A DNA stretch of 64,000 bases from Cryobacterium lactosi (GTDB lineage: Bacteria > Actinomycetota > Actinomycetes > Actinomycetales > Microbacteriaceae): contig NZ_SOHM01000029.1 of NCBI RefSeq assembly GCF_004403945.1, positions 100,978-164,977 on the forward strand, given 5' to 3'. The notes below the pieces were generated by a model. That model was not told the DNA's origin and did no database searches. It worked only from the letters and a program-made list of their open reading frames with translations. This document shows, one piece after another, positions 1 through 64,000 of the stretch (the first letter of the stretch is position 1; each line of letters opens with the position of its first letter). Made by a program: the position numbers and the translations under genes.

Positions 1-2574
1 AAGAGCCTCGTGGGCGGTACCGTGGGCGGTCGGCAGCACAAACTCCGGGTTTGAGGGGTCGGGAATCTGAGCCGTGATGTATGAGCTGGCGACCACCTGA
101 CCACGACGGTTCGTGAGTGTGGCGAACAGCAGCACGGTGGGCGCGTCCACGTCACCGCGCACGGCGAACACCTGGTTGCGTCCCAGGTTCGACAGGGCAC
201 GGTCACTGGCCCACTCCAGCACGGGATGCAACGGGCCGAGGTAGTGCGCCTCGGGCCACAGTGACGTGCTGGCCTTGTTGTCCCGAGCATCCTGCAACAG
301 CGCCTTGCCTCGCTGAGGGGAGACGACCAGCTTGAGCTCGTCGATGACATTGCGATCACGTAGGTAGCTCTGCGGTAGCACCTCGAGGCGCTGGGCGAGG
401 TCACGGGTGGGCGAGAGTGAGACCAAGCCGTGGTTCGGGTATTCGTGCCAGTTCACACCGTTGTCGGCGACGGATGCTGCGGGAGTGGCGAAGGTCGCCT
501 GAAGCGCTTCGCGGAGGAAGGCTGTGTCGTCGGCGAAGAGGCCACTACCGGCATCCGTCGCACCGGATGCCGCGGCGCTCGGCTGTGTCGAACCCTGACC
601 GGCGGCAAGTCGCGCCAGCAGAGCGCCGATACTGTCGCCGTTGTCGATCACGTGATCGGGAGTGGGTACCGCCTCATCGAGGTTCTTCTTGCCGGCGAGC
701 ACCTTGCGGATTTCGTCCTCTTCGACCTTGGCGTCGTACTTGCCCATGAGCGATGCGGCGTCGCCGAGGGCGCTGTGAGCTTCATGCTCGCGCTCGAGCA
801 CGCGCTTCAGCACGCGGATGTCCCCGGCGAACTTGTCGTTTGAGGGGTCGAGCAGCAGGGTCGTGATCTGCGGGCGTTTCTTCTGGCCGTACCGGTCGAT
901 GCGACCGTTGCGCTGCTCGATGCGGATGAGGCTCCACGGAATGTCAAAGTGAATCAGCTCGTGGCACTGGGAGTGTAGGTTGACGCCCTCGGAAGCGACA
1001 TCGCCGGTGATGAGCACGCGGATCGGGGATGAGGACTGCTTGAAGCTCTCAACGATTTCCTGCTGCTCAACGTCGGTCAGGCCGCCGTGAAGGACTCGAA
1101 TCTGGTCGTCTTTGAGCTTGAGGTCGGTGAGCAGCTTGGCGCGGAGCCAGTGCAGGGTGGCGACGCGTTCCGAGAAGACGACGGCGCGCTCAGTGCCCTT
1201 GCGGCTGACATCGATCGATTTGAGGTACTCGACGAGCCTCATGTACTTGGCCGAGGGCGCGGAGAGGGCCGCATCCGACAGGTCGGAGAGGTACGCGAGA
1301 GCTTCGCGCTCTCTGGCCTGGCCCCCGTCGGCAGGCGGGGTTACCTTCCTTAGCCGTTCCTTGACCGATTCCTTGAGTGCGGCGGGTGACGACAGGAATG
1401 CCTTTGCGAGCGTCCAGGGAAAGAGGCTGCCGTTGTCGCCCGAGTACGGAGAAGAACCATTTTCGGGGTGGAGCCAGACGTTCGCGAGCTCATCGGCTGC
1501 CGCGTTCTCGGCGGGTGAGGCATCGACGAGGAAGTGCTGAGGCGGCATCCGCTCTGCCCAGTCGGCGCCGACTTCGCGCGCGACCTCTTCACTATGGCGG
1601 TGCCGTCGGATGATGAGACGTTTCACCTCGGACTCGATGATCTCGCCGTCCGGGGTCACAGCGGTGGGTTCGAGCAGGCGGATGAGTTCGGCGAAGGATT
1701 CCTTGTTGCCGTTGTGCGGAGTGGCACTTGCCAAGATCAGGGCTTCGGTGTTTGGCGCGAGGACGCGCGCGAGACGGTTGTTGAGGGTCTTGCCGGTGAT
1801 GTTGTGCGACTCGTCGATCACCACGGCATCCCATTTGTACTTCGCCAGGTGGCTGCGGTATTTCTCCTGCTTGAGCGTGTCGATCGAGATGATGGCGCGC
1901 TTGTAGAGGCTGAAGGGGTTGCGAGTGGCAGGGAGTTTTTGGCGCACGCGTTGGATGCCGACGGAGTCGAGGCGCACGAACGGAAGCGCGAATCGCGTCC
2001 ACATCTCATGCTGCATTTGCTCGAGCACGTGGCGTGGCGTGACGATCAGGATTCGTTCACCGCGACCGCGACGAACGAGCTCGGAGAGGATCATGCCGAT
2101 TTCGAGTGTCTTCCCCAGGCCGACCGCGTCAGCGATGAGTATGCGCGGACGCAGATTCTCGGGATCCAAAGCCTTCCGCACGGCGGCCTGCTGGTACGCG
2201 AGTGGGTCGGCGAGCATCCGAGTCGAGACGGTGAGCTCTGGAGCGTTAAGCGGCACCGGCGACTTGCGCAGGGTGGCTTCGAGCCAGAGCTTTGCGGTGC
2301 GGTAGCCCGCGGAATCGTCGCCGACGACAGTGGCCTGCTCGGGGTCAAGCGGAACGATCGTGTCGATGCCGCTGTAGAAGGCCGCCGTGGAGTCGCGGAC
2401 GAGTTCGGAGAGTCCTTGGCAACGGATGAGCGTGCCGGAGGTCGTTTCCTCGGTGCTCGTAACCAGCCATTCGGCGTCGCGGACGATGACGATGGAGCCG
2501 GGCGCTACCGCGAGACCGGAATGACCGACTTGTTCAGCGAGCGGCTCGGAATTCTCAAGCGTTGCATGTGCCAT
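1..2574 (-). CDS. SNF2/RapA-type DNA-translocating helicase (C-terminus cut by window edge)
   Basis: 858 codons are visible; the C-terminus lies beyond base 1. The start ATG at 2574 has a GGAGGTG ribosome site 7 bases upstream. Seen: Walker A ADAVGLGKT (residues ~148-156), DEAH-type box DESH (~254-257), SATPHNG (~283-289), then helicase-C motifs GDVASEGVNLHSQC and RNGRIDRYGQ. About 140 residues precede the ATPase core. Known: such SNF2 proteins move along dsDNA using ATP, and relatives occur in phage-defence systems, for example DrmD of DISARM, and beside DNA methyltransferases. Inference: this is the first gene of a defence or restriction module continuing to the left, since it is the last intact gene of a minus-strand run containing a defence RT. 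Whether it is DrmD itself cannot be decided without the missing neighbours. Confidence 0.85.
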   Translation of the reverse strand, partial: MAHATLENSEPLAEQVGHSGLAVAPGSIVIVRDAEWLVTSTEETTSGTLIRCQGLSELVRDSTAAFYSGIDTIVPLDPEQATVVGDDSAGYRTAKLWLEATLRKSPVPLNAPELTVSTRMLADPLAYQQAAVRKALDPENLRPRILIADAVGLGKTLEIGMILSELVRRGRGERILIVTPRHVLEQMQHEMWTRFALPFVRLDSVGIQRVRQKLPATRNPFSLYKRAIISIDTLKQEKYRSHLAKYKWDAVVIDESHNITGKTLNNRLARVLAPNTEALILASATPHNGNKESFAELIRLLEPTAVTPDGEIIESEVKRLIIRRHRHSEEVAREVGADWAERMPPQHFLVDASPAENAAADELANVWLHPENGSSPYSGDNGSLFPWTLAKAFLSSPAALKESVKERLRKVTPPADGGQAREREALAYLSDLSDAALSAPSAKYMRLVEYLKSIDVSRKGTERAVVFSERVATLHWLRAKLLTDLKLKDDQIRVLHGGLTDVEQQEIVESFKQSSSPIRVLITGDVASEGVNLHSQCHELIHFDIPWSLIRIEQRNGRIDRYGQKKRPQITTLLLDPSNDKFAGDIRVLKRVLEREHEAHSALGDAASLMGKYDAKVEEDEIRKVLAGKKNLDEAVPTPDHVIDNGDSIGALLARLAAGQGSTQPSAAASGATDAGSGLFADDTAFLREALQATFATPAASVADNGVNWHEYPNHGLVSLSPTRDLAQRLEVLPQSYLRDRNVIDELKLVVSPQRGKALLQDARDNKASTSLWPEAHYLGPLHPVLEWASDRALSNLGRNQVFAVRGDVDAPTVLLFATLTNRRGQVVASSYITAQIPDPSNPEFVLPTAHGTAHEAL

Positions 2575-2804
2575 CGCTGGCACCTCCGTTCCGACGCCCC
2601 CGCCGCTCACGCGACCATCAAAACCAAAGGTGCGTTGTTGTGTGTTGCTTAGTAACTGTATCTGAGCCGCACGCGGCGGGTGCCGGCAGCACGTCCCACC
2701 TTTGGGGGCGCCCTCAACGCGCCGGCACGCCGGGCAAGGCGAGGTCGGGTGCGCTTTAGCAGCATGCGCCGCCCTGCTTCGCTCACATCAAGAACGGGTC
2801 GCGT

Positions 2805-4049
2805 TCAGGCGCGCTCGTCTTCGTTCTCGCGGCGGCGAAGGGCACCCGCAGCGATTTTTATGGAGAGCTTGTCCGTTGCCGAACGAGCGCGGCCGATAGT
2901 CTCGTTACCCATTCCTCTTGCGGCGCCCACACCCTCCGCACCCGTCTCGAGCATCTTGTCTCTCACATCAGTGGCCGCATCAACCCATCGTCTCGCCTCC
3001 ACTAACTCTCGTGTGCGCTCGATCCCGAGCGCTCCCTGGAAACCAACAACGCCGATCGCCACAAGGTTGCTCGAATCGACCACTGCCCGGGACGTGGCCG
3101 GGTGAAGCAGCACCTTCGTCTTGGCCGTTCCCGCGGCCGCATCCATTCGGTCAATCAGATGCCCGGTGCTCCGCGCGATGAGTTCCAGCCGGTTCTGCCG
3201 GGCAGCCCTCAAGCCGAGACGATGTTGATCCAGTTCGTCCGGCGCCGCGTCGAGCACTCGGTCCAGCTCGAGCACAGCCAGCGCATCCTGCAGTTTGAAG
3301 CACCGAGCGAGCACGGCGAGCCACTCCGGAACCGTGGACTCGGCATCCTTGGAGGTCTTGGCGACATCGCCGATCTTGGCTTTGTTCTCCAACTTCTCTG
3401 CAACCGCATCCAGTTGACGGAGTGCGAAGGCCTGGGTTCGCGCGACTGTCACCAACGTGCCTTGGACCTTCGACCACGTGACGTCGGAGACTCGGCCCAC
3501 CTGCTTTCGCACCGTCATGGCCTCTTCGACCATAAAGTCCACTCCGATCATGTCCGCCAGCACCGCATCCTTCTGGGCGCGGAGCAGATCGTCGACCTTC
3601 TCATCGATGACGGCGAGGTAGTCGGTAATCTCATCCATGGCCTGCTGCATCGCAAGCTGGGCCATGAGACCCGCAGCGCCGGCGAGCATCGCTGGGTTGG
3701 TGAGCACAGCACCAGGTCCTTTGGAGAATTCGAGGATCTTCACGAACTGGCCCTTGTCCCCGCGGAGAACGCCAGTCTTCAGACCCGTCGCGGAGTTCTT
3801 CACCAGAGGAAACTTCGTGGCCAGCTGAGCGGATTCCTTGGTCAGCTTCACCCACCGGGCTGAATTGGCGGCAATCTCAGACCCCGCTTGAGCGGCCCCG
3901 GCCGCTGCGAACAAGGTCGGTTTGAACCGTTGCAGCGTGAGTTCCTGCGATGAAAGCCCCTCCGACTGGAGGAAAGACTCCACAGCCAGTGGCTCGCCGA
4001 TGACGGCTATACCGTCACCATCACTAATCAGCTGAATTTCGTTGCTCAT
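2805..4049 (-). CDS. Conserved hypothetical helical protein, 414 aa
   Basis: Family not recognised. The ATG at 4049 is preferred over one 17 codons upstream because GGAG lies 7 bases before it. The N-terminal ~40 residues (MSNEIQLISDGDGIAVIGEP) look like a small beta-rich segment. The rest appears alpha-helical, with an Ala/Gly/Met-rich weakly hydrophobic stretch around residues 115-140 (AMLAGAAGLMAQLAMQQAM) and charged helices afterwards. No signal peptide and no catalytic motif were seen. It lies between the helicase (230 bp downstream) and the RT-nitrilase gene (427 bp upstream), all on the minus strand. A role in the same accessory island is inference only, and it could be an independent cargo gene. 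Confidence 0.75.
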   Translation of the reverse strand: MSNEIQLISDGDGIAVIGEPLAVESFLQSEGLSSQELTLQRFKPTLFAAAGAAQAGSEIAANSARWVKLTKESAQLATKFPLVKNSATGLKTGVLRGDKGQFVKILEFSKGPGAVLTNPAMLAGAAGLMAQLAMQQAMDEITDYLAVIDEKVDDLLRAQKDAVLADMIGVDFMVEEAMTVRKQVGRVSDVTWSKVQGTLVTVARTQAFALRQLDAVAEKLENKAKIGDVAKTSKDAESTVPEWLAVLARCFKLQDALAVLELDRVLDAAPDELDQHRLGLRAARQNRLELIARSTGHLIDRMDAAAGTAKTKVLLHPATSRAVVDSSNLVAIGVVGFQGALGIERTRELVEARRWVDAATDVRDKMLETGAEGVGAARGMGNETIGRARSATDKLSIKIAAGALRRRENEDERA

Positions 4050-4476
4050 CGTTCGCTCCGTTCGCCAGCGATGCCATTTCGGAAGCGAAATACCTCGCAT
4101 GCTCAGTCTGGCGCTGAGCCGAATCGCTCCCGGACTACACCGCCCCCGATCGGCGCGATGAAGACCCCCATTTCAGGGGTCAAGCCGGCCCGTGTTCTGG
4201 CCGTCGGAGCCTCCGAACTCATTCAGAACGGCCTGACTTGACGACATCAGCCGGTCGCAGACGCTTGCAAGGCTCAAGAGGATCCAAGGGCACCAATGCA
4301 ATTCGACCATACGTGCACCGTGGCCTCAGAAGTCCAGCGGCGGGCGGGCGCGGGTCGCGGGCCGGGTGACGGGTACTCCGTGCACCATCACCTTGTCCTT
4401 GGCCCGCACATGGAGGTGCGGCGTAATTTACTCAACGGAGGATAACCGCGCACTCGCCCTGAAGCTTCGGACAGGT
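4050..4476. other. Intergenic region downstream of the RT gene
   Basis: This 427-bp stretch lies between the RT stop codon and the start of the 414-residue protein. It contains one clear hairpin, CCGCAC-ATGGAG-GTGCGG at 4404-4421, which could end RT transcription but has no T-tract. The rest is GC-rich (4330-4370 is a G/C run), and no open frame or tRNA is convincing. Some defence RTs use an adjacent noncoding RNA, so this is where one would look, but nothing visible proves one. Confidence 0.4.
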
Positions 4477-7458
4477 TCAATCCCGAGCTGGAAGCGACCT
4501 TCTTCCGGGCGCCATGAAGAATCCGTCAGGTACTGGTTTGAAGGGCCCGTCAGGCGAACGGTAGCTGGACTGGAACTGTCGAAGGGAGCCGACGTCGATG
4601 TCTCCCGTAACGATGTAGTCGCGGACACCGCCCTTGATCTTTACTATGTCGCGTTTCCACGCGTCGCGGTACGGCGCGCGGATGCGGCTATCGCCGTACT
4701 CCCTGTCGTTGCACTGAACGATATAGGCATGGATGTCGAGTGCCGCAGACTCAATCAATGCCTCAAATGTCGTCGTGTCCCTATTCCACTCTGGCACGAA
4801 CAATGCGTCGATTCGCCCACGCAGTTGTGCCCTGTAGTCGATGTTGGTGAGCTCGCTGCAGACCAATATCGCGAAGCTGAAACCACCATGGTCGATTACT
4901 GTCAGAGGCTGCTCGATCGACGTCGGGTCGAGTGTCAAACCGGCAAGCCGATGAAGTTGCTGCTCTTCGTGGAGGGCGAGTCTTTGTTTGTCCTGCCTGT
5001 AGATCGTCATCGACGGAAAGCCCAATCCGTCGTGGCCAAGTGCGGCCCAAACCTGGTTGCGAATACCCCCATCGCCATAATGGAGATACTCCACCCCAGC
5101 AATCAGCGAGATACCCTTCGCCTGCAGTTTTTGCGCGATTCGCATGAACCAATTTGCCGGTATGGCCAGTTCTGGCAAGATCAAGTAATCGATCTCTCCT
5201 GATTGAGAAATAGCTTCGTTGATCAAGGTATTTAGTCGCCGATAGCGATCTTGATCTGGATCAACGTGCCGCATGACTGAAGCCACCCAGCTCCCGTCTG
5301 TCGTTTTCCAGCTCCCAAGTGCAATGCGCTTCATGCTCGAGGGATCTTGGGACTGCAGGACCAAACTGGGGTTCGTGGGCCCGTCGAGATAAGGCAACCT
5401 GCTGACAAGGGAGAACCCCCGCAGCGCCAGCATCGCTCCGCTGATCTCCTTCTGCGAGTCCAGCGCAAATGGCCGCGGTGCCACGATGAACAGCTCGGCA
5501 AGGCTGAACGGCCGTGTAGGAAACGCCAAACCAATCGGGATCATCTGAAGGCCTATCCACCCGATAATCGATTTGAGCCCGCGGCGTACAACTAAGGGCA
5601 TTAGCGAAATAGGCACCTGTGGCAAATCTGTCGGCACACTCGCCAGCCCGCGTACAATTTCTGGGGGCAAAAACGCAAACCTCAGCGGAGAATAGGCAAG
5701 GTCGTGAGCAAACAGACGGTCATGCCCCACCATTAGGGCATCAACGTCGAGTCGAAAATGACCCACAGTCAAAGGGTCTAGCGACGCAACTGCTGCATCC
5801 CACCGGATCACTTCGGACGGGGACAATAGCGAGGGGAACGCCGATACAACGGCTTCATAGATCGATTCACGAACATATCCACTCCACTTACGGAGGACCA
5901 TTGAGGTCTGCAACTCGCGTGTTGGTTTGGACTTCACGTGGACGTGGCAGTCGCTCCGCACGCTTTCGATCACATCAGTTACTGCAAGGACGATTTCCGC
6001 CAGCTTTTCGAAGTCCTTACACGCCGTCGCTAATCTGATCACTCGAGTGAGGTATGCGGCCAACTCAAAGAAATTCGGGAGAACGAGAACGTGCTCAAGA
6101 AAGGCCTCGTAGAAGGCGAGTCGGTGTTCGCGCCAAGCTTCCGGCTCAAGATCCCGCTCATAGGCCTCCAAGTCACGGAGCTGCAGCGCGAATCCTGCGC
6201 GGCGCATCGTTAGGGAGTCTGTTTTTCTGAGGTTGTCGGCGCCCTCGCCGTCAATCTGCGTCGCGGTGACCATTTCTGTGGCTACGGCGGTTGCATGCTC
6301 AGGGAGATTCGGGAGGGAGCGCCATTCACTTGCCCGTTGATGAATCTGGCGCGCAATGGATTCAACCATTACTCTGCCTGAGACTCCATGCAATAGGAAG
6401 ATCTTGTTCTTGTTATTAGCGAAAAGAATCCGGCTATCACCCAGGTATGGCGCGCTGTATCGAACGCCCTCGGTCTCGCCGGAATCGCGAGTGAGCCTCC
6501 CATTGGAACGGCTGAATAGCCAATTCCACAGCTCTGTCGGCGTAGAGAAACCTTTGCCGTTCTCCATAACAAGCATGATGTCATCAACGTATCGCCCGTA
6601 ATACAGTGGAACGACTTCGCGCTCCATGGCCCGATCAAGTTCGATGAGGGCCATATTCGCAATCACCGCTGACGCCGGCAGGCCAACCGGAAGCCCTCGC
6701 CTGAGGGGTGTCAATGCCGCCCAGGCGCGAATAGCCTCAATGAAGAGTCCATTCAACTTCTCTTCTGGTCCCGTTAGCTCTAGCCCCAAAACGCCAGACA
6801 CAAATGCAGAGTCCTGCATGAACCGGGGATCGAGCTCATGATAGAAGGAACTCACATCCGCCGTGATGGCGACTATCCTTTTGTCCTCCGATAGTGCCTT
6901 GCGCATCGAAGACAGACCTTCGTCTCGCCAAGTCCGAAAGGGCGCCATGTAGGGAGAAAAGGAACCAAGCGACAGCTCATTCAGACCGCCGTTTGCTTGC
7001 CTGCGCAACCGATTTCCGTAGGCAGAAACGGTCAGCGAGTCGTCAAATTTGTGACCAACTTTCATCATCCAGAGTGTCGAAAGCACGTGTAGGTCAATGC
7101 TGCATTTTGCGGTTAGTCGAAATTCCGCGGTTGGGCGATTGGTTGGTGCCTCGGTGGCCATCCTGTCCCGGATTTGTCTCCATAGATCAGCCGGGGCTGA
7201 CACCATGAGCTCGTCGTCGTCCTCGGATCGGGTGACCACCTTCACGGTCGTAGGCAGATATACATAGCCGCCGAGGAAATCGGGTTCCTTGACCCAATCA
7301 GCCGACTTGCCGTTGATCCTCTTCCGAAGCGCCCGTAGGTTAGCCTCAAGATTCGCCTCGTAGTCAGCAATGGCCGTTACGGAGGGACTGGTCGTGTAGT
7401 ACAGGTCGAGCTTTGCCTTCCGATAGGCCATTCCCATGTCGACAAGCGTCCAACTCAT
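4477..7458 (-). CDS. Reverse transcriptase-nitrilase fusion, DRT type 1 / UG1-like anti-phage protein
   Basis: 993 residues, two enzyme domains. RT domain, about residues 105-370: motif A aspartate D201 in AITADVSSFYHELD, motif B RRGLPVGLPASAVIANMAL (253-271), and the catalytic YVDD box at 290-293, so all three metal-binding aspartates are present. An all-helical linker spans roughly 410-700. The C-terminal nitrilase/CN-hydrolase-like domain (~710-990) keeps a Glu-Lys-Cys triad: E763 in LPELAIP, K824 in YRQDKQ, C867 in ILVCSEL. Known: UG-lineage RTs fused to nitrilase-like domains (UG1, DRT type 1) defend against phages. No group-II-intron or retron parts are evident. Base composition is clearly more AT-rich than the neighbours, consistent with transfer. 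The start overlaps a short upstream frame by ATGA. Exact UG subgroup is inferred and needs a tree. Confidence 0.9.
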   Translation of the reverse strand: MSWTLVDMGMAYRKAKLDLYYTTSPSVTAIADYEANLEANLRALRKRINGKSADWVKEPDFLGGYVYLPTTVKVVTRSEDDDELMVSAPADLWRQIRDRMATEAPTNRPTAEFRLTAKCSIDLHVLSTLWMMKVGHKFDDSLTVSAYGNRLRRQANGGLNELSLGSFSPYMAPFRTWRDEGLSSMRKALSEDKRIVAITADVSSFYHELDPRFMQDSAFVSGVLGLELTGPEEKLNGLFIEAIRAWAALTPLRRGLPVGLPASAVIANMALIELDRAMEREVVPLYYGRYVDDIMLVMENGKGFSTPTELWNWLFSRSNGRLTRDSGETEGVRYSAPYLGDSRILFANNKNKIFLLHGVSGRVMVESIARQIHQRASEWRSLPNLPEHATAVATEMVTATQIDGEGADNLRKTDSLTMRRAGFALQLRDLEAYERDLEPEAWREHRLAFYEAFLEHVLVLPNFFELAAYLTRVIRLATACKDFEKLAEIVLAVTDVIESVRSDCHVHVKSKPTRELQTSMVLRKWSGYVRESIYEAVVSAFPSLLSPSEVIRWDAAVASLDPLTVGHFRLDVDALMVGHDRLFAHDLAYSPLRFAFLPPEIVRGLASVPTDLPQVPISLMPLVVRRGLKSIIGWIGLQMIPIGLAFPTRPFSLAELFIVAPRPFALDSQKEISGAMLALRGFSLVSRLPYLDGPTNPSLVLQSQDPSSMKRIALGSWKTTDGSWVASVMRHVDPDQDRYRRLNTLINEAISQSGEIDYLILPELAIPANWFMRIAQKLQAKGISLIAGVEYLHYGDGGIRNQVWAALGHDGLGFPSMTIYRQDKQRLALHEEQQLHRLAGLTLDPTSIEQPLTVIDHGGFSFAILVCSELTNIDYRAQLRGRIDALFVPEWNRDTTTFEALIESAALDIHAYIVQCNDREYGDSRIRAPYRDAWKRDIVKIKGGVRDYIVTGDIDVGSLRQFQSSYRSPDGPFKPVPDGFFMAPGRRSLPARD

Positions 7459-7670
7459 TCATTTGCCCCCAGCAGCTTCCCGAACACGAATCGCATAGAC
7501 GCCGGGCCTACAGACACTGCTTGAATTATGGCGCTGTCAGCATCTTTGCAGATGAGAGCGCACCTCAGCGCCGGATCCGACCACGCACACTCCGGCAAGC
7601 CTCGTCTGGATGGCGAATCTGCGGTCAAGACCTGTGCGGCGGTATCAGCGACAGCGGATAGTGGGTGGTT
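7455..7670 (-). pseudogene. Possible 3' remnant of a gene formerly upstream of the RT gene
   Basis: An open minus-strand frame ends with TGA overlapping the RT start codon (ATGA, 7455-7458), the arrangement used by coupled operon genes throughout this window. Its last ~70 codons (ending KLLGANE) precede the point near 7670-7686 where the sequence becomes antisense to the corA-leader remnant. Any original 5' part therefore seems lost or replaced. The product is not recognised. It may equally be a chance frame, and the case rests mainly on the overlap. Confidence 0.25.
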
Positions 7671-7685
7671 GCTTCGTGGAGGTTT

Positions 7686-7866
7686 GGAATCCGAGGTCCA
7701 GGCAGGGCCACGACACTTCGGTCGAAGGCGGGTGAGCGGCCACGGCGGGTGCAGTCCGAGCTCCACGCCCTCCGCGGGTGTCATTTTCGCCCTGACCTTC
7801 TAGGCCGGGCGTCGCGCTGGGAGTGGCGCGCTGCTGTGCCTCCTTCGCTAGGTGGCCTTTGATGCG
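7686..7866 (+). repeat. Decayed second copy of the corA leader
   Basis: This stretch matches the leader of the intact corA gene (about 19429-19606) from ATCCGAGG through the CCTCC...AGGTGG hairpin region. Conserved elements are the CTTCG-gt-CGAAG hairpin (7716-7727), GAAGGCGGGTGAG (7724-7736) and the CGCGCT-GGGAGT-GGCGCG hairpin. A long-range arm differs from the intact copy by a compensatory change: GACAC (7712-7716) with GTGTC (7778-7782), against GACAA with TTGTC. It runs directly into a corA 3' remnant. Confidence 0.8.
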
Positions 7867-7868
7867 CG

Positions 7869-8072
7869 GCTGGCGCAGAACGAAGAAGCGAGGAAGACTC
7901 CTCACGGGCGGCGATCCTGTTCGCGCCGGCCCTGGCGGGCACTATTTGCGGCATGAACTTCGACCACATGCCGAAACTGAACTGGGCGTACGGGGATCCT
8001 TCCGCCGTGGCAGCGGTGGCGCTGATGGGGTTCGGGCTGTAAGGGATCTCCAAGCGGCGGAAGTGGCTTTAA
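7869..8072 (+). pseudogene. corA 3'-terminal remnant
   Basis: The sequence aligns codon by codon with the last ~67 codons of the intact corA (19689-20747), from the LAQNEE segment through GMNF to the KRRKW end. The Gly-Met-Asn motif of CorA transporters is still readable (GCATGAACTTC). The intervening ~830 bp of coding sequence, including the start, is missing, and a Trp codon near the end has become TAA (about 8039-8041). The copy is therefore a leader joined to a C-terminal stub. It cannot make a transporter. Confidence 0.85.
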
Positions 8073-8109
8073 GCGCGCATGGTCGGGTCGATAGGGACCT
8101 GCATTCGAA

Positions 8110-9447
8110 TCACCGATTCGTGCGCTGCTCTGAGGTTGTTGGCCTCTGCCAAGGCAATACCAAGACACGCGAATGCGAAGGACTTCGCTGTTCTTGGCGA
8201 CGGGGCATAGGGAAATCTCGCAGCTCTTCTCGCACGGCTAGGTAGATGCTCGTTTGGCCAGCCAATCCGGAGTCGACTGTTGTTCTTCCCACTTGAGACA
8301 TGGTCACACTTGCGCGTTCGGATCTGTTGTGAAGAATCCAAACGATGATCAGCGACAGGACATGAAGCAACGAAACGATACTTGCTGACAGCAGCCCGTA
8401 CGCCAATTGAATAAACATAGTCGACGCCATCACACACGCCAGACTCCCTATAAGCAAGGCTACGGACCTTCGCCATCGCGCATTGCGACCAGCAACGAAG
8501 GCTCTCTGCACCGGGAAGCAGGCTGTGGCTCCGATGGTGCCAACGATGCAGGCTGCACCTAAGGCTCTCGCGAAGAGGCCGGGAACACTTGAGAGGACGC
8601 TCCAATAGGGGTTGGTACTGACGGTCAAGTACACGACAAAGAAGGCAAGGAACACTGCTGTGGTGTACGCAAGAAATAAACCTACAAACTTCCATGAGGC
8701 GGCCCGAACGCTCCTCAAGATCTGCGCCAGGTTCGTATCGGTCAGAATACCCATCGGCGACGAGGACGTGGCGTGACGGAGCCACCGCGTTTGCCATACA
8801 CCTCGGTGGTTGGCTGCCACATCATAGGTTTCTTCTTCGTAAGTCGCCATCGCCATGGCCTCGGCGGGCGATCTTGTATTAGCGGCCGCAATCAGCACAA
8901 AGACCCAGGCAATGCCAGCGACAACTAACGCGAGTATTAGTCCGTCAAATGGAGTGGCCTTCGAGGTGAAATAGACCTGAATACCTCGGATGAGCGCCGA
9001 AGCACCTATGAAGGCGATTAGGACAGACACCCCTACGAGCGTCTCTGACAAGATCAGCGCAGCCGCTTGAGCCTTGTGCAACGAAGCCGTCGAGGCTGCG
9101 AACTCCGCATCCACAAGTGACGATCGAAATACAGGCCGCTTGTCTGAAAGCACGATGCCCACCACAACAAGGGCAAAGACCGAGACCGCGAGCAGAGCTT
9201 CTTCAGGTTCGATGCCGAGAGCTGGAACAGGGATATTGGGGATTTGGACCGCGGAGAAGAGCTCGGCACCATAGAGCAGGATCGAACCAGCAACAGCAAA
9301 TGCCGAAATACGAAGAGCCCGGTTGACAATTGCTCGTCTTGAATCAGTGACGGGAGTCGACACAGGTTTCGTCCTCGTCACTGCCACAGCCTTGCTCCGC
9401 CTGGAACCGCGGAATGGTGCATGACTCTCGACCACAGACTCCCCCAT
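8110..9447 (-). CDS. Polytopic membrane protein of unknown function, 445 aa
   Basis: Family not recognised. After a ~40-residue basic cytoplasmic N-terminus there are about eight hydrophobic segments: residues ~48-68, 85-103, 130-150, 165-190, then a soluble loop of ~60 residues, followed by ~255-275, 290-310, 335-355 and 360-380. A polar tail of ~60 residues closes the protein. No transporter signature or catalytic motif is visible. It is the outermost gene of the accessory region, between the corA debris and the IS481 remnant. The ATG at 9447 starts MGESVVES; no strong ribosome site decides between this and nearby starts. Confidence 0.65.
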   Translation of the reverse strand: MGESVVESHAPFRGSRRSKAVAVTRTKPVSTPVTDSRRAIVNRALRISAFAVAGSILLYGAELFSAVQIPNIPVPALGIEPEEALLAVSVFALVVVGIVLSDKRPVFRSSLVDAEFAASTASLHKAQAAALILSETLVGVSVLIAFIGASALIRGIQVYFTSKATPFDGLILALVVAGIAWVFVLIAAANTRSPAEAMAMATYEEETYDVAANHRGVWQTRWLRHATSSSPMGILTDTNLAQILRSVRAASWKFVGLFLAYTTAVFLAFFVVYLTVSTNPYWSVLSSVPGLFARALGAACIVGTIGATACFPVQRAFVAGRNARWRRSVALLIGSLACVMASTMFIQLAYGLLSASIVSLLHVLSLIIVWILHNRSERASVTMSQVGRTTVDSGLAGQTSIYLAVREELRDFPMPRRQEQRSPSHSRVLVLPWQRPTTSEQRTNR

Positions 9448-9821
9448 TGACTCGAGTCAATCCCGTGGACCCGCCCTCCGATTATGGTCGCGCTTGACTG
9501 CCGGAAACGCCTACGGCCGCTAAGGGACCACCCCCATTTCGAGGTTCTAGTCCACGGGCTGCCGCAGACGTCCCCGCTCACACCGCTTTCGTTCCAACCT
9601 GCGCGTTCGGCACTGCCAAGTCATCGAACCTGTCGGGGCCAGCGAGTCGACCTTCTTGTGCGCGCATTTGCGCAATGCTCACCGTTGACAGGCGACCAGG
9701 CAACGGTGCGCTACCTTCACCAGCAAGACCCCTCTGGTCATACCCGATGCGGTGACTGGCGTGCCGGTTGGCTAGTTGTACTGAGCCGACAGGTTGGTGA
9801 CAGTAGGGGTTGAAAAAAGGG
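9448..9821. other. Intergenic stretch, no gene seen
   Basis: About 370 bp between the membrane protein start and the IS481 remnant. Frames are short and have no recognisable product. There is a region suited to promoters for the minus-strand gene (ATTGACTCGAG near 9447-9460), but nothing I would call. Confidence 0.4.
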
Positions 9822-9875
9822 AGAACCTCCGGTTCTAGTGGAGATGTCTAAGTCGCCACGAACGCGGAGGTTCTC
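9822..9875 (+). repeat. Left-end inverted repeat of the IS481-family remnant
   Basis: GAGAACCTCC (9822-9831) is the exact inverse of GGAGGTTCTC (9866-9875), immediately before the transposase ATG at 9876. It forms a 10-bp stem around the start. This is probably the left end of the element. The matching right end is absent downstream. Confidence 0.55.
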
Positions 9876-10490
9876 ATGCCCCACGCTAATACCCGTTTGA
9901 CCCTTCATGGAAGGTCACTGCTGATCGAACGGGTCGTCGTTGATGGCCGCCCGGTCTCGCACGTCGCCAAGGAACTCGGCATCTCCCGGCAGTGCGCGAA
10001 TCGGTGGCTCAATCGCCACCGTGCCGAAGGGACGACTGGGCTTCATAACCGGTGGTCTCGACCGCGCACCAGCCCGAGGAAGACCAGCGCCGACACGAAG
10101 CCGCTGTCGTGGTCGCCCGTCTCCTGGATCGCGATGGTCCGCTGCGGATCCCAGCCGTCACGAAGGTTCCCCGGTGACGGTATCGCGGATCCTGACCCGC
10201 GACGGCTTCCCACCACTGTCCTGGCTGGACCCGATCACCGGCGAGACAACCCGCTCCTCCCGGGCGAGCACGAACCAGTACGAGCGCGATCGGCCAGGCG
10301 AGCTGGTCCATACCGACGTGAAGAAATTGGGCCGCATCCCGGACGGCGGCGGCTGGCGCGCGCTCGGCCGAGAAGCGACCGTGGCCCACAACCACAAGAA
10401 GGTCCGCATCGGATTCGATTACGTCCACGCCGTCATCGACGACCACTCCCGCCTCTCGCTCACCGTTAGTGACTACACGCCGCCCGATTT
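9876..10490 (+). pseudogene. IS481-family transposase, frameshifted and truncated
   Basis: The N-terminal helix-turn-helix is readable in the first frame (RPVSHVAKELGISRQCANRW). It continues in another frame as RHEAAVVVARLLDRDGPLRI (near 10092-10150), and in a third from VSRILTRDGFPP through ERDRPGELVHTDVKKLGRI to the start of the DDE core, VIDDHSRL. At least two frameshifts are therefore needed. The reading ends soon after the second catalytic Asp region, so the last DDE glutamate and the right end are missing. Known: IS481 transposases are ~320-390 aa DDE enzymes. This copy is inactive. Confidence 0.9.
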
Positions 10491-10618
10491 CCCCGCACTG
10501 GGCTCTGTCGCGCTCGACTGATCGCGACAGGCGCTCGGCATACCGGCTGCTCTCGCCTGGTGCAGGCATGTCATAGGAGACGAACCGGGCAAGGCCTCAG
10601 CCGTCGCTGAGCCGCACC

Positions 10619-11599
10619 TCAACCGTTCAGATCGAGCTCCACACCAACGCCGCGTGCCCGCGCCTCGTGCACAAGCAGATCGGCGATCGCGAGGTCTTGC
10701 GCTCCGATGCCCACCGAGTCGAACAGGGTGATCTGTTCGGCGCTCGTGCGGCCCGGGCGCAGGCCCGCGAGCACTTGGCCGACGGTTCCGACCACGTCAT
10801 CGAGGGTGAGAGCTCCCTCCCCCACTGCCAGCATGAGGTCGCCCGATTTGGTCTCGGCCGTGGCCATGTCGTCGACCCAGACCGAAGCCCGGGCCATCGT
10901 GGCCGAGTCGACCTCGCGTTCGTCGGGCCTGGGGCGGGCGCCGACGACGTTGAGGTGCTGGCCGGGGCGGAGCCAGTCCCCGCGGACGATTGGGGTGACG
11001 GACGGGGTGAGCGTGCAGATCGCATCCGCTTGGGCAAAGACCGACGCGCACTCTTCCACCACCTCGATGGCGCCGTCCCACTCGAGAGAGTCGGCGAGGG
11101 CTGCCGCGCGCACCGGGGTGCGCGACCAGATGACGAGCCGGTTCCAGTCCCGCACCCCCCGCAGAGCCTCGACGTGCTCGCGGGCGAGCCCGCCCGCGCC
11201 CACGAGGCCGAGCACCCGGCTGTCCTCGCGGGCCAGGGCACGGGTCGCAACAGCGCTGGCCGCAGCGGTGCGCACCCGGGTGGGCACCCCGCCGTGCAGC
11301 AGGGCCACCGGGGCGCCGTTCTCGCGGTCGAGCACCACGATCATCGAGCGCTGGGTCGGCAGGCCCCGGGCGGAGTTGTCGGGCACGTCGGCGAGGAGCT
11401 TGACCGCGGCGGTGCCGGTGGTGTCCGACAGCGCGGCCATGAGCACGTAGCGACCGGTGCCCGCGTTGGTGCCCATGGAGGTGGGCGGCGGCTGGTTGGC
11501 CGCGCCCCGGGCGATGTCGGTGAAGATCTGCGCCACGGCCCGCTCGGTGGCCGGTCGGTCGACGAGGGCTTCGAGTTGCGACGCGGTGAGCACGATCAT
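10619..11599 (-). CDS. Ornithine cyclodeaminase / mu-crystallin family dehydrogenase
   Basis: 326 residues starting MIVLTASQLEALV; the ATG at 11599 overlaps the upstream stop by ATGA. Seen: Rossmann motif LGLVGAGGLAREHVEAL (~130-146) for NAD(P), the substrate-side MSMIVV-like segment RSMIVVLDRENG, and VVGARPRPDEREVD typical of the family. Known family activities are ornithine cyclodeaminase, alanine dehydrogenase and ketimine or delta-pyrroline-carboxylate reductase; the sequence alone does not choose. It is the last gene of the uptake operon, so it probably acts on the imported compound or the product of the upstream amidohydrolase. Confidence 0.88.
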   Translation of the reverse strand: MIVLTASQLEALVDRPATERAVAQIFTDIARGAANQPPPTSMGTNAGTGRYVLMAALSDTTGTAAVKLLADVPDNSARGLPTQRSMIVVLDRENGAPVALLHGGVPTRVRTAAASAVATRALAREDSRVLGLVGAGGLAREHVEALRGVRDWNRLVIWSRTPVRAAALADSLEWDGAIEVVEECASVFAQADAICTLTPSVTPIVRGDWLRPGQHLNVVGARPRPDEREVDSATMARASVWVDDMATAETKSGDLMLAVGEGALTLDDVVGTVGQVLAGLRPGRTSAEQITLFDSVGIGAQDLAIADLLVHEARARGVGVELDLNG

Positions 11600-12810
11600 G
11601 CGGCAGCCGTGAGTTCGAGGCCGTCGGCCACGACCGTGCCGCGGAACAGCACAGTGCGGTCGGGCAGCCGATCCATCACCGCGCTGGTGACGGTCTCGCC
11701 GGTGATGAGCTGCAGGTCGGCGGGGTCGCCGACGGCAACTCCCGGTCGGTCGAGGTGCCCCCGCAGTGCCGGGGCGGTGCCAAGCACCGAACGCCCGCCG
11801 ATGGTGGCCACCGCCACGCAATGCTCGATGTCTTCGTCACGACGGAAGTTGTTCGTGAAGGCCATCTGCCACGTGCGGTCGAGCATGTCGCCGTTGCCGT
11901 ACGGCGACCAGTAGTCCCGCTGACCGTCCTCACCGAGTCCCAGACGGATGCCGTGTTCGGCGATCAGCAGCGTCGGCAACGGCGTCGCGGGGGCGATCGT
12001 CGCCCAGGCGATGTCGAGTTCGGCGAACTGCTCGAGCAGGGGCACCAACTGGGCGTGCGGCAACTGGCCGAGCCCGTAGCCATGCGAGATGGTGACCCGG
12101 CCGGTCATACCGAGCGCGCGGGTGCGCTCCACAATGAGTTCGGCCGAGAACTTCGCCAGCTGATCCGGCTCGTGCAGGTGGATGTCGATGGGAGCGTCGA
12201 AGCGTTCGGCCAGCCCGAAGACCAAGTCGAGATGCTTCGCGGGGTCACGATCGAGCAGGCAGGGGTCGATCCCCCCGACCACGTCGGCGCCCTGGCGCAT
12301 GGCCTCTTCGAGCAGCTCGAAGGAGCCCTCCTCGCGCAGCAGTCCGGCCTGCGGGAACGCGATCACCTCCACCGTGGCGCGATCCTGGTGTGCCTCCTTG
12401 GCCGCAAGCACACCCTGCAACCGTTCGAGGCCCGCATCCACGTCGACCTGGGCGTAGCTGCGCACGCTCGTGGTGCCGTGCGCGACCATACGGCCCAGGG
12501 TTTCGGTGGTGCGCTCGGCCATGGACGTCTCCGCACCACGCCAATTGGCCCGGTCGTTGAGCATCATGCCCCACACCCCCGGCACACCCGTGTGTTCGCG
12601 GAACGGCAAGCCGAGGCGGGTGGAGTCGAGGTGCACGTGCACGTCGGCGAACGACGGCAGCAGGATGCGACCCCGCCCCTCGATCAACGTCTCGCCGGCC
12701 TGCGGAGCGGTGCCGGGCGGGTGGACCTCGGCGATGACGCCGTCGACCAGCCGGATGTCGGCCGCGGCGCCGCCCCAGGGGCGTGCGTCGGTGATCAGAG
12801 CGCGACTCAC
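11596..12810 (-). CDS. Amidohydrolase, cytosine deaminase (CodA)-like
   Basis: 404 residues with a GTG start overlapping the binding-protein stop (GTGA). Metal and catalytic motifs of the CodA-type amidohydrolase superfamily are present: HVHLD (near residue 60), HLHE (~205), SHGYGLG (~240) and GEDGQRDYWSP (~300), the last like the GxDxxxDxxxP motif of cytosine deaminase. Known: these TIM-barrel enzymes deaminate cytosine, creatinine, isoguanine or related ring compounds, or open cyclic amides. In this operon the enzyme probably processes a nitrogenous ring compound brought in by the Dpp-type importer. Exact substrate unknown. Confidence 0.88.
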   Translation of the reverse strand: MSRALITDARPWGGAAADIRLVDGVIAEVHPPGTAPQAGETLIEGRGRILLPSFADVHVHLDSTRLGLPFREHTGVPGVWGMMLNDRANWRGAETSMAERTTETLGRMVAHGTTSVRSYAQVDVDAGLERLQGVLAAKEAHQDRATVEVIAFPQAGLLREEGSFELLEEAMRQGADVVGGIDPCLLDRDPAKHLDLVFGLAERFDAPIDIHLHEPDQLAKFSAELIVERTRALGMTGRVTISHGYGLGQLPHAQLVPLLEQFAELDIAWATIAPATPLPTLLIAEHGIRLGLGEDGQRDYWSPYGNGDMLDRTWQMAFTNNFRRDEDIEHCVAVATIGGRSVLGTAPALRGHLDRPGVAVGDPADLQLITGETVTSAVMDRLPDRTVLFRGTVVADGLELTAAA

Positions 12811-14351
12811 TTGAAGCTCGTCTGGGTGAAGTCGAACAGGCCGTCGGCGCGGGGCGTCCAGTCGAGGTCGGGGTCGGCAGCGTAGTTGTTCATCGGCACG
12901 TAGAGCGGCACGTAGTAGCCCTGCTCGTTGCTGTAGCTGAGCAGTTCCGTGAACACGTCGAGGCGGCTCTCGCCCTCCACACCGCGCTGCTCGGCGGCCA
13001 GTTCGGCGGTGCGCGGGTCCTGCGCGTAGTTGTTGTTCCCGGCCGGCTCGTACAGGTCGGTGAGCGGCAGATCGCCGTCCACGGTGGAAGGCGCCCAGGT
13101 GTTCAGGTAGATCCCCTCCATCTCCCGGCCGCGCACCTTGAGAGTGTGTGCCTGCTGGTCGGCTCCGCGCAGGTCGACCGTGAAGCCAACATCCTCGAGG
13201 GAAGCCTGGATGGTCTGGGCCACATCCGCGGAGAGCGGGATGCGACCGTCGGTGGCGTAGTCGAACGGGATCGGCTCCCCGGCGTACCCGGCCTCGGCGA
13301 GCAGCTCGCGGGCCCGGTCGGGGTCGTAGCCCGGGTCGGTCACCTCGTCGCTGTAGCCCTCCACGGCCGGGGCGAGGGTCGTGCTGGCGGGCTCGGCGAG
13401 CCCGGAGAGCAGGCCCTCGGTGATGGCCTCCTTGTCGATAGCGAGGCCGATGGCTTCGCGGATGCGCGCATCCGTCAGCACGCCGCTGGTGGAGTTGACG
13501 CCGAGGAAGACGACACCGTTGGAGAGTGCGGAGAACACCTGGGCGGAGTCCTGGCTCTCCACCGACTCCACCTGGGTCGGGCCGATGGGAGCCACGTCGA
13601 GGCTGCCGGAGAGCACGCCGTTGACCCGGGACTCGTCGGAGGAGACCGGCTGCAGCGAGATCGATTCGATCGCCGGTGCCGCGCCCCAGTAGTCGTCGTT
13701 GCGCACCAGGTCGTAGGAGACGCCGGTCTGGATCTTGTCGAAGACGTACGGTCCCGAGCCGATCGGGGCCTGCGCGAACGCGTCGGCTCCCATCTCCTGG
13801 TAGGTGTCGGCGGGCACGATCGAGATCAACGAGGTGTTGCGCGGGAACGCCGAGAACGGCGACTTGAGAATGAAGCGCACCGTGAGGTCGTCAACGGCTT
13901 CGACCGAGGCGACCGAACTGAGGTAGGCGAAGTTCTCGCCGGTGGGGTCGGCGAGGATGGTCTGGTACGAGAACGCCACGTCCTCGGCGGTGATGGCCTC
14001 ACCATTGCTGGCGGTGACGCCCTCCTGCAGGGTGAAGTCCCACTGGGTGAGGTCGTCGTTGGGGGTCCACTCGGTGGCGAGCTTGGGGGCGAGTTCACCG
14101 TCGGCGGTGATCGTGACGAGCTGGTCGAAGGTGTGGAAGAACACCGACAGCACCACCAGGGCGCCGGACTTGATCGGGTCCATCGAGGTGGGGTCGGTGG
14201 GGATCGCGGCGACGATGCGCGTCGGGGTGTCGCCCGAGCCGGCGTCACCGCCCTCGTCGAAGCCGCCGGCGCACCCGGAGAGCAGCAGGGTTCCGGTGGC
14301 GGCGAGCGCGCCGATGCTGAGCATCCGGCGGCGGAAGGTGGATGTGGGCAT
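12807..14351 (-). CDS. Peptide/nickel-type ABC transporter substrate-binding lipoprotein (SBP family 5)
   Basis: 514 residues. The start MPTSTFRRR at 14351 is chosen for the AGGA 8 bases upstream; an ATG four codons earlier is possible. The signal peptide ends in lipobox LLLSGCAGG, so the protein is anchored outside the membrane. Family-5 features are visible: LATEWTPNDDLTQWDFTL, the disordered DP-rich N-terminal part, and RELLAEAGYAG near residue 360. Known: these proteins deliver oligopeptides or small nitrogenous compounds to Dpp/Opp permeases. It lies between the ATPase gene (53 bp upstream) and the amidohydrolase (4-bp overlap). The enzymes beside it suggest a ligand other than a plain peptide. 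Confidence 0.92.
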   Translation of the reverse strand: MPTSTFRRRMLSIGALAATGTLLLSGCAGGFDEGGDAGSGDTPTRIVAAIPTDPTSMDPIKSGALVVLSVFFHTFDQLVTITADGELAPKLATEWTPNDDLTQWDFTLQEGVTASNGEAITAEDVAFSYQTILADPTGENFAYLSSVASVEAVDDLTVRFILKSPFSAFPRNTSLISIVPADTYQEMGADAFAQAPIGSGPYVFDKIQTGVSYDLVRNDDYWGAAPAIESISLQPVSSDESRVNGVLSGSLDVAPIGPTQVESVESQDSAQVFSALSNGVVFLGVNSTSGVLTDARIREAIGLAIDKEAITEGLLSGLAEPASTTLAPAVEGYSDEVTDPGYDPDRARELLAEAGYAGEPIPFDYATDGRIPLSADVAQTIQASLEDVGFTVDLRGADQQAHTLKVRGREMEGIYLNTWAPSTVDGDLPLTDLYEPAGNNNYAQDPRTAELAAEQRGVEGESRLDVFTELLSYSNEQGYYVPLYVPMNNYAADPDLDWTPRADGLFDFTQTSFK

Positions 14352-14404
14352 GGGGATCCTCATTTCGGTGGGTGACACAAAGGGGACGAAGGGTGGCTGT
14401 GGGG

Positions 14405-16029
<1,625 letters not shown>

Positions 16030-16033
<4 letters not shown>

Positions 16034-16905
16034 CGCATTCCTCCCTTTCGCAGCAGGCCGCCGCGGGTCTCGGCCGTGAACTGCTGGCTCAGAAACTGCA
16101 CGCCGCCCACGGCGAGCAGCATCACCAGGCCGGGCAGCAGCGCCAGCCACGGGTCACCGGCGAGATGACGCTGGCCGTCGAAGATCATCGAACCCCAGCT
16201 GGGCACGGGCGGTTGCACGCCGAGACCGAGGTACTCGAGTGACGAGGTGATGAGCACGATCGTGGCCACGTCGGTCGCCGCGATGATGAGGGTGTGCGGC
16301 CACACATTGGGCACGATGTGCCGGGTGAGCACCCACACCGAGTCGCCGCCCTGGGTGAGCGGGGAGACCACGAAGTCCTGTCGGCGCAGCGCCGCGGCGA
16401 TGTTGCGGGTGACCCGGGCGTAGCCGACCCACCAGGTGCAGCCGAGCACCAGGATCGTCAGGCCGGCGCTGGGTCGCAGCACCGCGCAGATAGCGATGAG
16501 CAGCAGCACGACCGGCATGGCCAGGGTCACGTTGCTCACCAGGGTGATGAGCGCCTCGAGGCGGCCGCCGTAGTACCCGGCGAGGATGCCGATCAGGCTG
16601 CCCAGCACGGCATTCATGATCACGATCACCACGGTCATGCCCAGGGTCACGGCCGAGGCGAGCGCGAGGCGGCTGAGCAGGTCGCGGCCGAGCGCATCGG
16701 TGCCGAGCGGATGCGCCGGGTCGGCGAAGGGCGGCCGCAGGGCCGCCCGCAGGTCTTGGCCCATCGGGTCGAAGCCGGGCAGCAGCGGCACGATGGCGGT
16801 GAGCAACAGCACCGTGCCGAGCATCAGCGCGCCCACGGCGGCGCCGGGGCGGGGCCGCCACCGTCGCACGACGGGGGCGGTGGCCAGGGTGAGTGAGGTG
16901 GTCAT
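16030..16905 (-). CDS. Dpp/Opp-type ABC permease, DppC-like
   Basis: 291 residues. It has an N-terminal membrane helix after residues 25-45, the short soluble segment HPLGTDALGRDLLSRLA characteristic of OppC/DppC proteins, and then five further membrane segments. The EAA-type coupling loop VLTRHIVPNVWPH is near residue 205. The start at 16905 overlaps the upstream permease stop by 4 bp. Partner of the DppB-like gene. Confidence 0.93.
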
Positions 16906-17876
16906 GCGGCCGCCGTCCTGGTGTCGATGCGGCGCACGAGCACGTCCACCGCGGTGTTGACGATCACGAAGGCGAGGGCCACGAAGACCAGGCCCGCCTG
17001 CACGATCGGGAAGTCACGCTGGCTGACCGCGTCCGTGAGGAGCTTGCCGAGGCCGGGCCACGCGAAGACGACCTCGACGACCACGGTGCCGCCGAGCAGA
17101 CCGCCGAGGTTGAGGCCGGCCATGCCGAGCACCGGCACGATCGCGTTGGGCAGCATCCGGGTGAACAACACGGTGGAGCGGCGTTGGCCCTGGGCGATAG
17201 CGGTGCGCACGTAGTCTTGCCCGGCTTGCTCGCTCAGCGCGGCATCCAGCAGCCGAAGGTACATGACGAACTGACCGGTGGCCAGGGTGGCGACTGGCAG
17301 CACCAGGCTGGCGTAGCTCGTGCGGCCCAGCGACGGGAGGGCGCCGAGCAGAACGGAGAACACCAGCACCAGGAGAAGGGCGAAGAAGAAGTCGGGCACC
17401 GATTGGCGGATGGCGCCGGCCCAGCCGACGATCGCCCGCAGGACCCGACTGCCGGTGAGCTGGATGGTCAGGGCCGCGACGACCGCGAGGGCGAGGCCGA
17501 TCAGGAAGGCCCAGAACGCGAGTTCGATCGTGGCGGGCACGCGCTGGAGAACGAGACCGAGTGCGGATTCGCGCAGCCGGTAGGAATCACCGAAGTCGCC
17601 GGTGACGAGGCCGACGAGGGTGTCGAGGTACTGCACGAGGAGGGGGCGGTCGAAGCCGAGCGAGGAATTGAGCGCTTGGACGTCGGCCTGGGTCGCGTTG
17701 TCGGGCAGGAGCAGCGCACCGGGTTCGCCGGTGGCACGGCCGAGCACGAAGGCGATGGTCACCACGGCGAGCACTGTGGCGACGGCGAGGGCCAATCGGC
17801 GGGCGATGAATAGGAGCACGTCAATGACGCTAGGTGACGGTCTGCCCGGCATGGGCTGGTGTAACACGCTCGTCAC
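16902..17876 (-). CDS. Dpp/Opp-type ABC permease, DppB-like
   Basis: 324 residues, first gene of the six-gene operon. Seen: an N-terminal helix (LALAVATVLAVVTIAFVLGR), the extracytoplasmic loop with LGFDRPLLVQYLDTLVGLVTGDFG typical of OppB/DppB in shorter pieces, then five membrane segments and the EAA loop TRMLPNAIVPVLGMAGLNLGG. The start could be the GTG at 17876 or the ATG at 17852 (MPGRPSPSV); neither has a strong ribosome site. The promoter lies in the 17880-17990 divergent region with GntR-type operators. Confidence 0.92.
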   Translation of the reverse strand: MTSVLHQPMPGRPSPSVIDVLLFIARRLALAVATVLAVVTIAFVLGRATGEPGALLLPDNATQADVQALNSSLGFDRPLLVQYLDTLVGLVTGDFGDSYRLRESALGLVLQRVPATIELAFWAFLIGLALAVVAALTIQLTGSRVLRAIVGWAGAIRQSVPDFFFALLLVLVFSVLLGALPSLGRTSYASLVLPVATLATGQFVMYLRLLDAALSEQAGQDYVRTAIAQGQRRSTVLFTRMLPNAIVPVLGMAGLNLGGLLGGTVVVEVVFAWPGLGKLLTDAVSQRDFPIVQAGLVFVALAFVIVNTAVDVLVRRIDTRTAAA

Positions 17877-17902
17877 ATACTTCTTACGTCAGCGTCACTT
17901 TC

Positions 17903-17964
17903 GCATACCAAATGGCATTTTTTGCGTTTTGTTTCGCCCTAAACACCCTGTTTGGTATTCCAAA
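17903..17964. promoter_or_regulatory. Divergent promoter region with GntR-type operators
   Basis: A perfect 14-bp palindrome, TTTGGTATTCCAAA, lies at 17951-17964. A second half-site, GCATACCAAA, at 17903-17912 is the inverse of TTTGGTATGC. The sites sit between the uptake operon and the GntR regulator, 33-50 bases before the regulator start. FCD-subfamily GntR proteins bind TTGGTATACCAA-like palindromes, so autoregulation and control of the operon are likely. Confidence 0.65.
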
Positions 17965-17996
17965 TGCGCGGTAGCGGACGTGCCAGAATGGTGACC

Positions 17997-18707
17997 ATGA
18001 GCCTCGAACAGACCCCAGCACGTATCGCGAATGTGCTGCGTGAGCAGATCATCACGGGCGAGCTGACGATGGGGTCGAAGCTCAATGAGCGCGAGATCGC
18101 CGAGCGCCTCCAGGTGTCGCGCATTCCTGTCCGCGAAGCGCTGCCGATCCTCGAGTCCGAGGGGTTCATCAGCACCCAACCGCGGCGTGGAGCGGTCGTG
18201 CACGCGCTCACACTCACTGACGCCGTCGAACTCTTCGATCTGCGCCGTCAACTCGAACCGATGGCGTCGGCATTCGCCGCACGACGGGCCGCTGCGGGCG
18301 CCGACGTCGGGCCGATGCTCGCCGCGCTCCGCACCGCCCGTGGCGCCATCGCTCCGCTCACGGCGCTGGATGCTCTCGACGACGGCGCCCCACCGTCAAC
18401 AGTCAACTCCGACCTGCACGAGGAGATCATCACCCTCGCCGATCACGCCCTGTTGCAGCGCGTGACGAAACTCATGAGCGGGCGCGTTCGGTGGCTCTTC
18501 CGTCTCACTCCCCAGCGTGACACCACGGCGATGTGGGTCGAACACCGCGAAATCGTCGACGCCATCGTCGCCGGGCAGGCCGACGTCGCCGAGCTCCTCA
18601 CTGCGGCCCACGTGGAGCGGGGACGCTTCGAGTCGATGCCGCTGTTGGCCGAACTGCTGCCCGCCGCGGCGCCCGCGGCGCTCCGGAGACGACGCAAGGC
18701 GAGCTGA
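17997..18707 (+). CDS. GntR-family regulator, FCD (FadR) subfamily
   Basis: 236 residues from MSLEQTPARI; an in-frame ATG three codons earlier (17988) is equally possible. N-terminal winged helix: ANVLREQIITGELTMGSKLNE, then RLQVSRIPVREALPILESEG. The C-terminal all-helical FCD effector domain has FDLRRQLEPMA and the metal/ligand histidine regions DLHEEII and EHREIVDAI. It diverges from the Dpp/amidohydrolase operon with palindromes between, and most likely represses that operon until a metabolite binds. Confidence 0.9.
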   Translation: MSLEQTPARIANVLREQIITGELTMGSKLNEREIAERLQVSRIPVREALPILESEGFISTQPRRGAVVHALTLTDAVELFDLRRQLEPMASAFAARRAAAGADVGPMLAALRTARGAIAPLTALDALDDGAPPSTVNSDLHEEIITLADHALLQRVTKLMSGRVRWLFRLTPQRDTTAMWVEHREIVDAIVAGQADVAELLTAAHVERGRFESMPLLAELLPAAAPAALRRRRKAS

Positions 18708-18749
18708 CACGGCCGGACACCGGGCGTGGGAGATCCTAGGCTCGGACGC

Positions 18750-19349
18750 ATGGCACTCGAGATCACGACCGCGTATGCCCGCCGTGCGGTGGAGTACGCA
18801 GAGCACCTGGGCTCGATGACGGCGGTGCATCCAGCGGATCTGCAGCTGGTCACCGGGTGGGCCGACCGGCTCGAGGGCCCGGTGATCGATGCCGGCTGCG
18901 GCCCCGGGCACTGGACGGGGTATCTCGCCGAGCGTGGAGTGGACATTCGGGGCGTCGACCTGGTGCCGGGCTTCATTGATCACGCCCGGCAGGCCCATCC
19001 CCACGTGTCTTTCACGGTCGGCGACATCGCCGCGTTTCCGGAACCAGCTGGCACGGTTGCGGGCGTTCTGGCCTGGTACTCGCTTATTCACCATGAGCCG
19101 GGCTCCCTCCGGCACGCTCTTGCCGAGTTCGCCCGGGTGCTGCGCCCGAACGGGGAGCTCCTGCTCGGCTTCTTCGAAGGACCGGTTCTCGAAGAGTTCG
19201 AGCACGCCATCACGACCGCGTATCGCTGGCCCGTCGACGCGCTGAGCGACGAGCTGCGTTCCGCTCGCTTCGACATCGTTGAGGCCCATACGCGCACGGG
19301 GCCGGGGCACCGGCCTCATGGGGCGATCCTCGCTCGCGTTCCCGCCTAG
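18750..19349 (+). CDS. SAM-dependent class I methyltransferase
   Basis: 199 residues from MALEITTAYA. SAM-binding motif I VIDAGCGPGHWTGYLA (~48-63), acidic motif II VRGVDL-type IRGVDLVPG, and post-I segment LAWYSLIHH are present. No substrate domain is recognisable; the protein is a minimal methyltransferase fold. It starts 42 bp after the GntR gene in the same direction. Confidence 0.85.
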   Translation: MALEITTAYARRAVEYAEHLGSMTAVHPADLQLVTGWADRLEGPVIDAGCGPGHWTGYLAERGVDIRGVDLVPGFIDHARQAHPHVSFTVGDIAAFPEPAGTVAGVLAWYSLIHHEPGSLRHALAEFARVLRPNGELLLGFFEGPVLEEFEHAITTAYRWPVDALSDELRSARFDIVEAHTRTGPGHRPHGAILARVPA

Positions 19350-19428
19350 ACGGATGCCGCCCGTCGCGGACTGAGTCGACGACGAAGAGCGCTTCCGGGA
19401 ACAACGTCGTTCGTTGCGGAGTGGTACG

Positions 19429-19600
19429 GTATCCGAGGCCCAGGCAGGGCCACGACAATCTTCGATCGAAGGCGGGTGAGTAGCCATGGCTGGTGATAGT
19501 CCGCGCTCCACTCCCTCCGCGGTTGTCGTTTTCGCCCTCACCTTCTAGGTCGGGCGTCGCGCCGGGGGTGGCGCGCTACTGAACCTCCTTTACGAGGTGG
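19429..19600 (+). promoter_or_regulatory. Structured 5' leader of corA, candidate metal-responsive RNA
   Basis: Pairing elements in order: arm 1 ACGACAA (19452-19458); palindromic hairpin CTTCGATCGAAG (19460-19471); arm 2 GAAGGCGGGTGAG (19468-19480); arm 1' TTGTCGT (19523-19529); arm 2' CTCACCTTC (19537-19545); hairpin CGCGCC-GGGGGT-GGCGCG (19558-19575); and hairpin ACCTC-CTTTAC-GAGGT (19583-19598). The order 1-2-1'-2' implies a pseudoknot or alternative folds, as in riboswitches, and arm 2 shares GAAG with the hairpin. A decayed copy at 7686-7866 keeps these elements. Known Mg2+ leaders (M-box, mgtA, yybP-ykoY) were considered, but no clear match is seen. Confidence 0.55.
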
Positions 19601-19688
19601 CCTTTGGTGTGCCGTCGATTCCTGACGCCCCCGTGGCCGCCTCGGGCTTGCTCACACGCTCTCGTCGACCGAACGACGGAGTACGACC

Positions 19689-20747
19689 ATGGCACTCATC
19701 GACAACGGCATCTACGTGACCGGGCAGCGCACCTCCAGCCCGCAGAGCCTCGACGAGACCTACCAGCAGTTACGCGAATGCGCCGGGATGGCCTGGATTG
19801 GGCTGTACCGGCCCGACGCGGACGAGATCCGCAGCGTCGCCGACGAGTTTTCGCTGCATCCGCTGGCCGTGGAAGACGCACTCAAGGGTCACCAGCGGGC
19901 CAAGCTGGAGCGGTTCGGCGACACCCTCTTCGTGGTGCTGCGGCCGGCCTGGTACCTCGACGCCGAGGAGCGGGTGGAGTTCGGTGAGGTGAACGTCTTC
20001 ATCGGGCCTGGCTTCGTCGTGACCGTGCGGCACGCCGAGAACCCCGACCTGGCCAACGTGCGCCGGCGGATGGAGTCGAACCCGGCCCTGCTCGCGCTCG
20101 GGCCCGAAGCCGTGCTGCACGCCGTGCTCGACGAGGTGGTGGATGCGTACTCCCCCGTCGTCGCCGGGCTGGAGAACGACATCGACGAGATCGAGAACCA
20201 GCTCTTCGGCGGCGACCCGTCGGTGTCCCGGCGCATCTACGAACTGCTCAGCGAGGTGATCGACTTCCAGCGCGCCACCCGGCCGCTGCGCGGGATGCTC
20301 GAGGCGCTGCTGCGCGGCTCGGAGAAGTACCAGGTGGACGTGGAGCTACAGCGCTCGTTCCGGGACGTGCTCGACCACGTGCTGCGGGTCACCGAGCAGG
20401 CCGACTCGTTCCGGGCGCTGCTGGAGAACGCGCTCACCGTGCACGCCACCCTGGTGACCCAGCAACAGAACGACGAGATGCGCCGCATCTCGGAGGCCGG
20501 CCTGGCACAGAACGAGGAAACCCGCCGGTTGTCGGAGGTGAGCCTGGCACAGAACGAGGAGGTGAAGAAGATCTCCTCCTGGGCGGCGATCCTGTTCGCA
20601 CCGACGCTGGTGGGCACCATCTATGGGATGAACTTCGACACCATGCCGGAGCTGCACTGGGAGTTCGGCTACCCGGTGGCGGTCGCGGCGATGGGAGTGA
20701 TGGGGTTGGGGCTGTGGGGGATCTTCAAGCGGCGGAAGTGGTTGTAG
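19689..20747 (+). CDS. corA: CorA-family Mg2+/Co2+ transporter
   Basis: 352 residues. A long soluble N-terminal funnel domain is followed by two C-terminal membrane helices. The ion-selectivity motif GMN occurs in YGMNFDTMPELHW, and the basic tail KRRKWL closes the protein. Before the membrane part there is a Gln/Asn/Glu-rich helical repeat: QQQNDEMRRISEAGLAQNEE, then a second LAQNEE. Known: CorA forms a homopentameric channel for Mg2+ influx gated by cytosolic Mg2+. Its ~250-bp structured leader suggests post-transcriptional control. A truncated copy is at 7869-8072. Confidence 0.95.
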   Translation: MALIDNGIYVTGQRTSSPQSLDETYQQLRECAGMAWIGLYRPDADEIRSVADEFSLHPLAVEDALKGHQRAKLERFGDTLFVVLRPAWYLDAEERVEFGEVNVFIGPGFVVTVRHAENPDLANVRRRMESNPALLALGPEAVLHAVLDEVVDAYSPVVAGLENDIDEIENQLFGGDPSVSRRIYELLSEVIDFQRATRPLRGMLEALLRGSEKYQVDVELQRSFRDVLDHVLRVTEQADSFRALLENALTVHATLVTQQQNDEMRRISEAGLAQNEETRRLSEVSLAQNEEVKKISSWAAILFAPTLVGTIYGMNFDTMPELHWEFGYPVAVAAMGVMGLGLWGIFKRRKWL

Positions 20748-20880
20748 CGGGCGCGCACCGGGTAACGATTGCAGTCACGGACGGCACCGCCGCCGAAGCC
20801 CCTCTTGGGGGTTGGTGCTGTTCGGCGCGTTCCTGAAGGATCAAGAGTGGCGTGATCGCGCCGGCGATGGGGGAACATCC

Positions 20881-21690
20881 ATGACTGATCTGCGCAGCCG
20901 CGTGCCCGGGCAAGGACTGATGGCTATGGTGCTCGGCTCGCAGGAAAGCAGCGCCCAGCTTCCGCCACCGCGACCGGGAATGATTCGACTCTGCGAAGAA
21001 GCCCGGCCCTGGTACACCGGAGCGATCGGCGAGCGCCAAGTGGGGAGGGTGCTCGCTGAACTCGGCCCGGAATGGACTGTGCTGCATTCGGTGCCAGTCG
21101 GGGCTGGAACGAGCGACATCGATCACATCGTCATTGGTCAAGCCGGCGTCTTCACCATCAACACGAAGCACCACCCGGGCAAGTCGGTATGGATCGGCGG
21201 CAGGGGCATGCGGGTGGATGGTCATAAGGTGCCCTATATTCGCAATGCTTCCCATGAAGCAGAACGAGCCGCGGCCCTGCTCTCGGCTGCCAGCGGGATG
21301 ACCGTGCCCGTCACCTCTGTCATCGCGCTCGTCGGTGTGCGAGGCATCGTGACAAAGCGACCGCCCGATGGAGGGAGCGTTGTGTTGCACATCATCAGCG
21401 AGCGGCTGCTACTGAGGACTCTGTCAACAAGACCGGTCTTCAGCGTCGAGCAGGTTGAGAGCATCGTGGCCGCAGCGGTCTTACCCGGAACCTGGCACAA
21501 GAAACCGCTACCGGCAGAGGACGGCGTCGCCATCAACTTGGCCTTCGAGGCTCTGCACGACGGCGTGTCAGTGATGGATGCACTCCTTCGCCGTCGTTTG
21601 TATTGGGCGGACTTGGGCAGGCGGATGATTCCGGTCCTGGTGCCGTTTGGTGCGGCTGCGATTGTGCTCTGGTGGCTGGCAGCGCACTGA
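20881..21690 (+). CDS. NERD-domain membrane-anchored protein (paralog of 55768-56568)
   Basis: 269 residues from MTDLRSRVPG, with GGGGGAA 6 bases upstream. NERD core: AIGERQVGRVLAEL, SDIDHIVIGQAGVFTINTKHH, then HEAERAAALL. The NERD fold is a nuclease-related PD-(D/E)XK variant; here the D is kept (IDH) but the ExK position reads NTK. A C-terminal membrane helix (VLVPFGAAAIVLWWLAAH) anchors it. It lies 133 bp after corA, at the start of a nuclease-rich stretch. Biochemical activity is unproven for this family. Confidence 0.85.
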   Translation: MTDLRSRVPGQGLMAMVLGSQESSAQLPPPRPGMIRLCEEARPWYTGAIGERQVGRVLAELGPEWTVLHSVPVGAGTSDIDHIVIGQAGVFTINTKHHPGKSVWIGGRGMRVDGHKVPYIRNASHEAERAAALLSAASGMTVPVTSVIALVGVRGIVTKRPPDGGSVVLHIISERLLLRTLSTRPVFSVEQVESIVAAAVLPGTWHKKPLPAEDGVAINLAFEALHDGVSVMDALLRRRLYWADLGRRMIPVLVPFGAAAIVLWWLAAH

Positions 21691-21700
21691 TCGGGGTTGT

Positions 21701-22996
21701 CTAGCTCAACTCGTCGCCGGCTGATTCGAGCTGAGACGTTGTGCTGGGCCCGCGACGCAGCGCGTTAAGACTCGTGTAGCGCTGCCCGAGCGTCCAGCCC
21801 CAGGGCTTCCCCGTGGCCGTCACCTTGTCGTTGCGGATCGGCGCCGGCAGGTGCACGGTGCGCTCCTCGCCAGAAGGCGAGAGCAACATCACCTTGTAGG
21901 CCTCCCCCGCGTCCCTTCCGCCGCTCGACAGCAGATCCCTAATGAGTTCGCCGACCTTCCGCACGTCCGGATGCGCGGAACCCAATCGGCTCTCTGCTTC
22001 GTCAGCGGAGAAGATCACGGACTCCTCCACGTACAAGATCTCGGCGATCTCCGGCTTGATCTCTTGAGCCGCGTAGAAGCCCAGGTGTGTGACGCTGTCC
22101 CGAAAATACCGCTCGGGCTGGCAGATGTAAGCCGCTGCATCGAGGTACTCACCGTAGGCCGAGCGCGCCGCCACGATGACAGTGTCATCAATCGCGAGGG
22201 TCGGCGACGCGGAGACGTCGACGGTCGCCTCCGCTGCGACCGCTGGGTTGCGGTGCGGGCCGACGTACATGATGGGGTTCGCGGCACCGCGCTTGAAGAA
22301 ATGCGCAACAGACTTCCACCGATAGCGGTTGCGAACCTCGTCACCGGCGATGCGCCCTACGAACTCGAATCGGTCCGTCGGCGAGTAATTGCGGTCCTGG
22401 TCCACGTACATCGTCGCCTCGGCGGGCAGCCAGGCGGCGATCTGATAAACCTCGCGCACCACTCCCCCATAGATGGCGAGTGCGTACTTGGCCTTCTTCG
22501 CACTCGCAAGACTCATCCGCCAGATGCCGCGGGTCGCATCGTAAAGATCCATCGCTGTCTGTTTCGCGGAGTCCGCATAGCTGTCGTTGATGCGGATGAG
22601 AACGCAGTCGTCGTCGAAGACCTCGATGGGTTTTGACGACAGCTTCCCGTGTACCTCGTCCATTCCCATGCGCCCAAAGCGCTTGGCCCCATGGCCGACG
22701 ACCCGGTTGGTCAGGTTCTCGAATCCGATCAGATCGATGGCGGCCGCTTCAACTTTGAATGCCGTCGTCTCGTCGAGGCCGAAAGCCAGAACTTCAATGT
22801 TCGGTTCGTGGCCCTCCTTGCGGATCTCGCGAATGCGGGCGACCTTTGCGCTGTCCGAATCTTCGGTGAGGTGGGCGAAGGCCCGATTGCCGTAGCCCTT
22901 GCCGATGTAGAACGGGCGGTCGTTGCGAGGGTCTGTATAGACGTAGACGTAGTACTTGAGCGCTTCGATTTCGCTCGCATCGAACTGCTGACCCAT
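21701..22996 (-). CDS. LEM-3-like GIY-YIG domain protein
   Basis: 431 residues from MGQQFDASEI; AAGGA precedes this ATG, whereas a GTG eight codons upstream has no site. The N-terminal ~100 residues form a GIY-YIG nuclease-like domain: YYVYVYTDP, FYIGKGYGNRAFAHL with the catalytic-type arginine, and a glutamate in KVEAAAIDLIG. The remaining ~330 residues are of unknown function and include AIYGGVVREVYQIAAW and FEFVGRIAG. Known: LEM-3-type GIY-YIG domains cut DNA. It ends 11 bp from the convergent NERD gene. Confidence 0.8.
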   Translation of the reverse strand: MGQQFDASEIEALKYYVYVYTDPRNDRPFYIGKGYGNRAFAHLTEDSDSAKVARIREIRKEGHEPNIEVLAFGLDETTAFKVEAAAIDLIGFENLTNRVVGHGAKRFGRMGMDEVHGKLSSKPIEVFDDDCVLIRINDSYADSAKQTAMDLYDATRGIWRMSLASAKKAKYALAIYGGVVREVYQIAAWLPAEATMYVDQDRNYSPTDRFEFVGRIAGDEVRNRYRWKSVAHFFKRGAANPIMYVGPHRNPAVAAEATVDVSASPTLAIDDTVIVAARSAYGEYLDAAAYICQPERYFRDSVTHLGFYAAQEIKPEIAEILYVEESVIFSADEAESRLGSAHPDVRKVGELIRDLLSSGGRDAGEAYKVMLLSPSGEERTVHLPAPIRNDKVTATGKPWGWTLGQRYTSLNALRRGPSTTSQLESAGDELS

Positions 22997-23155
22997 GATG
23001 TCCTTGCTGCTCTCCACCACCGTGGGGGAGGTAGCTCGAGACTACCGATTCGCTCCTCGGATTGGCATCCGTGTTGCCCCGGATTCGTAAGTTGGGGCGC
23101 CTTTCGGTACCGGGGCTGCTGGTGTTCCTCTCTCCACTTCCGCCACACTTGGCGC

Positions 23156-24199
23156 ATGCCTCTCTACCGCTACTCAGCCGCCAAAATCGAACCACTGCTT
23201 CGCACCACTTTGGCTGCCGAGCAGATTCGCGAGCGAGAGGATTTGCAGCGCCTGCTGATGCAGCGGATTGACGTGATCAGCGAGGACCTACTCGTTATCA
23301 CCGAGGAATACAGTCTGTTCAAGGACTCGCGTCGACGCATTGACATCCTTGCGATCGACCGCATGGGCACATTGGTCGTTATTGAACTGAAGCGCACCGA
23401 GGACGGCGGCCACATGGAGCTGCAGTCGTTGCGCTATGCAGCAATGGTGTCCACCGTGACGCTGGATCATCTCGTGGAGACATTCGCTGACGCCCAGAGC
23501 CTTCCGCTGACCGAGGCCAGAGAGACAATCCTTAATTGGCTCATCGAACCGACTGACGAGCTGCCCAATCACGTGCGGATTATCCTCGTGTCTGCCGACT
23601 TCAGCACCGAGATAACAAGCACGGTTCTCTGGCTCAACGAGAACTACAACACAGATATCTCCTGCTTCCGTCTTGTCGCATACCGCCTGGGCGCTGATGT
23701 CTTGCTCGATGTCCAACAAATCATCCCGCTGCCTGAAGCCAAGGTCTTCCAGATTCAGCAGCGGCAAAAAGGGGCGGCGGCAACAGGCGTGATCGCGGCA
23801 GGGCGAGATTTCACGCGGTATAACTTGCAAATCAACGGGGAACAGTTTCTCAACGTGAGCAAACAGTCTGCAGTGAAGTCCGCGATGCAGACACTCTTCG
23901 CCGCGGGTGTGCCCCTCGTGGACATTCAGTCTGCGACGCAACCGGCACGATGGCTGGGTGTACACCCGGCCCCGGACGAATCCGTTGAAGACGCATTCGT
24001 TCGCGAACACCCGAACCGGAGTTCCTCACACCGATGGTTCGATCTCGGCGTCATAGACGACGGAACGACTTGGGTGACTCCCCGATTCGGTGGTACCAGC
24101 ACGGAAGCGATGCTCGACGGTCTTCGGAAGGTCGGAGAACCGTTCGTTTCACTCAGCTGGAGCCGGCTTGCGCCTGAGCAGGTTGGTCTTCAGGTCTGA
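23156..24199 (+). CDS. PD-(D/E)XK nuclease-like protein (NucS/DUF91-like N-terminal core)
   Basis: 347 residues from MPLYRYSAAK. The nuclease core is clear: D63 in RIDILAIDRMG, E77 and K79 in LVVIELKR, and Q90 in ELQSLRYAAM. This is the D-ExK-Q arrangement of the restriction-endonuclease fold. The C-terminal ~150 residues have no family I recognise; the segment VSKQSAVKSAMQTLFAAGV may contact DNA. It diverges from the GIY-YIG gene. Role could be repair or defence. Confidence 0.8.
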   Translation: MPLYRYSAAKIEPLLRTTLAAEQIREREDLQRLLMQRIDVISEDLLVITEEYSLFKDSRRRIDILAIDRMGTLVVIELKRTEDGGHMELQSLRYAAMVSTVTLDHLVETFADAQSLPLTEARETILNWLIEPTDELPNHVRIILVSADFSTEITSTVLWLNENYNTDISCFRLVAYRLGADVLLDVQQIIPLPEAKVFQIQQRQKGAAATGVIAAGRDFTRYNLQINGEQFLNVSKQSAVKSAMQTLFAAGVPLVDIQSATQPARWLGVHPAPDESVEDAFVREHPNRSSSHRWFDLGVIDDGTTWVTPRFGGTSTEAMLDGLRKVGEPFVSLSWSRLAPEQVGLQV

Positions 24200-24547
24200 G
24201 CACTTGCCGATGACTCGCGCGGTGCGGGGGATCTCGCTCTCGCGATCGCCGCCCGTCTGCCGATGCGCTTGGAAAAGTTCCGGCTGCGCTGGATGAGCAT
24301 CCGGAACAAGGAAATCGCGCTTCGCTGCGGACCCAAGGATGTTTATCGGAGCAATCGGGTGATGGCGGCGTCGGTTCACAGCGCCCACGCGCTCTGTCCG
24401 CTCTCCAGTGCTGGTAGCGATGTTCGCAAGGCTCGGATCTCCCAGAGTGAACCGCTGAGTCCACGCCTCTCGAGCGTCGGCAGGTCGGCGGCTAGAGTTC
24501 TAACGAGACCACACGAGACGACACCGTCGGCTCGGAAGGGAACGGCA
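24200..24547. other. Intergenic region, no gene seen
   Basis: 348 bp between the PD-(D/E)XK gene and the DUF4287 gene. In-frame sequence extends upstream of the DUF4287 start but has no conserved look, and the good ribosome site (GGAAGGGA) belongs to the ATG at 24548. No repeat or RNA is evident. Confidence 0.4.
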
Positions 24548-24841
24548 ATGTCATACCAGGCCTACCTCGACGCGATCGAAACGAAGACGGGCAAGACGCC
24601 ACAGGAACTGCTCGACGAAGCCAGCGCCCGCGGCTTCGATTCGACTACCAAGGCCGGCGAGGTGATCGCCTGGCTCAGTGACGACTACGGCGTCGGACGC
24701 GGGCACGCCATGGCGCTCTATGGAGTACTGAAAAAAGGCGCAGACGGCGCGGTCCCCGATAAGCATGTGGGCACGGACGGCAGCCACCGGGACGAGTCCT
24801 CGACGCTGAGGCTCGACGGCCTCGCCAAGCGCGAGAACTGA
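24548..24841 (+). CDS. DUF4287 domain protein
   Basis: 97 residues. The N-terminal segment AYLDAIETKTGKTPQELLD and the following AGEVIAWLSDDYGVGRGHAMAL match the DUF4287 helical domain, common in actinobacteria and often found with DUF5655. Function unknown. It has a strong ribosome site GGAAGGGA 6 bases before ATG, a polar C-terminal tail, and no signal peptide. Confidence 0.85.
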   Translation: MSYQAYLDAIETKTGKTPQELLDEASARGFDSTTKAGEVIAWLSDDYGVGRGHAMALYGVLKKGADGAVPDKHVGTDGSHRDESSTLRLDGLAKREN

Positions 24842-25056
24842 ATCACGCCGAGCTGCTGCACTGCCTACGGCCGGCACGTACCGCGCGGTCAGGCTGATTT
24901 TGGCCTGCCGGGCGGTCCATTCGAGGCCGTTGGCCCAGCCACAAGCTGTGCTTGCTAGCTCGATAGGGGCACCCCACACTGGGGTTGGCGAGCACGACCC
25001 CCGCGCTCCTACCGTTGAGTTGCGTCGACTGACGCACCCACGCGACGGGAATCCCA

Positions 25057-25545
25057 TTGACTTTGCCTGAATCCGGTTGGTACCGAGACCCTGAAGATGG
25101 AGCTCTCTTGCGCTGGTGGACAGGCACAGAATGGTCAGCTCAGAGACGAACCGCAGAACCCGTCCCTGTTCCGCCCTCTGCACCCGTCTACGGGAACACG
25201 GGCGGGCCAGCAAGCGCAAAGTCAACATACGTGCCAATGGCCAGTCACAACTCGGCGCCGCTGTATACCCCACAGGCGACACGCAAGGAGAGGGACCGGG
25301 AGATTCGTCGAAACAACTCGATGGCGTACACCGGTCTGGTTATGGCCCTTATCTCCTGCCTCATTAATCCGGTGGCGATTCCGAGCGTGCTGGGAATCAT
25401 CTTCTCGGCCATTGGCCTCGCCAAGTCCGGCGAGCTCGAAGGTGCCGGGGTGCAGCGGACCGGCCGAGGCACGGCGATCGCCGGCCTCGTGGTGAGCATC
25501 GCGTCGACCGCGTGGACTCTTTGGCGGATCTCGACGCTCGTCTAG
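25057..25545 (+). CDS. DUF2510/DUF4190-like membrane protein
   Basis: 162 residues with a TTG start. N-terminal DUF2510 motif: GWYRDPEDGALLRWWTGTEW, a small domain found at the termini of many actinobacterial membrane proteins. Next come a Pro/Ala linker and two hydrophobic hairpins (AYTGLVMALISCLINPVAIP; FSAIGLAKSG; AGLVVSIASTAWTLW) like DUF4190. Topology is inferred as a cytoplasmic DUF2510 with two to three membrane helices. Function unknown. Confidence 0.8.
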   Translation: MTLPESGWYRDPEDGALLRWWTGTEWSAQRRTAEPVPVPPSAPVYGNTGGPASAKSTYVPMASHNSAPLYTPQATRKERDREIRRNNSMAYTGLVMALISCLINPVAIPSVLGIIFSAIGLAKSGELEGAGVQRTGRGTAIAGLVVSIASTAWTLWRISTLV

Positions 25546-25589
25546 AGCAGGAAACTCCGGGAGCCACCGAGCCCAAGTACCTTTAAGTC

Positions 25590-25958
25590 GTGCCCCCTCG
25601 CCGCAAGTTCTCAGCCGTTTCACCCGCTGCGCGTGCGCGGTACGCGAAGCGACGGAAAGGGCGGCTCGCCCGCGTCGACAACGATCTCACCGCCTCGGAG
25701 TGGGCCGACTTGCTCGCCGCCTGGGGTGGGTGTGCCTATTGCCAAGCCGAGAGCACTGCCCTGCAGCGTGACTGCATCATGCCGATTTCCCGAGGTGGCC
25801 GGTACACCCTCGAGAATGTGGTGCCCGCCTGCCCGTCCTGCAACGCGAGCAAACACAACAACGAAGTCACCGGATGGCTCCGCCGCAAGAAACTCGACGA
25901 GCGCACGTTCCTGCTCCGGTACGCGACAATCCTGCCGACTCTCCTCCCGGCAGATTAG
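25590..25958 (+). CDS. HNH endonuclease-like protein with His replaced by Cys
   Basis: 122 residues, GTG start without an obvious ribosome site. A basic N-terminus (RRKGRLARV) precedes the HNH fold. Zinc ligands C48/C51 (CAYC) and C81/C84 (CPSC) are present, as are NVVPACPSCNASKHNNEV and the tail GWLRRKKLDERTFLL. The first catalytic position is odd: family members have DH-x-x-P-x-SRGG, but here residues 61-70 read DCIMPISRGG, so the general-base His is Cys62. It may be inactive on DNA or altered. An internally deleted relative is at 31681-31748. Confidence 0.85.
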   Translation: MPPRRKFSAVSPAARARYAKRRKGRLARVDNDLTASEWADLLAAWGGCAYCQAESTALQRDCIMPISRGGRYTLENVVPACPSCNASKHNNEVTGWLRRKKLDERTFLLRYATILPTLLPAD

Positions 25959-25977
25959 GGCTGACAACGCTCCTGGG

Positions 25978-25993
25978 CGCCCGGCTCCGGGCG
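25978..25993. terminator. Hairpin between convergent genes
   Basis: CGCCCG-GCTC-CGGGCG forms a 6-bp GC stem 20 bases after the HNH stop and before the convergent sucrose phosphorylase end. There is no T-tract, as is common in high-GC actinobacteria. Confidence 0.45.
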
Positions 25994-26087
25994 GGCGCTT
26001 CGATGCACCTCGTCCCTGCTCCGGTTACCGCTGCGGCAACTTCGGCTCGACCAGGTCGCCGCGGCGCGCCGCCCCCAAGCGGATGCG

Positions 26088-27593
26088 CTACGCGCCGCCT
26101 TTCGCCTTCGGTGCCCAGGCGCCCGCCGTGAGCAGATCGTCGACCTGGCCGGTCTGCTCGCCGTCCGACCAGGCCAGTGTGACGTCGCCCGACCGCAGGT
26201 TCACCGTCAGCGTCGCCGACCGGGGTCCGTCGGTCCAGGACAGAATGAGACCGTTGGTCAGCGCGTCGCGGGCAGCCGTGAATGACCCGTTGAACACGTC
26301 GAAGGTGTTGCGGAATCGGGCGAGTTCGAAGCCCGCCACCACCACGGGACGCTGCAGGTTCTCCTGCACCCCCTCCGGGGTGTACCGGTGACGGTTGATG
26401 TCCCGGCCCACGCCGGACCGCTCCAGCAGCTCGGTGTCGTTGCCGCCGGCGAACGCGCCCACGTAATAAACCTGGGGAATCCCCGGGGTGAAGTACTGCA
26501 CTGCGCGCGCGGCCAGGTAGCGGCGGTCGTCGCTGCCCAGGGCATCAAAGAAGGTGGAGTTCACCTGGTACAGGTCCAGATTCGACGCCGCCGCCCCGGT
26601 GGCGAGCCGGCTGGTGCCGCCGGTGGCGTTGTGGATCGACTCTACGAGAGCATCCAGCTGCGGGTCGGTGAGCAGGCCGGCCTCGCCGGTGTCGGGGTCG
26701 GAGCCGACATCCACGATGCCGATGCCGTCGTGGGTGTCGAGCACCGTGACGGCGTTCGTCGGGCGCACCTCGAGCCAACGCAGGAGCGGTTCGTGGTCGC
26801 CCGAATGCGCGGCGTGCAACACCAGCGGCGGCAGGGCGAAGTCGTAGACGCAGTCCACGAGCGCCGCGATCTCCACCTGGCGCTTGTAGTAGGAGTGCAC
26901 CTCCACGAGGGTCTGCATGCCCCGCTCGGCGGCCTCGACCCGCAGCTCATCGATGAAGGCGAAGGTCTCCGGCGTCATGAAACTCGTGGTGCCCGGGGTC
27001 TTCACGGCGTAGCCCACGGCGTCCATGCGGATCAGGGTGACCCCGGCGGCGGCGAGGGCGTCGAGGATCGAGCGCAGGTAGTCCCGGGTGAGCTCGGAGC
27101 GCACATCCACGTCGATCTGCTGCGGGGTGAACGTCGTCCAGACCAGGTGTGGTTCGGCTCCGAGGGTCATCTGGGTCAGCGGCAGGCCCGGCCGCGGGCG
27201 GTACACGCCGAGGAGATCGCTTTCCCGGGCGCCGTCGGGGAAGACCTTATCCATGGTGAGGAACATCTCGAACCAGCGCGACGCGCGCCCGTTGGCGATC
27301 ACGTCGCGGAACTGCGCCGAGTCGGCGGAGACGTGGTTGACGATGACGTCCACGACGACGTCGTGGCTCTGGGCGAGGGCGCGCACGTTGTCCCAGGAGC
27401 CCAGCCGCGGGTCGACCTCGGTGTGGTCGATGGGATCGAACCCGGCGTCCACCCCGTCGAACGGGGTGAAAAACGGCAGGATGTGCACCCCGCCGAAGAC
27501 ACCCTTCAGGTCTGTGTCGAGCAGGCTCTGCAGGCCGGCCAGGTTGCCGCCGAGGCGGTCGGCGTAGGCGATGAGTTGCACGTGGTTGCGCAT
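26088..27593 (-). CDS. Sucrose phosphorylase (GH13_18)
   Basis: 501 residues, full family length. The start QVQLIAYADRLGG-like (MRNHVQLIAYADRLGG), HILPFFTPFDGVDAGFDPID and the C-terminal FNGSF region follow bifidobacterial sucrose phosphorylases closely. Catalytic residues are visible: nucleophile D191 (RMDAVGY), acid/base E231 (VEVHSYY) and transition-state stabiliser D289 (DTHDGIG). Reaction: sucrose + phosphate to alpha-glucose 1-phosphate + fructose, in the cytosol. Related subfamilies (sucrose-6'-phosphate or glucosylglycerol phosphorylase) cannot be excluded. The gene follows its LacI regulator by 2 bp. Confidence 0.9.
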   Translation of the reverse strand: MRNHVQLIAYADRLGGNLAGLQSLLDTDLKGVFGGVHILPFFTPFDGVDAGFDPIDHTEVDPRLGSWDNVRALAQSHDVVVDVIVNHVSADSAQFRDVIANGRASRWFEMFLTMDKVFPDGARESDLLGVYRPRPGLPLTQMTLGAEPHLVWTTFTPQQIDVDVRSELTRDYLRSILDALAAAGVTLIRMDAVGYAVKTPGTTSFMTPETFAFIDELRVEAAERGMQTLVEVHSYYKRQVEIAALVDCVYDFALPPLVLHAAHSGDHEPLLRWLEVRPTNAVTVLDTHDGIGIVDVGSDPDTGEAGLLTDPQLDALVESIHNATGGTSRLATGAAASNLDLYQVNSTFFDALGSDDRRYLAARAVQYFTPGIPQVYYVGAFAGGNDTELLERSGVGRDINRHRYTPEGVQENLQRPVVVAGFELARFRNTFDVFNGSFTAARDALTNGLILSWTDGPRSATLTVNLRSGDVTLAWSDGEQTGQVDDLLTAGAWAPKAKGGA

Positions 27594-27595
27594 GG

Positions 27596-28747
27596 TTACT
27601 CCGTTGTCTCGAGCGTGGGTGTTTGGTGCGTGGGTGCCGGGTTTGGTGAAATCGGGGATGTCTGGTGGTGTCGAATGGAGCCACGCGCCCTGACGGGCAT
27701 GGGCACCAGCAGCGGTCCGGCGGGCCGGGATGTGAGCAGCACCTGCACGGCGGCGCGGCCCATCGCCTCGTGGGGCAGCGCCACGGTGGTCAGTCCCGGC
27801 CGCAGATACCCGGCGATCTCGTCGTCGTCGAATGACGCGATCGAGATGTTCTCCGGGATGTTGAGCGACGTCTCGGCAATCGCTTGGTACGCGCCGAAGG
27901 CGAGCCGGTCGTTCATGCAGAGCAGGGCGCGCACGTCGTCGCGTCGCTCGAGCAGGGCGGTCGTGGCGGCGTAGCCGTCGCCGGGCTCCCAGCTCGGGCT
28001 CGGGATCTCCTCCAGAAACGAGAAACCGTGCGCGCGCATCTCGCTGCGGATGCCGAGCATCCGCCTCGCGATCGTGGACGACTTGACGGTGTCGTGCTCG
28101 ATCTCGGTGTTTCGTCCCAGGAGCACGATGGCATCGCCGAGCCCCTGCTCGAGGAGCAACCGCACCGCGTCGGCGCCGCCGGCCTCTTCGTCGGGAAGCA
28201 CCGAGTTGGCGTGAAGGGCGTTGGTGGCGTTGAGCATGATGACGGGGATCCCTCTCGGGACCTCCGGCACCGTGACCTCCCGGGCCTGCATGGACGCGAA
28301 GATTAGCCCGTCGACCTGCCGGTCCAACATGGCGCGCACGGCCTGGGCCTCCCGGTCGGGATCGCCACCGGTTTCCAGCACGAAGACCACGTGGCCGGCT
28401 TCTTCGGCGGCGGCAAGGGCACCCCGGATGAGCCCGCTGGCGAAGCGAGTGGTGGCGACCACATCGGAGATGAAACCGATGGTGGCCGTGCGGTCGGTGC
28501 GGAGCGACCTCGCGGCCACATTCGGGCGGTAGCCGAGTTGCAGCGCCGCGTCGTGCACCCGCCGGTGCGCGTCTTCGGAGAGCCGGGTGCCGGGTCGGCC
28601 GTTGAGGATCATGGATGCCGCGGAGGACGAGAGTCCGGCGCGCCGGGCAACGTCGGCCAGGGTGACCCGCTTCTCTGCAATGGGATGCCTCTTCGGGGTT
28701 CGTGGGGCGACAATTTGCGGACGCTCTCTGCCGGCTTCGGCTTCCAC
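27596..28747 (-). CDS. LacI-family repressor of the sucrose phosphorylase operon
   Basis: 383 residues if the GTG at 28747 is used; longer readings add an unlikely Pro-rich segment. HTH: VTLADVARRAGLSSSAASMI, hinge LGYRPNVAARSLRT. The periplasmic-binding-like effector domain follows (TIGFISDVV, DGLIFASMQ, SIASFDDDEIAGYLRPGLTT). It is co-transcribed with sucrose phosphorylase (2-bp gap), so it most likely senses sucrose or a metabolite and controls itself and the enzyme. Confidence 0.85.
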   Translation of the reverse strand: MEAEAGRERPQIVAPRTPKRHPIAEKRVTLADVARRAGLSSSAASMILNGRPGTRLSEDAHRRVHDAALQLGYRPNVAARSLRTDRTATIGFISDVVATTRFASGLIRGALAAAEEAGHVVFVLETGGDPDREAQAVRAMLDRQVDGLIFASMQAREVTVPEVPRGIPVIMLNATNALHANSVLPDEEAGGADAVRLLLEQGLGDAIVLLGRNTEIEHDTVKSSTIARRMLGIRSEMRAHGFSFLEEIPSPSWEPGDGYAATTALLERRDDVRALLCMNDRLAFGAYQAIAETSLNIPENISIASFDDDEIAGYLRPGLTTVALPHEAMGRAAVQVLLTSRPAGPLLVPMPVRARGSIRHHQTSPISPNPAPTHQTPTLETTE

Positions 28748-28891
28748 CTTAGACGTGCTGAATGGATTTAGCAGATGGGCGGGCGCCGGCGTGAATATTG
28801 GTCGGGGATTGATTTGATACGCACCTGAACACGAGTAGCTTTGAGGAGTGGCTGAACGGTTCGGCTGCGTGCCCGGGGGGAGGACGTTGCA

Positions 28892-29263
28892 ATGGATCCG
28901 GTCGCTGCAGACGGCGCAAAAGAGACTCTCGAAACGGTCGATGGAATTCTCCATCTGCGCTGGCAGCCCGGGGCTCACATTGAGGTCGAAGATGCACACG
29001 TCGCGATGGCGAAAGTCAACGACGCGTGCGGGAACGAACGGCGGGGCATGCTCGTCGATATGGCAGCGGTCGGGTCGGTGAGCCGAGAGGCCAGGGCCGT
29101 GTGGTCTATTCCCTGCAGCGCCTCGCGCATTGCTCTTCTGGGCAAATCACCTGTTGACCGAGTCTTGGCGAATTTCTTTCTCGGTGTGCACATTCCGCCG
29201 TGTCCGACTAAATTCTTTACCTCGCGCAGCGAAGCCATGAAATGGCTTACTGCCGGTGTCTAG
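28892..29263 (+). CDS. STAS-like (DUF7793-type) small protein
   Basis: 123 residues; GGGAGG lies 8-10 bases before the ATG at 28892. The fold pattern is beta-alpha as in SpoIIAA/STAS-like proteins: DGILHLRWQPG, AKVNDACGNERRGMLVDM, then IALLGKSPVDRVLANFFLG and TSRSEAMKWL at the end. Such proteins are common in Microbacteriaceae/Micrococcaceae next to signalling genes. It is 40 bp upstream of a GGDEF-EAL gene in the same direction, so a regulatory partner role is plausible but unproven. Confidence 0.7.
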   Translation: MDPVAADGAKETLETVDGILHLRWQPGAHIEVEDAHVAMAKVNDACGNERRGMLVDMAAVGSVSREARAVWSIPCSASRIALLGKSPVDRVLANFFLGVHIPPCPTKFFTSRSEAMKWLTAGV

Positions 29264-29302
29264 GCGTGCAGAAGCGCTGCGCAGAGTGCGTCTTTGGGTG
29301 AC

Positions 29303-30841
29303 ATGAGCTCGGGAGACGACGCCGAAGACCCTCGATTGCAGCAGTTGGTGGAGGGTGTTGTCCGGTTGGCTGCCGGCGACCTGGACGCGCGGATAGAGCC
29401 GTCTGACTTGAGGGATGACATCGACGCTGTGATCACCGGCGTCAACCTCCTCGCCGAGGAACTCAGTTACATCTACTCGAATCTGGAACAGCAGGTTTCT
29501 GACCGTACCGCCATGCTGCGGCAAACTCAGGCCGAGCTGGAACAGATGGCAAAGACCGACGACTTGACGGGCCTTGCGAATAGGACCCTGCTCAACGAGC
29601 GAATCAACGAGGCAATCCTGGCCAGCACGGACAGTGGAAAACCCCCGGCTGTGCTGGTGCTGGACGTGGATTCCTTCAAAGCCGTCAATGACGCTCTGGG
29701 CCATGGGGCCGGTGACGCAGTACTGATCGAGGTTGCCCGGCGCCTCAAGTGCGCCGTACGGGCCGTCGATACCGTGGCACGTCTGGGTGGGGATGAGTTC
29801 GCCATCCTCGTCATCGGAGCGACGGAAGAGGAAGTCCTGAATATTGCGCACCGGGCGTCGGCGCAGCTTCAGGACAGCGTGCAGGTTGGAACCGAAACCG
29901 TCTGGGCGATGGCCAGCATCGGGGTGCGCATCGGCACGCCGGGCCATCCGGCTGAGTCGCTGATTCGGGATGCTGACATCGCCATGTACCAGGCGAAGGC
30001 GCATGGCCGCAACAACATCCAGCTGTTCCAGCCCGACATGCTCGACGCTGTCCGTGAACGCTCACGCATCACAGCCGAGCTTCGTAACGCCGTCGCCGGC
30101 GGCGAGCTGGCGCTGAGTTACCAGCCGGTGGTTGAACTGGCCTCAGGAACAGTCATAGGTTTCGAAGCCCTCCTTCGGTGGCACCATCCGGTGCGCGGAC
30201 TCATCATGCCGGATAGCTTCATTCCCATCGCGGAAGAAACCGGCCTGATCCTGGAACTAGGACGCTGGGTGCTTCACGAAGGAGTCGCCCAGTTGCGACG
30301 CTGGAGCGAAACCGAGCCTGAGCTCACCGACTTCTGCCTGCACATCAATCTTTCCGCCGCCGAACTGCTGCGCGGTGACCTGCTGGAAGATGTCAGGGAG
30401 ACGCTCGCTAAGAATCATGTGGCTCCCCCGCGATTGGTTCTGGAGATCACCGAGACCGTCTTGATGTCGAAGGGAACGGCGGAAGAACAGGTCTTGGGCG
30501 AGCTGCGAGATCTCGGTGTCGGGCTGCAAATTGATGACTTCGGCACCGGCTATTCGTCCATCAGTTATCTCCGAACGCTTCCAGCAGACACGGTCAAAGT
30601 CGACCGTTCCCTGATTCAGGACATGGCATCGGACCCACAGCAGCAAAAATTCGTTGCTGCCATTCTCCAGCTGATCTACTCGGCGGGCCTGAAGGCGATC
30701 GTCGAAGGCATTGAGACCGCCGAACAGGCGACTCTCCTGCAGACGATGGGTTGCCTATACGGACAAGGCTATTTCTATGACCGCCCGCTACCGCCCGAGA
30801 TGGTTCTGGGACGGCTCAGGAGTCTCGCGCACCGTCAGTAG
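29303..30841 (+). CDS. Cytoplasmic GGDEF-EAL protein (c-di-GMP turnover)
   Basis: 512 residues from MSSGDD; a TTG three codons upstream is an alternative. A short HAMP/coiled-coil-like lead (SNLEQQVSDRTAMLRQTQAE) is followed by a GGDEF domain with intact GGDEF at ~162-166 and an RxxD inhibitory site five residues before it (RAVD). The EAL domain has the EAL signature at ~288-290 (FEALLRW), INLSAAEL, ETVLMS, DDFGTGYSS and EGIE, so both cyclase and phosphodiesterase residues look complete. There are no membrane helices. Probable co-transcription with the STAS-like gene. Confidence 0.92.
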   Translation: MSSGDDAEDPRLQQLVEGVVRLAAGDLDARIEPSDLRDDIDAVITGVNLLAEELSYIYSNLEQQVSDRTAMLRQTQAELEQMAKTDDLTGLANRTLLNERINEAILASTDSGKPPAVLVLDVDSFKAVNDALGHGAGDAVLIEVARRLKCAVRAVDTVARLGGDEFAILVIGATEEEVLNIAHRASAQLQDSVQVGTETVWAMASIGVRIGTPGHPAESLIRDADIAMYQAKAHGRNNIQLFQPDMLDAVRERSRITAELRNAVAGGELALSYQPVVELASGTVIGFEALLRWHHPVRGLIMPDSFIPIAEETGLILELGRWVLHEGVAQLRRWSETEPELTDFCLHINLSAAELLRGDLLEDVRETLAKNHVAPPRLVLEITETVLMSKGTAEEQVLGELRDLGVGLQIDDFGTGYSSISYLRTLPADTVKVDRSLIQDMASDPQQQKFVAAILQLIYSAGLKAIVEGIETAEQATLLQTMGCLYGQGYFYDRPLPPEMVLGRLRSLAHRQ

Positions 30842-30850
30842 AGTGAGAGC

Positions 30851-31639
30851 ATGTCAAAGCTTTGGGAGCAGATGCTACTTGTTCCATCGGTAGTACGCCT
30901 CACCTCCCGGGCACCGAAGGACCCGTCAGCGGCGTGGGACGGGTACTGGCGCGGAATCCGCACCACCGGCCGTTCGGGAGACGTGCTGTGGGACTCCGGA
31001 TCCCAGACCGAGCTCGAGCAGTACACCGACGCCGTCCTGGGCCATTTCAATCCGGCTCTTCCCGTCATCGACGTTGGATGTGGCAACGGAACCAATACCC
31101 GCTGGCTTGCTGGTCTTTTCCCGAGGGCTATCGGCATTGATGTATCCGTCGGCGCCATCGCGCTAGCGAGGCGGGAAGCCGCAGGCCTCCACAACGTTGA
31201 GTTCCTGGCTATGGATGCAACGGAAACTGGTGCTGGAGAGCACCTGCTGGAGTCAGTGGGGCCTGCCAACGTTTTTGTTCGCGGAGTTTTTCATGTGCTA
31301 AAACCAGACCAGCAAGCCAACCTGGCTACCAACCTACGCACCGTTGTCGGGAACACCGGCCGGGTATTCCTAGCCGAAACCAACTTCCCCGGAAGCAGTC
31401 TCGCCTACCTGCAAGAGCTGGGCGCTACCCGGCGAAGCATGCCACGGCAGTTGCAAAGGGCCCTGGAAAACCTGCCCCGCCCCGGACATTTTGGTACGCA
31501 GGAACGGCACAACACCTTCCCGGACTCGGACTGGCACTTGATCGCCGACGGGCCGGCACACATCGAAGTGACTCCCATGAACGCCAACGGCCAATCGCAG
31601 CATGTTCCGGGATATTTCGCTCTATTGGCCGGCGCCTAG
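30851..31639 (+). CDS. SAM-dependent methyltransferase, TPMT-like
   Basis: 262 residues, 9 bp after the GGDEF-EAL stop. Motifs: AAWDGYWRG (thiopurine-methyltransferase-like N-terminus), SAM motif VIDVGCGNGTNTRWLAGLFP (~72-91), GIDVSVGAIALARREA and VFVRGVFHVL. Substrate unknown. The tight spacing suggests one transcript with the upstream signalling genes. Confidence 0.82.
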   Translation: MSKLWEQMLLVPSVVRLTSRAPKDPSAAWDGYWRGIRTTGRSGDVLWDSGSQTELEQYTDAVLGHFNPALPVIDVGCGNGTNTRWLAGLFPRAIGIDVSVGAIALARREAAGLHNVEFLAMDATETGAGEHLLESVGPANVFVRGVFHVLKPDQQANLATNLRTVVGNTGRVFLAETNFPGSSLAYLQELGATRRSMPRQLQRALENLPRPGHFGTQERHNTFPDSDWHLIADGPAHIEVTPMNANGQSQHVPGYFALLAGA

Positions 31640-31642
31640 ACA

Positions 31643-31680
31643 CCTTAGGCCGGGCGACGCGCCGGGAGAGGCGCGCTCCT
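31643..31680 (+). repeat. Third copy of the corA-leader hairpin element
   Basis: TTAGGCCGGGCG followed by CGCGCC-GGGAGA-GGCGCG (stem 31658-31675) matches the leader segments at 19546-19576 and 7801-7831. Only this 3' part of the leader is present. It abuts an HNH-gene remnant. Confidence 0.7.
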
Positions 31681-31748
31681 CAGCCGTTACACCCGCTGCG
31701 CATGCGCGGTACGCGACAATCCTGCCGACTCTGCTGCCTGCTGACTAG
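31681..31748 (+). pseudogene. Internally deleted HNH-gene remnant
   Basis: The sequence matches HNH codons near 25615-25647 (SAVSPAARARYA) fused to its last codons from 25918 (YATILPTLLPAD, stop). In the intact gene both junction points carry the 9-bp direct repeat GGTACGCGA (25639-25647 and 25918-25926), 279 bp apart. Loss of one repeat plus the interval leaves the frame open (93 codons removed). The whole HNH core is gone. Confidence 0.8.
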
Positions 31749-31765
31749 GCGCGTCAGCTACGTGC

Positions 31766-32758
31766 TCAGTGCAACGCCGCCACGGATGCTCCGACGATGA
31801 GCCGGCCGGTGAGGCTGCTGGTGCCGTGAGTCGCTGACGCACTGCCGTCGAGCCGCGCACGGATGAGACGGGCTGCTTCGTCAGCGATCTCCAGCGTCGG
31901 CTGCTTGTACACGGTGAGACGCGGGCGCACGGCCCGGGCCAGTTCGAGGCTGTCGAAGCCGACCAGGGAAATATCGTCGGGTACCCGCAGGCCCGATTCG
32001 TTCACGGCGATCAACATCCCGAGCGTCAACTCGTAGTTGGCGGCGAAGAGTGCGGTCGGGCGCTCGGGCAAGGCCAGCAGTTTCTCGGTGGCGGCCTGTC
32101 CGTTCTCTGCAGTCAGCGGCCCAGAGCTGATGTACTCGTCGGCGATGCTGATACCGCGAGTCGCCAGGGCTCGACGAAAACCGTCGGCCCGGTCGCGCAT
32201 CGTGGAGATCATCGGGTCACCGCCCACCAGGGCTACCCGCTGATGTCCGTAGTCCGCGAGGTGACGGGCCACGGCGGCACCGGCGGCAACGTTGTCGAGC
32301 ACGACCCTGTCGGTGTCCAGCTCGGGGGCAATCCAGTCGATGGCCACGACGGGCACGCCCTGCGCGGCCACCAGCCGCAGCGCCTCGACATCGGATGACG
32401 TCGGCACCGCGATGATGCCATCCACCATCTTGCTCATCAGGAAATCCACCGCCTCACCGGGAGCCGGTCGGCTGGAACACACGAGAATGCTGATGCCATC
32501 GGACCTCAGCGCCGCCTCGACGCCGGCGATGATCGTGAGGTGGAAGTCGTTGTCCAGGGCCGGCAACAGGACGCCGACGGTGAGCGACCGGCGAGACCGG
32601 AGGCTTCGGGCGAACCCGTTCAGCCGGAACCCCAGGGTCGCCGCGGCGGACTCGATCGCCAGCCGGTTCTTCTCCCGCACAGGCAACCCGTTGTAGTGCT
32701 TGGAAATGGTCGACAGCGAGAGCCCGGTCATCGCCTGAATGTCCTTGTAGGTGGCCAC
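31766..32758 (-). CDS. LacI-family repressor
   Basis: 330 residues from the GTG at 32758, one base after the aldo-keto reductase stop, with GAGG upstream. HTH: ATYKDIQAMTGLSLSTISKH, hinge LGFRLNGFARSLRSRRS. The ligand-binding domain includes VGVLLPALDNDFH, DGIIAVPTSSD and ISLVGFDSLELA. It probably controls the divergent alpha-fucosidase/alditol oxidase pair and its own operon. Effector likely a fucose-containing sugar (inference). Confidence 0.85.
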   Translation of the reverse strand: MATYKDIQAMTGLSLSTISKHYNGLPVREKNRLAIESAAATLGFRLNGFARSLRSRRSLTVGVLLPALDNDFHLTIIAGVEAALRSDGISILVCSSRPAPGEAVDFLMSKMVDGIIAVPTSSDVEALRLVAAQGVPVVAIDWIAPELDTDRVVLDNVAAGAAVARHLADYGHQRVALVGGDPMISTMRDRADGFRRALATRGISIADEYISSGPLTAENGQAATEKLLALPERPTALFAANYELTLGMLIAVNESGLRVPDDISLVGFDSLELARAVRPRLTVYKQPTLEIADEAARLIRARLDGSASATHGTSSLTGRLIVGASVAALH

Positions 32759-32759
32759 G

Positions 32760-33824
32760 TCAGCCCTCGGCCTCCGGGGTGCCGTAGCCACCCCAGCCGG
32801 GAATGGTGCCGTCGACGTCCCACAGGTCGAGCCAATCGGCGCTGCCCGGCCAGAGAAAGACCTGACCTTTGATGAGGCGGCTGTTGCGCTCGACACCTCG
32901 AAGCTCCTCGAGTTCGTGCGGGGTGAGACGGATCTCCGCCGCACGCAGATTCGCCTCGATCTGCGCCGACTTCACCGCGAACGGGATCGGGATGTGACCC
33001 CGGTTGACCGCCCACGCCAGGCAGATGGCGGCGGGGTGCACACCATGGTCGGCCGCGATGCTCACGACAACAGGGTGATCCACGTCGGAGACATCCGTGT
33101 CGGTGCGGTCACGCACCGGCCGTGATGGTGAACCCAGCGGGGAGTATCCGATGGGTTGGATGTTGTGGTCCAGGCAGAGGCGGAAGAGTTCGGGTTGCTG
33201 GAAACACGGGTGCAGTTCCATCTCGTTCAACGCCGGCTGGATGCGGGCATCCCGCACAATACGGCTCAGCTTGGCGATGGTGACGTTCGAGGTGCCCAGG
33301 TGGCGCACGAGTCCGCGGTCCACGAGACTCTCCAACGCCGCCCAGGTGCGCATGAATTCGGCATGGATGTAGGGCCGGGCCGAGGCATCCCGCGCATCGG
33401 TGGCAGCCAGCGGCGCGTGGTGATTGGGAAACGGCCAGTGCACGAAGACGGCGTCGAGGTACCCGACACCGAGGTCATCGATCGACGTGAGCACCGAATC
33501 CACGGCATCCGCCGGCTCGTGCGCGTCGTTCCAGATTTTCGACATGACGAACAGGTCCGCCCGCGTCAGCTCGGTCGACCCGAGCACGTCTCGGATCGCC
33601 TCGCCCACCAGCGGCTCGTTTCCGTAGACGCTGGCGCAGTCCAGCAATCGGAATCCGGCGCGCAGAGCGTGCTCGACGCCGGCCGCCACGGTCTCGGCGT
33701 CGTAACGGTCCGAACCGAAAGTGCCTGCCCCTATGACGGGGATGCCGGCACCGCCAGCGAGGCGCCGCCGGGCACCGGTCTGCGCTGAGGGGCGCTCCGC
33801 GTGCGCGTCGAGAGCGTGTGTCAC
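32760..33824 (-). CDS. Aldo/keto reductase
   Basis: 354 residues from the GTG at 33824 (GGAGA 6 bases upstream). Family signatures: GAGTFGSDRYDAE, DCASVYGNEPLVGEA containing catalytic Asp and Tyr, Lys in VMSKIWND, and His in VFVHWPFPNHH, the classical D-Y-K-H tetrad. C-terminal IPIPFAVKSAQIEANL provides NADP-phosphate contacts. It reduces sugar or other aldehydes in the cytosol. Divergent from alpha-L-fucosidase, so a role in fucose metabolism is plausible. Confidence 0.9.
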   Translation of the reverse strand: MTHALDAHAERPSAQTGARRRLAGGAGIPVIGAGTFGSDRYDAETVAAGVEHALRAGFRLLDCASVYGNEPLVGEAIRDVLGSTELTRADLFVMSKIWNDAHEPADAVDSVLTSIDDLGVGYLDAVFVHWPFPNHHAPLAATDARDASARPYIHAEFMRTWAALESLVDRGLVRHLGTSNVTIAKLSRIVRDARIQPALNEMELHPCFQQPELFRLCLDHNIQPIGYSPLGSPSRPVRDRTDTDVSDVDHPVVVSIAADHGVHPAAICLAWAVNRGHIPIPFAVKSAQIEANLRAAEIRLTPHELEELRGVERNSRLIKGQVFLWPGSADWLDLWDVDGTIPGWGGYGTPEAEG

Positions 33825-33931
33825 AGTCGTCTCCGCTCGTGCTGTCGCGTCTCCGCGACAATCTAGTCGAATCATTTCGTGTACAGGCTACGGGCGGGCT
33901 CGTGCCGCGTCAACGGTGCCCATGGAGAGCA

Positions 33932-33961
33932 TTGACACTCCAATGGGGTTGAAGCTAGCAT
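33932..33961 (+). promoter_or_regulatory. Possible promoter of the fucosidase operon
   Basis: TTGACA at 33932-33937 and TAGCAT at 33956-33961 with 18-bp spacing resemble a housekeeping sigma promoter, about 55 bases before the fucosidase ATG. No perfect LacI palindrome was identified near it. Confidence 0.35.
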
Positions 33962-34016
33962 CGCCAGCACGGCAAATCAGTATCGTTTCGTTCTTCTCTT
34001 GAGAAAGCAAACTCCC

Positions 34017-35543
34017 ATGACCGATGCACCGCGTCCGCTCGATCCGTCGACGCTTCCCGATCCGATTGATGTGTCGGACAACAGCGCAGCTCTGGCCGGC
34101 GTTCGCGCGGTGATCGACGCGGGCCCCTTCGCCGATGACTGGGATTCGTTGCGCGGCTATCGACCGCCACGGTGGTACGAAGACGCCAAGTTCGGCATCT
34201 TCATCCACTGGGGTGTCTACTCGGTGCCTGCCTTCAACAACGAGTGGTACTCCCGCAACATGTATCGCGAGGGCACCGAGGAATTCGCCCACCACGCGGA
34301 GGTGTACGGCCCGCACCGCGACTTCGGCTACAAGGACTTCATCCCCGCGTTCACCATGGACGACTTCGACCCCGACGCGTGGGCCGAACTGTTCCGGCAG
34401 GCCGGTGCCCAGTTCGTGGTTCCCGTCGCCGAGCATCATGACGGTTTCGCCATGTACGACACGCACCGGTCCCGGTGGAGCGCCGCGCAGATGGGCCCGA
34501 AACGGGACGTGTTCGGCGAGCTCTCCGCGGCCACCGACCGGGCCTGGATGGTGCGGGGGGCGTCGTCGCATCGCGCCGAGCACTGGTTCTTCATGAACGG
34601 CGGCACCAAGTTCGACTCGGACGTGCTCCACCCGGAGTTCCAGGACTTCTACGGGCCCGCCCAGCGTGAGGAGACCGCGCCCAACGAGCGTTTTCTCGAG
34701 GACTGGCTCCTCCGCACCGTGGAGATCATCGACCGGTACCGCCCGCAGGTGTTGTGGTTCGACTGGTGGATCGAGCAGCCCGCCTTCAAGCCCTACCTGG
34801 CCCAGCTGGCCGCGTATTACTACAACCGGGCCGCCTCCTGGGGCCGCGAGGTCGTGATCAATTACAAGTGGGATGCCTTCGCTCCCGGTTCCGCCGTGTA
34901 CGACATCGAGCGGGGCACTATGGGCGATATCCGCCCGGAGGTGTGGCAGAACGACACCTCAGTCTCCAAGTCGGCGTGGTCGTGGGTGCGCAACCACGAA
35001 TACAAGACCGTCGACGACCTCATCGCCGAGCTGGCGGATGTCGTGTCGAAGAACGGCGTGCTGCTGCTCAACATCGGCCCCAAGCCCGACGGCACCATCC
35101 CCGAGGCCGAGCAGACCCTCCTGCGCTCGATCGGCGCCTGGCTCGCGCGGAACGGGGAGGCGATTTACGGCACCAGGCCGTGGGTGATCGCCGGGGAAGG
35201 CCCCACCGAGGTGGCCGTCGGATCTTTCGTGGACGGCGATGCGGCCGAGTTCACCGGCGCCGACTTCAGGTTCACGGCGAGCGCGCATGTCACCGGGGAC
35301 TCTGTCTACGCGATTCCGCTGGCCGCGCCGGCAGATGGAGTGCTGCGCATCCGCTCGTTCGGCCGGGGTGCCGGGCTGCTCAGCCGCCGGATCACGAAGG
35401 TCACGGTGCTCGGCCAGAGCGCACCGGCCGAGTGGGAACAGACCGCCGGCGAACTCATCGTGCACGCCACCGGCGCCGCGGTGGTCAAGCTTGTCCTGGA
35501 GCCCGAGGCCGTGCAGGCCCGCACAGATTTCCTGCACCAGTGA
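34017..35543 (+). CDS. Alpha-L-fucosidase (GH29)
   Basis: 508 residues from MTDAPRPLDP (ATG 34017; a TTG six codons upstream is less likely). GH29 motifs: FGIFIHWGVYSVPAFNNEWY (60-79), AEHHDGFAMYDT (~138-149), and nucleophile D249 in VLWFDWWIEQP, then NIGPKPDGTIP. There is no signal peptide, so it acts in the cytosol on imported fucosylated sugars. It hydrolyses alpha-L-fucosides to L-fucose. The stop overlaps the next gene's GTG. Confidence 0.93.
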   Translation: MTDAPRPLDPSTLPDPIDVSDNSAALAGVRAVIDAGPFADDWDSLRGYRPPRWYEDAKFGIFIHWGVYSVPAFNNEWYSRNMYREGTEEFAHHAEVYGPHRDFGYKDFIPAFTMDDFDPDAWAELFRQAGAQFVVPVAEHHDGFAMYDTHRSRWSAAQMGPKRDVFGELSAATDRAWMVRGASSHRAEHWFFMNGGTKFDSDVLHPEFQDFYGPAQREETAPNERFLEDWLLRTVEIIDRYRPQVLWFDWWIEQPAFKPYLAQLAAYYYNRAASWGREVVINYKWDAFAPGSAVYDIERGTMGDIRPEVWQNDTSVSKSAWSWVRNHEYKTVDDLIAELADVVSKNGVLLLNIGPKPDGTIPEAEQTLLRSIGAWLARNGEAIYGTRPWVIAGEGPTEVAVGSFVDGDAAEFTGADFRFTASAHVTGDSVYAIPLAAPADGVLRIRSFGRGAGLLSRRITKVTVLGQSAPAEWEQTAGELIVHATGAAVVKLVLEPEAVQARTDFLHQ

Positions 35544-36850
35544 GCACGACAAGCGGCGCCGCCCGGCAGCACTCCTCCCCCGCAGGGCGCAACTGGTCGG
35601 GAACCTACGACTACCGGGCGTTGCGGCTCGTGGAGCCCACCAGCATCGCCGAGCTGCAGCAGCTTGTGGCCTCGACTGAACGGATACGTGGCCTCGGCAC
35701 GCGGCACTCCTTCAATTCACTGCCCGATACGACGGGCGCTCTCGTGCACCTGGGCGCCCTGGTCGGTGAGCCCGTCATCGACCCGGTGGCCATGACCGTC
35801 ATGGTCGACGCGGCCACACCCTACGGAGTGGCCGCCGAGTTTCTGCAGCGCCACGGCTACGCGCTGCACAACACCGGCTCCCTGCCGCACATCTCGGTCG
35901 CCGGCGCGATCTCCACGGGAACGCACGGATCGGGAGACGTGCACCGCAATCTCTCCAGCGCCGTGGCGGCCCTGCAGCTCGTCACCGCCCACGGGGAGCT
36001 GCGCACGGTGCGCCGCGGCGACCCTGGCTTTGACGGCATGGTGGTGGGACTGGGTGCTTTCGGAGTCATCACCCGGGTGAGCCTCGACATCCAGCCCACG
36101 TTCGACATCCGTCAGGATGCCTTCGTCGATCTGCCCTGGGAAACGGTGCTGAGCGACTTCGACGCGGTGATGGGGGCGGCGTACAGCGTCAGCCTCATGA
36201 CCCACTGGGCGGCGTCGAGCGTCGACCAGCTGTGGCTGAAAACCCGCGTTGTCAACGGAGAACCCGCCGAGGTGGATGCCGCGCATCTCGGCGCCGCTGC
36301 CGCACCCGTGTCTCTCTTCGACACAGAGTCGTCGAACATGACGCCCTTCGGCGGCGTCGTGGGCCCGTGGTCGGAGAGGCTCTACCACTTTCGTCTCGAT
36401 GCCACCCCGAGCCTCGGTGACGAGATTCAGAGCGAGTACCTGGTGCCGCGCGAGCGCATCGTCGAGGCGCTGACCGCGCTCCGCGGCATCGGCGAGCGCC
36501 TCGACGGGCCCCTGGCCGTGTCGGAGATCCGCACCATGGCCGGCGACGACCTCTGGCTCTCCCCCGCCTACGGCCGCGACTCGGTGGGTGTGCATTTCAC
36601 CTGGCGCAACGAACCCGACGCCGTGGATGCCGTGCTGCCCGACATCGAGGCGATCCTGCTGCCGCTGGGCGCCCGCCCGCACTGGGGAAAGCACCATCAC
36701 GTCTCCCCCGCCGATCTCGCGCCGCTCTATCCACGGCTCGCCGAGTGGGGCGCCCTCGTGACCGCGTGGGATCCGACGGGAAAATTCGGCAACACCCTGA
36801 TCGACGAGCTGCGTGCCCGCGCGCTGGGGGCCGTTCGGCGGCTCAGCTGA
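35540..36850 (+). CDS. FAD-linked alditol/xylitol oxidase-like enzyme
   Basis: 436 residues from a GTG overlapping the fucosidase stop (GTGA). It closely follows streptomycete alditol oxidase: NWSGTYDYRA, RIRGLGTRHSFNSLPDT with H56 at the covalent FAD-histidine position, NTGSLPHISVAGAISTGTHG, SEIRTMAGDDLWLSPAYGRD and HWGKHHHV near the C-terminus. Known: AldO oxidises terminal hydroxyls of alditols with O2, giving aldose and H2O2. Linked to fucose use by position; the aldo-keto reductase divergent from it could supply or consume the alditol. Confidence 0.88.
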   Translation: MSTTSGAARQHSSPAGRNWSGTYDYRALRLVEPTSIAELQQLVASTERIRGLGTRHSFNSLPDTTGALVHLGALVGEPVIDPVAMTVMVDAATPYGVAAEFLQRHGYALHNTGSLPHISVAGAISTGTHGSGDVHRNLSSAVAALQLVTAHGELRTVRRGDPGFDGMVVGLGAFGVITRVSLDIQPTFDIRQDAFVDLPWETVLSDFDAVMGAAYSVSLMTHWAASSVDQLWLKTRVVNGEPAEVDAAHLGAAAAPVSLFDTESSNMTPFGGVVGPWSERLYHFRLDATPSLGDEIQSEYLVPRERIVEALTALRGIGERLDGPLAVSEIRTMAGDDLWLSPAYGRDSVGVHFTWRNEPDAVDAVLPDIEAILLPLGARPHWGKHHHVSPADLAPLYPRLAEWGALVTAWDPTGKFGNTLIDELRARALGAVRRLS

Positions 36851-37130
36851 GTCGCTCGGTCAGGCGCACGGTGACCTCGTCCCCGATCTCCTTGCCGAGT
36901 TTCTTGCGCAACTTGGCGCTGATCGAGAGCATGTGCCCGCCCGATCCGGTGGGCATGAGGGCGACGGTGAGCGGTTGGGCATCCACGGTGGAGACCACCT
37001 TGATGGCCTTGCCGGTGCCGAAGAACTCCACCGAGCCGGGCACCTCCACGCACGACCAGGTGTCGCCCTTGATCTCGATCCCGATGGGTGCGGTGAACTC
37101 GAGATCGATCGGTCCCGGTGCTGTGCTCAT
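36843..37130 (-). CDS. DUF1905 domain protein
   Basis: 95 residues from MSTAPGPIDLEF; the start overlaps the AraC stop by ATGA, and its 3' end overlaps the convergent oxidase by 8 bp. The motif pattern (GTGKAIKVVSTVDAQPLTVA, then GGHMLSISAKLRKKLGKEIG) is typical of DUF1905. Function unknown, often with YdeI-type proteins. Confidence 0.88.
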   Translation of the reverse strand: MSTAPGPIDLEFTAPIGIEIKGDTWSCVEVPGSVEFFGTGKAIKVVSTVDAQPLTVALMPTGSGGHMLSISAKLRKKLGKEIGDEVTVRLTERLS

Positions 37131-38152
37131 GAAGGATGCTCCTCGGTCGACGGGTGCCTGCGGTTCCACTCTGGTGGACGCCCGGCATGTTCGGCAAGGC
37201 TCAGGTTGGGCGCCGCGTCCGGGTGCGAGAGCACCGGTCGGCGTTGCCGGAACTCCGACGGGGTCGCCCCGACCTGGCGCTTGAAGGCGGTGCTGAAGGC
37301 GTACGCATTCGTGTACCCGACGCTGCGAGCGACTTCCGAAACCGTGTACTCGGGGGAATGCAGCAGGTCGCCGGCGAGGATGAGGCGCCAGCGGGTGAGG
37401 TAGGTCATGGGCGGTTCGCCGACACCGGTTCGAAACCGGGCGGCCAGCGAGGCACGGGAGGTGTTCACCTGGCGAGCGAGGGTCTCCACGGTCCACGGTG
37501 CTGCGGGCTCCGCATGCAGGTACTCGAGAGCCCGTGCCACCAGTGGGTCGGCGCAGGTGAGCCAGGTTACCTTCCCGGCGCGGTCGGGGTCGTTGACCCA
37601 GCTCCGGATCGTACTGACCACAAGCACGTCGAGAAGCCGGTCCACGACTACCTGGGCCGCCGGATCATCGTTCTCGATCTCGCGTTCGAGCAGACCCACG
37701 AGAGAGCCGTCGGCACGGTCGTGCGGCACGATGGCGACTCGAGGCAGGGCCCGGGAGACGAGTCCGCCGGCCGCGTCGGTTCGTTCGTAGGTGCCGACAA
37801 GAAGCGAGGTCTCACCGTTCGCCGTGTTGCCCCATCGCCGGATGCCGTGCCGCAGCTCATCCCGCAGGTCACGGCCATCCAGGGTGGTGCAGACCTGACC
37901 GGGGCCGATCTCGATCGAGGGCGGGCTGGCAGCGGCGTCGGTCACGGCATACGGCTCGGGCCCGCGAATCAGGGCGACGTCACCGGCCGCAAGCAGCACT
38001 CCGTCGACCCGAGCCTGCCCTCGCGTCACAGCGAGCACGGTGAGGGCCGCGTTGTCACGCACACGGATGGCCCATGGGGAACTCATCTGCATGGAGAGAG
38101 CGAAAGCACCCGTTGCACGCGGGCCGTCCAGGAAATGTGTCAACGGATCCAT
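37127..38152 (-). CDS. AraC-family regulator with cupin (AraC-binding-like) domain
   Basis: 341 residues from MDPLTHFLDG (ATG 38152). The N-terminal cupin-type sensor is followed by a C-terminal double HTH: WTVETLARQVNTSRASLAAR, then PEYTVSEVARSVGYTNAYAF and FKRQVGATPSEFRQR. It is coupled to DUF1905 downstream (ATGA) and divergent from the DUF1772 gene, which it may regulate. Confidence 0.9.
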   Translation of the reverse strand: MDPLTHFLDGPRATGAFALSMQMSSPWAIRVRDNAALTVLAVTRGQARVDGVLLAAGDVALIRGPEPYAVTDAAASPPSIEIGPGQVCTTLDGRDLRDELRHGIRRWGNTANGETSLLVGTYERTDAAGGLVSRALPRVAIVPHDRADGSLVGLLEREIENDDPAAQVVVDRLLDVLVVSTIRSWVNDPDRAGKVTWLTCADPLVARALEYLHAEPAAPWTVETLARQVNTSRASLAARFRTGVGEPPMTYLTRWRLILAGDLLHSPEYTVSEVARSVGYTNAYAFSTAFKRQVGATPSEFRQRRPVLSHPDAAPNLSLAEHAGRPPEWNRRHPSTEEHPS

Positions 38153-38232
38153 TGCACAAGAATAGACGCTGACAAAGGGAATACGTAGTCTGACCCATTC
38201 CGCGTCCAGCTTCATGCGGGTGTACTGAGGTC

Positions 38233-38682
38233 ATGACTACTCTCATCGTCGTGATCCAGATTGTTGCCGTCGTGGGGGCGGGGCTGCTCAGCGGCGTGTA
38301 CGCGGCGTTCTCGACCATGGTCATGCCCGCACTGAATCGACTCGGCGATCCAAGGGCCACCGCAACGATGGTTCAGATCAATCGGAGGGCCGAACGTGGA
38401 CCGTTCATCCTGATCTTCGCATCCGCAGCACTGGCCGCCATCGGTCTGGCGGTTGCGGCCGTGCCCCGCGGTGCCGGTGTTGAACTCGCCATAGCGGGGG
38501 CGTCACTGGCGAGCACCGTCGTGACCGTGGCCGTGAACGTTCCGCTCAACCGGCGGCTCGAGCGGCACGGTGCTCCCTTCTGGGCGGAGTACAGCCGCCG
38601 CTGGACCGCGGCGAACACCGTGCGCGCCTGCTGCGCCGTGATCGCTGTGATCGTCGCCGTCGCGCATTGGGTCGACAGCTGA
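38233..38682 (+). CDS. DUF1772 (anthrone oxygenase-like) membrane protein
   Basis: 149 residues with four hydrophobic segments (VVIQIVAVVGAGLLSGVYAA; FILIFASAALAAIGLAVAAV; ELAIAGASLASTVVTVAVNV; ACCAVIAVIVAVAHW). Typical DUF1772 features are MPALNRL near residue 32 and NVPLNRRLERH. Known relatives include fungal anthrone oxygenases; the bacterial role is unclear. It diverges from the AraC gene with 80 bp between starts. Confidence 0.85.
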   Translation: MTTLIVVIQIVAVVGAGLLSGVYAAFSTMVMPALNRLGDPRATATMVQINRRAERGPFILIFASAALAAIGLAVAAVPRGAGVELAIAGASLASTVVTVAVNVPLNRRLERHGAPFWAEYSRRWTAANTVRACCAVIAVIVAVAHWVDS

Positions 38683-38708
38683 GGCGCCCCCAGGCGCTCC
38701 CTCGTCGC

Positions 38709-39404
38709 TCAGCCCCGCTCGTACACCGGTCTGGCGTTCGCCGGGGGTTCACCGACCTCCTGGATGGTGTGGTCGCCGCAGGCCATCTTGGTGACGCCGG
38801 CCCGCTCGATGCTCGACACGATGAACCACCGCATGGCATCGCGCAGCCGGCACCACCCAACCAGGTACCACTGGCCGTTCGTGGAGGCGAAGAGCACGGG
38901 TTCGACGTCACGCGTGGTCGTGGTCCCGTCTCTCGCTGTGTAGCGAAGACGGAGGACTCGCTGCTCGGCCATCGCCTCCTCCAATGCCGACCTGATTGCT
39001 CGTGACGAGGAGGGCGGCGTGTTGACCCAGACCCGGCGGGCCAACGCGTCTGCCCGAGCTCGAGTTCGGGGATCGAGGACGTCCAGGATTTTCTGCACGC
39101 CGGCTGCGGCCAGATCGGCGTAGGGGGCATCGGACGCAGCAGACACGGCTGCCATCAGCGCCACGGCCTGCGCCGGGGACAGGCTGACCGGCGGCAGCGA
39201 CGCGCCCACGGCCATCCCGTAACCGCCGCCCGGACCGGGGCGCGACCAGAGCGGCGCACCGCTGCTCTCGAGGGCAGCGAGGTCTCGCTTGACCGTGCGC
39301 ACCGACACTTCGAACTCTCGCGCCAGCCGTTCGGCGGAGCAGCCGCGCGATCCGTTGCGGCGTAGCATCTCGGACAACGCGTGGAGTCGCTCTGTTCGCT
39401 TCAC
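38709..39404 (-). CDS. YafY-type WYL-domain transcriptional regulator
   Basis: 231 residues from the GTG at 39404 (MKRTERLHALSEML). HTH_11: CSAERLAREFEVSVRTVKRD, then the beta-hairpin PLWSRPGPGGGYGM. WYL domain: VEPVLFASTNGQWYLVGWC with the WYL-type triad and FIVSSIERAG. Divergent from an alpha/beta hydrolase gene, which is its likely target. Confidence 0.9.
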   Translation of the reverse strand: MKRTERLHALSEMLRRNGSRGCSAERLAREFEVSVRTVKRDLAALESSGAPLWSRPGPGGGYGMAVGASLPPVSLSPAQAVALMAAVSAASDAPYADLAAAGVQKILDVLDPRTRARADALARRVWVNTPPSSSRAIRSALEEAMAEQRVLRLRYTARDGTTTTRDVEPVLFASTNGQWYLVGWCRLRDAMRWFIVSSIERAGVTKMACGDHTIQEVGEPPANARPVYERG

Positions 39405-39477
39405 CGTTCTACCCGCAGCAAATTCATGACATAAATAGTGACACACACCTGCCCGTAGCGCCTACGAGAGTAGTGAC

Positions 39478-40212
39478 ATGACAACTACACCGAGCAGTTC
39501 CCCCCTCGTTCTCATCGCCGGCCACTGGCTCGGTGCTTGGGCGTGGGATGAAGTCCTTGACCACCTGAACCCCTCTCCGGCGATCGCGATGACGCTGCCC
39601 GGTCTCGACGGGGACGACCCCGAGCGTGCGGCGAAGACTCTCGACGATCAGGCCTCGGCGATCCTGGACGTCATCACCCGGCTCAGGGAGTCCGAGGATC
39701 AGCCCGCGATCATCGTCGCTCACAGCGGCGCAAACGCCCCCGTCAGCCTCGTGCTCGACCGGCACCCCGAGCTTGTCCATCGGGTGGTGTGGGTCGACTC
39801 CGGTCCAGTGGCACCGGGAAGCATCTACGCCCCCGACCTCCCGGAGGGGGTGCAGGAGCTTCCGCTGCCGCCCTTCGACGTCCTCGGCCAGCAGGCGAGC
39901 CTCGAAGGCCTGAGCGCAGAGGTCCTCGAGCGTTTCCGGGCCCGGGCGGTGCCGGAGCCCGGCCCCGTGCTTCGTCAGAGCGTCGAGCTCACGAACGACG
40001 CGCGGCGCACGGTGCCGACCACCCTGATTTGCTGCTCGCTCCCGAGCGCGCAGATGCTGGAGCTGGCCCGAGCCGGCCATCCCATGTTCGCCGAAGTCGC
40101 GAACCTCGAGCACCTCGACGTCATGGATCTCCCGACCGGCCATTGGCCGATGTGGAGCCGTCCCGGCGACCTCGCACAGGCTATTCAGTCGGCGGCTTCT
40201 CGAACCGACTGA
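39478..40212 (+). CDS. Alpha/beta hydrolase
   Basis: 244 residues. The oxyanion segment LIAGHWLGAWAWDE and a nucleophile elbow reading VAHSGANAP (AHSGA in place of GxSxG) are present, with catalytic His in TGHWPMWSRP and an acidic residue expected near LEHLDVMDL. The SAM-methyl-esterase or salicylate-esterase-like group is the nearest look-alike; substrate unknown. The regulator at 38709-39404 is divergent. Confidence 0.85.
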   Translation: MTTTPSSSPLVLIAGHWLGAWAWDEVLDHLNPSPAIAMTLPGLDGDDPERAAKTLDDQASAILDVITRLRESEDQPAIIVAHSGANAPVSLVLDRHPELVHRVVWVDSGPVAPGSIYAPDLPEGVQELPLPPFDVLGQQASLEGLSAEVLERFRARAVPEPGPVLRQSVELTNDARRTVPTTLICCSLPSAQMLELARAGHPMFAEVANLEHLDVMDLPTGHWPMWSRPGDLAQAIQSAASRTD

Positions 40213-40302
40213 ACACCGTGTGCGGTCAGCCGCGGTTCTGGGCAGAGCGGATGCCCGAGGCCCCGCTCTGGGGGCCCCGGCGCCCTTGACTAGGGTGGGA
40301 TT

Positions 40303-40830
40303 GTGATCACCGTCGAACCGTACAGCCCCGAGTGGCCGAAGCGTTTCCGGCAGCAAGCTGAGCTGCTCGAGCGTGCTCTGACCTTTCGAATCACGGCGAT
40401 CGAGCACGTCGGGAGCACCGCCATCCCGGGACTCGCCGCCAAGCCGGTGATCGATCTCGCCGCCCGGACACCTGCGGGAGTTGACCCTTTCTCGCTTGAA
40501 CCGTTCATCGAGGGTCTCGGCTACCGGCTGCACCGATCGGGACCGAAAACCCATGCGGTCTACACCCGGGGAGACAGCACCGGTCGGACGGAGATTCTGC
40601 ACGTGTTCACCGCAACCGCCTGGCCGACCAGTCACCAGAGAGTCTTTCGAGACAAGCTTCAACATGATGCGACCGCTCGTCGGCGGTACGGAGAACTGAA
40701 GGTCAGTCTGGCGGCATCCGGGATGAGCGGCATGGCCTACACAGCCACCAAGCTCCAACTCATTCAGGAGCTACTCAACGAGGAACGAGCCTCCCGCGGC
40801 CTGCCGTTGGTTGACGCCTGGGAGAAATGA
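40303..40830 (+). CDS. GrpB/UPF0157 family nucleotidyltransferase-like protein
   Basis: 175 residues, GTG start. Family motifs: ITVEPYSPEWPKRFRQQAEL, IEHVGSTAIPGLAAKPVID, and the Asp following it, then HVFTATAW in the second half. The family has a nucleotidyltransferase-like fold and no settled function. It stands alone, 90 bp after the hydrolase. Confidence 0.9.
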   Translation: MITVEPYSPEWPKRFRQQAELLERALTFRITAIEHVGSTAIPGLAAKPVIDLAARTPAGVDPFSLEPFIEGLGYRLHRSGPKTHAVYTRGDSTGRTEILHVFTATAWPTSHQRVFRDKLQHDATARRRYGELKVSLAASGMSGMAYTATKLQLIQELLNEERASRGLPLVDAWEK

Positions 40831-40910
40831 GCCGGGAAACGGCGGGCACCGCCAGACACGAACCGTCATCTCCGTGCGAGGAGAGGAGCCCCTGACCTAG
40901 TGTCCTGTGC

Positions 40911-42146
40911 ATGACCACCCTCGCTTCCTCCCTAGTGCCCACCGTCGATTACGCCAGCCTGGCCGCGCGATTCCGGCCCATCTTCGCTCGGATCGCCGCC
41001 GGCGCATCCGCGCGCGAGCAGGACCATCAGCTGCCGCACGAGCAGATCACCGAGCTCACGGCGGCCGGTTTCGGGGCCCTGCGGGTGCCCGTCGCCGATG
41101 GTGGGCTGGGCGCCAGCCTGCCGCAGTTGTTCCGGCTGCTGACAGAGCTGGCCGCGGCGGATTCGAACATCGCGCAGGTGCTGCGCGGCCATTTCGCCTT
41201 TGTCGAAGACCGCCTCGTGGCATCCGGCGATCAGCGCGACGTGTGGCTGGCCCGGTTCGTGCGGGGCGAGATCGTGGGCAACTCCTGGACCGAGGTGGGC
41301 AGCGTCACCGTGGGCGACGTCATCACCCGGGTGCGTCCGGCGCCGAACGGCGCGCCCGGCGAGCTGGTCGTGAACGGCACCAAGTACTACTCCACCGGCA
41401 GCATCTTCGCGGATTGGATCGACACGTTCGCCCAGGTGGGTGATACCGGCAAGAACGTGATCGCCGTCGTCAACGCCCACCAGACCGGGGTCACGCACAG
41501 CGACGACTGGGACGGTTTCGGCCAGCGCACCACCGGCAGCGGCACCAGTACCTTCGTGGATGCCGTCGTGGCCGAAGCGGACGTGATCGATTTCGACACC
41601 CGGTTCAAGTACCAGACCGCGTTCTACCAGGCGGTGCTGCTGGCGGTGCTGGCCGGCACGGTCAAGGCTGCCGAACAGGAGATCGCTGCCGAGGTGAAGG
41701 CACGCACCCGCATCTTCTCGCACGGCAACACGCAGTCCTTCGCCACCGACCCGCAGATTCTGCAGGTCGTGGGTGAGGTGTCGGCTCAGGCGTTCGCCGC
41801 CGAGGCGATCGTGGAGAAGGCGGCCTGGGCGCTGCAGGGGGCGTACGAGGGTGCGTTCCTCGGGGATCTGGCGGAGGAGGAACGGCTCAATGACCTCGCA
41901 GAGCTGGCAACGGCCCAGGCTCAGGTGGTGCTGGTGTCGCTGGCAACCCGCGCCACCAGCGACATCTTCGACGCCCTGGCCGCATCCGGGGTCTCCACAA
42001 CGAAGAACCTCGACCGGCACTGGCGCAACGCCCGCACCGCAGCCAGCCACAACCCGTGGGTGTTCAAGGCGCGGATCGTGGGCGACTACGCCGTGAACGG
42101 CACGCCTCCCACCCGGATCTGGTCGATCGGGGCGGCGCCGAAGTAG
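40911..42146 (+). CDS. Acyl-CoA-dehydrogenase-fold flavin monooxygenase, DszC/SfnB-like
   Basis: 411 residues. Features of the DszC branch: LPHEQITELTAAGFGALRVP, DSNIAQVLRGHFAFVED, GTKYYSTGSIFADW, DDWDGFGQRTTGSGTSTF, and a C-terminal RHWRNARTAASHNPWVFK helix. These enzymes use reduced flavin from a partner reductase and O2, for example on organosulfur compounds; no reductase gene is adjacent. A 209-bp copy of its 3' end lies at 43239-43447. Confidence 0.88.
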   Translation: MTTLASSLVPTVDYASLAARFRPIFARIAAGASAREQDHQLPHEQITELTAAGFGALRVPVADGGLGASLPQLFRLLTELAAADSNIAQVLRGHFAFVEDRLVASGDQRDVWLARFVRGEIVGNSWTEVGSVTVGDVITRVRPAPNGAPGELVVNGTKYYSTGSIFADWIDTFAQVGDTGKNVIAVVNAHQTGVTHSDDWDGFGQRTTGSGTSTFVDAVVAEADVIDFDTRFKYQTAFYQAVLLAVLAGTVKAAEQEIAAEVKARTRIFSHGNTQSFATDPQILQVVGEVSAQAFAAEAIVEKAAWALQGAYEGAFLGDLAEEERLNDLAELATAQAQVVLVSLATRATSDIFDALAASGVSTTKNLDRHWRNARTAASHNPWVFKARIVGDYAVNGTPPTRIWSIGAAPK

Positions 42147-42172
42147 GGCACCATCCGCTTCGCTGCGCCCCG

Positions 42173-42214
42173 TGTGGCTGGATGCGCCCCCTATAGCTGG
42201 CGCATCCAGCCACA
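42173..42214 (+). terminator. Perfect 14-bp hairpin after the DszC-like gene
   Basis: TGTGGCTGGATGCG (42173-42186) pairs perfectly with CGCATCCAGCCACA (42201-42214) around a 14-nt loop, 27 bases after the stop. The identical stem recurs at 43378-43419 in the duplicated segment. There is no T-tract. Confidence 0.65.
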
Positions 42215-42350
42215 AGGGGTGCACTGAGCAACCCGAGGCACTCGTGTGCGACCCTGCGGGACGCCTGGTGTGCGAGTACGATTCCGGTATCGCGACACCG
42301 TGATCGGCTCGCCATGACTGCCGGCGCGGAGCCACTCGGAGGAGTGCACC

Positions 42351-43136
42351 ATGCGTGCAACCAGCGAAGAGAACAACGGGACCGCGTCGGCGGGGGCCGC
42401 GGCCGGGAACACGAATCGGGCAGTCTTGCGCGCCGGTGGACTGGCGGCGGTCATTGCCGGGCTCGGCGGCATCACCTGGTTCACGCTCGAGCTCCTGCCA
42501 CCGGTTCTCGGGTTCGATGACACCGACAACCCCGCAGTGAGCCTCGACTATCTGCGTCAGTACCCGCAGTTTTATGCCCTTGCCGGGGTCGTACTTTTCG
42601 CGATGGCAATCGCATTCGTCGTGGCGAGTTTCGCCGTCTCAGATGCGCTGGCCCCACGCACAAGCAGTCTCACCCGCCGAAGCCTGAGCGCACTCGGAAT
42701 CATGTCGGCCGCGTTCCTCTTCATGCACGGGGTCTTGCGCACGTCGGTGGGGCCGTTGCTCTATATCGACGATATGAATAGCAGCTGGGGTGAGTCCACC
42801 TACCTCACCATTCAGACGGTGGGAATCCACGGCTTCGCCCAAGCGAGCCTCCTCACGCTCAGTGTCTGGAGCGTGGGCATCAGTATCGCTGGGGCACGTT
42901 CCCGCGCCCTGCCGATCTGGATTTGCGTCCTGGGAGTCGTCACCGGCCTCCGGCTCGTGGTGGTCATCGCTGGTCCAATCCTGATGGCCGCAAGCATCGA
43001 CGTGCCCGAGGTTTTCTGGCTTGGCTCGTTGGCACTGATCCCGCTATCAATGCTCTGGTGGCTTGGACTCGGCGTGGTGCTGCTGGTCAAGTCCCGCCAG
43101 GACCGCGAGCAGAGACCTGTCGATTCGGCTCCGTGA
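42351..43136 (+). CDS. Polytopic membrane protein, DUF998-like topology
   Basis: 261 residues with about six membrane segments (residues ~27-47, 75-95, 105-125, 150-172, 180-205, 222-245). Family not securely recognised. AGGAG lies ~5 bases before the ATG at 42351. The gene lies exactly between the two copies of the DszC-like 3' end, so it may have been inserted or duplicated in with it. Confidence 0.75.
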   Translation: MRATSEENNGTASAGAAAGNTNRAVLRAGGLAAVIAGLGGITWFTLELLPPVLGFDDTDNPAVSLDYLRQYPQFYALAGVVLFAMAIAFVVASFAVSDALAPRTSSLTRRSLSALGIMSAAFLFMHGVLRTSVGPLLYIDDMNSSWGESTYLTIQTVGIHGFAQASLLTLSVWSVGISIAGARSRALPIWICVLGVVTGLRLVVVIAGPILMAASIDVPEVFWLGSLALIPLSMLWWLGLGVVLLVKSRQDREQRPVDSAP

Positions 43137-43238
43137 GCTACGTCTATGGGATGCGTCGCGAAGCGGCGTCGTCGCACTCTTCTCCTAGAGCCCGGCACTC
43201 GGTGCCTAGGTAATTCCAGAGCTATGCGAGCCAGGCGC

Positions 43239-43447
43239 TGCACCGCGGCCAGCCACAACCCGTGGGCGTTCACGGCGCGCATCGTGGGCGACTACGCGTG
43301 ACCGGCACGCCTCCCACCCGGATCTGGTCGATCGGGGCGGCACCGAAGTAGGGCACCATCAGCTTCGCTGCACCTCGTGTGGCTGGATGCGCCCCCTATA
43401 GCTGGCGCATCCAGCCACAGGGGGTGCACTGAGCAACCCGAGGCACT
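43239..43447 (+). pseudogene. Duplicated 3' end of the DszC-like gene
   Basis: It is nearly identical to 42034-42242, covering the last ~37 codons, the stop and the 14-bp hairpin. A 1-bp deletion (TACGCGTGACC against TACGCCGTGAAC) frameshifts it. It starts right after the AAGCTATGCGAGCCAGGCGC-like segment, so only the tail was copied. Not translatable as a domain. Confidence 0.85.
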
Positions 43448-43475
43448 GCTCTGGCACCTGTGCAGAGAGGTCGCC

Positions 43476-43652
43476 CTAGCCGAGCTTCTTGGAGATCTCG
43501 GCGGCAGTCGATTTCATCACCGGCTGAAGCGCGCTCATGCGCTCCAGCGGCTTCACTCCGGACTGTTGGCGACGTTCCGCCAAGACCTCTCCGTCATCAC
43601 CCAGCAGGAATGCCGGACACGAGGTACTAAGGCTCGCTCCCGCAGCGTCGGG
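43476..43652 (-). pseudogene. Short open frame, possible 3' remnant of an unknown gene
   Basis: The minus-strand frame reads CPAFLLGDDGEVLAERR, then SALQPVMKSTAAEISKKLG and TAG at 43476-43478, about 59 codons with gene-like composition. No start with a ribosome site is visible and the 5' side runs into the next small gene. Family not identified. Confidence 0.3.
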
Positions 43653-43654
43653 GA

Positions 43655-43816
43655 TCAGTCCCGGGCGCCCAAAGACTTGTAAGCCACACCCATCGACGCC
43701 CCATAGACGACGAAGATGATGCCGTCGACCCAGAAGTCCAGGTCGCTGGTGAACAGGACGATCGCCAAGGCCGCGGTAAGCAGCGCGGCGACCAACCAGA
43801 AAGCTCTATTTGTCAT
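43655..43816 (-). CDS. Small two-helix membrane protein, 53 aa
   Basis: The frame starts MTNRAFWLVAALLTAALAIV and continues with a second hydrophobic segment (FWVDGIIFVVYGASMGVAY), ending ARD. Two membrane hairpin helices are likely. It begins 7 bp after the stop of the secreted protein gene, so the two are probably co-transcribed. Similar tiny proteins are common and usually unnamed. Confidence 0.65.
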   Translation of the reverse strand: MTNRAFWLVAALLTAALAIVLFTSDLDFWVDGIIFVVYGASMGVAYKSLGARD

Positions 43817-43823
43817 GGTGGCC

Positions 43824-44198
43824 TCAGACGAATGACTTGATGCAGGTGAACACCGCGGGCACGCCAGCGGCGCCGGCGATGGTGCGGGAATCCCTGGTGC
43901 TGATCAGGGCGCCGGGGCCGGTTTCGACGGCGGCGACACCAGCGGCCGTGTAACAGCGGAGTTCTGCCGCGGTGACTCGGGTGTCCACGATCCGGTCGGC
44001 AAGGCAATCGGTTCGGCCTGCCTCGGTGGGCAATCCCATACACAGGTCCCACATCGCATCGGTGGTCATGACCGATCCGTTCGTCGATACGGATGGTGCC
44101 GGTGCGGCGATCGGCGCTGCCGTTGCGGCCATCCCGTTGGCCATGGCCATGGCGGCGGCGATGCTTGCGCACGACAAAATCATGGTGAGTTTCTTCAC
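43824..44198 (-). CDS. Small secreted four-cysteine protein
   Basis: 124 residues from the GTG at 44198 (GGGGGG upstream). The signal peptide MKKLTMILSCASIAAAMAMA is followed by an A/P-rich linker. The mature part has four cysteines (DLCMG, TDCLA, LRCYT, FTCIK), enough for two disulfides. Family not recognised. Secretion is inferred from the N-terminus. Confidence 0.7.
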   Translation of the reverse strand: MKKLTMILSCASIAAAMAMANGMAATAAPIAAPAPSVSTNGSVMTTDAMWDLCMGLPTEAGRTDCLADRIVDTRVTAAELRCYTAAGVAAVETGPGALISTRDSRTIAGAAGVPAVFTCIKSFV

Positions 44199-44367
44199 TG
44201 CGGTCCCCCCGAAATGGCTGGTGTTGACACGCAACAGGTTAGGGCATTTGAGGGTGGAGCGCATCAGTGGTGCGGATTGAATATCCTGATAAATCGATAT
44301 AAAACGGTTTCTCAAGACTGGCTGGGACCGGCTCAGGGAAGAGGGCTAGGGTGTCGGTTTGGCAGGG

Positions 44368-44387
44368 GGTCTCGACAGGCTCGACCA
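44368..44387. repeat. Isolated copy of the GGTCTCGACA-GCTCGACCA repeat
   Basis: GGTCTCGACAGGCTCGACCA is the inverse-strand form of the unit clustered at 48548-48770. It sits between the secreted-protein gene and the iron box. Confidence 0.6.
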
Positions 44388-44441
44388 ACGAGGTGCGGGC
44401 ACCTGGATGAGCCGACTTGCGGCCAGGACACAGCCCACTGG

Positions 44442-44460
44442 TAAGGTTAGGCAACCCTTA
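44442..44460 (+). promoter_or_regulatory. DtxR/IdeR iron box
   Basis: TAAGGTTAGGCAACCCTTA is a 19-bp near-palindrome matching the DtxR/IdeR consensus TTAGGTTAGSCTAACCTAA at most positions, ~100 bases before the siderophore-binding protein gene. Iron-replete repression of the downstream importer is expected. Confidence 0.8.
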
Positions 44461-44561
44461 CGACCGTGCCGGACTGGACCCCTGCGCGCGGCCGCGGGTG
44501 CGGCATCACAGCGGCCGCCGGTCCGTCCCTGACCCCCTGCATCACGATCACGAGGAAAACC

Positions 44562-45590
44562 ATGCCCCGCGCATCCACTCTCATTGCCGTCTCGGCCGCC
44601 GCCGCGCTCACGCTCGGCCTGGCCGCCTGCTCCACCTCCCCCGCAGCAGAGACCGACACCGCCGCATCCGGCGACTTCACCCCGATCACCATCGAGCACG
44701 CTTTCGGCGAGACCGTGATCGAGACCAAGCCCGAGCGCATCGCCACGGTCGCCTGGGAAAACCAGGAAGTGCCGCTGGCGCTCGGCGTGGTGCCGGTGGG
44801 CATGGCCGGCGTCACCTGGGGTGACGACGACACCGACGGCCTGCTGCCCTGGGTGAAAGACAAGCTCGACGAGCTCGGCGCCGAGACCCCGGTGCTCTTC
44901 GACGAGACCGCCGGCATCGACTTCGAGGGTGTGGCCGACACCAACCCCGACGTGATCCTGGCCGGCTACTCCGGCCTCACCCAGGAGGACTACGACACGC
45001 TGAGCCAGATCGCTCCGGTCGTGGCCTACCCCGAGGTCGCCTGGGGCACCTCCTGGCAAGACACCATCACCCAGAACGCGCTCGGCATGGGCATGGCCGC
45101 CGAGGGCGCCGACCTCATCGCCGAACTCGAGCAGGAGATCGCCGACACCGCCGCCGGATACCCGGAACTGGCCGACACCTCGGTCATGTTCCTCACCCAC
45201 GTCGACGAGGCCGACCTCAGCCAGGTGAGCTTCTACACCACGCACGACACCCGCACCATGTTCTTCGACGACCTCGGGATGGTCAGCGCGCCGAGCATCG
45301 TCGAGGCATCCGAGGCCACCGAGGAGTACTCCCTCACGCAGAGCGCCGAGCAGGCGGATGCCTTCAACGACGTCGACGTGATCGTCACCTACGGCGGCGA
45401 CGAACTGATCGCCACCCTCGAGGGCGACCCGCTGCTGTCCCAGATCCCCGCGGTGGCCAACAAGTCCATCGTGGCGCTCTCCGGCTCCGGCCCGATGGGC
45501 ACCGCGGCGAACCCCACCGCGCTGTCGATCTCCTACGTGCTCGGCGACTACACCAAGCTGCTCGCAGCCGCGGCCGCCAACTCGAAGTGA
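44562..45590 (+). CDS. Iron-siderophore ABC transporter binding lipoprotein (FepB/FhuD-like)
   Basis: 342 residues from MPRASTLIAV; AGGA precedes the ATG. Lipobox LAACSTS. FecB-type domain: ITIEHAFGETVIETKPERIA, VPVGMAGV, NPDVILAGYSGL, and the C-terminal SISYVLGDYTKLL. It binds a ferric siderophore outside the membrane. Its stop overlaps the first permease start by 4 bp, and a DtxR box lies upstream. Confidence 0.93.
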   Translation: MPRASTLIAVSAAAALTLGLAACSTSPAAETDTAASGDFTPITIEHAFGETVIETKPERIATVAWENQEVPLALGVVPVGMAGVTWGDDDTDGLLPWVKDKLDELGAETPVLFDETAGIDFEGVADTNPDVILAGYSGLTQEDYDTLSQIAPVVAYPEVAWGTSWQDTITQNALGMGMAAEGADLIAELEQEIADTAAGYPELADTSVMFLTHVDEADLSQVSFYTTHDTRTMFFDDLGMVSAPSIVEASEATEEYSLTQSAEQADAFNDVDVIVTYGGDELIATLEGDPLLSQIPAVANKSIVALSGSGPMGTAANPTALSISYVLGDYTKLLAAAAANSK

Positions 45591-46636
45591 CCACTTCCAC
45601 CACGCTGACCCCAGCCGCTTCGAGCGTCGCCATCGTGCGACGCCCGAAGCGGCTTCGGTCGTTGTGGTTACTGGTCTCCCTCGGGGCGCTGGCCGGTCTG
45701 ATGCTGGCCTCGGTGATGATCGGCTCCCGCGAGGTGAGCTGGGCCGAGATCATGGCCGCGCTCGGCGGCTCGGTCGACGGTTTCGGCCCGGCCGCCGTGG
45801 CCACCCGCATTCCGCGTACCCTGCTCGCCGTGGTCGCCGGCGCGGCCCTGGGCCTCTCCGGCGCGGTGATGCAGGGCGTCACCCGCAACCCGCTGGCCGA
45901 CCCGGGCATCCTCGGAGTCAACGTGGGCGCATCCCTCGCCGTGGTGTGCGGCATGGCGTACTTCGGTCTGACCAGCGCCAGCGGCATGATCTGGGTGGCC
46001 ATTGCCGGCGCCGGGGCCACCGCCGTGTTCGTGTACACGATCGGGTCGCTCGGCCGCGGCGGCTCCACCCCGCTCAAGCTCGCCCTCGCAGGGGCGGCCA
46101 CCTCGGCGGCGCTGGCCTCGTTCGTCACCGCGGTGGTGCTCCCCCGCAACGACATCGCCGAGGGCGTGCGCTCCTGGCAGATCGGCGGCGTGGGCGGAGT
46201 CACCCTGGAGAGCATCCGGGTCGTGGCGCCGTTCCTCCTGGTGGGCCTGATCGTGAGCCTGCTCTCGGCCCGGTCGCTCAACTCGCTCGCCCTCGGCGAC
46301 GACCTCGCCGCCGGCCTCGGCGAACGCGTGGCCATCGCCCGCGCCGCCGCGGCGATCGGCGCCGTCGTGCTCTGCGGCGCCGTCACCGCCGTGGCCGGCC
46401 CGATCGGCTTCGTCGGCCTGGTCGTTCCACACGCCTGCCGCCTGATCGTGGGCGTGGACCACCGCTGGCTGCTGCCGTTCTCCGCCGTGCTCGGCGCGGC
46501 GCTGCTCACCGGCGCCGACGTGCTCGGCCGCATCGTGGCCCGGCCCAGCGAGATCGATGTGGGCATCATCACCGCCCTGATCGGCGCCCCGTTCTTCATC
46601 TATATTGTGCGCCGCCGGAAGGTGCGGGAACTGTGA
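45587..46636 (+). CDS. Iron-siderophore ABC permease 1 (FecCD family)
   Basis: 349 residues, GTG start. FecCD signatures: TRIPRTLLAVVAGAALGLSG, MQGVTRNPLADPGILGVNVG, and the C-terminal GPIGFVGLVVPHACRLIVG. About nine to ten membrane helices. First of two permeases forming a heterodimer; overlaps both neighbours by 4 bp. Confidence 0.94.
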   Translation: MTTSTTLTPAASSVAIVRRPKRLRSLWLLVSLGALAGLMLASVMIGSREVSWAEIMAALGGSVDGFGPAAVATRIPRTLLAVVAGAALGLSGAVMQGVTRNPLADPGILGVNVGASLAVVCGMAYFGLTSASGMIWVAIAGAGATAVFVYTIGSLGRGGSTPLKLALAGAATSAALASFVTAVVLPRNDIAEGVRSWQIGGVGGVTLESIRVVAPFLLVGLIVSLLSARSLNSLALGDDLAAGLGERVAIARAAAAIGAVVLCGAVTAVAGPIGFVGLVVPHACRLIVGVDHRWLLPFSAVLGAALLTGADVLGRIVARPSEIDVGIITALIGAPFFIYIVRRRKVREL

Positions 46637-47715
46637 CACTCGAGAGTGTTCAGACCGCCGTGCAGACCGGGCCGGATGCGCCGCCGCTGTCGACCGCGCA
46701 GGTCGTGGCCCGAGGCCGGGTGCGCCGCACCGCCCGTCGCCGTTGGGTGATCGGCGTGCTCGCTGCGCTCATCGTGCTCGGCTACGCCGTGAGCCTGCTG
46801 GTTGGCCAGACCTTCTACTCCCCGGCCGAGGTGATCGGCGTCATCCTGGGCCAGGATGTGCCCGGCGCCAGCTTCACCGTGGGCCGGCTGCGGCTGCCGC
46901 GGGCCACCCTGGCCGTGCTGGCCGGGCTGTGCTTCGGCCTTGGCGGCGTGACCTTCCAGACCATGCTGCGCAATCCCCTGGCCAGCCCCGACATCATCGG
47001 CATCAGCTCCGGCGCCAGCGCCGCGGCCGCGTTCGCCATCGTGAGCCTGTCGATCAGCGGCACCGCGGTGTCGGCGCTGGCCATCGGCGCCGGCCTGGGC
47101 GTGGCGCTGCTGATCTACACCCTGTCGTTCAAGGGCGGCGTGCTCGGCACCCGGCTCATCCTGATCGGCATCGGCATCGCCGCGATGCTCGACAGCCTCA
47201 CCGCCTACGTGCTCTCCCGGGCAGCGATGTGGGACCTGCAGGAGGCCACCCGTTGGCTCACCGGCAACCTCAACGGCGTCTCCTGGGCGCAGACCGTGCC
47301 GGTGCTGGTCGCGCTGGTGCTGCTCGCGCCGGTGCTGCTCGGCCAGTCCCGCAACCTGTCGATGAGTCAGCTGGGCGACGACACGGCATCCGCTCTGGGG
47401 GTGCGCGTGGAGCGCTCCCGGTTGATTCTGATCATCGCCGCCGTCGGTCTCATCGCGTTCGCTACCGCCGCGGCCGGGCCGATCGCGTTCGTCGCGTTCC
47501 TCGCCGGCCCCATCGCCGCCCGCATCGTGGGCCCGGGGGTGTCGCTGCTCGTGCCGGCCGCGCTCGTAGGCGCGCTGCTGGTGCTCGTGGGCGACTTCCT
47601 CGGCCAGTTCGCCTTCGGCACCCGGCTGCCGGTGGGTGTCATCACCGGTGTGCTGGGCGCGCCGTATCTGATCTACCTCATCATCCGCACCAACCGCGCC
47701 GGAGGCTCCCTGTGA
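46633..47715 (+). CDS. Iron-siderophore ABC permease 2 (FecCD family)
   Basis: 360 residues, GTG start at 46633 overlapping permease 1. Motifs: RLPRATLAVLAGLCFGLGG, FQTMLRNPLASPDIIGISSG, GPIAFVAFLAGPIAARIVG. A ~45-residue basic N-terminal extension precedes helix 1. Pairs with permease 1. Confidence 0.94.
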   Translation: MTLESVQTAVQTGPDAPPLSTAQVVARGRVRRTARRRWVIGVLAALIVLGYAVSLLVGQTFYSPAEVIGVILGQDVPGASFTVGRLRLPRATLAVLAGLCFGLGGVTFQTMLRNPLASPDIIGISSGASAAAAFAIVSLSISGTAVSALAIGAGLGVALLIYTLSFKGGVLGTRLILIGIGIAAMLDSLTAYVLSRAAMWDLQEATRWLTGNLNGVSWAQTVPVLVALVLLAPVLLGQSRNLSMSQLGDDTASALGVRVERSRLILIIAAVGLIAFATAAAGPIAFVAFLAGPIAARIVGPGVSLLVPAALVGALLVLVGDFLGQFAFGTRLPVGVITGVLGAPYLIYLIIRTNRAGGSL

Positions 47716-48521
47716 CACACACTCATACCCTTGCGGTGCAGGACCTCACCCTCGGCTACGGCGACCGAACCGTGATCGATGGCCTCGACCTGGTGCTGCC
47801 CGCCGGACGCATCACCGCGATCGTGGGCGCGAACGCCTGCGGCAAGTCCACCCTGTTGCGCTCGATGTCGCGGCTGCTCGTGCCGCGGTCCGGCCAGGTG
47901 CTACTCGACGGCAAGCAGGTGCACCGGATGCCCGCCAAGGAGCTGGCCCGCACGCTGGGCCTGCTGCCCCAGTCACCGATCGCGCCCGAGGGCATCACGG
48001 TGGCCGACCTGGTTGGCCGCGGCCGCAACCCGCACCAGCGGATGTTCTCCCGCTGGAGCGCTGAGGATGACGAGGCCGTCGCGGCGGCGCTGGACGCCAC
48101 CGACACCGCCTCGCTGGCCGACCGGTCGGTGGACGAGCTCTCCGGCGGGCAGCGGCAACGGGTCTGGATCGCGATGGCCCTGGCCCAGCAGACCGACCTG
48201 CTGCTGCTCGACGAGCCGACGACGTTCCTCGACGTGAGCCACCAGGTGGAGGTGCTCGACCTGCTCACCGACCTCAACCGCTCCCGCGGCACCACCATCG
48301 TGATGGTGCTGCACGACCTCAACCTCGCCGCCCGCTACGCCGACCACCTGATCGCCCTGGCGGATGGCCGAGTGCACGCCGTCGGCGACCCGCACGAGGT
48401 GCTCACCGAAGACACCGTGCAGGCGGTCTTCGGGCTCTCGAGCCGGGTGCTCCTCGATCCCACCTCCGGCCGCCCGATGATGCTCCCGATCGGGCGCCAC
48501 AACGTGAGCGTGCCGGCCTAG
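47712..48521 (+). CDS. Iron-siderophore ABC ATPase (FepC/FhuC-like)
   Basis: 269 residues, GTG start overlapping permease 2. Walker A GANACGKS (an Ala where Gly/Asn is usual: GxNxxGKS form), signature LSGGQRQRVWIA, Walker B LLLLDEPTTFLD, H-loop VLHDLNLAARYAD. Powers siderophore uptake. Confidence 0.95.
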   Translation: MTHTHTLAVQDLTLGYGDRTVIDGLDLVLPAGRITAIVGANACGKSTLLRSMSRLLVPRSGQVLLDGKQVHRMPAKELARTLGLLPQSPIAPEGITVADLVGRGRNPHQRMFSRWSAEDDEAVAAALDATDTASLADRSVDELSGGQRQRVWIAMALAQQTDLLLLDEPTTFLDVSHQVEVLDLLTDLNRSRGTTIVMVLHDLNLAARYADHLIALADGRVHAVGDPHEVLTEDTVQAVFGLSSRVLLDPTSGRPMMLPIGRHNVSVPA

Positions 48522-48547
48522 GGTCTCGTCTCGGGGGTGCACCGCCC

Positions 48548-48770
48548 CGCTGGTCGGCCCCCTCCGCTGGTCGAGCCTGTTGCGCTGGTCGAGCTTGTCG
48601 CGCCGGTCGAGCTTGTCGCGCTGGTCGAGCTTGTCGAGACCCGGCCCCCTCCCGCTGGTCGAGCTCCCCTCCGCTGGTCGAGCTTGTCGAGACCCGGCCC
48701 CATCCCGCTGGTCGAGCTCCCCTCCGCTGGTCGAGCTCCCCTCCGCTGGTCGAGCTTGTCGAGACCCGGT
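48548..48770. repeat. Tandem CTGGTCGAGC-type repeat cluster
   Basis: About eight units of CGCTGGTCGAGCTTGTCGAG, some shortened to CGCTGGTCGAGCTCCCCTC, stand head to tail after the ABC ATPase stop. Where complete, the unit is semi-palindromic (GGTCGAGC...GTCGAGACC). The type is widely scattered in actinobacterial genomes; one isolated copy is at 44368-44387. Confidence 0.85.
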
Positions 48771-48813
48771 GACCCACCCTCCGAGTCGCACCACGGCCAT
48801 CCACTCGAGCTAT

Positions 48814-48871
48814 GCGGGGTAGGCGCTGTTAGGCGGGTGGCGCGCCAGGGGCATAGCGGCGCCTACCCCGC
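48814..48871. repeat. Long palindromic element, copy 1
   Basis: GCGGGGTAGGCGCTGTTA (48814-48831) pairs with TAGCGGCGCCTACCCCGC (48854-48871) around GGCGGGTGGCGCGCCAGGGG-type loop sequence. A partial third unit occurs at ~48951-48990. Confidence 0.8.
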
Positions 48872-48994
48872 AGAACGCGACACAGGCTTCCCTTGCCCAC
48901 CGCGCGGATGCCCGGGCCACACGCCGAGTCCCGCCCGAGCTACGCGGGTCAGGCGCCGCTTTGCGGGCCACGCGCCAGGGCCGCTTCGAGGTAT

Positions 48995-49052
48995 GCGGGG
49001 TAGGCGCCGTTAGGCGGGTGGCGCGCCAGGGGCATAACGGCGCCTACCCCGC
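48995..49052. repeat. Long palindromic element, copy 2
   Basis: GCGGGGTAGGCGCCGTTA (48995-49012) is the exact inverse of TAACGGCGCCTACCCCGC (49035-49052), an 18-bp perfect stem. The loop GGCGGGTGGCGCGCCAGGGG is the same as in copy 1. Confidence 0.85.
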
Positions 49053-49150
49053 ATAAGGCGAAGCGGGCATCCGCGGGGCCCGTCGCCCGGGCCCGACTCA
49101 CCCTGCGGGCGCGGCTCGGCGAGGCGACCGCTGCGGCCCGACCGGCACGA

Positions 49151-49342
49151 TCAGTCGAGCTGGTGCGGCTCCTCGTCCTCGGCCAGCATCAGGTCGATCT
49201 TCAGCTCCTGCACCCGCACGTAGGTCTTGAGCGCGCGGAGAGCCGCGAGCAGCACAAGAAAGAGGAGCACCAGAAGCGCGATCACCCCGGCAACGAAGAT
49301 CACGTAGACCGCGGAGAAGATGCTGAAGCTGGAGATGTCCAT
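49151..49342 (-). CDS. Small single-helix membrane protein, 63 aa
   Basis: One strong hydrophobic segment (VIFVAGVIALLVLLFLVLLA, residues ~14-33), then a basic-acidic helical tail (KTYVRVQELKIDLMLAEDEE). Likely inner-membrane anchored with a cytoplasmic tail. Family unknown. Confidence 0.7.
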   Translation of the reverse strand: MDISSFSIFSAVYVIFVAGVIALLVLLFLVLLAALRALKTYVRVQELKIDLMLAEDEEPHQLD

Positions 49343-49455
49343 GTGCTGAATCTACAAGGTGGGGTGCCACCGCTTGCGACCGGGGCTGACCGGGGTGGAC
49401 TGGCCCGGCCCGGCATCGCTGGCCCCAACACCCCCGAGGCAGTAGCGTCAGCACC

Positions 49456-49767
49456 ATGGCAGTCGAGATCACCCCGGTCGTGAAGGAGAAGGCCCCCGCG
49501 CCCCGCTATTCCGGCAAGGCGGTTCTCGCCTTCCCCGCCGGACTCCTCGCGGTGTTCCTGCCCGCACCGTTCAACATGATCCTGGGCGGGATCGCGATCC
49601 TGCTCGCCGGGGCCGCCCGGCGTGACCTGAAACGCGACGACTTGCTGCGCGGCACGACGCTGTCGCTGCTGGGGTTCCTCCTCGGCGCCGGGGTGCTGAT
49701 TGTGCAGATCGCGCCCTTCGTGATCGTCAACCTGCTCGTCGCGGTCAGCAACATCGTGCCCTCCTAG
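49456..49767 (+). CDS. Small membrane protein, DUF4190-like hairpins
   Basis: 103 residues with hydrophobic segments VLAFPAGLLAVFLPA, MILGGIAILLAGAARRDL and LSLLGFLLGAGVLIVQIAPF. The arrangement resembles DUF4190 proteins (compare the gene at 25057). Function unknown. Confidence 0.7.
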   Translation: MAVEITPVVKEKAPAPRYSGKAVLAFPAGLLAVFLPAPFNMILGGIAILLAGAARRDLKRDDLLRGTTLSLLGFLLGAGVLIVQIAPFVIVNLLVAVSNIVPS

Positions 49768-49873
49768 CGCCGCCCGGCCGCGGCGGGGGCGGCGGGGGTG
49801 CCGGGGGCGCAGCCCCTCTCAACATCCGCCCGCCCTCTCGACACAGCAGCATTGTTCTACTAACATTACAAAC

Positions 49874-50224
49874 ATGTTGTTTCGTGTGGATCCGGCCTCG
49901 ACGGTGTCGATTGCCGAGCAGCTCGCCGTGCAGGTGCGAGCGGGAGTTGCCGACGGCACGATCGCGCCGGGCACCCGGCTGCCATCGGCCCGGGAGCTGG
50001 CCCGCGCGCTCGACATCAACATGCACACAGTGCTGCGCGCCTACGCCCAGCTGCGGGACGACGGGATCCTCGAGATGCGGCAGGGCCGTGGCGCATCGGT
50101 GCGAGCGGATGCGGGCGCCGGCACGGTGCACCTCGTCGAGCTCGCCGACGCACTGCTCGCCGAGGCGCGCAAACTGGGGGTCGCCCTGCCCGACGTCCTC
50201 ACCCTGATCCAGACGAGAGGCTGA
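49874..50224 (+). CDS. GntR-family regulator, YtrA subfamily
   Basis: 116 residues. Winged HTH: IAEQLAVQVRAGVADGTIAP, GTRLPSARELARALDINMHT, then a short helical tail, the length typical of YtrA regulators. Near-palindromic TTGT...ACAA and AACATGTT (49870-49877) overlap the start region, so autorepression is plausible. It is 3 bp before a membrane gene, as in YtrA operons. Confidence 0.88.
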   Translation: MLFRVDPASTVSIAEQLAVQVRAGVADGTIAPGTRLPSARELARALDINMHTVLRAYAQLRDDGILEMRQGRGASVRADAGAGTVHLVELADALLAEARKLGVALPDVLTLIQTRG

Positions 50225-50227
50225 GCC

Positions 50228-51211
50228 ATGCCGAACCAGACCATCACCCCCGAGGCCGCGCACGCCCCGCATGCCCCGCACGCCACCGGGCGGGAACGGT
50301 TCGCCGCCGCGACGCTCTGGCTGCCGGTCATCGCCGTGTCGGTGACGGCCACGCTCTGGTACGACCGGCTGCCGGCGATGCTGCCCAAGCAATGGAACGG
50401 TGCCGAGGTCACCTCGACCGCCGGGACCGAGATCATGATCGGAATCACCGGGGCCATCGCACTGCTCGGCGCAATCGCCGGGCTCATCGCCGTTTCCGAC
50501 GCCGCGGCCGACATCCGGCGCGGCCTGGTGCTGGCAGCCGGCTGCGCCGCCGGTCTGGCCGCCGGCGTCTGGTTGGTGACCGCCGGCCTGGTGATCGCCA
50601 CCGGCTCCGCCGAACCGGATGCCGGCGCCTGGCCGCTGCTCGCGGCGCTGGCCATGGGCTACGGACTGATCCCCTTCGCACTGTCGCCGCGCCGGCCGCA
50701 GCACCGCGAACCCACCACCGCAGACCCGGCGACGGTGCCGCTGGGCGCGACCGAGTCCGGCGCCTGGTTCACCACCATGACAGTGCCGATGTTCCTCTGG
50801 CTAGCGGGCGGCCTGGCCGTCGGCGCGGTCGCGCTGGCGGTCTTCAGCGTGCTCGAAAACGGAGCGGGCGCGGGCGGGGTCTTCACCCTGCTCCTCACGG
50901 CGGGCATCTGCCTCACCTTCGCGCGACTGCGGGTCAGCGTGGATCGGCGCGGGCTGCGGGTCGTCTCGAGCCTGTTGCGGCTGCCGATCAAGCAGATCGC
51001 CCTCGACCAGGTCGCGTCGGCGCGGGCCGAAACCATCCGCCCGGGCGAGTGGGGCGGCTGGGGCTACCGCATCCTGCCCGGCCGCTCGGCCATCGTGCTC
51101 ACGAGCGGCCCCGGCATCGTGGTGGAGCGGCAGAACGGCACCCTGTTCGCGGTGACCGTGCCCGACCCCGCGCTGCCCGCCGCGCTGCTCACCACCCTCG
51201 CGGCACGCTGA
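50228..51211 (+). CDS. DUF1648-type membrane protein
   Basis: 327 residues. The N-terminal segment WYDRLPAMLPKQWNGAEVTS resembles the DUF1648 motif (LP..hPhHfn). About six membrane segments, then a PH-like C-terminal soluble part (LRVSVDRRGLRVVSSLLRLP). Coupled to the YtrA regulator (3-bp gap), as is common in actinobacteria; function unknown, perhaps envelope stress. Confidence 0.8.
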   Translation: MPNQTITPEAAHAPHAPHATGRERFAAATLWLPVIAVSVTATLWYDRLPAMLPKQWNGAEVTSTAGTEIMIGITGAIALLGAIAGLIAVSDAAADIRRGLVLAAGCAAGLAAGVWLVTAGLVIATGSAEPDAGAWPLLAALAMGYGLIPFALSPRRPQHREPTTADPATVPLGATESGAWFTTMTVPMFLWLAGGLAVGAVALAVFSVLENGAGAGGVFTLLLTAGICLTFARLRVSVDRRGLRVVSSLLRLPIKQIALDQVASARAETIRPGEWGGWGYRILPGRSAIVLTSGPGIVVERQNGTLFAVTVPDPALPAALLTTLAAR

Positions 51212-51213
51212 CC

Positions 51214-51777
51214 GTGGAGTTCGACACGATCCTGACGCCGGCCGACAGCCCGAGCGTGCTCGCCGAGGTCGTGCGGCTGACCACCCACCGGTCAGTGTGG
51301 GCGCGGGGCGTCAGCCAGTCCGCTGCATCCCTGTCACAATTCGTGGCCGAGTTGGATGCCGGCGCCGAGGCCTGGCATCTCGTCACGGAGTCCGGCAGCG
51401 CACGGTGGTTCCGAGACGGCATCGCGGTCGCGGAACCCGACCCTCCAATTCCCATGCCCTTTGCCCGGTCGATGCCGCAGCAGGTTCAGCTCCTGCACCC
51501 CGCGGCGCTGCCGATGTGGGGTCGCGGGCGGGAGAGCTTCTTCCCGATGCTCGCGCAGCGAATCGGCGGGCATTCGATCCTGCTCACTTTCGAGCACGTC
51601 AACGACCCGGCGTTCCGGTCGACGATGGTGATCGATTTGGCGGTGGGTGCGGTGCGGAAGTTCGCCAGCCTCGGCGATGTCACCGTTTTCACGGAGGTCG
51701 TCACGGATCGGCCGCTCTCGGCTCGGACCGACTACGAGTTCGCTCCGATCACCGACTGGATTCGCATGGACTACTGA
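51214..51777 (+). CDS. Hypothetical protein, 187 aa
   Basis: GTG start 3 bases after the DUF1648 stop. No signal peptide, membrane helix or known motif; content is soluble with short beta segments (WHLVTESGSARWFRDGIAVA, HSILLTFEHVNDPAF). Not recognised. Probably third gene of the YtrA operon. Confidence 0.7.
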   Translation: MEFDTILTPADSPSVLAEVVRLTTHRSVWARGVSQSAASLSQFVAELDAGAEAWHLVTESGSARWFRDGIAVAEPDPPIPMPFARSMPQQVQLLHPAALPMWGRGRESFFPMLAQRIGGHSILLTFEHVNDPAFRSTMVIDLAVGAVRKFASLGDVTVFTEVVTDRPLSARTDYEFAPITDWIRMDY

Positions 51778-51982
51778 CGCACGCTCGTTCGCAAACATCC
51801 CCACTCCGCTGCGCAAACAAAGGCCGGATGTCTGCAAACGATCAACACCACCGGGTGACCGCGAGCGCCCAGCCGCGACACGCGCATCCGTCAGGAGTGA
51901 AGGCTGCTCACTGGTACGTTCAACGTATGTGTCGTTGCGGCCACCAGCGGATGCTCCGACACGATCAAAGGAAAGCAGTGAG

Positions 51983-54313
51983 ATGGTCGCAGTCGGGGAA
52001 CGATCTACCGTGAACAGAGTCGGTGGCAGGATGGCCGTGGTCGGTTCCGCGCTGCTGCACCGGCCCGCGGGCGTACTCGAGGGCACCCGGTGGCTTTTCA
52101 CCTGGCTGGCACTGCTGTCGTTGCTGTTCAGCCTGCCGGGCATCATCCCCAACGTCACCTCAAGCCGGCTGGACCTGCTGCTGGCGTCCGGAGCAGCGGC
52201 GGCACTCTGCGGCTCGTGGCTCTATGGCCTGGTGCGGCAGCGGGTGCCGTTCGCCCTCGAGGTGCTCGATGCGCTCGCTCTCACCGCGTTCGCCCTGGCC
52301 GGGCCGGTGCCTCTGGCGGCGGCCCCGCTCTTCTTCGCGGCAGCCTGGCTGCGCACCCTCTACGGCACGCCGTGGCGGTCAGCGGCGCGCGGGGCGCTCT
52401 ACACAGTTGCGGTGCTGATCTTCACGGTTCTCTGGCAGCTGACACCCGGGCATCCCACCGCGCCTGACTGGGCCCGTCAAGCCGCCACGATCTCGATCAT
52501 GCTGCTGGTCATCGTCGTCGCGGAGCAACTGCGCACCGGGCTGCAGGCCAACGACTGGGCCATCGAACGCGACAAGGCCCTCACCGAAACCGGCGCCAAG
52601 CTGCTCGGCATGACCGACGCCACCCAGATCCGCACCCTCGCCTGGACCACCGCGAACGAGCTCGGCTCGTCCACGCCGGGGCTGCGGGTGCTCAAGGTCG
52701 TACGTGACGGCCAGGTGCTGCAGGTCGGCGCCCACACGGGCGATTTCGTCGACTCGCCCACCGCCCTGCCCGGCGACGTGCTGCACAGCAACGGCGCCGA
52801 GGCGCACATCCTGCACCCGGGCGGGCTCAACGACGCGGCCGGGGCCGTCCTGGTCTGGGAGTGCGTGCCGCTCACCGAGCAGGAAGAGGACGCCTGGCTG
52901 CTTGTCGGCGCGCCGAAGCGCATCCCCGACGGCACCATCCTGTCGGTGCGCAGCCTGGTCAACCAGGTGAATCTGGCGTTGCGCAACAGCCACTCACACC
53001 GGCAGCTCACGGCGCAGGCGCAGTACGACGCCCTCACCGGACTCGACAACCGGCTCTCGTTCACCACCCAGCTCGGCGCCCAGCTCGCCCGCACCGACAC
53101 GACCGAGGCGCTGCACGTGTTGTTCCTCGACCTCGACGACTTCAAGGACGTCAACGACCAGATGGGCCACCGTGCCGGCGACGCCGTGCTCGCCGAGGTG
53201 GCCGAGCGGCTGCGGCACTGCACCCGGCCGCAAGACATCGTGGCCCGGCTCGGCGGCGACGAATTCGCGGTGGTGCTCACGGGCACCACGGATGCCGCGG
53301 CCGAGGCGATCGCGCAACGCATGGTGGGGTCGCTGGCCGCGCCGATCATCGTGAGCGGGCGGCCCTGCCGGGTGGGCGCCAGCGTGGGGGTGGCCACGGC
53401 CGTGCCCGGCGCCGACCTCGACGAACTCGTGCACCAGGCCGACGTGGCCATGTACGCCGCCAAGGCCAACGGCAAGGGCCAGGTGCAGCTGTTCAAGCCG
53501 GGGCTGCTGCAGGGCGAGTCGACGCTGGTGTCGTTCGAACGGCTGCTGGGCCGGGCGGCCGGCGGCGGGCAGCTCGAGGTGCACTACCAGCCGATCGTGT
53601 CGCTCACCAACCTGCACTGCACCGGCGCCGAGGCGCTGGTGCGGTGGCGGCATCCGGAGCGCGGCCTGCTGCTGCCGGAAGAGTTCATTCCGCTGGCCGA
53701 GTCCAGCGGCGCCATCCTGGCCATCGGCGCGTTTGTGCTGCGGCGCGCCTGCACGGATGCGGTGACCTGGCCGGCCGCCCGACCGGGAGTGCCGATGACG
53801 GTGCACGTGAACATCTCGGCCCTGGAGTTGGAGAGCGATCACTTTGTGGAGTCGGTGCTCTGGTGCCTGGCCGACAGCGGGCTGCCCGCCAAACGGCTGG
53901 TGCTCGAGCTCACCGAAACCGTGGTGCTGGAGTCGCTTGCGGCCGTGGAGCGGTTGAAGACGCTGGTCACACACGGGGTGCAGGTGGGAATCGACGACTT
54001 CGGCACCGGCTACTCCTCGCTGTCGACGTTGCGGTCGCTGCCGATCTCGGTGGTCAAGCTCGACGCGAGTTTTGTGACCGGGGCGCTGAGCAACCCGGTG
54101 GATCGCACCGTGGTGGAGGCGATCGTGCAGATGAGCTCGAAGCTGGGCATCGCCACCATCGCCGAGGGTGTGGAGCGGCTGGACCAGCAGGAGATGCTCG
54201 CCCTGATCGGCACCGATGCGGCGCAGGGGCACCTCTACTGCCGGGCGGTTCCCCAGGCCGAGCTGGCCGACTGGCTGGCCCGCCGCGCCGCTCCCCTCCT
54301 CCGCGAACTGTGA
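51983..54313 (+). CDS. Membrane-bound GGDEF-EAL protein
   Basis: 776 residues from the ATG at 51983 (AAGGAAA ~9 bases upstream). The N-terminal ~170 residues carry about six membrane helices, followed by a GAF-like region (~190-330). GGDEF is intact (ARLGGDEFAVVL) with the RxxD inhibitory site (RPQD). EAL domain: AEALVRWRHP, VNISALEL, ETVVLES, DDFGTGYSS, EGVE. Both activities look possible; a sensor-linked c-di-GMP enzyme. Its stop lies inside a long palindrome. Confidence 0.93.
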   Translation: MVAVGERSTVNRVGGRMAVVGSALLHRPAGVLEGTRWLFTWLALLSLLFSLPGIIPNVTSSRLDLLLASGAAAALCGSWLYGLVRQRVPFALEVLDALALTAFALAGPVPLAAAPLFFAAAWLRTLYGTPWRSAARGALYTVAVLIFTVLWQLTPGHPTAPDWARQAATISIMLLVIVVAEQLRTGLQANDWAIERDKALTETGAKLLGMTDATQIRTLAWTTANELGSSTPGLRVLKVVRDGQVLQVGAHTGDFVDSPTALPGDVLHSNGAEAHILHPGGLNDAAGAVLVWECVPLTEQEEDAWLLVGAPKRIPDGTILSVRSLVNQVNLALRNSHSHRQLTAQAQYDALTGLDNRLSFTTQLGAQLARTDTTEALHVLFLDLDDFKDVNDQMGHRAGDAVLAEVAERLRHCTRPQDIVARLGGDEFAVVLTGTTDAAAEAIAQRMVGSLAAPIIVSGRPCRVGASVGVATAVPGADLDELVHQADVAMYAAKANGKGQVQLFKPGLLQGESTLVSFERLLGRAAGGGQLEVHYQPIVSLTNLHCTGAEALVRWRHPERGLLLPEEFIPLAESSGAILAIGAFVLRRACTDAVTWPAARPGVPMTVHVNISALELESDHFVESVLWCLADSGLPAKRLVLELTETVVLESLAAVERLKTLVTHGVQVGIDDFGTGYSSLSTLRSLPISVVKLDASFVTGALSNPVDRTVVEAIVQMSSKLGIATIAEGVERLDQQEMLALIGTDAAQGHLYCRAVPQAELADWLARRAAPLLREL

Positions 54314-54362
54314 GAAAAGCACCACAAAACGCGAGTTTTCGGGGCCTTTCTCACGGTTCGCG
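54302..54362. repeat. CGCGAACTGTGAG palindrome, copy 1
   Basis: CGCGAACTGTGAGAAA (54302-54317) pairs with TTTCTCACGGTTCGCG (54347-54362), with one U-G. It spans the gap between two convergent genes, and the left arm contains the TGA stop of the GGDEF-EAL gene. Likely a bidirectional terminator. Confidence 0.75.
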
Positions 54363-54365
54363 AGG

Positions 54366-54941
54366 CTAGTCGTCGGCCAAAACCTCGTAGCTGGACTGCG
54401 TGAACCCCGCGCCCAACTCGCGCGAGCCCACGTGCCGCAGGTGCACATCCGCATCGAGCGGTCCGAACAACGGGATGCCCGTGCCGATCAGAACCGGGGC
54501 GCGGGTGATGGTGAGCTCCCGGATCAGCCCGGCCCGCAGAAAGCTCTGGATGGTGCGTCCGCCGTCGACGTATACCCGGCGGCGGCCCTCGGCAACGAGG
54601 GTGGCGACCACGTCGTCGAGCGTGGCGTGCGCGGTGGTGTCGGGCGTGGACTCGGCATCGAAGCTGCGCACCAGGGTGCGGCTGAGCACCAGCACCCGTT
54701 TGCCGGCGTAGGGCCAGTCGGCGAAGCCGCTCACGGTGTCGAAGGTGGCGCGGCCCACGACCATCGCGTCGACGGAGGCGAAGAACTCGTCGTAGCCGGT
54801 CTCGCCCAGGGCGTCGCCGGCGGCGACGAGCCAGTCGAACTCGCCGTTCTCCCTGGCGATGAAACCGTCGAGGCTGGTGCCCACGAACACACAACCGATC
54901 ACGGGCGGAACGGGCGCGCCCAGCCCAGTAGTGGTGGTCAT
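54366..54941 (-). CDS. Dihydrofolate-reductase-fold protein (RibD C-terminal type)
   Basis: 191 residues. Motifs: CVFVGTSLDGFIARENGEFD, VVGRATFDTVSGF, DGGRTIQSFLRAGLI, and GIPLFGPLDADVHL. Relatives are RibD-C/DHFR-like NADPH reductases, many of unknown substrate, not the essential folate enzyme. Confidence 0.9.
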   Translation of the reverse strand: MTTTTGLGAPVPPVIGCVFVGTSLDGFIARENGEFDWLVAAGDALGETGYDEFFASVDAMVVGRATFDTVSGFADWPYAGKRVLVLSRTLVRSFDAESTPDTTAHATLDDVVATLVAEGRRRVYVDGGRTIQSFLRAGLIRELTITRAPVLIGTGIPLFGPLDADVHLRHVGSRELGAGFTQSSYEVLADD

Positions 54942-54989
54942 GCAAGCACGCTAGCAGCGGCCGCCGACACTGGCGAGGGGTGCCGTGGG

Positions 54990-55163
54990 CTACCGGCGCG
55001 GGCGCATCGACAGAAACGTTCCGGCGCCCAGAACCAGCGCGATGGCCGCGGCGATCGGCACCGGGAAGGTGCCGTTCACCACCAACGCCAGCACCAGGAA
55101 CAGGGCGGCGACGGACACGGCCGCGACCATTGGCGGCAGCATCGACTTCTTCACGGTGGTCAT
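54990..55163 (-). CDS. Small two-helix membrane protein, 57 aa
   Basis: The frame starts MTTVKKSMLPPMVAAVSVAA, with hydrophobic segments at ~10-30 and ~34-52, ending RPRR. Two membrane helices with basic ends, 48 bp upstream of the DHFR-like gene on the same strand. Not recognised. Confidence 0.6.
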   Translation of the reverse strand: MTTVKKSMLPPMVAAVSVAALFLVLALVVNGTFPVPIAAAIALVLGAGTFLSMRPRR

Positions 55164-55267
55164 GAGGTCAGGCTAGCGCGCGGCGGGCATCCGGAGCCGC
55201 TCGCCGAAGACCAGTTCTTACGCATTGACAGTTTTGCCGGGGCTGCCCCACACGGTACGGTCAGCGT

Positions 55268-55756
55268 ATGGATCGGAAGTACCGGGTGTCTTACCGGGCC
55301 AGCCTGCAGCCGGATTCCGGCCTGGACGACGAGCAGTCGGAGGCCCTGCGCGAGTTCACGGCCGCCCAGGCCACTCGCGAGTACGGCTTTCGCCACCGCC
55401 GGATGCTCCTGGCCGCGATCGCCGCCCTGATCGTGATCACCGGGCTGCTCGTGCACTTCGCCATCAGGGGCGTCGTCGCCGATTTCGTCGGTGACGCGCT
55501 CTACGCGGTGCTGGTCTACCTCGTCGTGTCCTTCATCCTGGTGCGCCGCTCCAGCTGGCACATCGCCCTCATCGCGGTGCTGTTCTGCGTGGCCATCGAG
55601 CTCCTGCAGCTCACCGGTCTGCCCGACGCCCTGGCCGAGGTGTTCCCGCCGAGCCGGTACCTGCTGGGCACCACATTCAGCACCCTCGACCTGGTGGCGT
55701 ACATCGTGGGCGCGCTGACCGCCGCCGCGGTGAGCAGCTGGCGGAAGCTGGACTGA
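55268..55756 (+). CDS. DUF2809 membrane protein
   Basis: 162 residues. A soluble N-terminus is followed by helices with the DUF2809 pattern: FVGDALYAVLVYLVVSFIL, IALIAVLFCVAIELLQLTGL, DLVAYIVGALTAA. Function unknown. Confidence 0.85.
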   Translation: MDRKYRVSYRASLQPDSGLDDEQSEALREFTAAQATREYGFRHRRMLLAAIAALIVITGLLVHFAIRGVVADFVGDALYAVLVYLVVSFILVRRSSWHIALIAVLFCVAIELLQLTGLPDALAEVFPPSRYLLGTTFSTLDLVAYIVGALTAAAVSSWRKLD

Positions 55757-55767
55757 CGCGGCTCGGA

Positions 55768-56568
55768 TCAGACGCCGAGCAGTGCCTGGCCCAGGAGCGC
55801 CGCGCCGCCGGCGATGCTCGCGACCAGCGCGAACGCGCCGACCGTCGCCCAGGCCACCCGGCGGATGCGGGCCCGGCGCACCTGGCCGTCGAGCGCGGCG
55901 AAGCGGGTCATCACATCGGCGGGGGCCGGGCTGGGGTGCTGGCGCCAGGTGGCCGGGCTGTCCAGGATCACGACGGCCTCGGCGATCTCGTCGTCGCTGA
56001 GCACCGGCTGCAGCTTGAGCAGCCACCGACGCAGGGTGCGGGCGTCGAGCACCTTCACCTGCACGGGTTTGTCGCGGAAGGTGATCTGTTTGGGGTCGAC
56101 GAGAGCGATCACCGGTTGCACCGGCGCGACCAGCGGCATCCGCTCGCGCAGCACGGTGGTGACGCGTTCGGCCTCGTGCTCGGCGGCGGGCAGGTAGGCC
56201 TTCTTGTGGCCGGAGACGGTGACCGTGCGGGTGCCCACCCAGATGTGCTTGCCGCAGTGGTGTTTGGTGTTGATGGTGAAGATGCCGCCGGGGCCCACCA
56301 GGATGTGGTCGATGTCGGTGTCGTTCTTGCCGATCGGCACCGCGTGGAAGGCGGTCCAGTCCGGTGGCAGGGTGGCGAGCATCTTGCCGACCGTGATCTC
56401 GCCCTGCGCGCCGAGATACCAGCTCACGCTCTCGGGGCAGAGCGGCGACTGGCCGAACAGCCGGGCGACCCGGGTGCGCGGGGGCACCGCGGTCTGGCGG
56501 GAGAGGAGGTGCTCGATGACCAGCTGAGCGGCGATGCGGTTGCGCATGGCGGGGGGATGCAGGGTCAC
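55768..56568 (-). CDS. NERD-domain membrane-anchored protein (paralog of 20881-21690)
   Basis: 266 residues from the GTG at 56568 (AAGGAG 5 bases upstream). NERD core: AQGEITVGKMLATLPPDW, TDIDHILVGPGGIFTINTKHH, HEAERVTTVL. As in the paralog, the ExK site reads NTK. C-terminal membrane helix VAWATVGAFALVASIAGGAA. Known NERD proteins are proposed nuclease-related membrane proteins; role unproven. Confidence 0.85.
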   Translation of the reverse strand: MTLHPPAMRNRIAAQLVIEHLLSRQTAVPPRTRVARLFGQSPLCPESVSWYLGAQGEITVGKMLATLPPDWTAFHAVPIGKNDTDIDHILVGPGGIFTINTKHHCGKHIWVGTRTVTVSGHKKAYLPAAEHEAERVTTVLRERMPLVAPVQPVIALVDPKQITFRDKPVQVKVLDARTLRRWLLKLQPVLSDDEIAEAVVILDSPATWRQHPSPAPADVMTRFAALDGQVRRARIRRVAWATVGAFALVASIAGGAALLGQALLGV

Positions 56569-56832
56569 GTTGCTCCTTCGGACGCGCCCAGACGCGGCTG
56601 CGCCAGGGAGACCGCGTGGAAGGGATGGTCGCGCCGGGACCGCCACACGGAGGTGCGTCGCTTCGCGGGCGTCAGGCCATCCAGGGAGCGGTGCGGGCGG
56701 GGCGCCCACCACGTTCGGTGATTTGAGATTACCCAGCAGGGCGGCCCTGGCGGCACCCCCATTGTGGGTGTCGGCGCACAGCGGATGCGCGTGCGCGCGT
56801 GCGGCGCGCGACTATCCCGCGCCGCAACGCAC

Positions 56833-56898
56833 AACTGTTGCCCGTACGGACATCTGCGTCCGGCGCGCCGGGCGCAAAAGTCCGTTTCGGCAACAGTT
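56833..56898. repeat. AACTGTTGCC nested palindrome, copy 1
   Basis: AACTGTTGCC (56833-56842) and GGCAACAGTT (56889-56898) flank an inner pair of ACGGAC...GTCCGT and a TGCGTCCGGCG/CGCCGGGCGCA core. Intergenic, before the GntR gene end. Confidence 0.75.
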
Positions 56899-56916
56899 CT
56901 GAGCGAACCGGGGCGG

Positions 56917-57627
56917 TCAGCGGGGAGCTGTGGGAGGGGTGTCCGGGAGGATGGCCAGGCCGTGGCCGCGCAGGCGGCGGGTGTCGGCGGCGAGCGCGGT
57001 GAGCAGGCGGTCGTTGGTGCCGCGGATGTGGCCGGTGAGCAGCTGGGCGGCGGTGTCGGCGTCGCGGGCATCGAGCGCGTCGAGCACCGCGCGGTGCTCC
57101 TGCCAGGCCTGAGCGCGGGCGGCCGGGGTGCGCACCTCGAGCCAGCGGGTGCGGGCGAGGCGGGTCAGGGCGCCGCGCACGGTGTCGACCATGGCGGGGT
57201 TGCCCGAGAGCCGGGCCAGCTGTTCGTGGAAGTCACCGCCGGCGCGCACGCCCTGCTCGGCGTCGCCGGCGAGGTCGCCCGGCCCGGCGGCTTCAAGCAG
57301 CGCGGCAACGGCGGCGATCTGGGCATCCGTGGCGCGCTGGACGGCCAGGCGCACCGCCGCCCCTTCCACAGCCTCCCGAAGCTCGGCGAGTGCACCGATC
57401 TCGGCCAGGTCGATCGGCGAGACGATCCAGCCCCGCCCAACGCGCTGCACGAGCCCCTCCGCGTCGAGCCGGCCGAGCGCCGCCCGCACCGGGGTGCGGG
57501 ATGCGTCGAAGCTGGCCTCGAGGCCGCGCTCGGTCAGCCGCTCCCCCGGTGCCAGATCGAGCGAGAGGATGGCGGCCCGCAGCCGGTCGTAGAGCAGCAC
57601 GGTCTGCGAGGCGAGCACATTCGTCAT
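56917..57627 (-). CDS. GntR-family regulator, FCD subfamily
   Basis: 236 residues from MTNVLASQTV (ATG 57627). HTH: LYDRLRAAILSLDLAPGERL, ASFDASRTPVRAALGRLDAE. FCD domain with AELREAVEGAAVRLA, DFHEQLARLSGN and EHRAVLDALDARD. Divergent from an MFS transporter with TGGTATACCA operators between. Confidence 0.9.
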   Translation of the reverse strand: MTNVLASQTVLLYDRLRAAILSLDLAPGERLTERGLEASFDASRTPVRAALGRLDAEGLVQRVGRGWIVSPIDLAEIGALAELREAVEGAAVRLAVQRATDAQIAAVAALLEAAGPGDLAGDAEQGVRAGGDFHEQLARLSGNPAMVDTVRGALTRLARTRWLEVRTPAARAQAWQEHRAVLDALDARDADTAAQLLTGHIRGTNDRLLTALAADTRRLRGHGLAILPDTPPTAPR

Positions 57628-57661
57628 CGTCGGTCCCTTCCGTCGGGCGTCCCCACCATCT

Positions 57662-57722
57662 CGCGAACTGTGAGTTAAGCCCCACAAATCTCGTAATTCT
57701 GGGGCTTTTCTCACGGCTCGCG
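57662..57722. repeat. CGCGAACTGTGAG palindrome, copy 2
   Basis: CGCGAACTGTGAG (57662-57674) and CTCACGGCTCGCG (57710-57722) enclose AAGCCCCA/TGGGGCTT (57677-57684, 57700-57707). The same family as 54302-54362, here upstream of the regulator rather than between ends. Confidence 0.75.
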
Positions 57723-57758
57723 GAGGGGTTTCGCCCGAGCCACCCCCGGTGTCCGATT

Positions 57759-57781
57759 TGGTATACCACGGCGGTGTACCA
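57759..57781. promoter_or_regulatory. Paired GntR-type operators
   Basis: TGGTATACCA (57759-57768), a perfect 10-bp palindrome, followed by GGTGTACCA (57773-57781), one mismatch. They lie between the divergent GntR and MFS genes, 30 bases before the MFS start. Similar to TTTGGTATTCCAAA at 17951. Confidence 0.7.
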
Positions 57782-57811
57782 GAAGATTAGCAGGTACCCC
57801 GAGGAGACACC

Positions 57812-59014
57812 ATGGCCACCGCCACGACACCGACCATCAGCGCCCGCGCCTGGGTCGTGCTCGCCCTCGGCGTGGCCGCGCAGACCGCGGGCACGGTCTT
57901 CGTCAGCGCCCCCGCATTCCTCATCCCACTGCTCCACACCGAGCGCGGCCTCTCCCTCGCCCAGGCCGGCCTGCTCGCCGCCATCCCCACCTTCGGCATG
58001 GTGCTCACCCTCATCCTCTGGGGAGCCCTGGCCGACCGCATCGGCGAGAAGTGGGTGATCGCCGGCGGCCTGCTGCTCACCGCGCTCGCGGCCGGCGGCG
58101 CGATCCTCGCCGAGGGCTACCTCATGCTCGGTCTGTTCCTGCTGCTCGGCGGCATGGCCTCGGCCAGCACCAACTCCGCCAGCGGACGCATCGTGGTGGG
58201 CTGGTTCCCCAAGCACAAGCGCGGCCTGGCCATGGGCATCCGGCAGATGTCGCAGCCGCTCGGCGTCACCATCGCGGCCGTGACCATCCCGGTGATCGCG
58301 GCGGATGCCGGGGTGGGCGCGGCCCTCGTCGTGCCGTTCGCGCTCACCGCGGTGCTGGCCGTGGCCTGTGCGCTCGGCCTGGCCAACCCGCCCCGGGTCG
58401 CCCCGCGCGCCGGGTCCGTGGCTGGTGCGGTCACCAATCCGTACCGCTCCAGCGGATTCCTCTGGCGCATCCACGCGGCATCCGTTTTGCTGGTCGTGCC
58501 GCAGTTCACCATCTCGACGTTCGGCCTGGTCTGGCTGGTCAGCGATCAGGGCTGGGATGCCCTCACCGCCGGGGTGCTGGTGGGCGCCGCGCAGTTCGTG
58601 GGCGCGGTCGGGCGCATCGTGATCGGTGTGGTCAGCGACCGGGTGGGCAGCCGGGTGCGGCCGCTGCGCTGGGTGGCGGTGAGCGTGGCGAGTGTGCTGC
58701 TGGTGCTGGCCGCGGTGGATGCCGCGCACTGGGGCGCCGCCGCCGTGGTGTTCGTGCTCGCGACCACCTGCACCGTGGCGCCGAACGGGCTCGCGTTCAC
58801 GTCGGTGGCCGAGATGGCCGGGCCGGGCTGGTCGGGCAAGGCGCTCGGGGTGCAGAACACCGGCCAGTTCATCGCGGCATCGCTGGTGGGGCCCCTGATG
58901 GGCGCCCTGATCGGCGTGGTCGGCTACCCGCTCACCTTCGCGGCCGCCGCGGTTTTCCCAGCGCTCGCGGTGCCGGTCGTGCCCCGGGCGCACGCCGAGC
59001 ACGACCACCTGTAG
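57812..59014 (+). CDS. MFS transporter
   Basis: 400 residues, about twelve membrane helices. Typical MFS loop LADRIGEKWVIAGGLLLTA between helices 2 and 3; SDRVGSRVRPLRW in the second half; C-terminal AHAEHDHL. Resembles cyanate/hydroxy-acid carriers, substrate unknown. Controlled by the divergent GntR. Confidence 0.9.
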   Translation: MATATTPTISARAWVVLALGVAAQTAGTVFVSAPAFLIPLLHTERGLSLAQAGLLAAIPTFGMVLTLILWGALADRIGEKWVIAGGLLLTALAAGGAILAEGYLMLGLFLLLGGMASASTNSASGRIVVGWFPKHKRGLAMGIRQMSQPLGVTIAAVTIPVIAADAGVGAALVVPFALTAVLAVACALGLANPPRVAPRAGSVAGAVTNPYRSSGFLWRIHAASVLLVVPQFTISTFGLVWLVSDQGWDALTAGVLVGAAQFVGAVGRIVIGVVSDRVGSRVRPLRWVAVSVASVLLVLAAVDAAHWGAAAVVFVLATTCTVAPNGLAFTSVAEMAGPGWSGKALGVQNTGQFIAASLVGPLMGALIGVVGYPLTFAAAAVFPALAVPVVPRAHAEHDHL

Positions 59015-59030
59015 GCGCCCGCATCCCGCT

Positions 59031-59128
59031 GGGCGCATAACTCCTGCTGGAATTCCCAGCGCCCGCGACCCTCCGCGTGATTCCGGCATCCGTTGCCTCG
59101 AGCACCGGGAATTGCAGGAGTTATGCCC
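59031..59128. repeat. Long imperfect palindrome between convergent genes
   Basis: GGGCGCATAACTCCTGC...AATTCCC (59031-59057) pairs with GGGAATTGCAGGAGTTATGCCC (59107-59128). Sits between the MFS stop and the lipoprotein stop. Confidence 0.7.
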
Positions 59129-59135
59129 TCGCTGG

Positions 59136-59909
59136 TCAGCGCTCGGCGACGAGGAGGTTGAGCCGTTCGCCGTCATGCAGGGTGGCCTGCTCGGGATCGG
59201 GCAGCCGCACAGTGTTGAGGTAGCCGATGTCATCGACCGTGAGGCCCAGCCGGGCGGCGACTTCCTCGATGAGATCGCCCGGTGCGACGGTATAGGCGAC
59301 GGATGCGCCGTCGACGGTCTCGACTGCACCCCGGGCTCCGCCGGTCTCGCCGGAATCGGTCACACGCAGATCGGGGCGCAGCGGGGCGAAGGTCCACTCG
59401 ATGTCGGCACGGGCGACGATGGTGGCGAGGCAATCCCCCTTCACGTCCAAGCCGTATGGTGTCGTGAGGATGACCTGATCGATGCCGGTGGGGTCGCCTC
59501 CGTAGAAGCGCAGAAGTTGCCCCTCCTGGGCGCTGGTGCCCGCCTCAGCAGGGCCGAAGTTCAGGCGCGGTCCGCTGTCGAAGCAGGTCTGCCCGGCGGG
59601 AATCGGCTGAACGGCCACCATCACACCCACCTGGCTCTGCGCGGGCAGAACCAGATCGTGCAGGCTCAGCGTGAGGAGTCCGCCGTCGGAGTCGAAGCTC
59701 ACCGTGCCCGTCGTACCGTCGTCGGAGGTGAACGTGCCGGTCCCGATCGTCCCGATCGGTGCCGAGGTGGCGGCACTGCCCACGGCGGTGTCTGCCTCGG
59801 AAGACTCCGGCGCTGGAGCGGAGGGCTCCAAGACGCCGACCCCTGCCGTGCAACCAGCCAGAAGCACCAGCACGCCCGCCAGGCCACTCATCGCTGCGAT
59901 TCTCTTCAT
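59136..59909 (-). CDS. LysM-like lipoprotein
   Basis: 257 residues. Signal peptide with lipobox LLAGCTA. After a Ser/Ala/Glu linker comes a beta-rich middle domain (TFTSDDGTTGTVSFDSDGG). C-terminal LysM-like motif: AYTVAPGDLIEEVAARLGLT, then DDIGYLNTVRLPD, DGERLNL. LysM binds peptidoglycan; likely surface-anchored. Confidence 0.8.
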   Translation of the reverse strand: MKRIAAMSGLAGVLVLLAGCTAGVGVLEPSAPAPESSEADTAVGSAATSAPIGTIGTGTFTSDDGTTGTVSFDSDGGLLTLSLHDLVLPAQSQVGVMVAVQPIPAGQTCFDSGPRLNFGPAEAGTSAQEGQLLRFYGGDPTGIDQVILTTPYGLDVKGDCLATIVARADIEWTFAPLRPDLRVTDSGETGGARGAVETVDGASVAYTVAPGDLIEEVAARLGLTVDDIGYLNTVRLPDPEQATLHDGERLNLLVAER

Positions 59910-60061
59910 GACACACCCCCGATCCCGAATCCTACGGGGTGAGATTCGCCGGTCGACCGTGGCCAGGCCGGCAGGGCACCGGAATGGCGCTCAAAGGATG
60001 CGCCCCGGCGCCGACAGCGGCCGGGCGCCGTGGCATCCGCCCGTGTGGTCGAATAGAACCG

Positions 60062-60850
60062 ATGCATACTCCCCCAGCCCCGCCCGCCCGCACTGTCATC
60101 TCCCCCGACAACGTGCAGATCGCCACCTACGAATTCGGCGACCCCGATGCCCCCACCGTGCTCGCGGTGCACGGCTTCGCCTCGAGCGCGCTGGCCAACT
60201 TCCACGCCACCGGCTGGATCCGCGACCTGGTGCGCGAGGGCTACCACGTGATCGCGATCGACCAGCGCGGCCACGGCCAAAGCGACAAGCCGCACTCCTC
60301 CGACGCCTACTCGATGGACCTGCTCGTCACCGACGTGCTCACAGTGCTCGACACCTTCATGCTCGACGAGGTGGACTACGTGGGCTACTCGCTCGGCGCC
60401 CGGGTCGGCTGGCACGCCGCGCGCTTCATGCCCACCCGCATCGACCGCGCCGTCTTCGGCGGCATCCCCGACGGCGACCCGCTCACCCGGTTCCGGGTCG
60501 ACCAGGCGCGCGCGTTCGTGCGGGGCGGCACGCCGGTCACGGATGCCCTCACCGCCGCCTACCTCAAGATGGCCGGCGCCATCCGCGACAACGACCTTGA
60601 GGCGTTGATCGCCCTCGTCGAGGGGATGCGCGACGGCCCCCAGCCGCACGCGGCGAACGCGCCCGAGCAGCGGGTGCTCTTCGCCACCGGCAGCGAGGAC
60701 CGCATCCTCGAGGCCTCCCGCGCGCTGGCCGAGGCCACCCCGCGCGCCTCGTTCTTCGAGATCCCCGGCCGCAACCACTTCAACGCGCCCACCTCCCGGG
60801 CGTTCCGGGATGCCGCGATCGAGTTCCTGGGGCTGCCCGGCTCGGAGTAG
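60062..60850 (+). CDS. Alpha/beta hydrolase
   Basis: 262 residues from MHTPPAPPAR. HGFASS oxyanion loop, DQRGHGQSDKP, nucleophile elbow GYSLGA, catalytic His in PGRNHFNAP near the end and an Asp in GSEDRILE. Complete Ser-His-Asp triad. Substrate unknown. Confidence 0.9.
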   Translation: MHTPPAPPARTVISPDNVQIATYEFGDPDAPTVLAVHGFASSALANFHATGWIRDLVREGYHVIAIDQRGHGQSDKPHSSDAYSMDLLVTDVLTVLDTFMLDEVDYVGYSLGARVGWHAARFMPTRIDRAVFGGIPDGDPLTRFRVDQARAFVRGGTPVTDALTAAYLKMAGAIRDNDLEALIALVEGMRDGPQPHAANAPEQRVLFATGSEDRILEASRALAEATPRASFFEIPGRNHFNAPTSRAFRDAAIEFLGLPGSE

Positions 60851-60866
60851 CCGCTGGGGCCGGTGC

Positions 60867-60944
60867 GTAAAGGCGGAGAAATTCGCGAAACGCCGTCTCG
60901 CGCGGCACAACACGCCGCACCTCACCAGAAAAGTCCGCCTTTAC
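60867..60944. repeat. GTAAAGGCGGA palindrome between convergent genes
   Basis: GTAAAGGCGGA (60867-60877) and TCCGCCTTTAC (60934-60944) enclose AAACGCC/GGCG-type inner pairs. Lies between hydrolase and arsM ends. Confidence 0.7.
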
Positions 60945-60993
60945 TGCAGGCTCCGGATGCCCGCGGCCCCCGCGCCGCGCCTCGACCCGCGGA

Positions 60994-61770
60994 TCAGCTC
61001 GGCTTGACGGCCTTGATGATGGCGCCGTGCATCTGCGGGGCCACCTCGTGGGTGAACTCCACGCTCACGTCGGTGAACCCGGTCGCGGCCAGCGCCACCC
61101 GGTACTCCGCATCCGACAGCGCCCCGGCGATGCAGCCCGCATAGGAGCCCCGCTCGATGCGCTCGCTCTCGGTGAGCTGGTTCTCGGCCACGACATCGGC
61201 GAGCCCGAGCCGGCCGCCCGGCGTGAGCACCCGGAACATCTCGCGCACGACGGCGTTCTTGTCGGCCGAGAGGTTGATCACGCAGTTGGAGATGATCACG
61301 TTGACCGTGGCATCCGCCAACGGGATCTCTTCGATGAAACCCTTGAGGAACTCGACGTTCGTGGCGCCGGCTTTGGCGGCGTTTGCGCGGGCCAGGGCCA
61401 GCATCTCGTCGGTCATGTCCAGGCCGTAGGCGAAGCCGGTGGGGCCCACCCGCCGGGCCGAGAGCAGCACGTCGATGCCGCCGCCGGAGCCGAGGTCGAG
61501 CACGCTCTCGCCGGGCCGCAGGTCGGCGACCGCGGTGGGGTTTCCGCAGCCGATGCTGGCCAGCATCGCCTCGTCGGGCACCTCGGTGTGCTCGGCACCG
61601 GTGTACAGCACCGAGCCGAACACGTCGCTGGTCTCCAGCGGGGTGCCGCAGCAGGATCCGCTGCTCACGTCGGTGACCTGCAGCGCCTGCTCGGCGTATC
61701 GCTCGCGCACTTGCTCGGTGATCGCGGTTTTCTCCGTGGCGGTCTTCTCTGTGGCGGTCTTCTCGGTCAT
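60994..61770 (-). CDS. arsM: Arsenite S-adenosylmethionine methyltransferase
   Basis: 258 residues from the ATG at 61770. SAM motif [20 protein letters not shown]. Cysteines of the ArsM type are in place: [28 protein letters not shown]. Odd N-terminus with three TEKTA repeats. Methylates As(III). No arsR or arsC adjacent; a short near-palindrome TATATAGACGGATGTCGATGTA lies upstream (61785-61810). Confidence 0.92.
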
Positions 61771-61880
61771 GTGCGGTCCCACCCCTGGTTGATATAGACG
61801 GATGTCGATGTATTCAGTATGGCGAGACATCCAACGATCGTCAATTGCCGGGCCCGGCACCCACGGCTGCCCGACCACGG

Positions 61881-61948
61881 CAACTGTTGCCGAAGCGGAC
61901 TTTTGCGTCCGGCGTGCCGGGCGCAGAAGTCCGCACGGGGAACAGTTG
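61881..61948. repeat. CAACTGTTGCC nested palindrome, copy 2
   Basis: CAACTGTT (61881-61888) and AACAGTTG (61941-61948) flank GCGGACTT/AAGTCCGC (61895-61902, 61927-61934) and the same TGCGTCCGGCG core as at 56833. Confidence 0.75.
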
Positions 61949-61984
61949 CGGTGAAGCTGCGAGAACAAGCGCGCGCACGCTCGG

Positions 61985-62680
61985 TCAGCGGGATAGACGG
62001 GCCGCGTAGGCCAGCGCCGCGGCGGACACCGCGGTGCCGGGCGGGGTCAGCGCGGAGGTCTCCGGCGCCAGGGCCGCCAGTCGCAGCGGCAGCACCCCCG
62101 CCCAGATCGAGCGGTCGTCGCCGTCATCCGCGGCCTCGGATGCCCCGTGGGCGCGCACCTTCACGCTCGCCTCGGCCAACGACAGCCGCAGCACGAGCGT
62201 CGCGGCGAGCTCCCGCTTGGTCATGTCGCGCACCTCGTCCCAGCGGCCCGGCATCAGGTGATCGGAGACAACGCGCATGGCCTCCTCCTTGTCGGCGGCG
62301 GCAACCACCGTCGGCACGCCGAACACGACGGCGCTGCGGTAATTCATCGAGCTGTCGAACAGCGAGCGGGCGTAGACGAGTCCGTCCAGGTGCGTCACCG
62401 TGACCGAGATCGGGGCGCCGGATGCCATGGCGCGAAAGATGCCGCTGCCGGTGGAGCCGTGCAGGTAGATGGCGTCACCGCCACGGCCGAAGCCCATCGG
62501 CAGCACCAGCGGCAGGCCGTCGCGCACGATCGCGACGTGGGCGACGAGGGCGTCGTCCAGGATGCCGTGCAGCTCGGCCCGGTCGGTGCGTTGGCGTTCG
62601 GGGGCGCGGGTGATGCGGGTGCGGGTGGTGATGGGCAGCACGGTGGTCCCGTCGTTCTGGGGCTGTGTGGAGTGGGGCAT
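61985..62680 (-). CDS. Pyridoxamine 5'-phosphate oxidase-like flavin protein
   Basis: 231 residues from MPHSTQPQND. PNPOx-fold: DDALVAHVAIVRDGLPLVLP, GDAIYLHGSTGSGIFRAM, NYRSAVVFGVPTVVAAADKE, PGRWDEVRDMTKRELAAT. Possibly F420 or FMN-dependent. Divergent from a MocR-type gene. Confidence 0.88.
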   Translation of the reverse strand: MPHSTQPQNDGTTVLPITTRTRITRAPERQRTDRAELHGILDDALVAHVAIVRDGLPLVLPMGFGRGGDAIYLHGSTGSGIFRAMASGAPISVTVTHLDGLVYARSLFDSSMNYRSAVVFGVPTVVAAADKEEAMRVVSDHLMPGRWDEVRDMTKRELAATLVLRLSLAEASVKVRAHGASEAADDGDDRSIWAGVLPLRLAALAPETSALTPPGTAVSAAALAYAARLSR

Positions 62681-62850
62681 GCTACTAGGATCGAGCCCAG
62701 AGTGGATCACAAACAAGACCAGTTGTGGCGTGTTTGACTAGACCGGTTTGGGTTCAGCGCCGTCGAACCGCTTCGGGTAGAACGCCGCCGATCCGCTGCG
62801 AGAGACCGGATGCCGCCCCGCCCGCCGCCGGGCACCAAGAGAGGAACCCC

Positions 62851-64000
62851 GTGAACGCACACGAGCTGCCGATCCTGCTCGACCGCACATCGGAGCTTCC
62901 CCTCGCGGCGCAGCTCGCCTCGGCCCTGCGCCTGGCGATCCTCGGCGGGGTCCTGCGGCACGACGAGGCGCTCCCCTCGACCCGCGCCCTCGCCGCTTCG
63001 TTGCGGGTGTCGCGCGGCACCGTCGTCGCAGCCTACGACCAGCTCGCCGGCGAGGGCTACCTGCTGGCGAGTCCGGGCTCGGCGACCCGGGTGATGGTGG
63101 AACGGTCCGATGCGCTCGCCGGGGCCGTCGACGGCACACGCGGCCACCACTCCCGCGGCCGGGCCGGGACATCGGCGAGCGCCCAGAGCCCGGCGAGCAA
63201 CCGACCGATCGCGAGCAACCAGAGCCCCGCGAGTGCAACTCCAGGCTCCACTCCCCTGCCGTTGATCGACCTGGCCCCCGGGCATCCGTCGACCCGAACT
63301 CTCGTCGACCCGGCCTGGACGGCGGCCTGGCGCGCCGCCGTCACCGCGTCCGGGCGCAGCGACTCGCCGCCCGCCAGCGGCACCCTCGAACTGCGCACCG
63401 CGATCGCCGACCACGTGCGGCGGGCGCGGGGACTGGCCTGCCGCCCCGACGACGTGATCGTCACGGCCGGCACCAGCGACGCCCTGGCAAGCATCGGGTT
63501 TGCCCTCGGGGCGCTGGCCGGCGGCGAGACCGCGGGCAGCGGCACCGGCACCGAGCCGGCTGCAACCATCCGAACGGTAACCCCACTCATTGCCGTGGAA
63601 GACCCCGGCTACCCCACCGCCCGGCGGGTGCTGCGCCGGGTGGGCGCGCAGCTCCTTCCCGTGCGCACCGACCCAAACGGCATCGACCTGGCCGAGCTCG
63701 CCGCGCTGGTGCCGGCCCCGCATGCCGTTCTGGTCACCCCGAGCCATCAGTATCCGCTGGGCAGCAGCCTCTCGGTGCAGGGCCGGCTTGACCTGCTCGA
63801 TTGGGCGCACGCTGCGGATGCCGTGGTGATCGAGGACGACTACGACAGCGAGTTCCGCTTCGGCGCCGCGCCGCTGCCCGCTCTGGCCACCCTCGACACG
63901 TCGGGGCGAGTGGCGCTGGTCGGCAGCTTCTCCAAGACCGTCACCCCGTGGATCCGCTGCGGCTACATCATCGCCACCGGCAACCTCGGCACGGCCCTCC
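62851..64000 (+). CDS. MocR/PdxR-type regulator (GntR HTH + aminotransferase domain), cut by window edge
   Basis: 383 codons visible; GTG start with GAGAGGA 6 bases upstream. GntR HTH: LASALRLAILGGVLRHDEAL, STRALAASLRVSRGTVVAAY. A Ser/Ala/Pro-rich linker with repeated SPAS/PIAS. Class-I aminotransferase-like domain: VTAGTSDALASIGFALG, EDPGYPTARRVLRR, VTPSHQYPLG, EDDYDSEFR, and PLP-lysine SFSKTVTP. Controls likely the PNPO-like gene opposite. Confidence 0.93.
   Translation, partial: MNAHELPILLDRTSELPLAAQLASALRLAILGGVLRHDEALPSTRALAASLRVSRGTVVAAYDQLAGEGYLLASPGSATRVMVERSDALAGAVDGTRGHHSRGRAGTSASAQSPASNRPIASNQSPASATPGSTPLPLIDLAPGHPSTRTLVDPAWTAAWRAAVTASGRSDSPPASGTLELRTAIADHVRRARGLACRPDDVIVTAGTSDALASIGFALGALAGGETAGSGTGTEPAATIRTVTPLIAVEDPGYPTARRVLRRVGAQLLPVRTDPNGIDLAELAALVPAPHAVLVTPSHQYPLGSSLSVQGRLDLLDWAHAADAVVIEDDYDSEFRFGAAPLPALATLDTSGRVALVGSFSKTVTPWIRCGYIIATGNLGTAL

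Follow-up and report, generated by a model that had tools for sequence, protein, structure and literature searches.

A predicted anti-phage reverse transcriptase-nitrilase of the UG5-large kind in a low-GC defence island of Cryobacterium lactosi

The window analyzed here is a 64,000-nucleotide stretch of the Cryobacterium lactosi contig NZ_SOHM01000029.1. Its minus strand carries a complete reverse transcriptase (RT)-nitrilase gene at positions 4477–7458, recognized by its reading frame and by profile matches. A single open frame of 993 codons runs from an ATG at 7458, which is preceded by a GGGGG stretch resembling a ribosome-binding site, to a stop at 4477, and encodes a protein of 993 residues; the plus strand of the same interval contains many stops. 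Given the length of this frame and a full-length profile match (E 2e-290), it is not a chance frame. An earlier note on this DNA had described a complete RT-nitrilase fusion at 4477–7458, which the frame and the full-length match to the UG5-nitrilase profile bear out; it had left the strand unstated, and this is the minus strand. It had also called the gene less GC-rich than its surroundings, and the GC content is indeed 55.6%, compared with 66.7% for the whole window and 68.0% for 11–64 kb. At third codon positions, it is 63.5%, compared with 87.2% in a nearby amidohydrolase gene.

The gene is housed in a low-GC defence island. On its downstream side, a DrmD-like SNF2 helicase of 987 residues (1–2610, minus strand), which continues beyond the left edge of the window, opens an operon of SNF2, type IIG methyltransferase, DruE-like and UvrD genes, and a protein of 431 residues (2805–4100, minus strand) is encoded between this operon and the RT-nitrilase gene. 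On the upstream side, a gap of 651 nt (7459–8109) is followed by the gene for a hydrophobic protein of 445 residues (8110–9447, minus strand), by eye a membrane protein, and the remnant of an IS481-family transposase (9772–10,455, plus strand) marks the right edge of the island. Searches against PADLOC, Pfam, NCBIfam and PHROGs returned no match for the 445-residue protein, and none at E ≤ 0.01 for the 431-residue protein. A fixed module of the RT-nitrilase with either neighbour was considered and rejected, as a tblastn search of 18 other UG5 loci (one of them a duplicate) found neither of the two. Relatives of the type IIG enzyme occur in 26 other genomes, and the upstream side was taken in 20 of these, including two (L040 and L041) in which contig ends limit it to 1.9 and 4.4 kb; these 20 upstream sides hold one relative of the 431-residue protein (L038, 61% identical) and no UG5 gene.

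The distribution of the gene is patchy. UG5 RT-nitrilases are found in two of 396 genomes of the order, the genome studied here included, and in none of the 36 other congeners; no relative was found among viral contigs and phage records. Two of 22 UG5 loci (L004 and L072) contain broken copies, so retention of the gene is not universal. If the protein were a domesticated housekeeping enzyme, the strong conservation that we describe below for both catalytic sites might be expected, but such a role is hardly credible in the face of this sparse occurrence, the low GC content and the defence neighbours.

Among the PADLOC profiles, the best match is RT_UG5-nitrilase (PDLC03780; 964 bits, E 2.2e-290), which covers residues 3–991 of 993 and profile positions 21–901 of 907. 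The earlier note had correctly recognized an RT-nitrilase of the UG/Abi defence type, but its assignment to UG1 (DRT type 1) does not stand. A UG1/DRT1 system that follows the DRT1 mechanism throughout, including an equivalent of the Ser402 primer, would have the same order of RT and nitrilase, and both domains do align with the DRT1 structure 9YFD. We nevertheless consider it very improbable, because the Drt1a profile reaches just 94 bits, with its best stretch (748–969) in the nitrilase, and because the RT part alone (residues 1–330) scores 352 bits with UG5-nitrilase and 106 bits with UG5_small, but does not match Drt1a at E ≤ 1e-15. The RT tree, an analysis that the earlier note had proposed, points in the same direction: the window sequence groups with 19 UG5 sequences, although deep support is only moderate (92/88 for the 20 UG5 rows) and the program warns of long branches. 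Outside this group lie two plasmid proteins whose Drt1a scores exceed 1300 bits and five RTs identified with a group II model. Membership in the retrons (retron St85 RT, 28.7 bits against a cutoff of 235) or in the group II introns (maturase RT profile, 20 bits against a cutoff of 300) was likewise rejected. A Drt1a search of 296 genomes in the phylum gave no matches, but the controls were equally silent, which makes this result uninformative. Judged by profiles and tree, the window gene is a class 3 UG/Abi RT of the already known UG5-large kind, which it joins as a new member; it shares the full-length match, the order of RT and nitrilase and all catalytic residues with this kind.

Both active sites are intact, as the earlier note had stated. 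In an alignment of 20 sequences, which includes that of the window and omits the broken copies L004 and L072 and the duplicate L018, the catalytic Asp201 of the RT (TAD motif, 6856–6858) and the active-site motif Y290-V-D-D293 (6580–6591), which aligns with the YVDD of DRT1 9YFD, are invariant. The same is true of the nitrilase residues Glu763 (in PELAIP, 5170–5172), Lys824 (in YRQDK, 4987–4989), the second glutamate Glu831 (4966–4968) and the nucleophile Cys867 (in LVCSE, 4858–4860), all encoded on the minus strand. Even the most distant of these sequences, which is ~31% identical to the window protein, retains both catalytic sites.

The AlphaFold model of the protein (pLDDT 82.5, pTM 0.84) contains an RT-like half, a helical middle domain seen in its secondary structure (residues ~389–680; 5419–6294, minus strand) and a nitrilase fold (residues ~705–984; 4507–5346, minus strand), which aligns with CN-hydrolases at VIA-align Z-scores of 21–23, the highest being 23.2 over residues 705–984. 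For the RT half, Foldseek returned chains of UG15/DRT4, AbiK, DRT9, AbiA and DRT6 (E 3e-7 to 7e-6), as well as of Abi-P2. The matches to Abi and DRT chains are globally weak (TM-score by target 0.35–0.46, rmsd >10 Å), and similarly good matches are obtained with a DGR RT and a group II-like RT (G2L4), so the fold matches indicate an RT, but not its subtype; DRT1 9YFD is absent among the best 50 matches listed, from a Foldseek copy ending in April 2026. To our knowledge, the solved structures of AbiK, Abi-P2, AbiA, DRT4, DRT6 and DRT9 contain no nitrilase. The earlier note had named two outcomes that would speak against its claim, namely a grouping of the RT with group II introns or retrons and a C-terminal part without a nitrilase fold; neither was seen, in a tree that included no retron row knowingly.

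The likeness to DRT1 extends to the C-terminus. In the profile alignment with 9YFD, which covers both RT and nitrilase, the motif K974-P-V-P977-D-G979-F980 (4519–4539, minus strand) is aligned with K1219-T-Q-P-A1223-G-F1225 of DRT1; K974, P977 and G979 are kept in all 20 sequences and F980 in 18, with Tyr in the other two. The two proteins have in common their domain order, the YVDD, the nitrilase catalytic residues and this K-x-x-P-x-G-F lid, but the window protein is 236 residues shorter and its RT is of a different family; on the sequence level, the lid match is a shared feature and not a mark of UG1 membership. In the solved DRT1, the motif serves as an active-site lid, in which K1219 and A1223 are reported to be essential, and the RT aspartates and the nitrilase cysteine are required for defence (PMC13275509, accessible part).

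We consider it probable that the window gene specifies a UG/Abi anti-phage enzyme of class 3 and of the UG5-large kind that acts as a single protein, and in which template-free, protein-primed DNA arms an abortive nitrilase. By analogy to the biochemistry of DRT1 and DRT5, the RT half would attach nucleotides to a hydroxyl residue of its own, with no RNA as template. DNA synthesis without a supplied template is described for DRT1, DRT5S and DRT5L in the accessible part of PMC13275509, which also calls the class 3 DRTs the least characterized UG/Abi RTs; we take DRT5L to be UG5-large, a reading of our own, as the word UG5 does not appear in that text. A candidate priming residue is Ser377 (6328–6330, minus strand), which, out of 13 invariant Ser, Thr and Tyr residues in the 20 sequences, is the only one located after the RT core and before the helical domain. 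This assignment is a guess, since other class 3 DRTs do not share the priming serine of DRT1 (PMC13275509, accessible part), and the region of Ser402 is not aligned in the profile comparison with 9YFD. The attached DNA may promote oligomerization of the nitrilase half and thereby keep the nitrilase ready, with the conserved C-terminal tail as a putative lid over the active site of the neighbouring subunit. Phage infection would then free the nitrilase to attack a putative essential small molecule, and the infection would be aborted.

The long upstream gap (7459–8109) could alternatively harbour a non-coding RNA, as part of an RNA-templated system akin to retrons or DRT2/9; several other DRTs use RNAs, and DRT9, unlike our model for the window protein, is one of them (PMC12596737 and PMC12489045, accessible parts). 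We regard this alternative as improbable. No Rfam RNA was found at gathering score in 3900–9700, which is weak evidence, and the class 3 enzymes work without a supplied template (PMC13275509, accessible part). Furthermore, the UG5 gene starts inside the upstream gene in six of the 22 loci, with an overlap of 4 bp that leaves no room there for a dedicated RNA.

The earlier note had also proposed a comparison of neighbours in related genomes. In it, tblastn did not find the adjoining 445- and 431-residue proteins in the 18 other UG5 loci searched, and the relatives often lie within BREX or type I restriction-modification (RM) operons: nine of the 22 loci are embedded in such an operon and one more lies beside a type IIG enzyme, whereas 11 have no link to one in the scanned sequence. 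The window copy instead lies beside the SNF2/type IIG operon, which is its only tested difference from these relatives. In four loci (L012, L013, L015 and L073), UG5 is found between two halves of the BREX gene pglX, split at the hinge. A location of UG5 within BREX or a split pglX was not reported in the literature that we searched. The same slot is filled in L093 by a PARIS-like pair, whose match to PARIS models is only moderate; PARIS (AriA-AriB) consists of an ABC ATPase and a TOPRIM-type nuclease and, unlike UG5, has no RT.

Other loci are less clear-cut. L005 shows only the C half, as its upstream 159-residue frame does not match pglX, and L007, which joins the copies from split pglX genes in the RT tree, lies on a 4.2-kb contig that lacks pglX. 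Whether the split-pglX copies constitute a single group differs between the tree of full-length UG5 proteins and that of the RT part, with low support in each. We inspected five more plasmid pglX genes, four of them because the match sets in close to where the C half begins and one because two features lie beneath the match. All but one of these genes are intact. The exception, L109, is missing ~415 residues from its start, next to a Tn3-family transposase, and has two overlapping frames near the hinge, which looks like a case of decay.

These placements, and the PARIS-like pair at the same split site, would fit a model in which UG5-large enzymes guard BREX or RM systems, and in which phage inhibition of the modification enzyme, for example by Ocr, releases the nitrilase. 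PARIS, the precedent for such a model, senses Ocr, and Ocr binds and inhibits PglX (PMC11341690 and PMC12839542, accessible parts). Still, we find this model doubtful: in E. coli MG1655, DRT1 is active on its own (PMC13275509, accessible part), in the two E. coli chromosomes that we inspected the UG5-like gene resides in a satellite-like hotspot beside AbiE and not in an RM operon, half of the loci have no such operon link in the scanned sequence, and co-location is not equal to interaction.

In the self-armed nitrilase that we favour, the gene would have been gained horizontally within the defence island and would act alongside DNA-modification-based defences. The split loci suggest that PglX can be produced as two chains, with a division that matches the two jaws assigned by structural work, and the recurrent embedding in BREX and RM operons suggests that UG5 modules provide a back-up for modification-based defence. 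It is possible, and we propose it tentatively, that UG5 RT-nitrilases serve modification-based immunity as plug-in killers held in reserve, and that pglX, cut at the hinge between its methyltransferase and DNA-recognition parts, offers a slot that can be used repeatedly by abortive modules. If so, the modules in this slot, i.e. the RT-nitrilase, the PARIS-like pair and a PD-(D/E)XK nuclease, share an operon with the two PglX halves and may physically monitor them, and the window copy beside the SNF2/type IIG operon would be an instance of this partnership that involves a different modification system. Through the shared lid motif, structure-function results from DRT1 can be transferred to UG5, and the placement in BREX and type I RM operons provides a hypothesis for the trigger, namely the failure or inhibition of modification-based defence, together with loci in which it can be tested.

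The UG5-large RT-nitrilase gene occupies positions 4477-7458 on the minus strand as a single open frame of 993 codons, and its ATG (7458) is preceded by a GGGGG stretch resembling a ribosome-binding site. Its GC content is 55.6%, against 66.7% for the whole window, in line with the earlier note, which had called it less GC-rich than its surroundings. The note was also right in the residues it named, the YVDD motif at 290-293 and the nitrilase residues Glu763, Lys824 and Cys867, to which Glu831 can be added as the fourth member of the tetrad. An alignment of 20 sequences, which includes the window's own and leaves out two broken copies (L004, L072) and a duplicate (L018), has no variation at D201, YVDD, E763, K824, E831, C867, K974, P977 or G979. 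The gene is well preserved and belongs to a known family that has received little study.

That family is a different one from the UG1/DRT1 type initially proposed. The RT_UG5-nitrilase profile of PADLOC covers the entire protein (964 bits, E = 2.2e-290), whereas the Drt1a profile reaches just 94 bits; the RT part alone scores 352 bits with UG5-nitrilase and 106 bits with UG5_small, and has no Drt1a match at E ≤ 1e-15. In the profile search, the protein fell far under the cutoffs of both the retron and the group II models. The 20 UG5 sequences cluster (support 92/88) in a 28-row tree of RTs, separate from two Drt1a proteins and from five of the six RTs found with the group II model, only one of which lies above its cutoff; deep support in this tree is moderate, and the program flags long-branch joins. 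An RT-nitrilase from Leptospira, for which the top profile is UG5-nitrilase with a partial match, adjoins the UG5 group on a very long branch. Based on the profile scores of the whole protein and of its RT part, and on the tree, we assign the protein to UG5-large rather than UG1/DRT1. A passage in PMC8934634 describes nitrilase fusions for unknown RT class 1 and for class 5 alike, and this may be how the two came to be confused.

The AlphaFold model (pLDDT 82.5, pTM 0.84; 14-sequence input) has an RT half that matches chains of UG15/DRT4, AbiK, DRT9, AbiA and DRT6 (Foldseek E 3e-7 to 7e-6). Since global agreement is low and both G2L4, a group II-like RT, and a DGR RT match about equally well, the predicted fold shows an RT without settling its subtype. 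Residues 705-984 are CN-hydrolase-like (Z 21-23 in VIA-align, a comparison that barely covers the RT half), so that the C-terminal part is predicted to fold as the nitrilase the earlier note had expected. Residues 964-993 are modeled with low confidence, which would fit a tail crossing to a neighboring subunit; disorder would look identical. In a profile search, the protein matched the solved DRT1 structure 9YFD in both domains, and the last aligned columns place K974-P-V-P977-D-G979-F980 on K1219-T-Q-P-A1223-G-F1225 of DRT1. According to PMC13275509, DRT1 residues 1218-1221 lie over the nitrilase pocket of the neighboring subunit, and both K1219 and A1223 are indispensable. Judged by this alignment, UG5-large and DRT1 have a C-terminal lid motif in common, in addition to their RT and nitrilase domains.

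In the same source, DRT1 makes template-free, protein-primed DNA, depends on its RT as well as its nitrilase to abort infection, and is kept dormant in filaments (PMC13275509). It also reports that purified DRT5S and DRT5L synthesize DNA without a supplied template; we read DRT5L as UG5-large, an identification that is ours and is not stated in the passages concerned. To go by its family, its residues and its lid, the protein encoded in the window most likely acts in the same manner. A candidate primer residue is Ser377: it is present in 20 of 20 sequences, and no other invariant hydroxyl residue lies between the RT core and the helical domain. The primer serine of DRT1 is reportedly not shared with other DRTs of class 3 (PMC13275509).

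Relatives of the protein are patchily distributed. Scanning a species-level genome collection returned 14, and a plasmid search yielded a relative in S. meliloti (53.5%) and, in E. coli, a distant form (30% identical). UG5 is found in one of 60 near-relative genomes, namely that of Cryobacterium lactosi itself, in 2 of 396 genomes of the order (its own included) and in 5 of 398 genomes of the phylum of locus L013 (L013's own included), and no relative was found in the phage and viral collections. Of 5426 E. coli genomes, 253 carry this distant form. On the two chromosomes inspected (L078, L079), it has AbiE genes on one side and, on the other, a tRNA-Thr/proA site with satellite-like remnants (integrase, ash). 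Among the matches listed, it is annotated as a hypothetical protein or an RNA-directed DNA polymerase. Broken copies exist in a Symbiopectobacterium genome (L004, 5992-9008) and in a genome of L013's phylum (L072, 7091-10129), a sign that the gene can be lost.

Within the window, a remnant of an IS481-family transposase (9772-10455) marks the right edge of the low-GC island. Downstream of the gene, also on the minus strand, lies a 431-aa protein without library match (2805-4100), followed by a tight operon. One relative of this protein, 61% identical, occurs in another genome of the order (L038), about 9 kb upstream of an SNF2-type IIG pair. The four-gene operon begins with a DrmD-like SNF2 helicase (minus strand, 1-2610, continuing past the left edge) and leaves the window leftward; in L019, a stretch reaching past that edge, it spans 5212-18621 (minus) and continues with a type IIG restriction-methyltransferase (1568 aa, 1454 bits), a DruE-like helicase (2144 aa) and a UvrD-type helicase. 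Beyond it, on the opposite (plus) strand, is a type IV restriction-like SRA-HNH protein (L019, 4142-5062). Among 297 genomes of the order, 27 have a relative of the type IIG enzyme, the window's own genome included. We looked at the upstream side in 20 of the remaining 26, two of these stretches being only 1.9 and 4.4 kb long (contig ends): the SNF2 gene is adjacent in 20 of 20 and UG5 is present in none, which makes UG5 an optional guest of the island.

We compared UG5 neighborhoods at 22 distinct loci, the window's own and a further 21 (two broken, one a 4.2-kb contig), with neighbor frames from a simple script and profile scans limited to the likeliest neighbors. In 10 of the 22, UG5 lies on the same strand and within two genes of a BREX (L005, L006, L012, L013, L015, L073), type I RM (L010, L071, L074) or type IIG gene (L075); the window, with its SNF2/type IIG neighborhood, is a looser eleventh case. 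Six loci (L010, L012, L013, L015, L073, L074) have a 4-bp overlap between the start of UG5 and the gene upstream. Among the scanned neighbors, no operonic link to a BREX, type I RM or type IIG gene was seen in L002, L003, L004, L007, L008, L009, L011, L014, L016, L017 and L072. In this group, the upstream side of L011 has PbeA-like and PDC-S37-like genes, with a BrxHI gene at greater distance, near-identical copies of L017 adjoin AbiE, and a PD-(D/E)XK-like gene, recognized by eye, adjoins the broken copy of L072. L008 has a separate type IIG piece nearby (13493-14944, minus), a C-terminal half covering 439-910 of 912 profile positions, possibly another split modification enzyme.

In four loci (L012, L013, L015, L073), UG5 sits between two genes that jointly make one PglX. 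In L012, the upstream gene covers positions 1-617 and the downstream gene 610-1173 of the 1174-position profile. Relative to an intact Methylomonas plasmid PglX (1152 aa), the N halves cover 1-591 (L012), 1-558 (L013), 1-563 (L015) and 1-558 (L073), while all four C halves begin at 601-602. The N halves carry the NPPY motif (NPPY/F at 510 of 652 residues in L013, NPPY at 509 of 649 in L073); excerpts on published structures place NPPY at 509-512 and a hinge at 654-659 (PMC11341690), and the jaws at 1-660 and 661-1205 (PMC11842806). The gap of L015 holds an additional PD-(D/E)XK gene, and in L005, a C half follows UG5, the other side being off contig or different. L012, L013 and L015 come from metagenome-assembled genomes; the split in L073 is not an assembly seam, because its contig, at 3.55 Mb, makes up nearly all of a 3.6-Mb genome.

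PglX C-part matches occur in 13 of the 398 genomes, as three split forms (frames of 585-609), seven long frames (1167-1299) and three fragments. UG5 accompanies two of the three split forms, one of them, L013, being the sample's seed; the evidence is the nesting itself, as joint occurrence in one such sample is too small for statistics. The third split form, L093 (G854:C95, 4945-11972), has its break at that hinge too (N half up to 583, C half beginning at 601) and holds, in place of UG5, a 482-aa protein, which matches Argonaute-system models weakly, and a PARIS-like pair whose match is moderate: an ATPase (AriAB model 90 bits, AriA model 71 bits) that also resembles other defense ATPases, and a second protein (AriB 66 bits; DUF4435 below the Pfam cutoff). 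In trees of both halves, split forms are intermixed with intact ones in both main PglX groups, so that splitting probably happened more than once or was reversed. A plasmid pglX interrupted by a Tn3-family transposase (L109, 7396-9704) runs in two frames that overlap near the hinge and has the appearance of a decaying gene.

Full-text literature searches, with most subscription papers outside their scope, found no description of RT-nitrilases in BREX or hsdS operons or of split pglX, as judged from listings and selected passages; one paper that came up, PMC9122126, contains the words BREX, reverse transcriptase and nitrilase together. A passage in PMC9716671 mentions a truncated pglX in a cyanobacterium and names no RT. 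A 2026 BREX survey, as far as its main text goes, describes auxiliary and backup nuclease effectors, PARIS included, and contains none of the terms "reverse transcriptase", "nitrilase", "RT domain" and "split" (PMC12839542). The stronger result, beyond family membership, is the recurrent embedding of UG5 in modification-based defense operons together with the split pglX, and it suggests that UG5 may serve these systems as a back-up or guard. Against such a role, DRT1 works alone in E. coli, and the E. coli form of UG5, on the two chromosomes inspected, lies outside RM operons.
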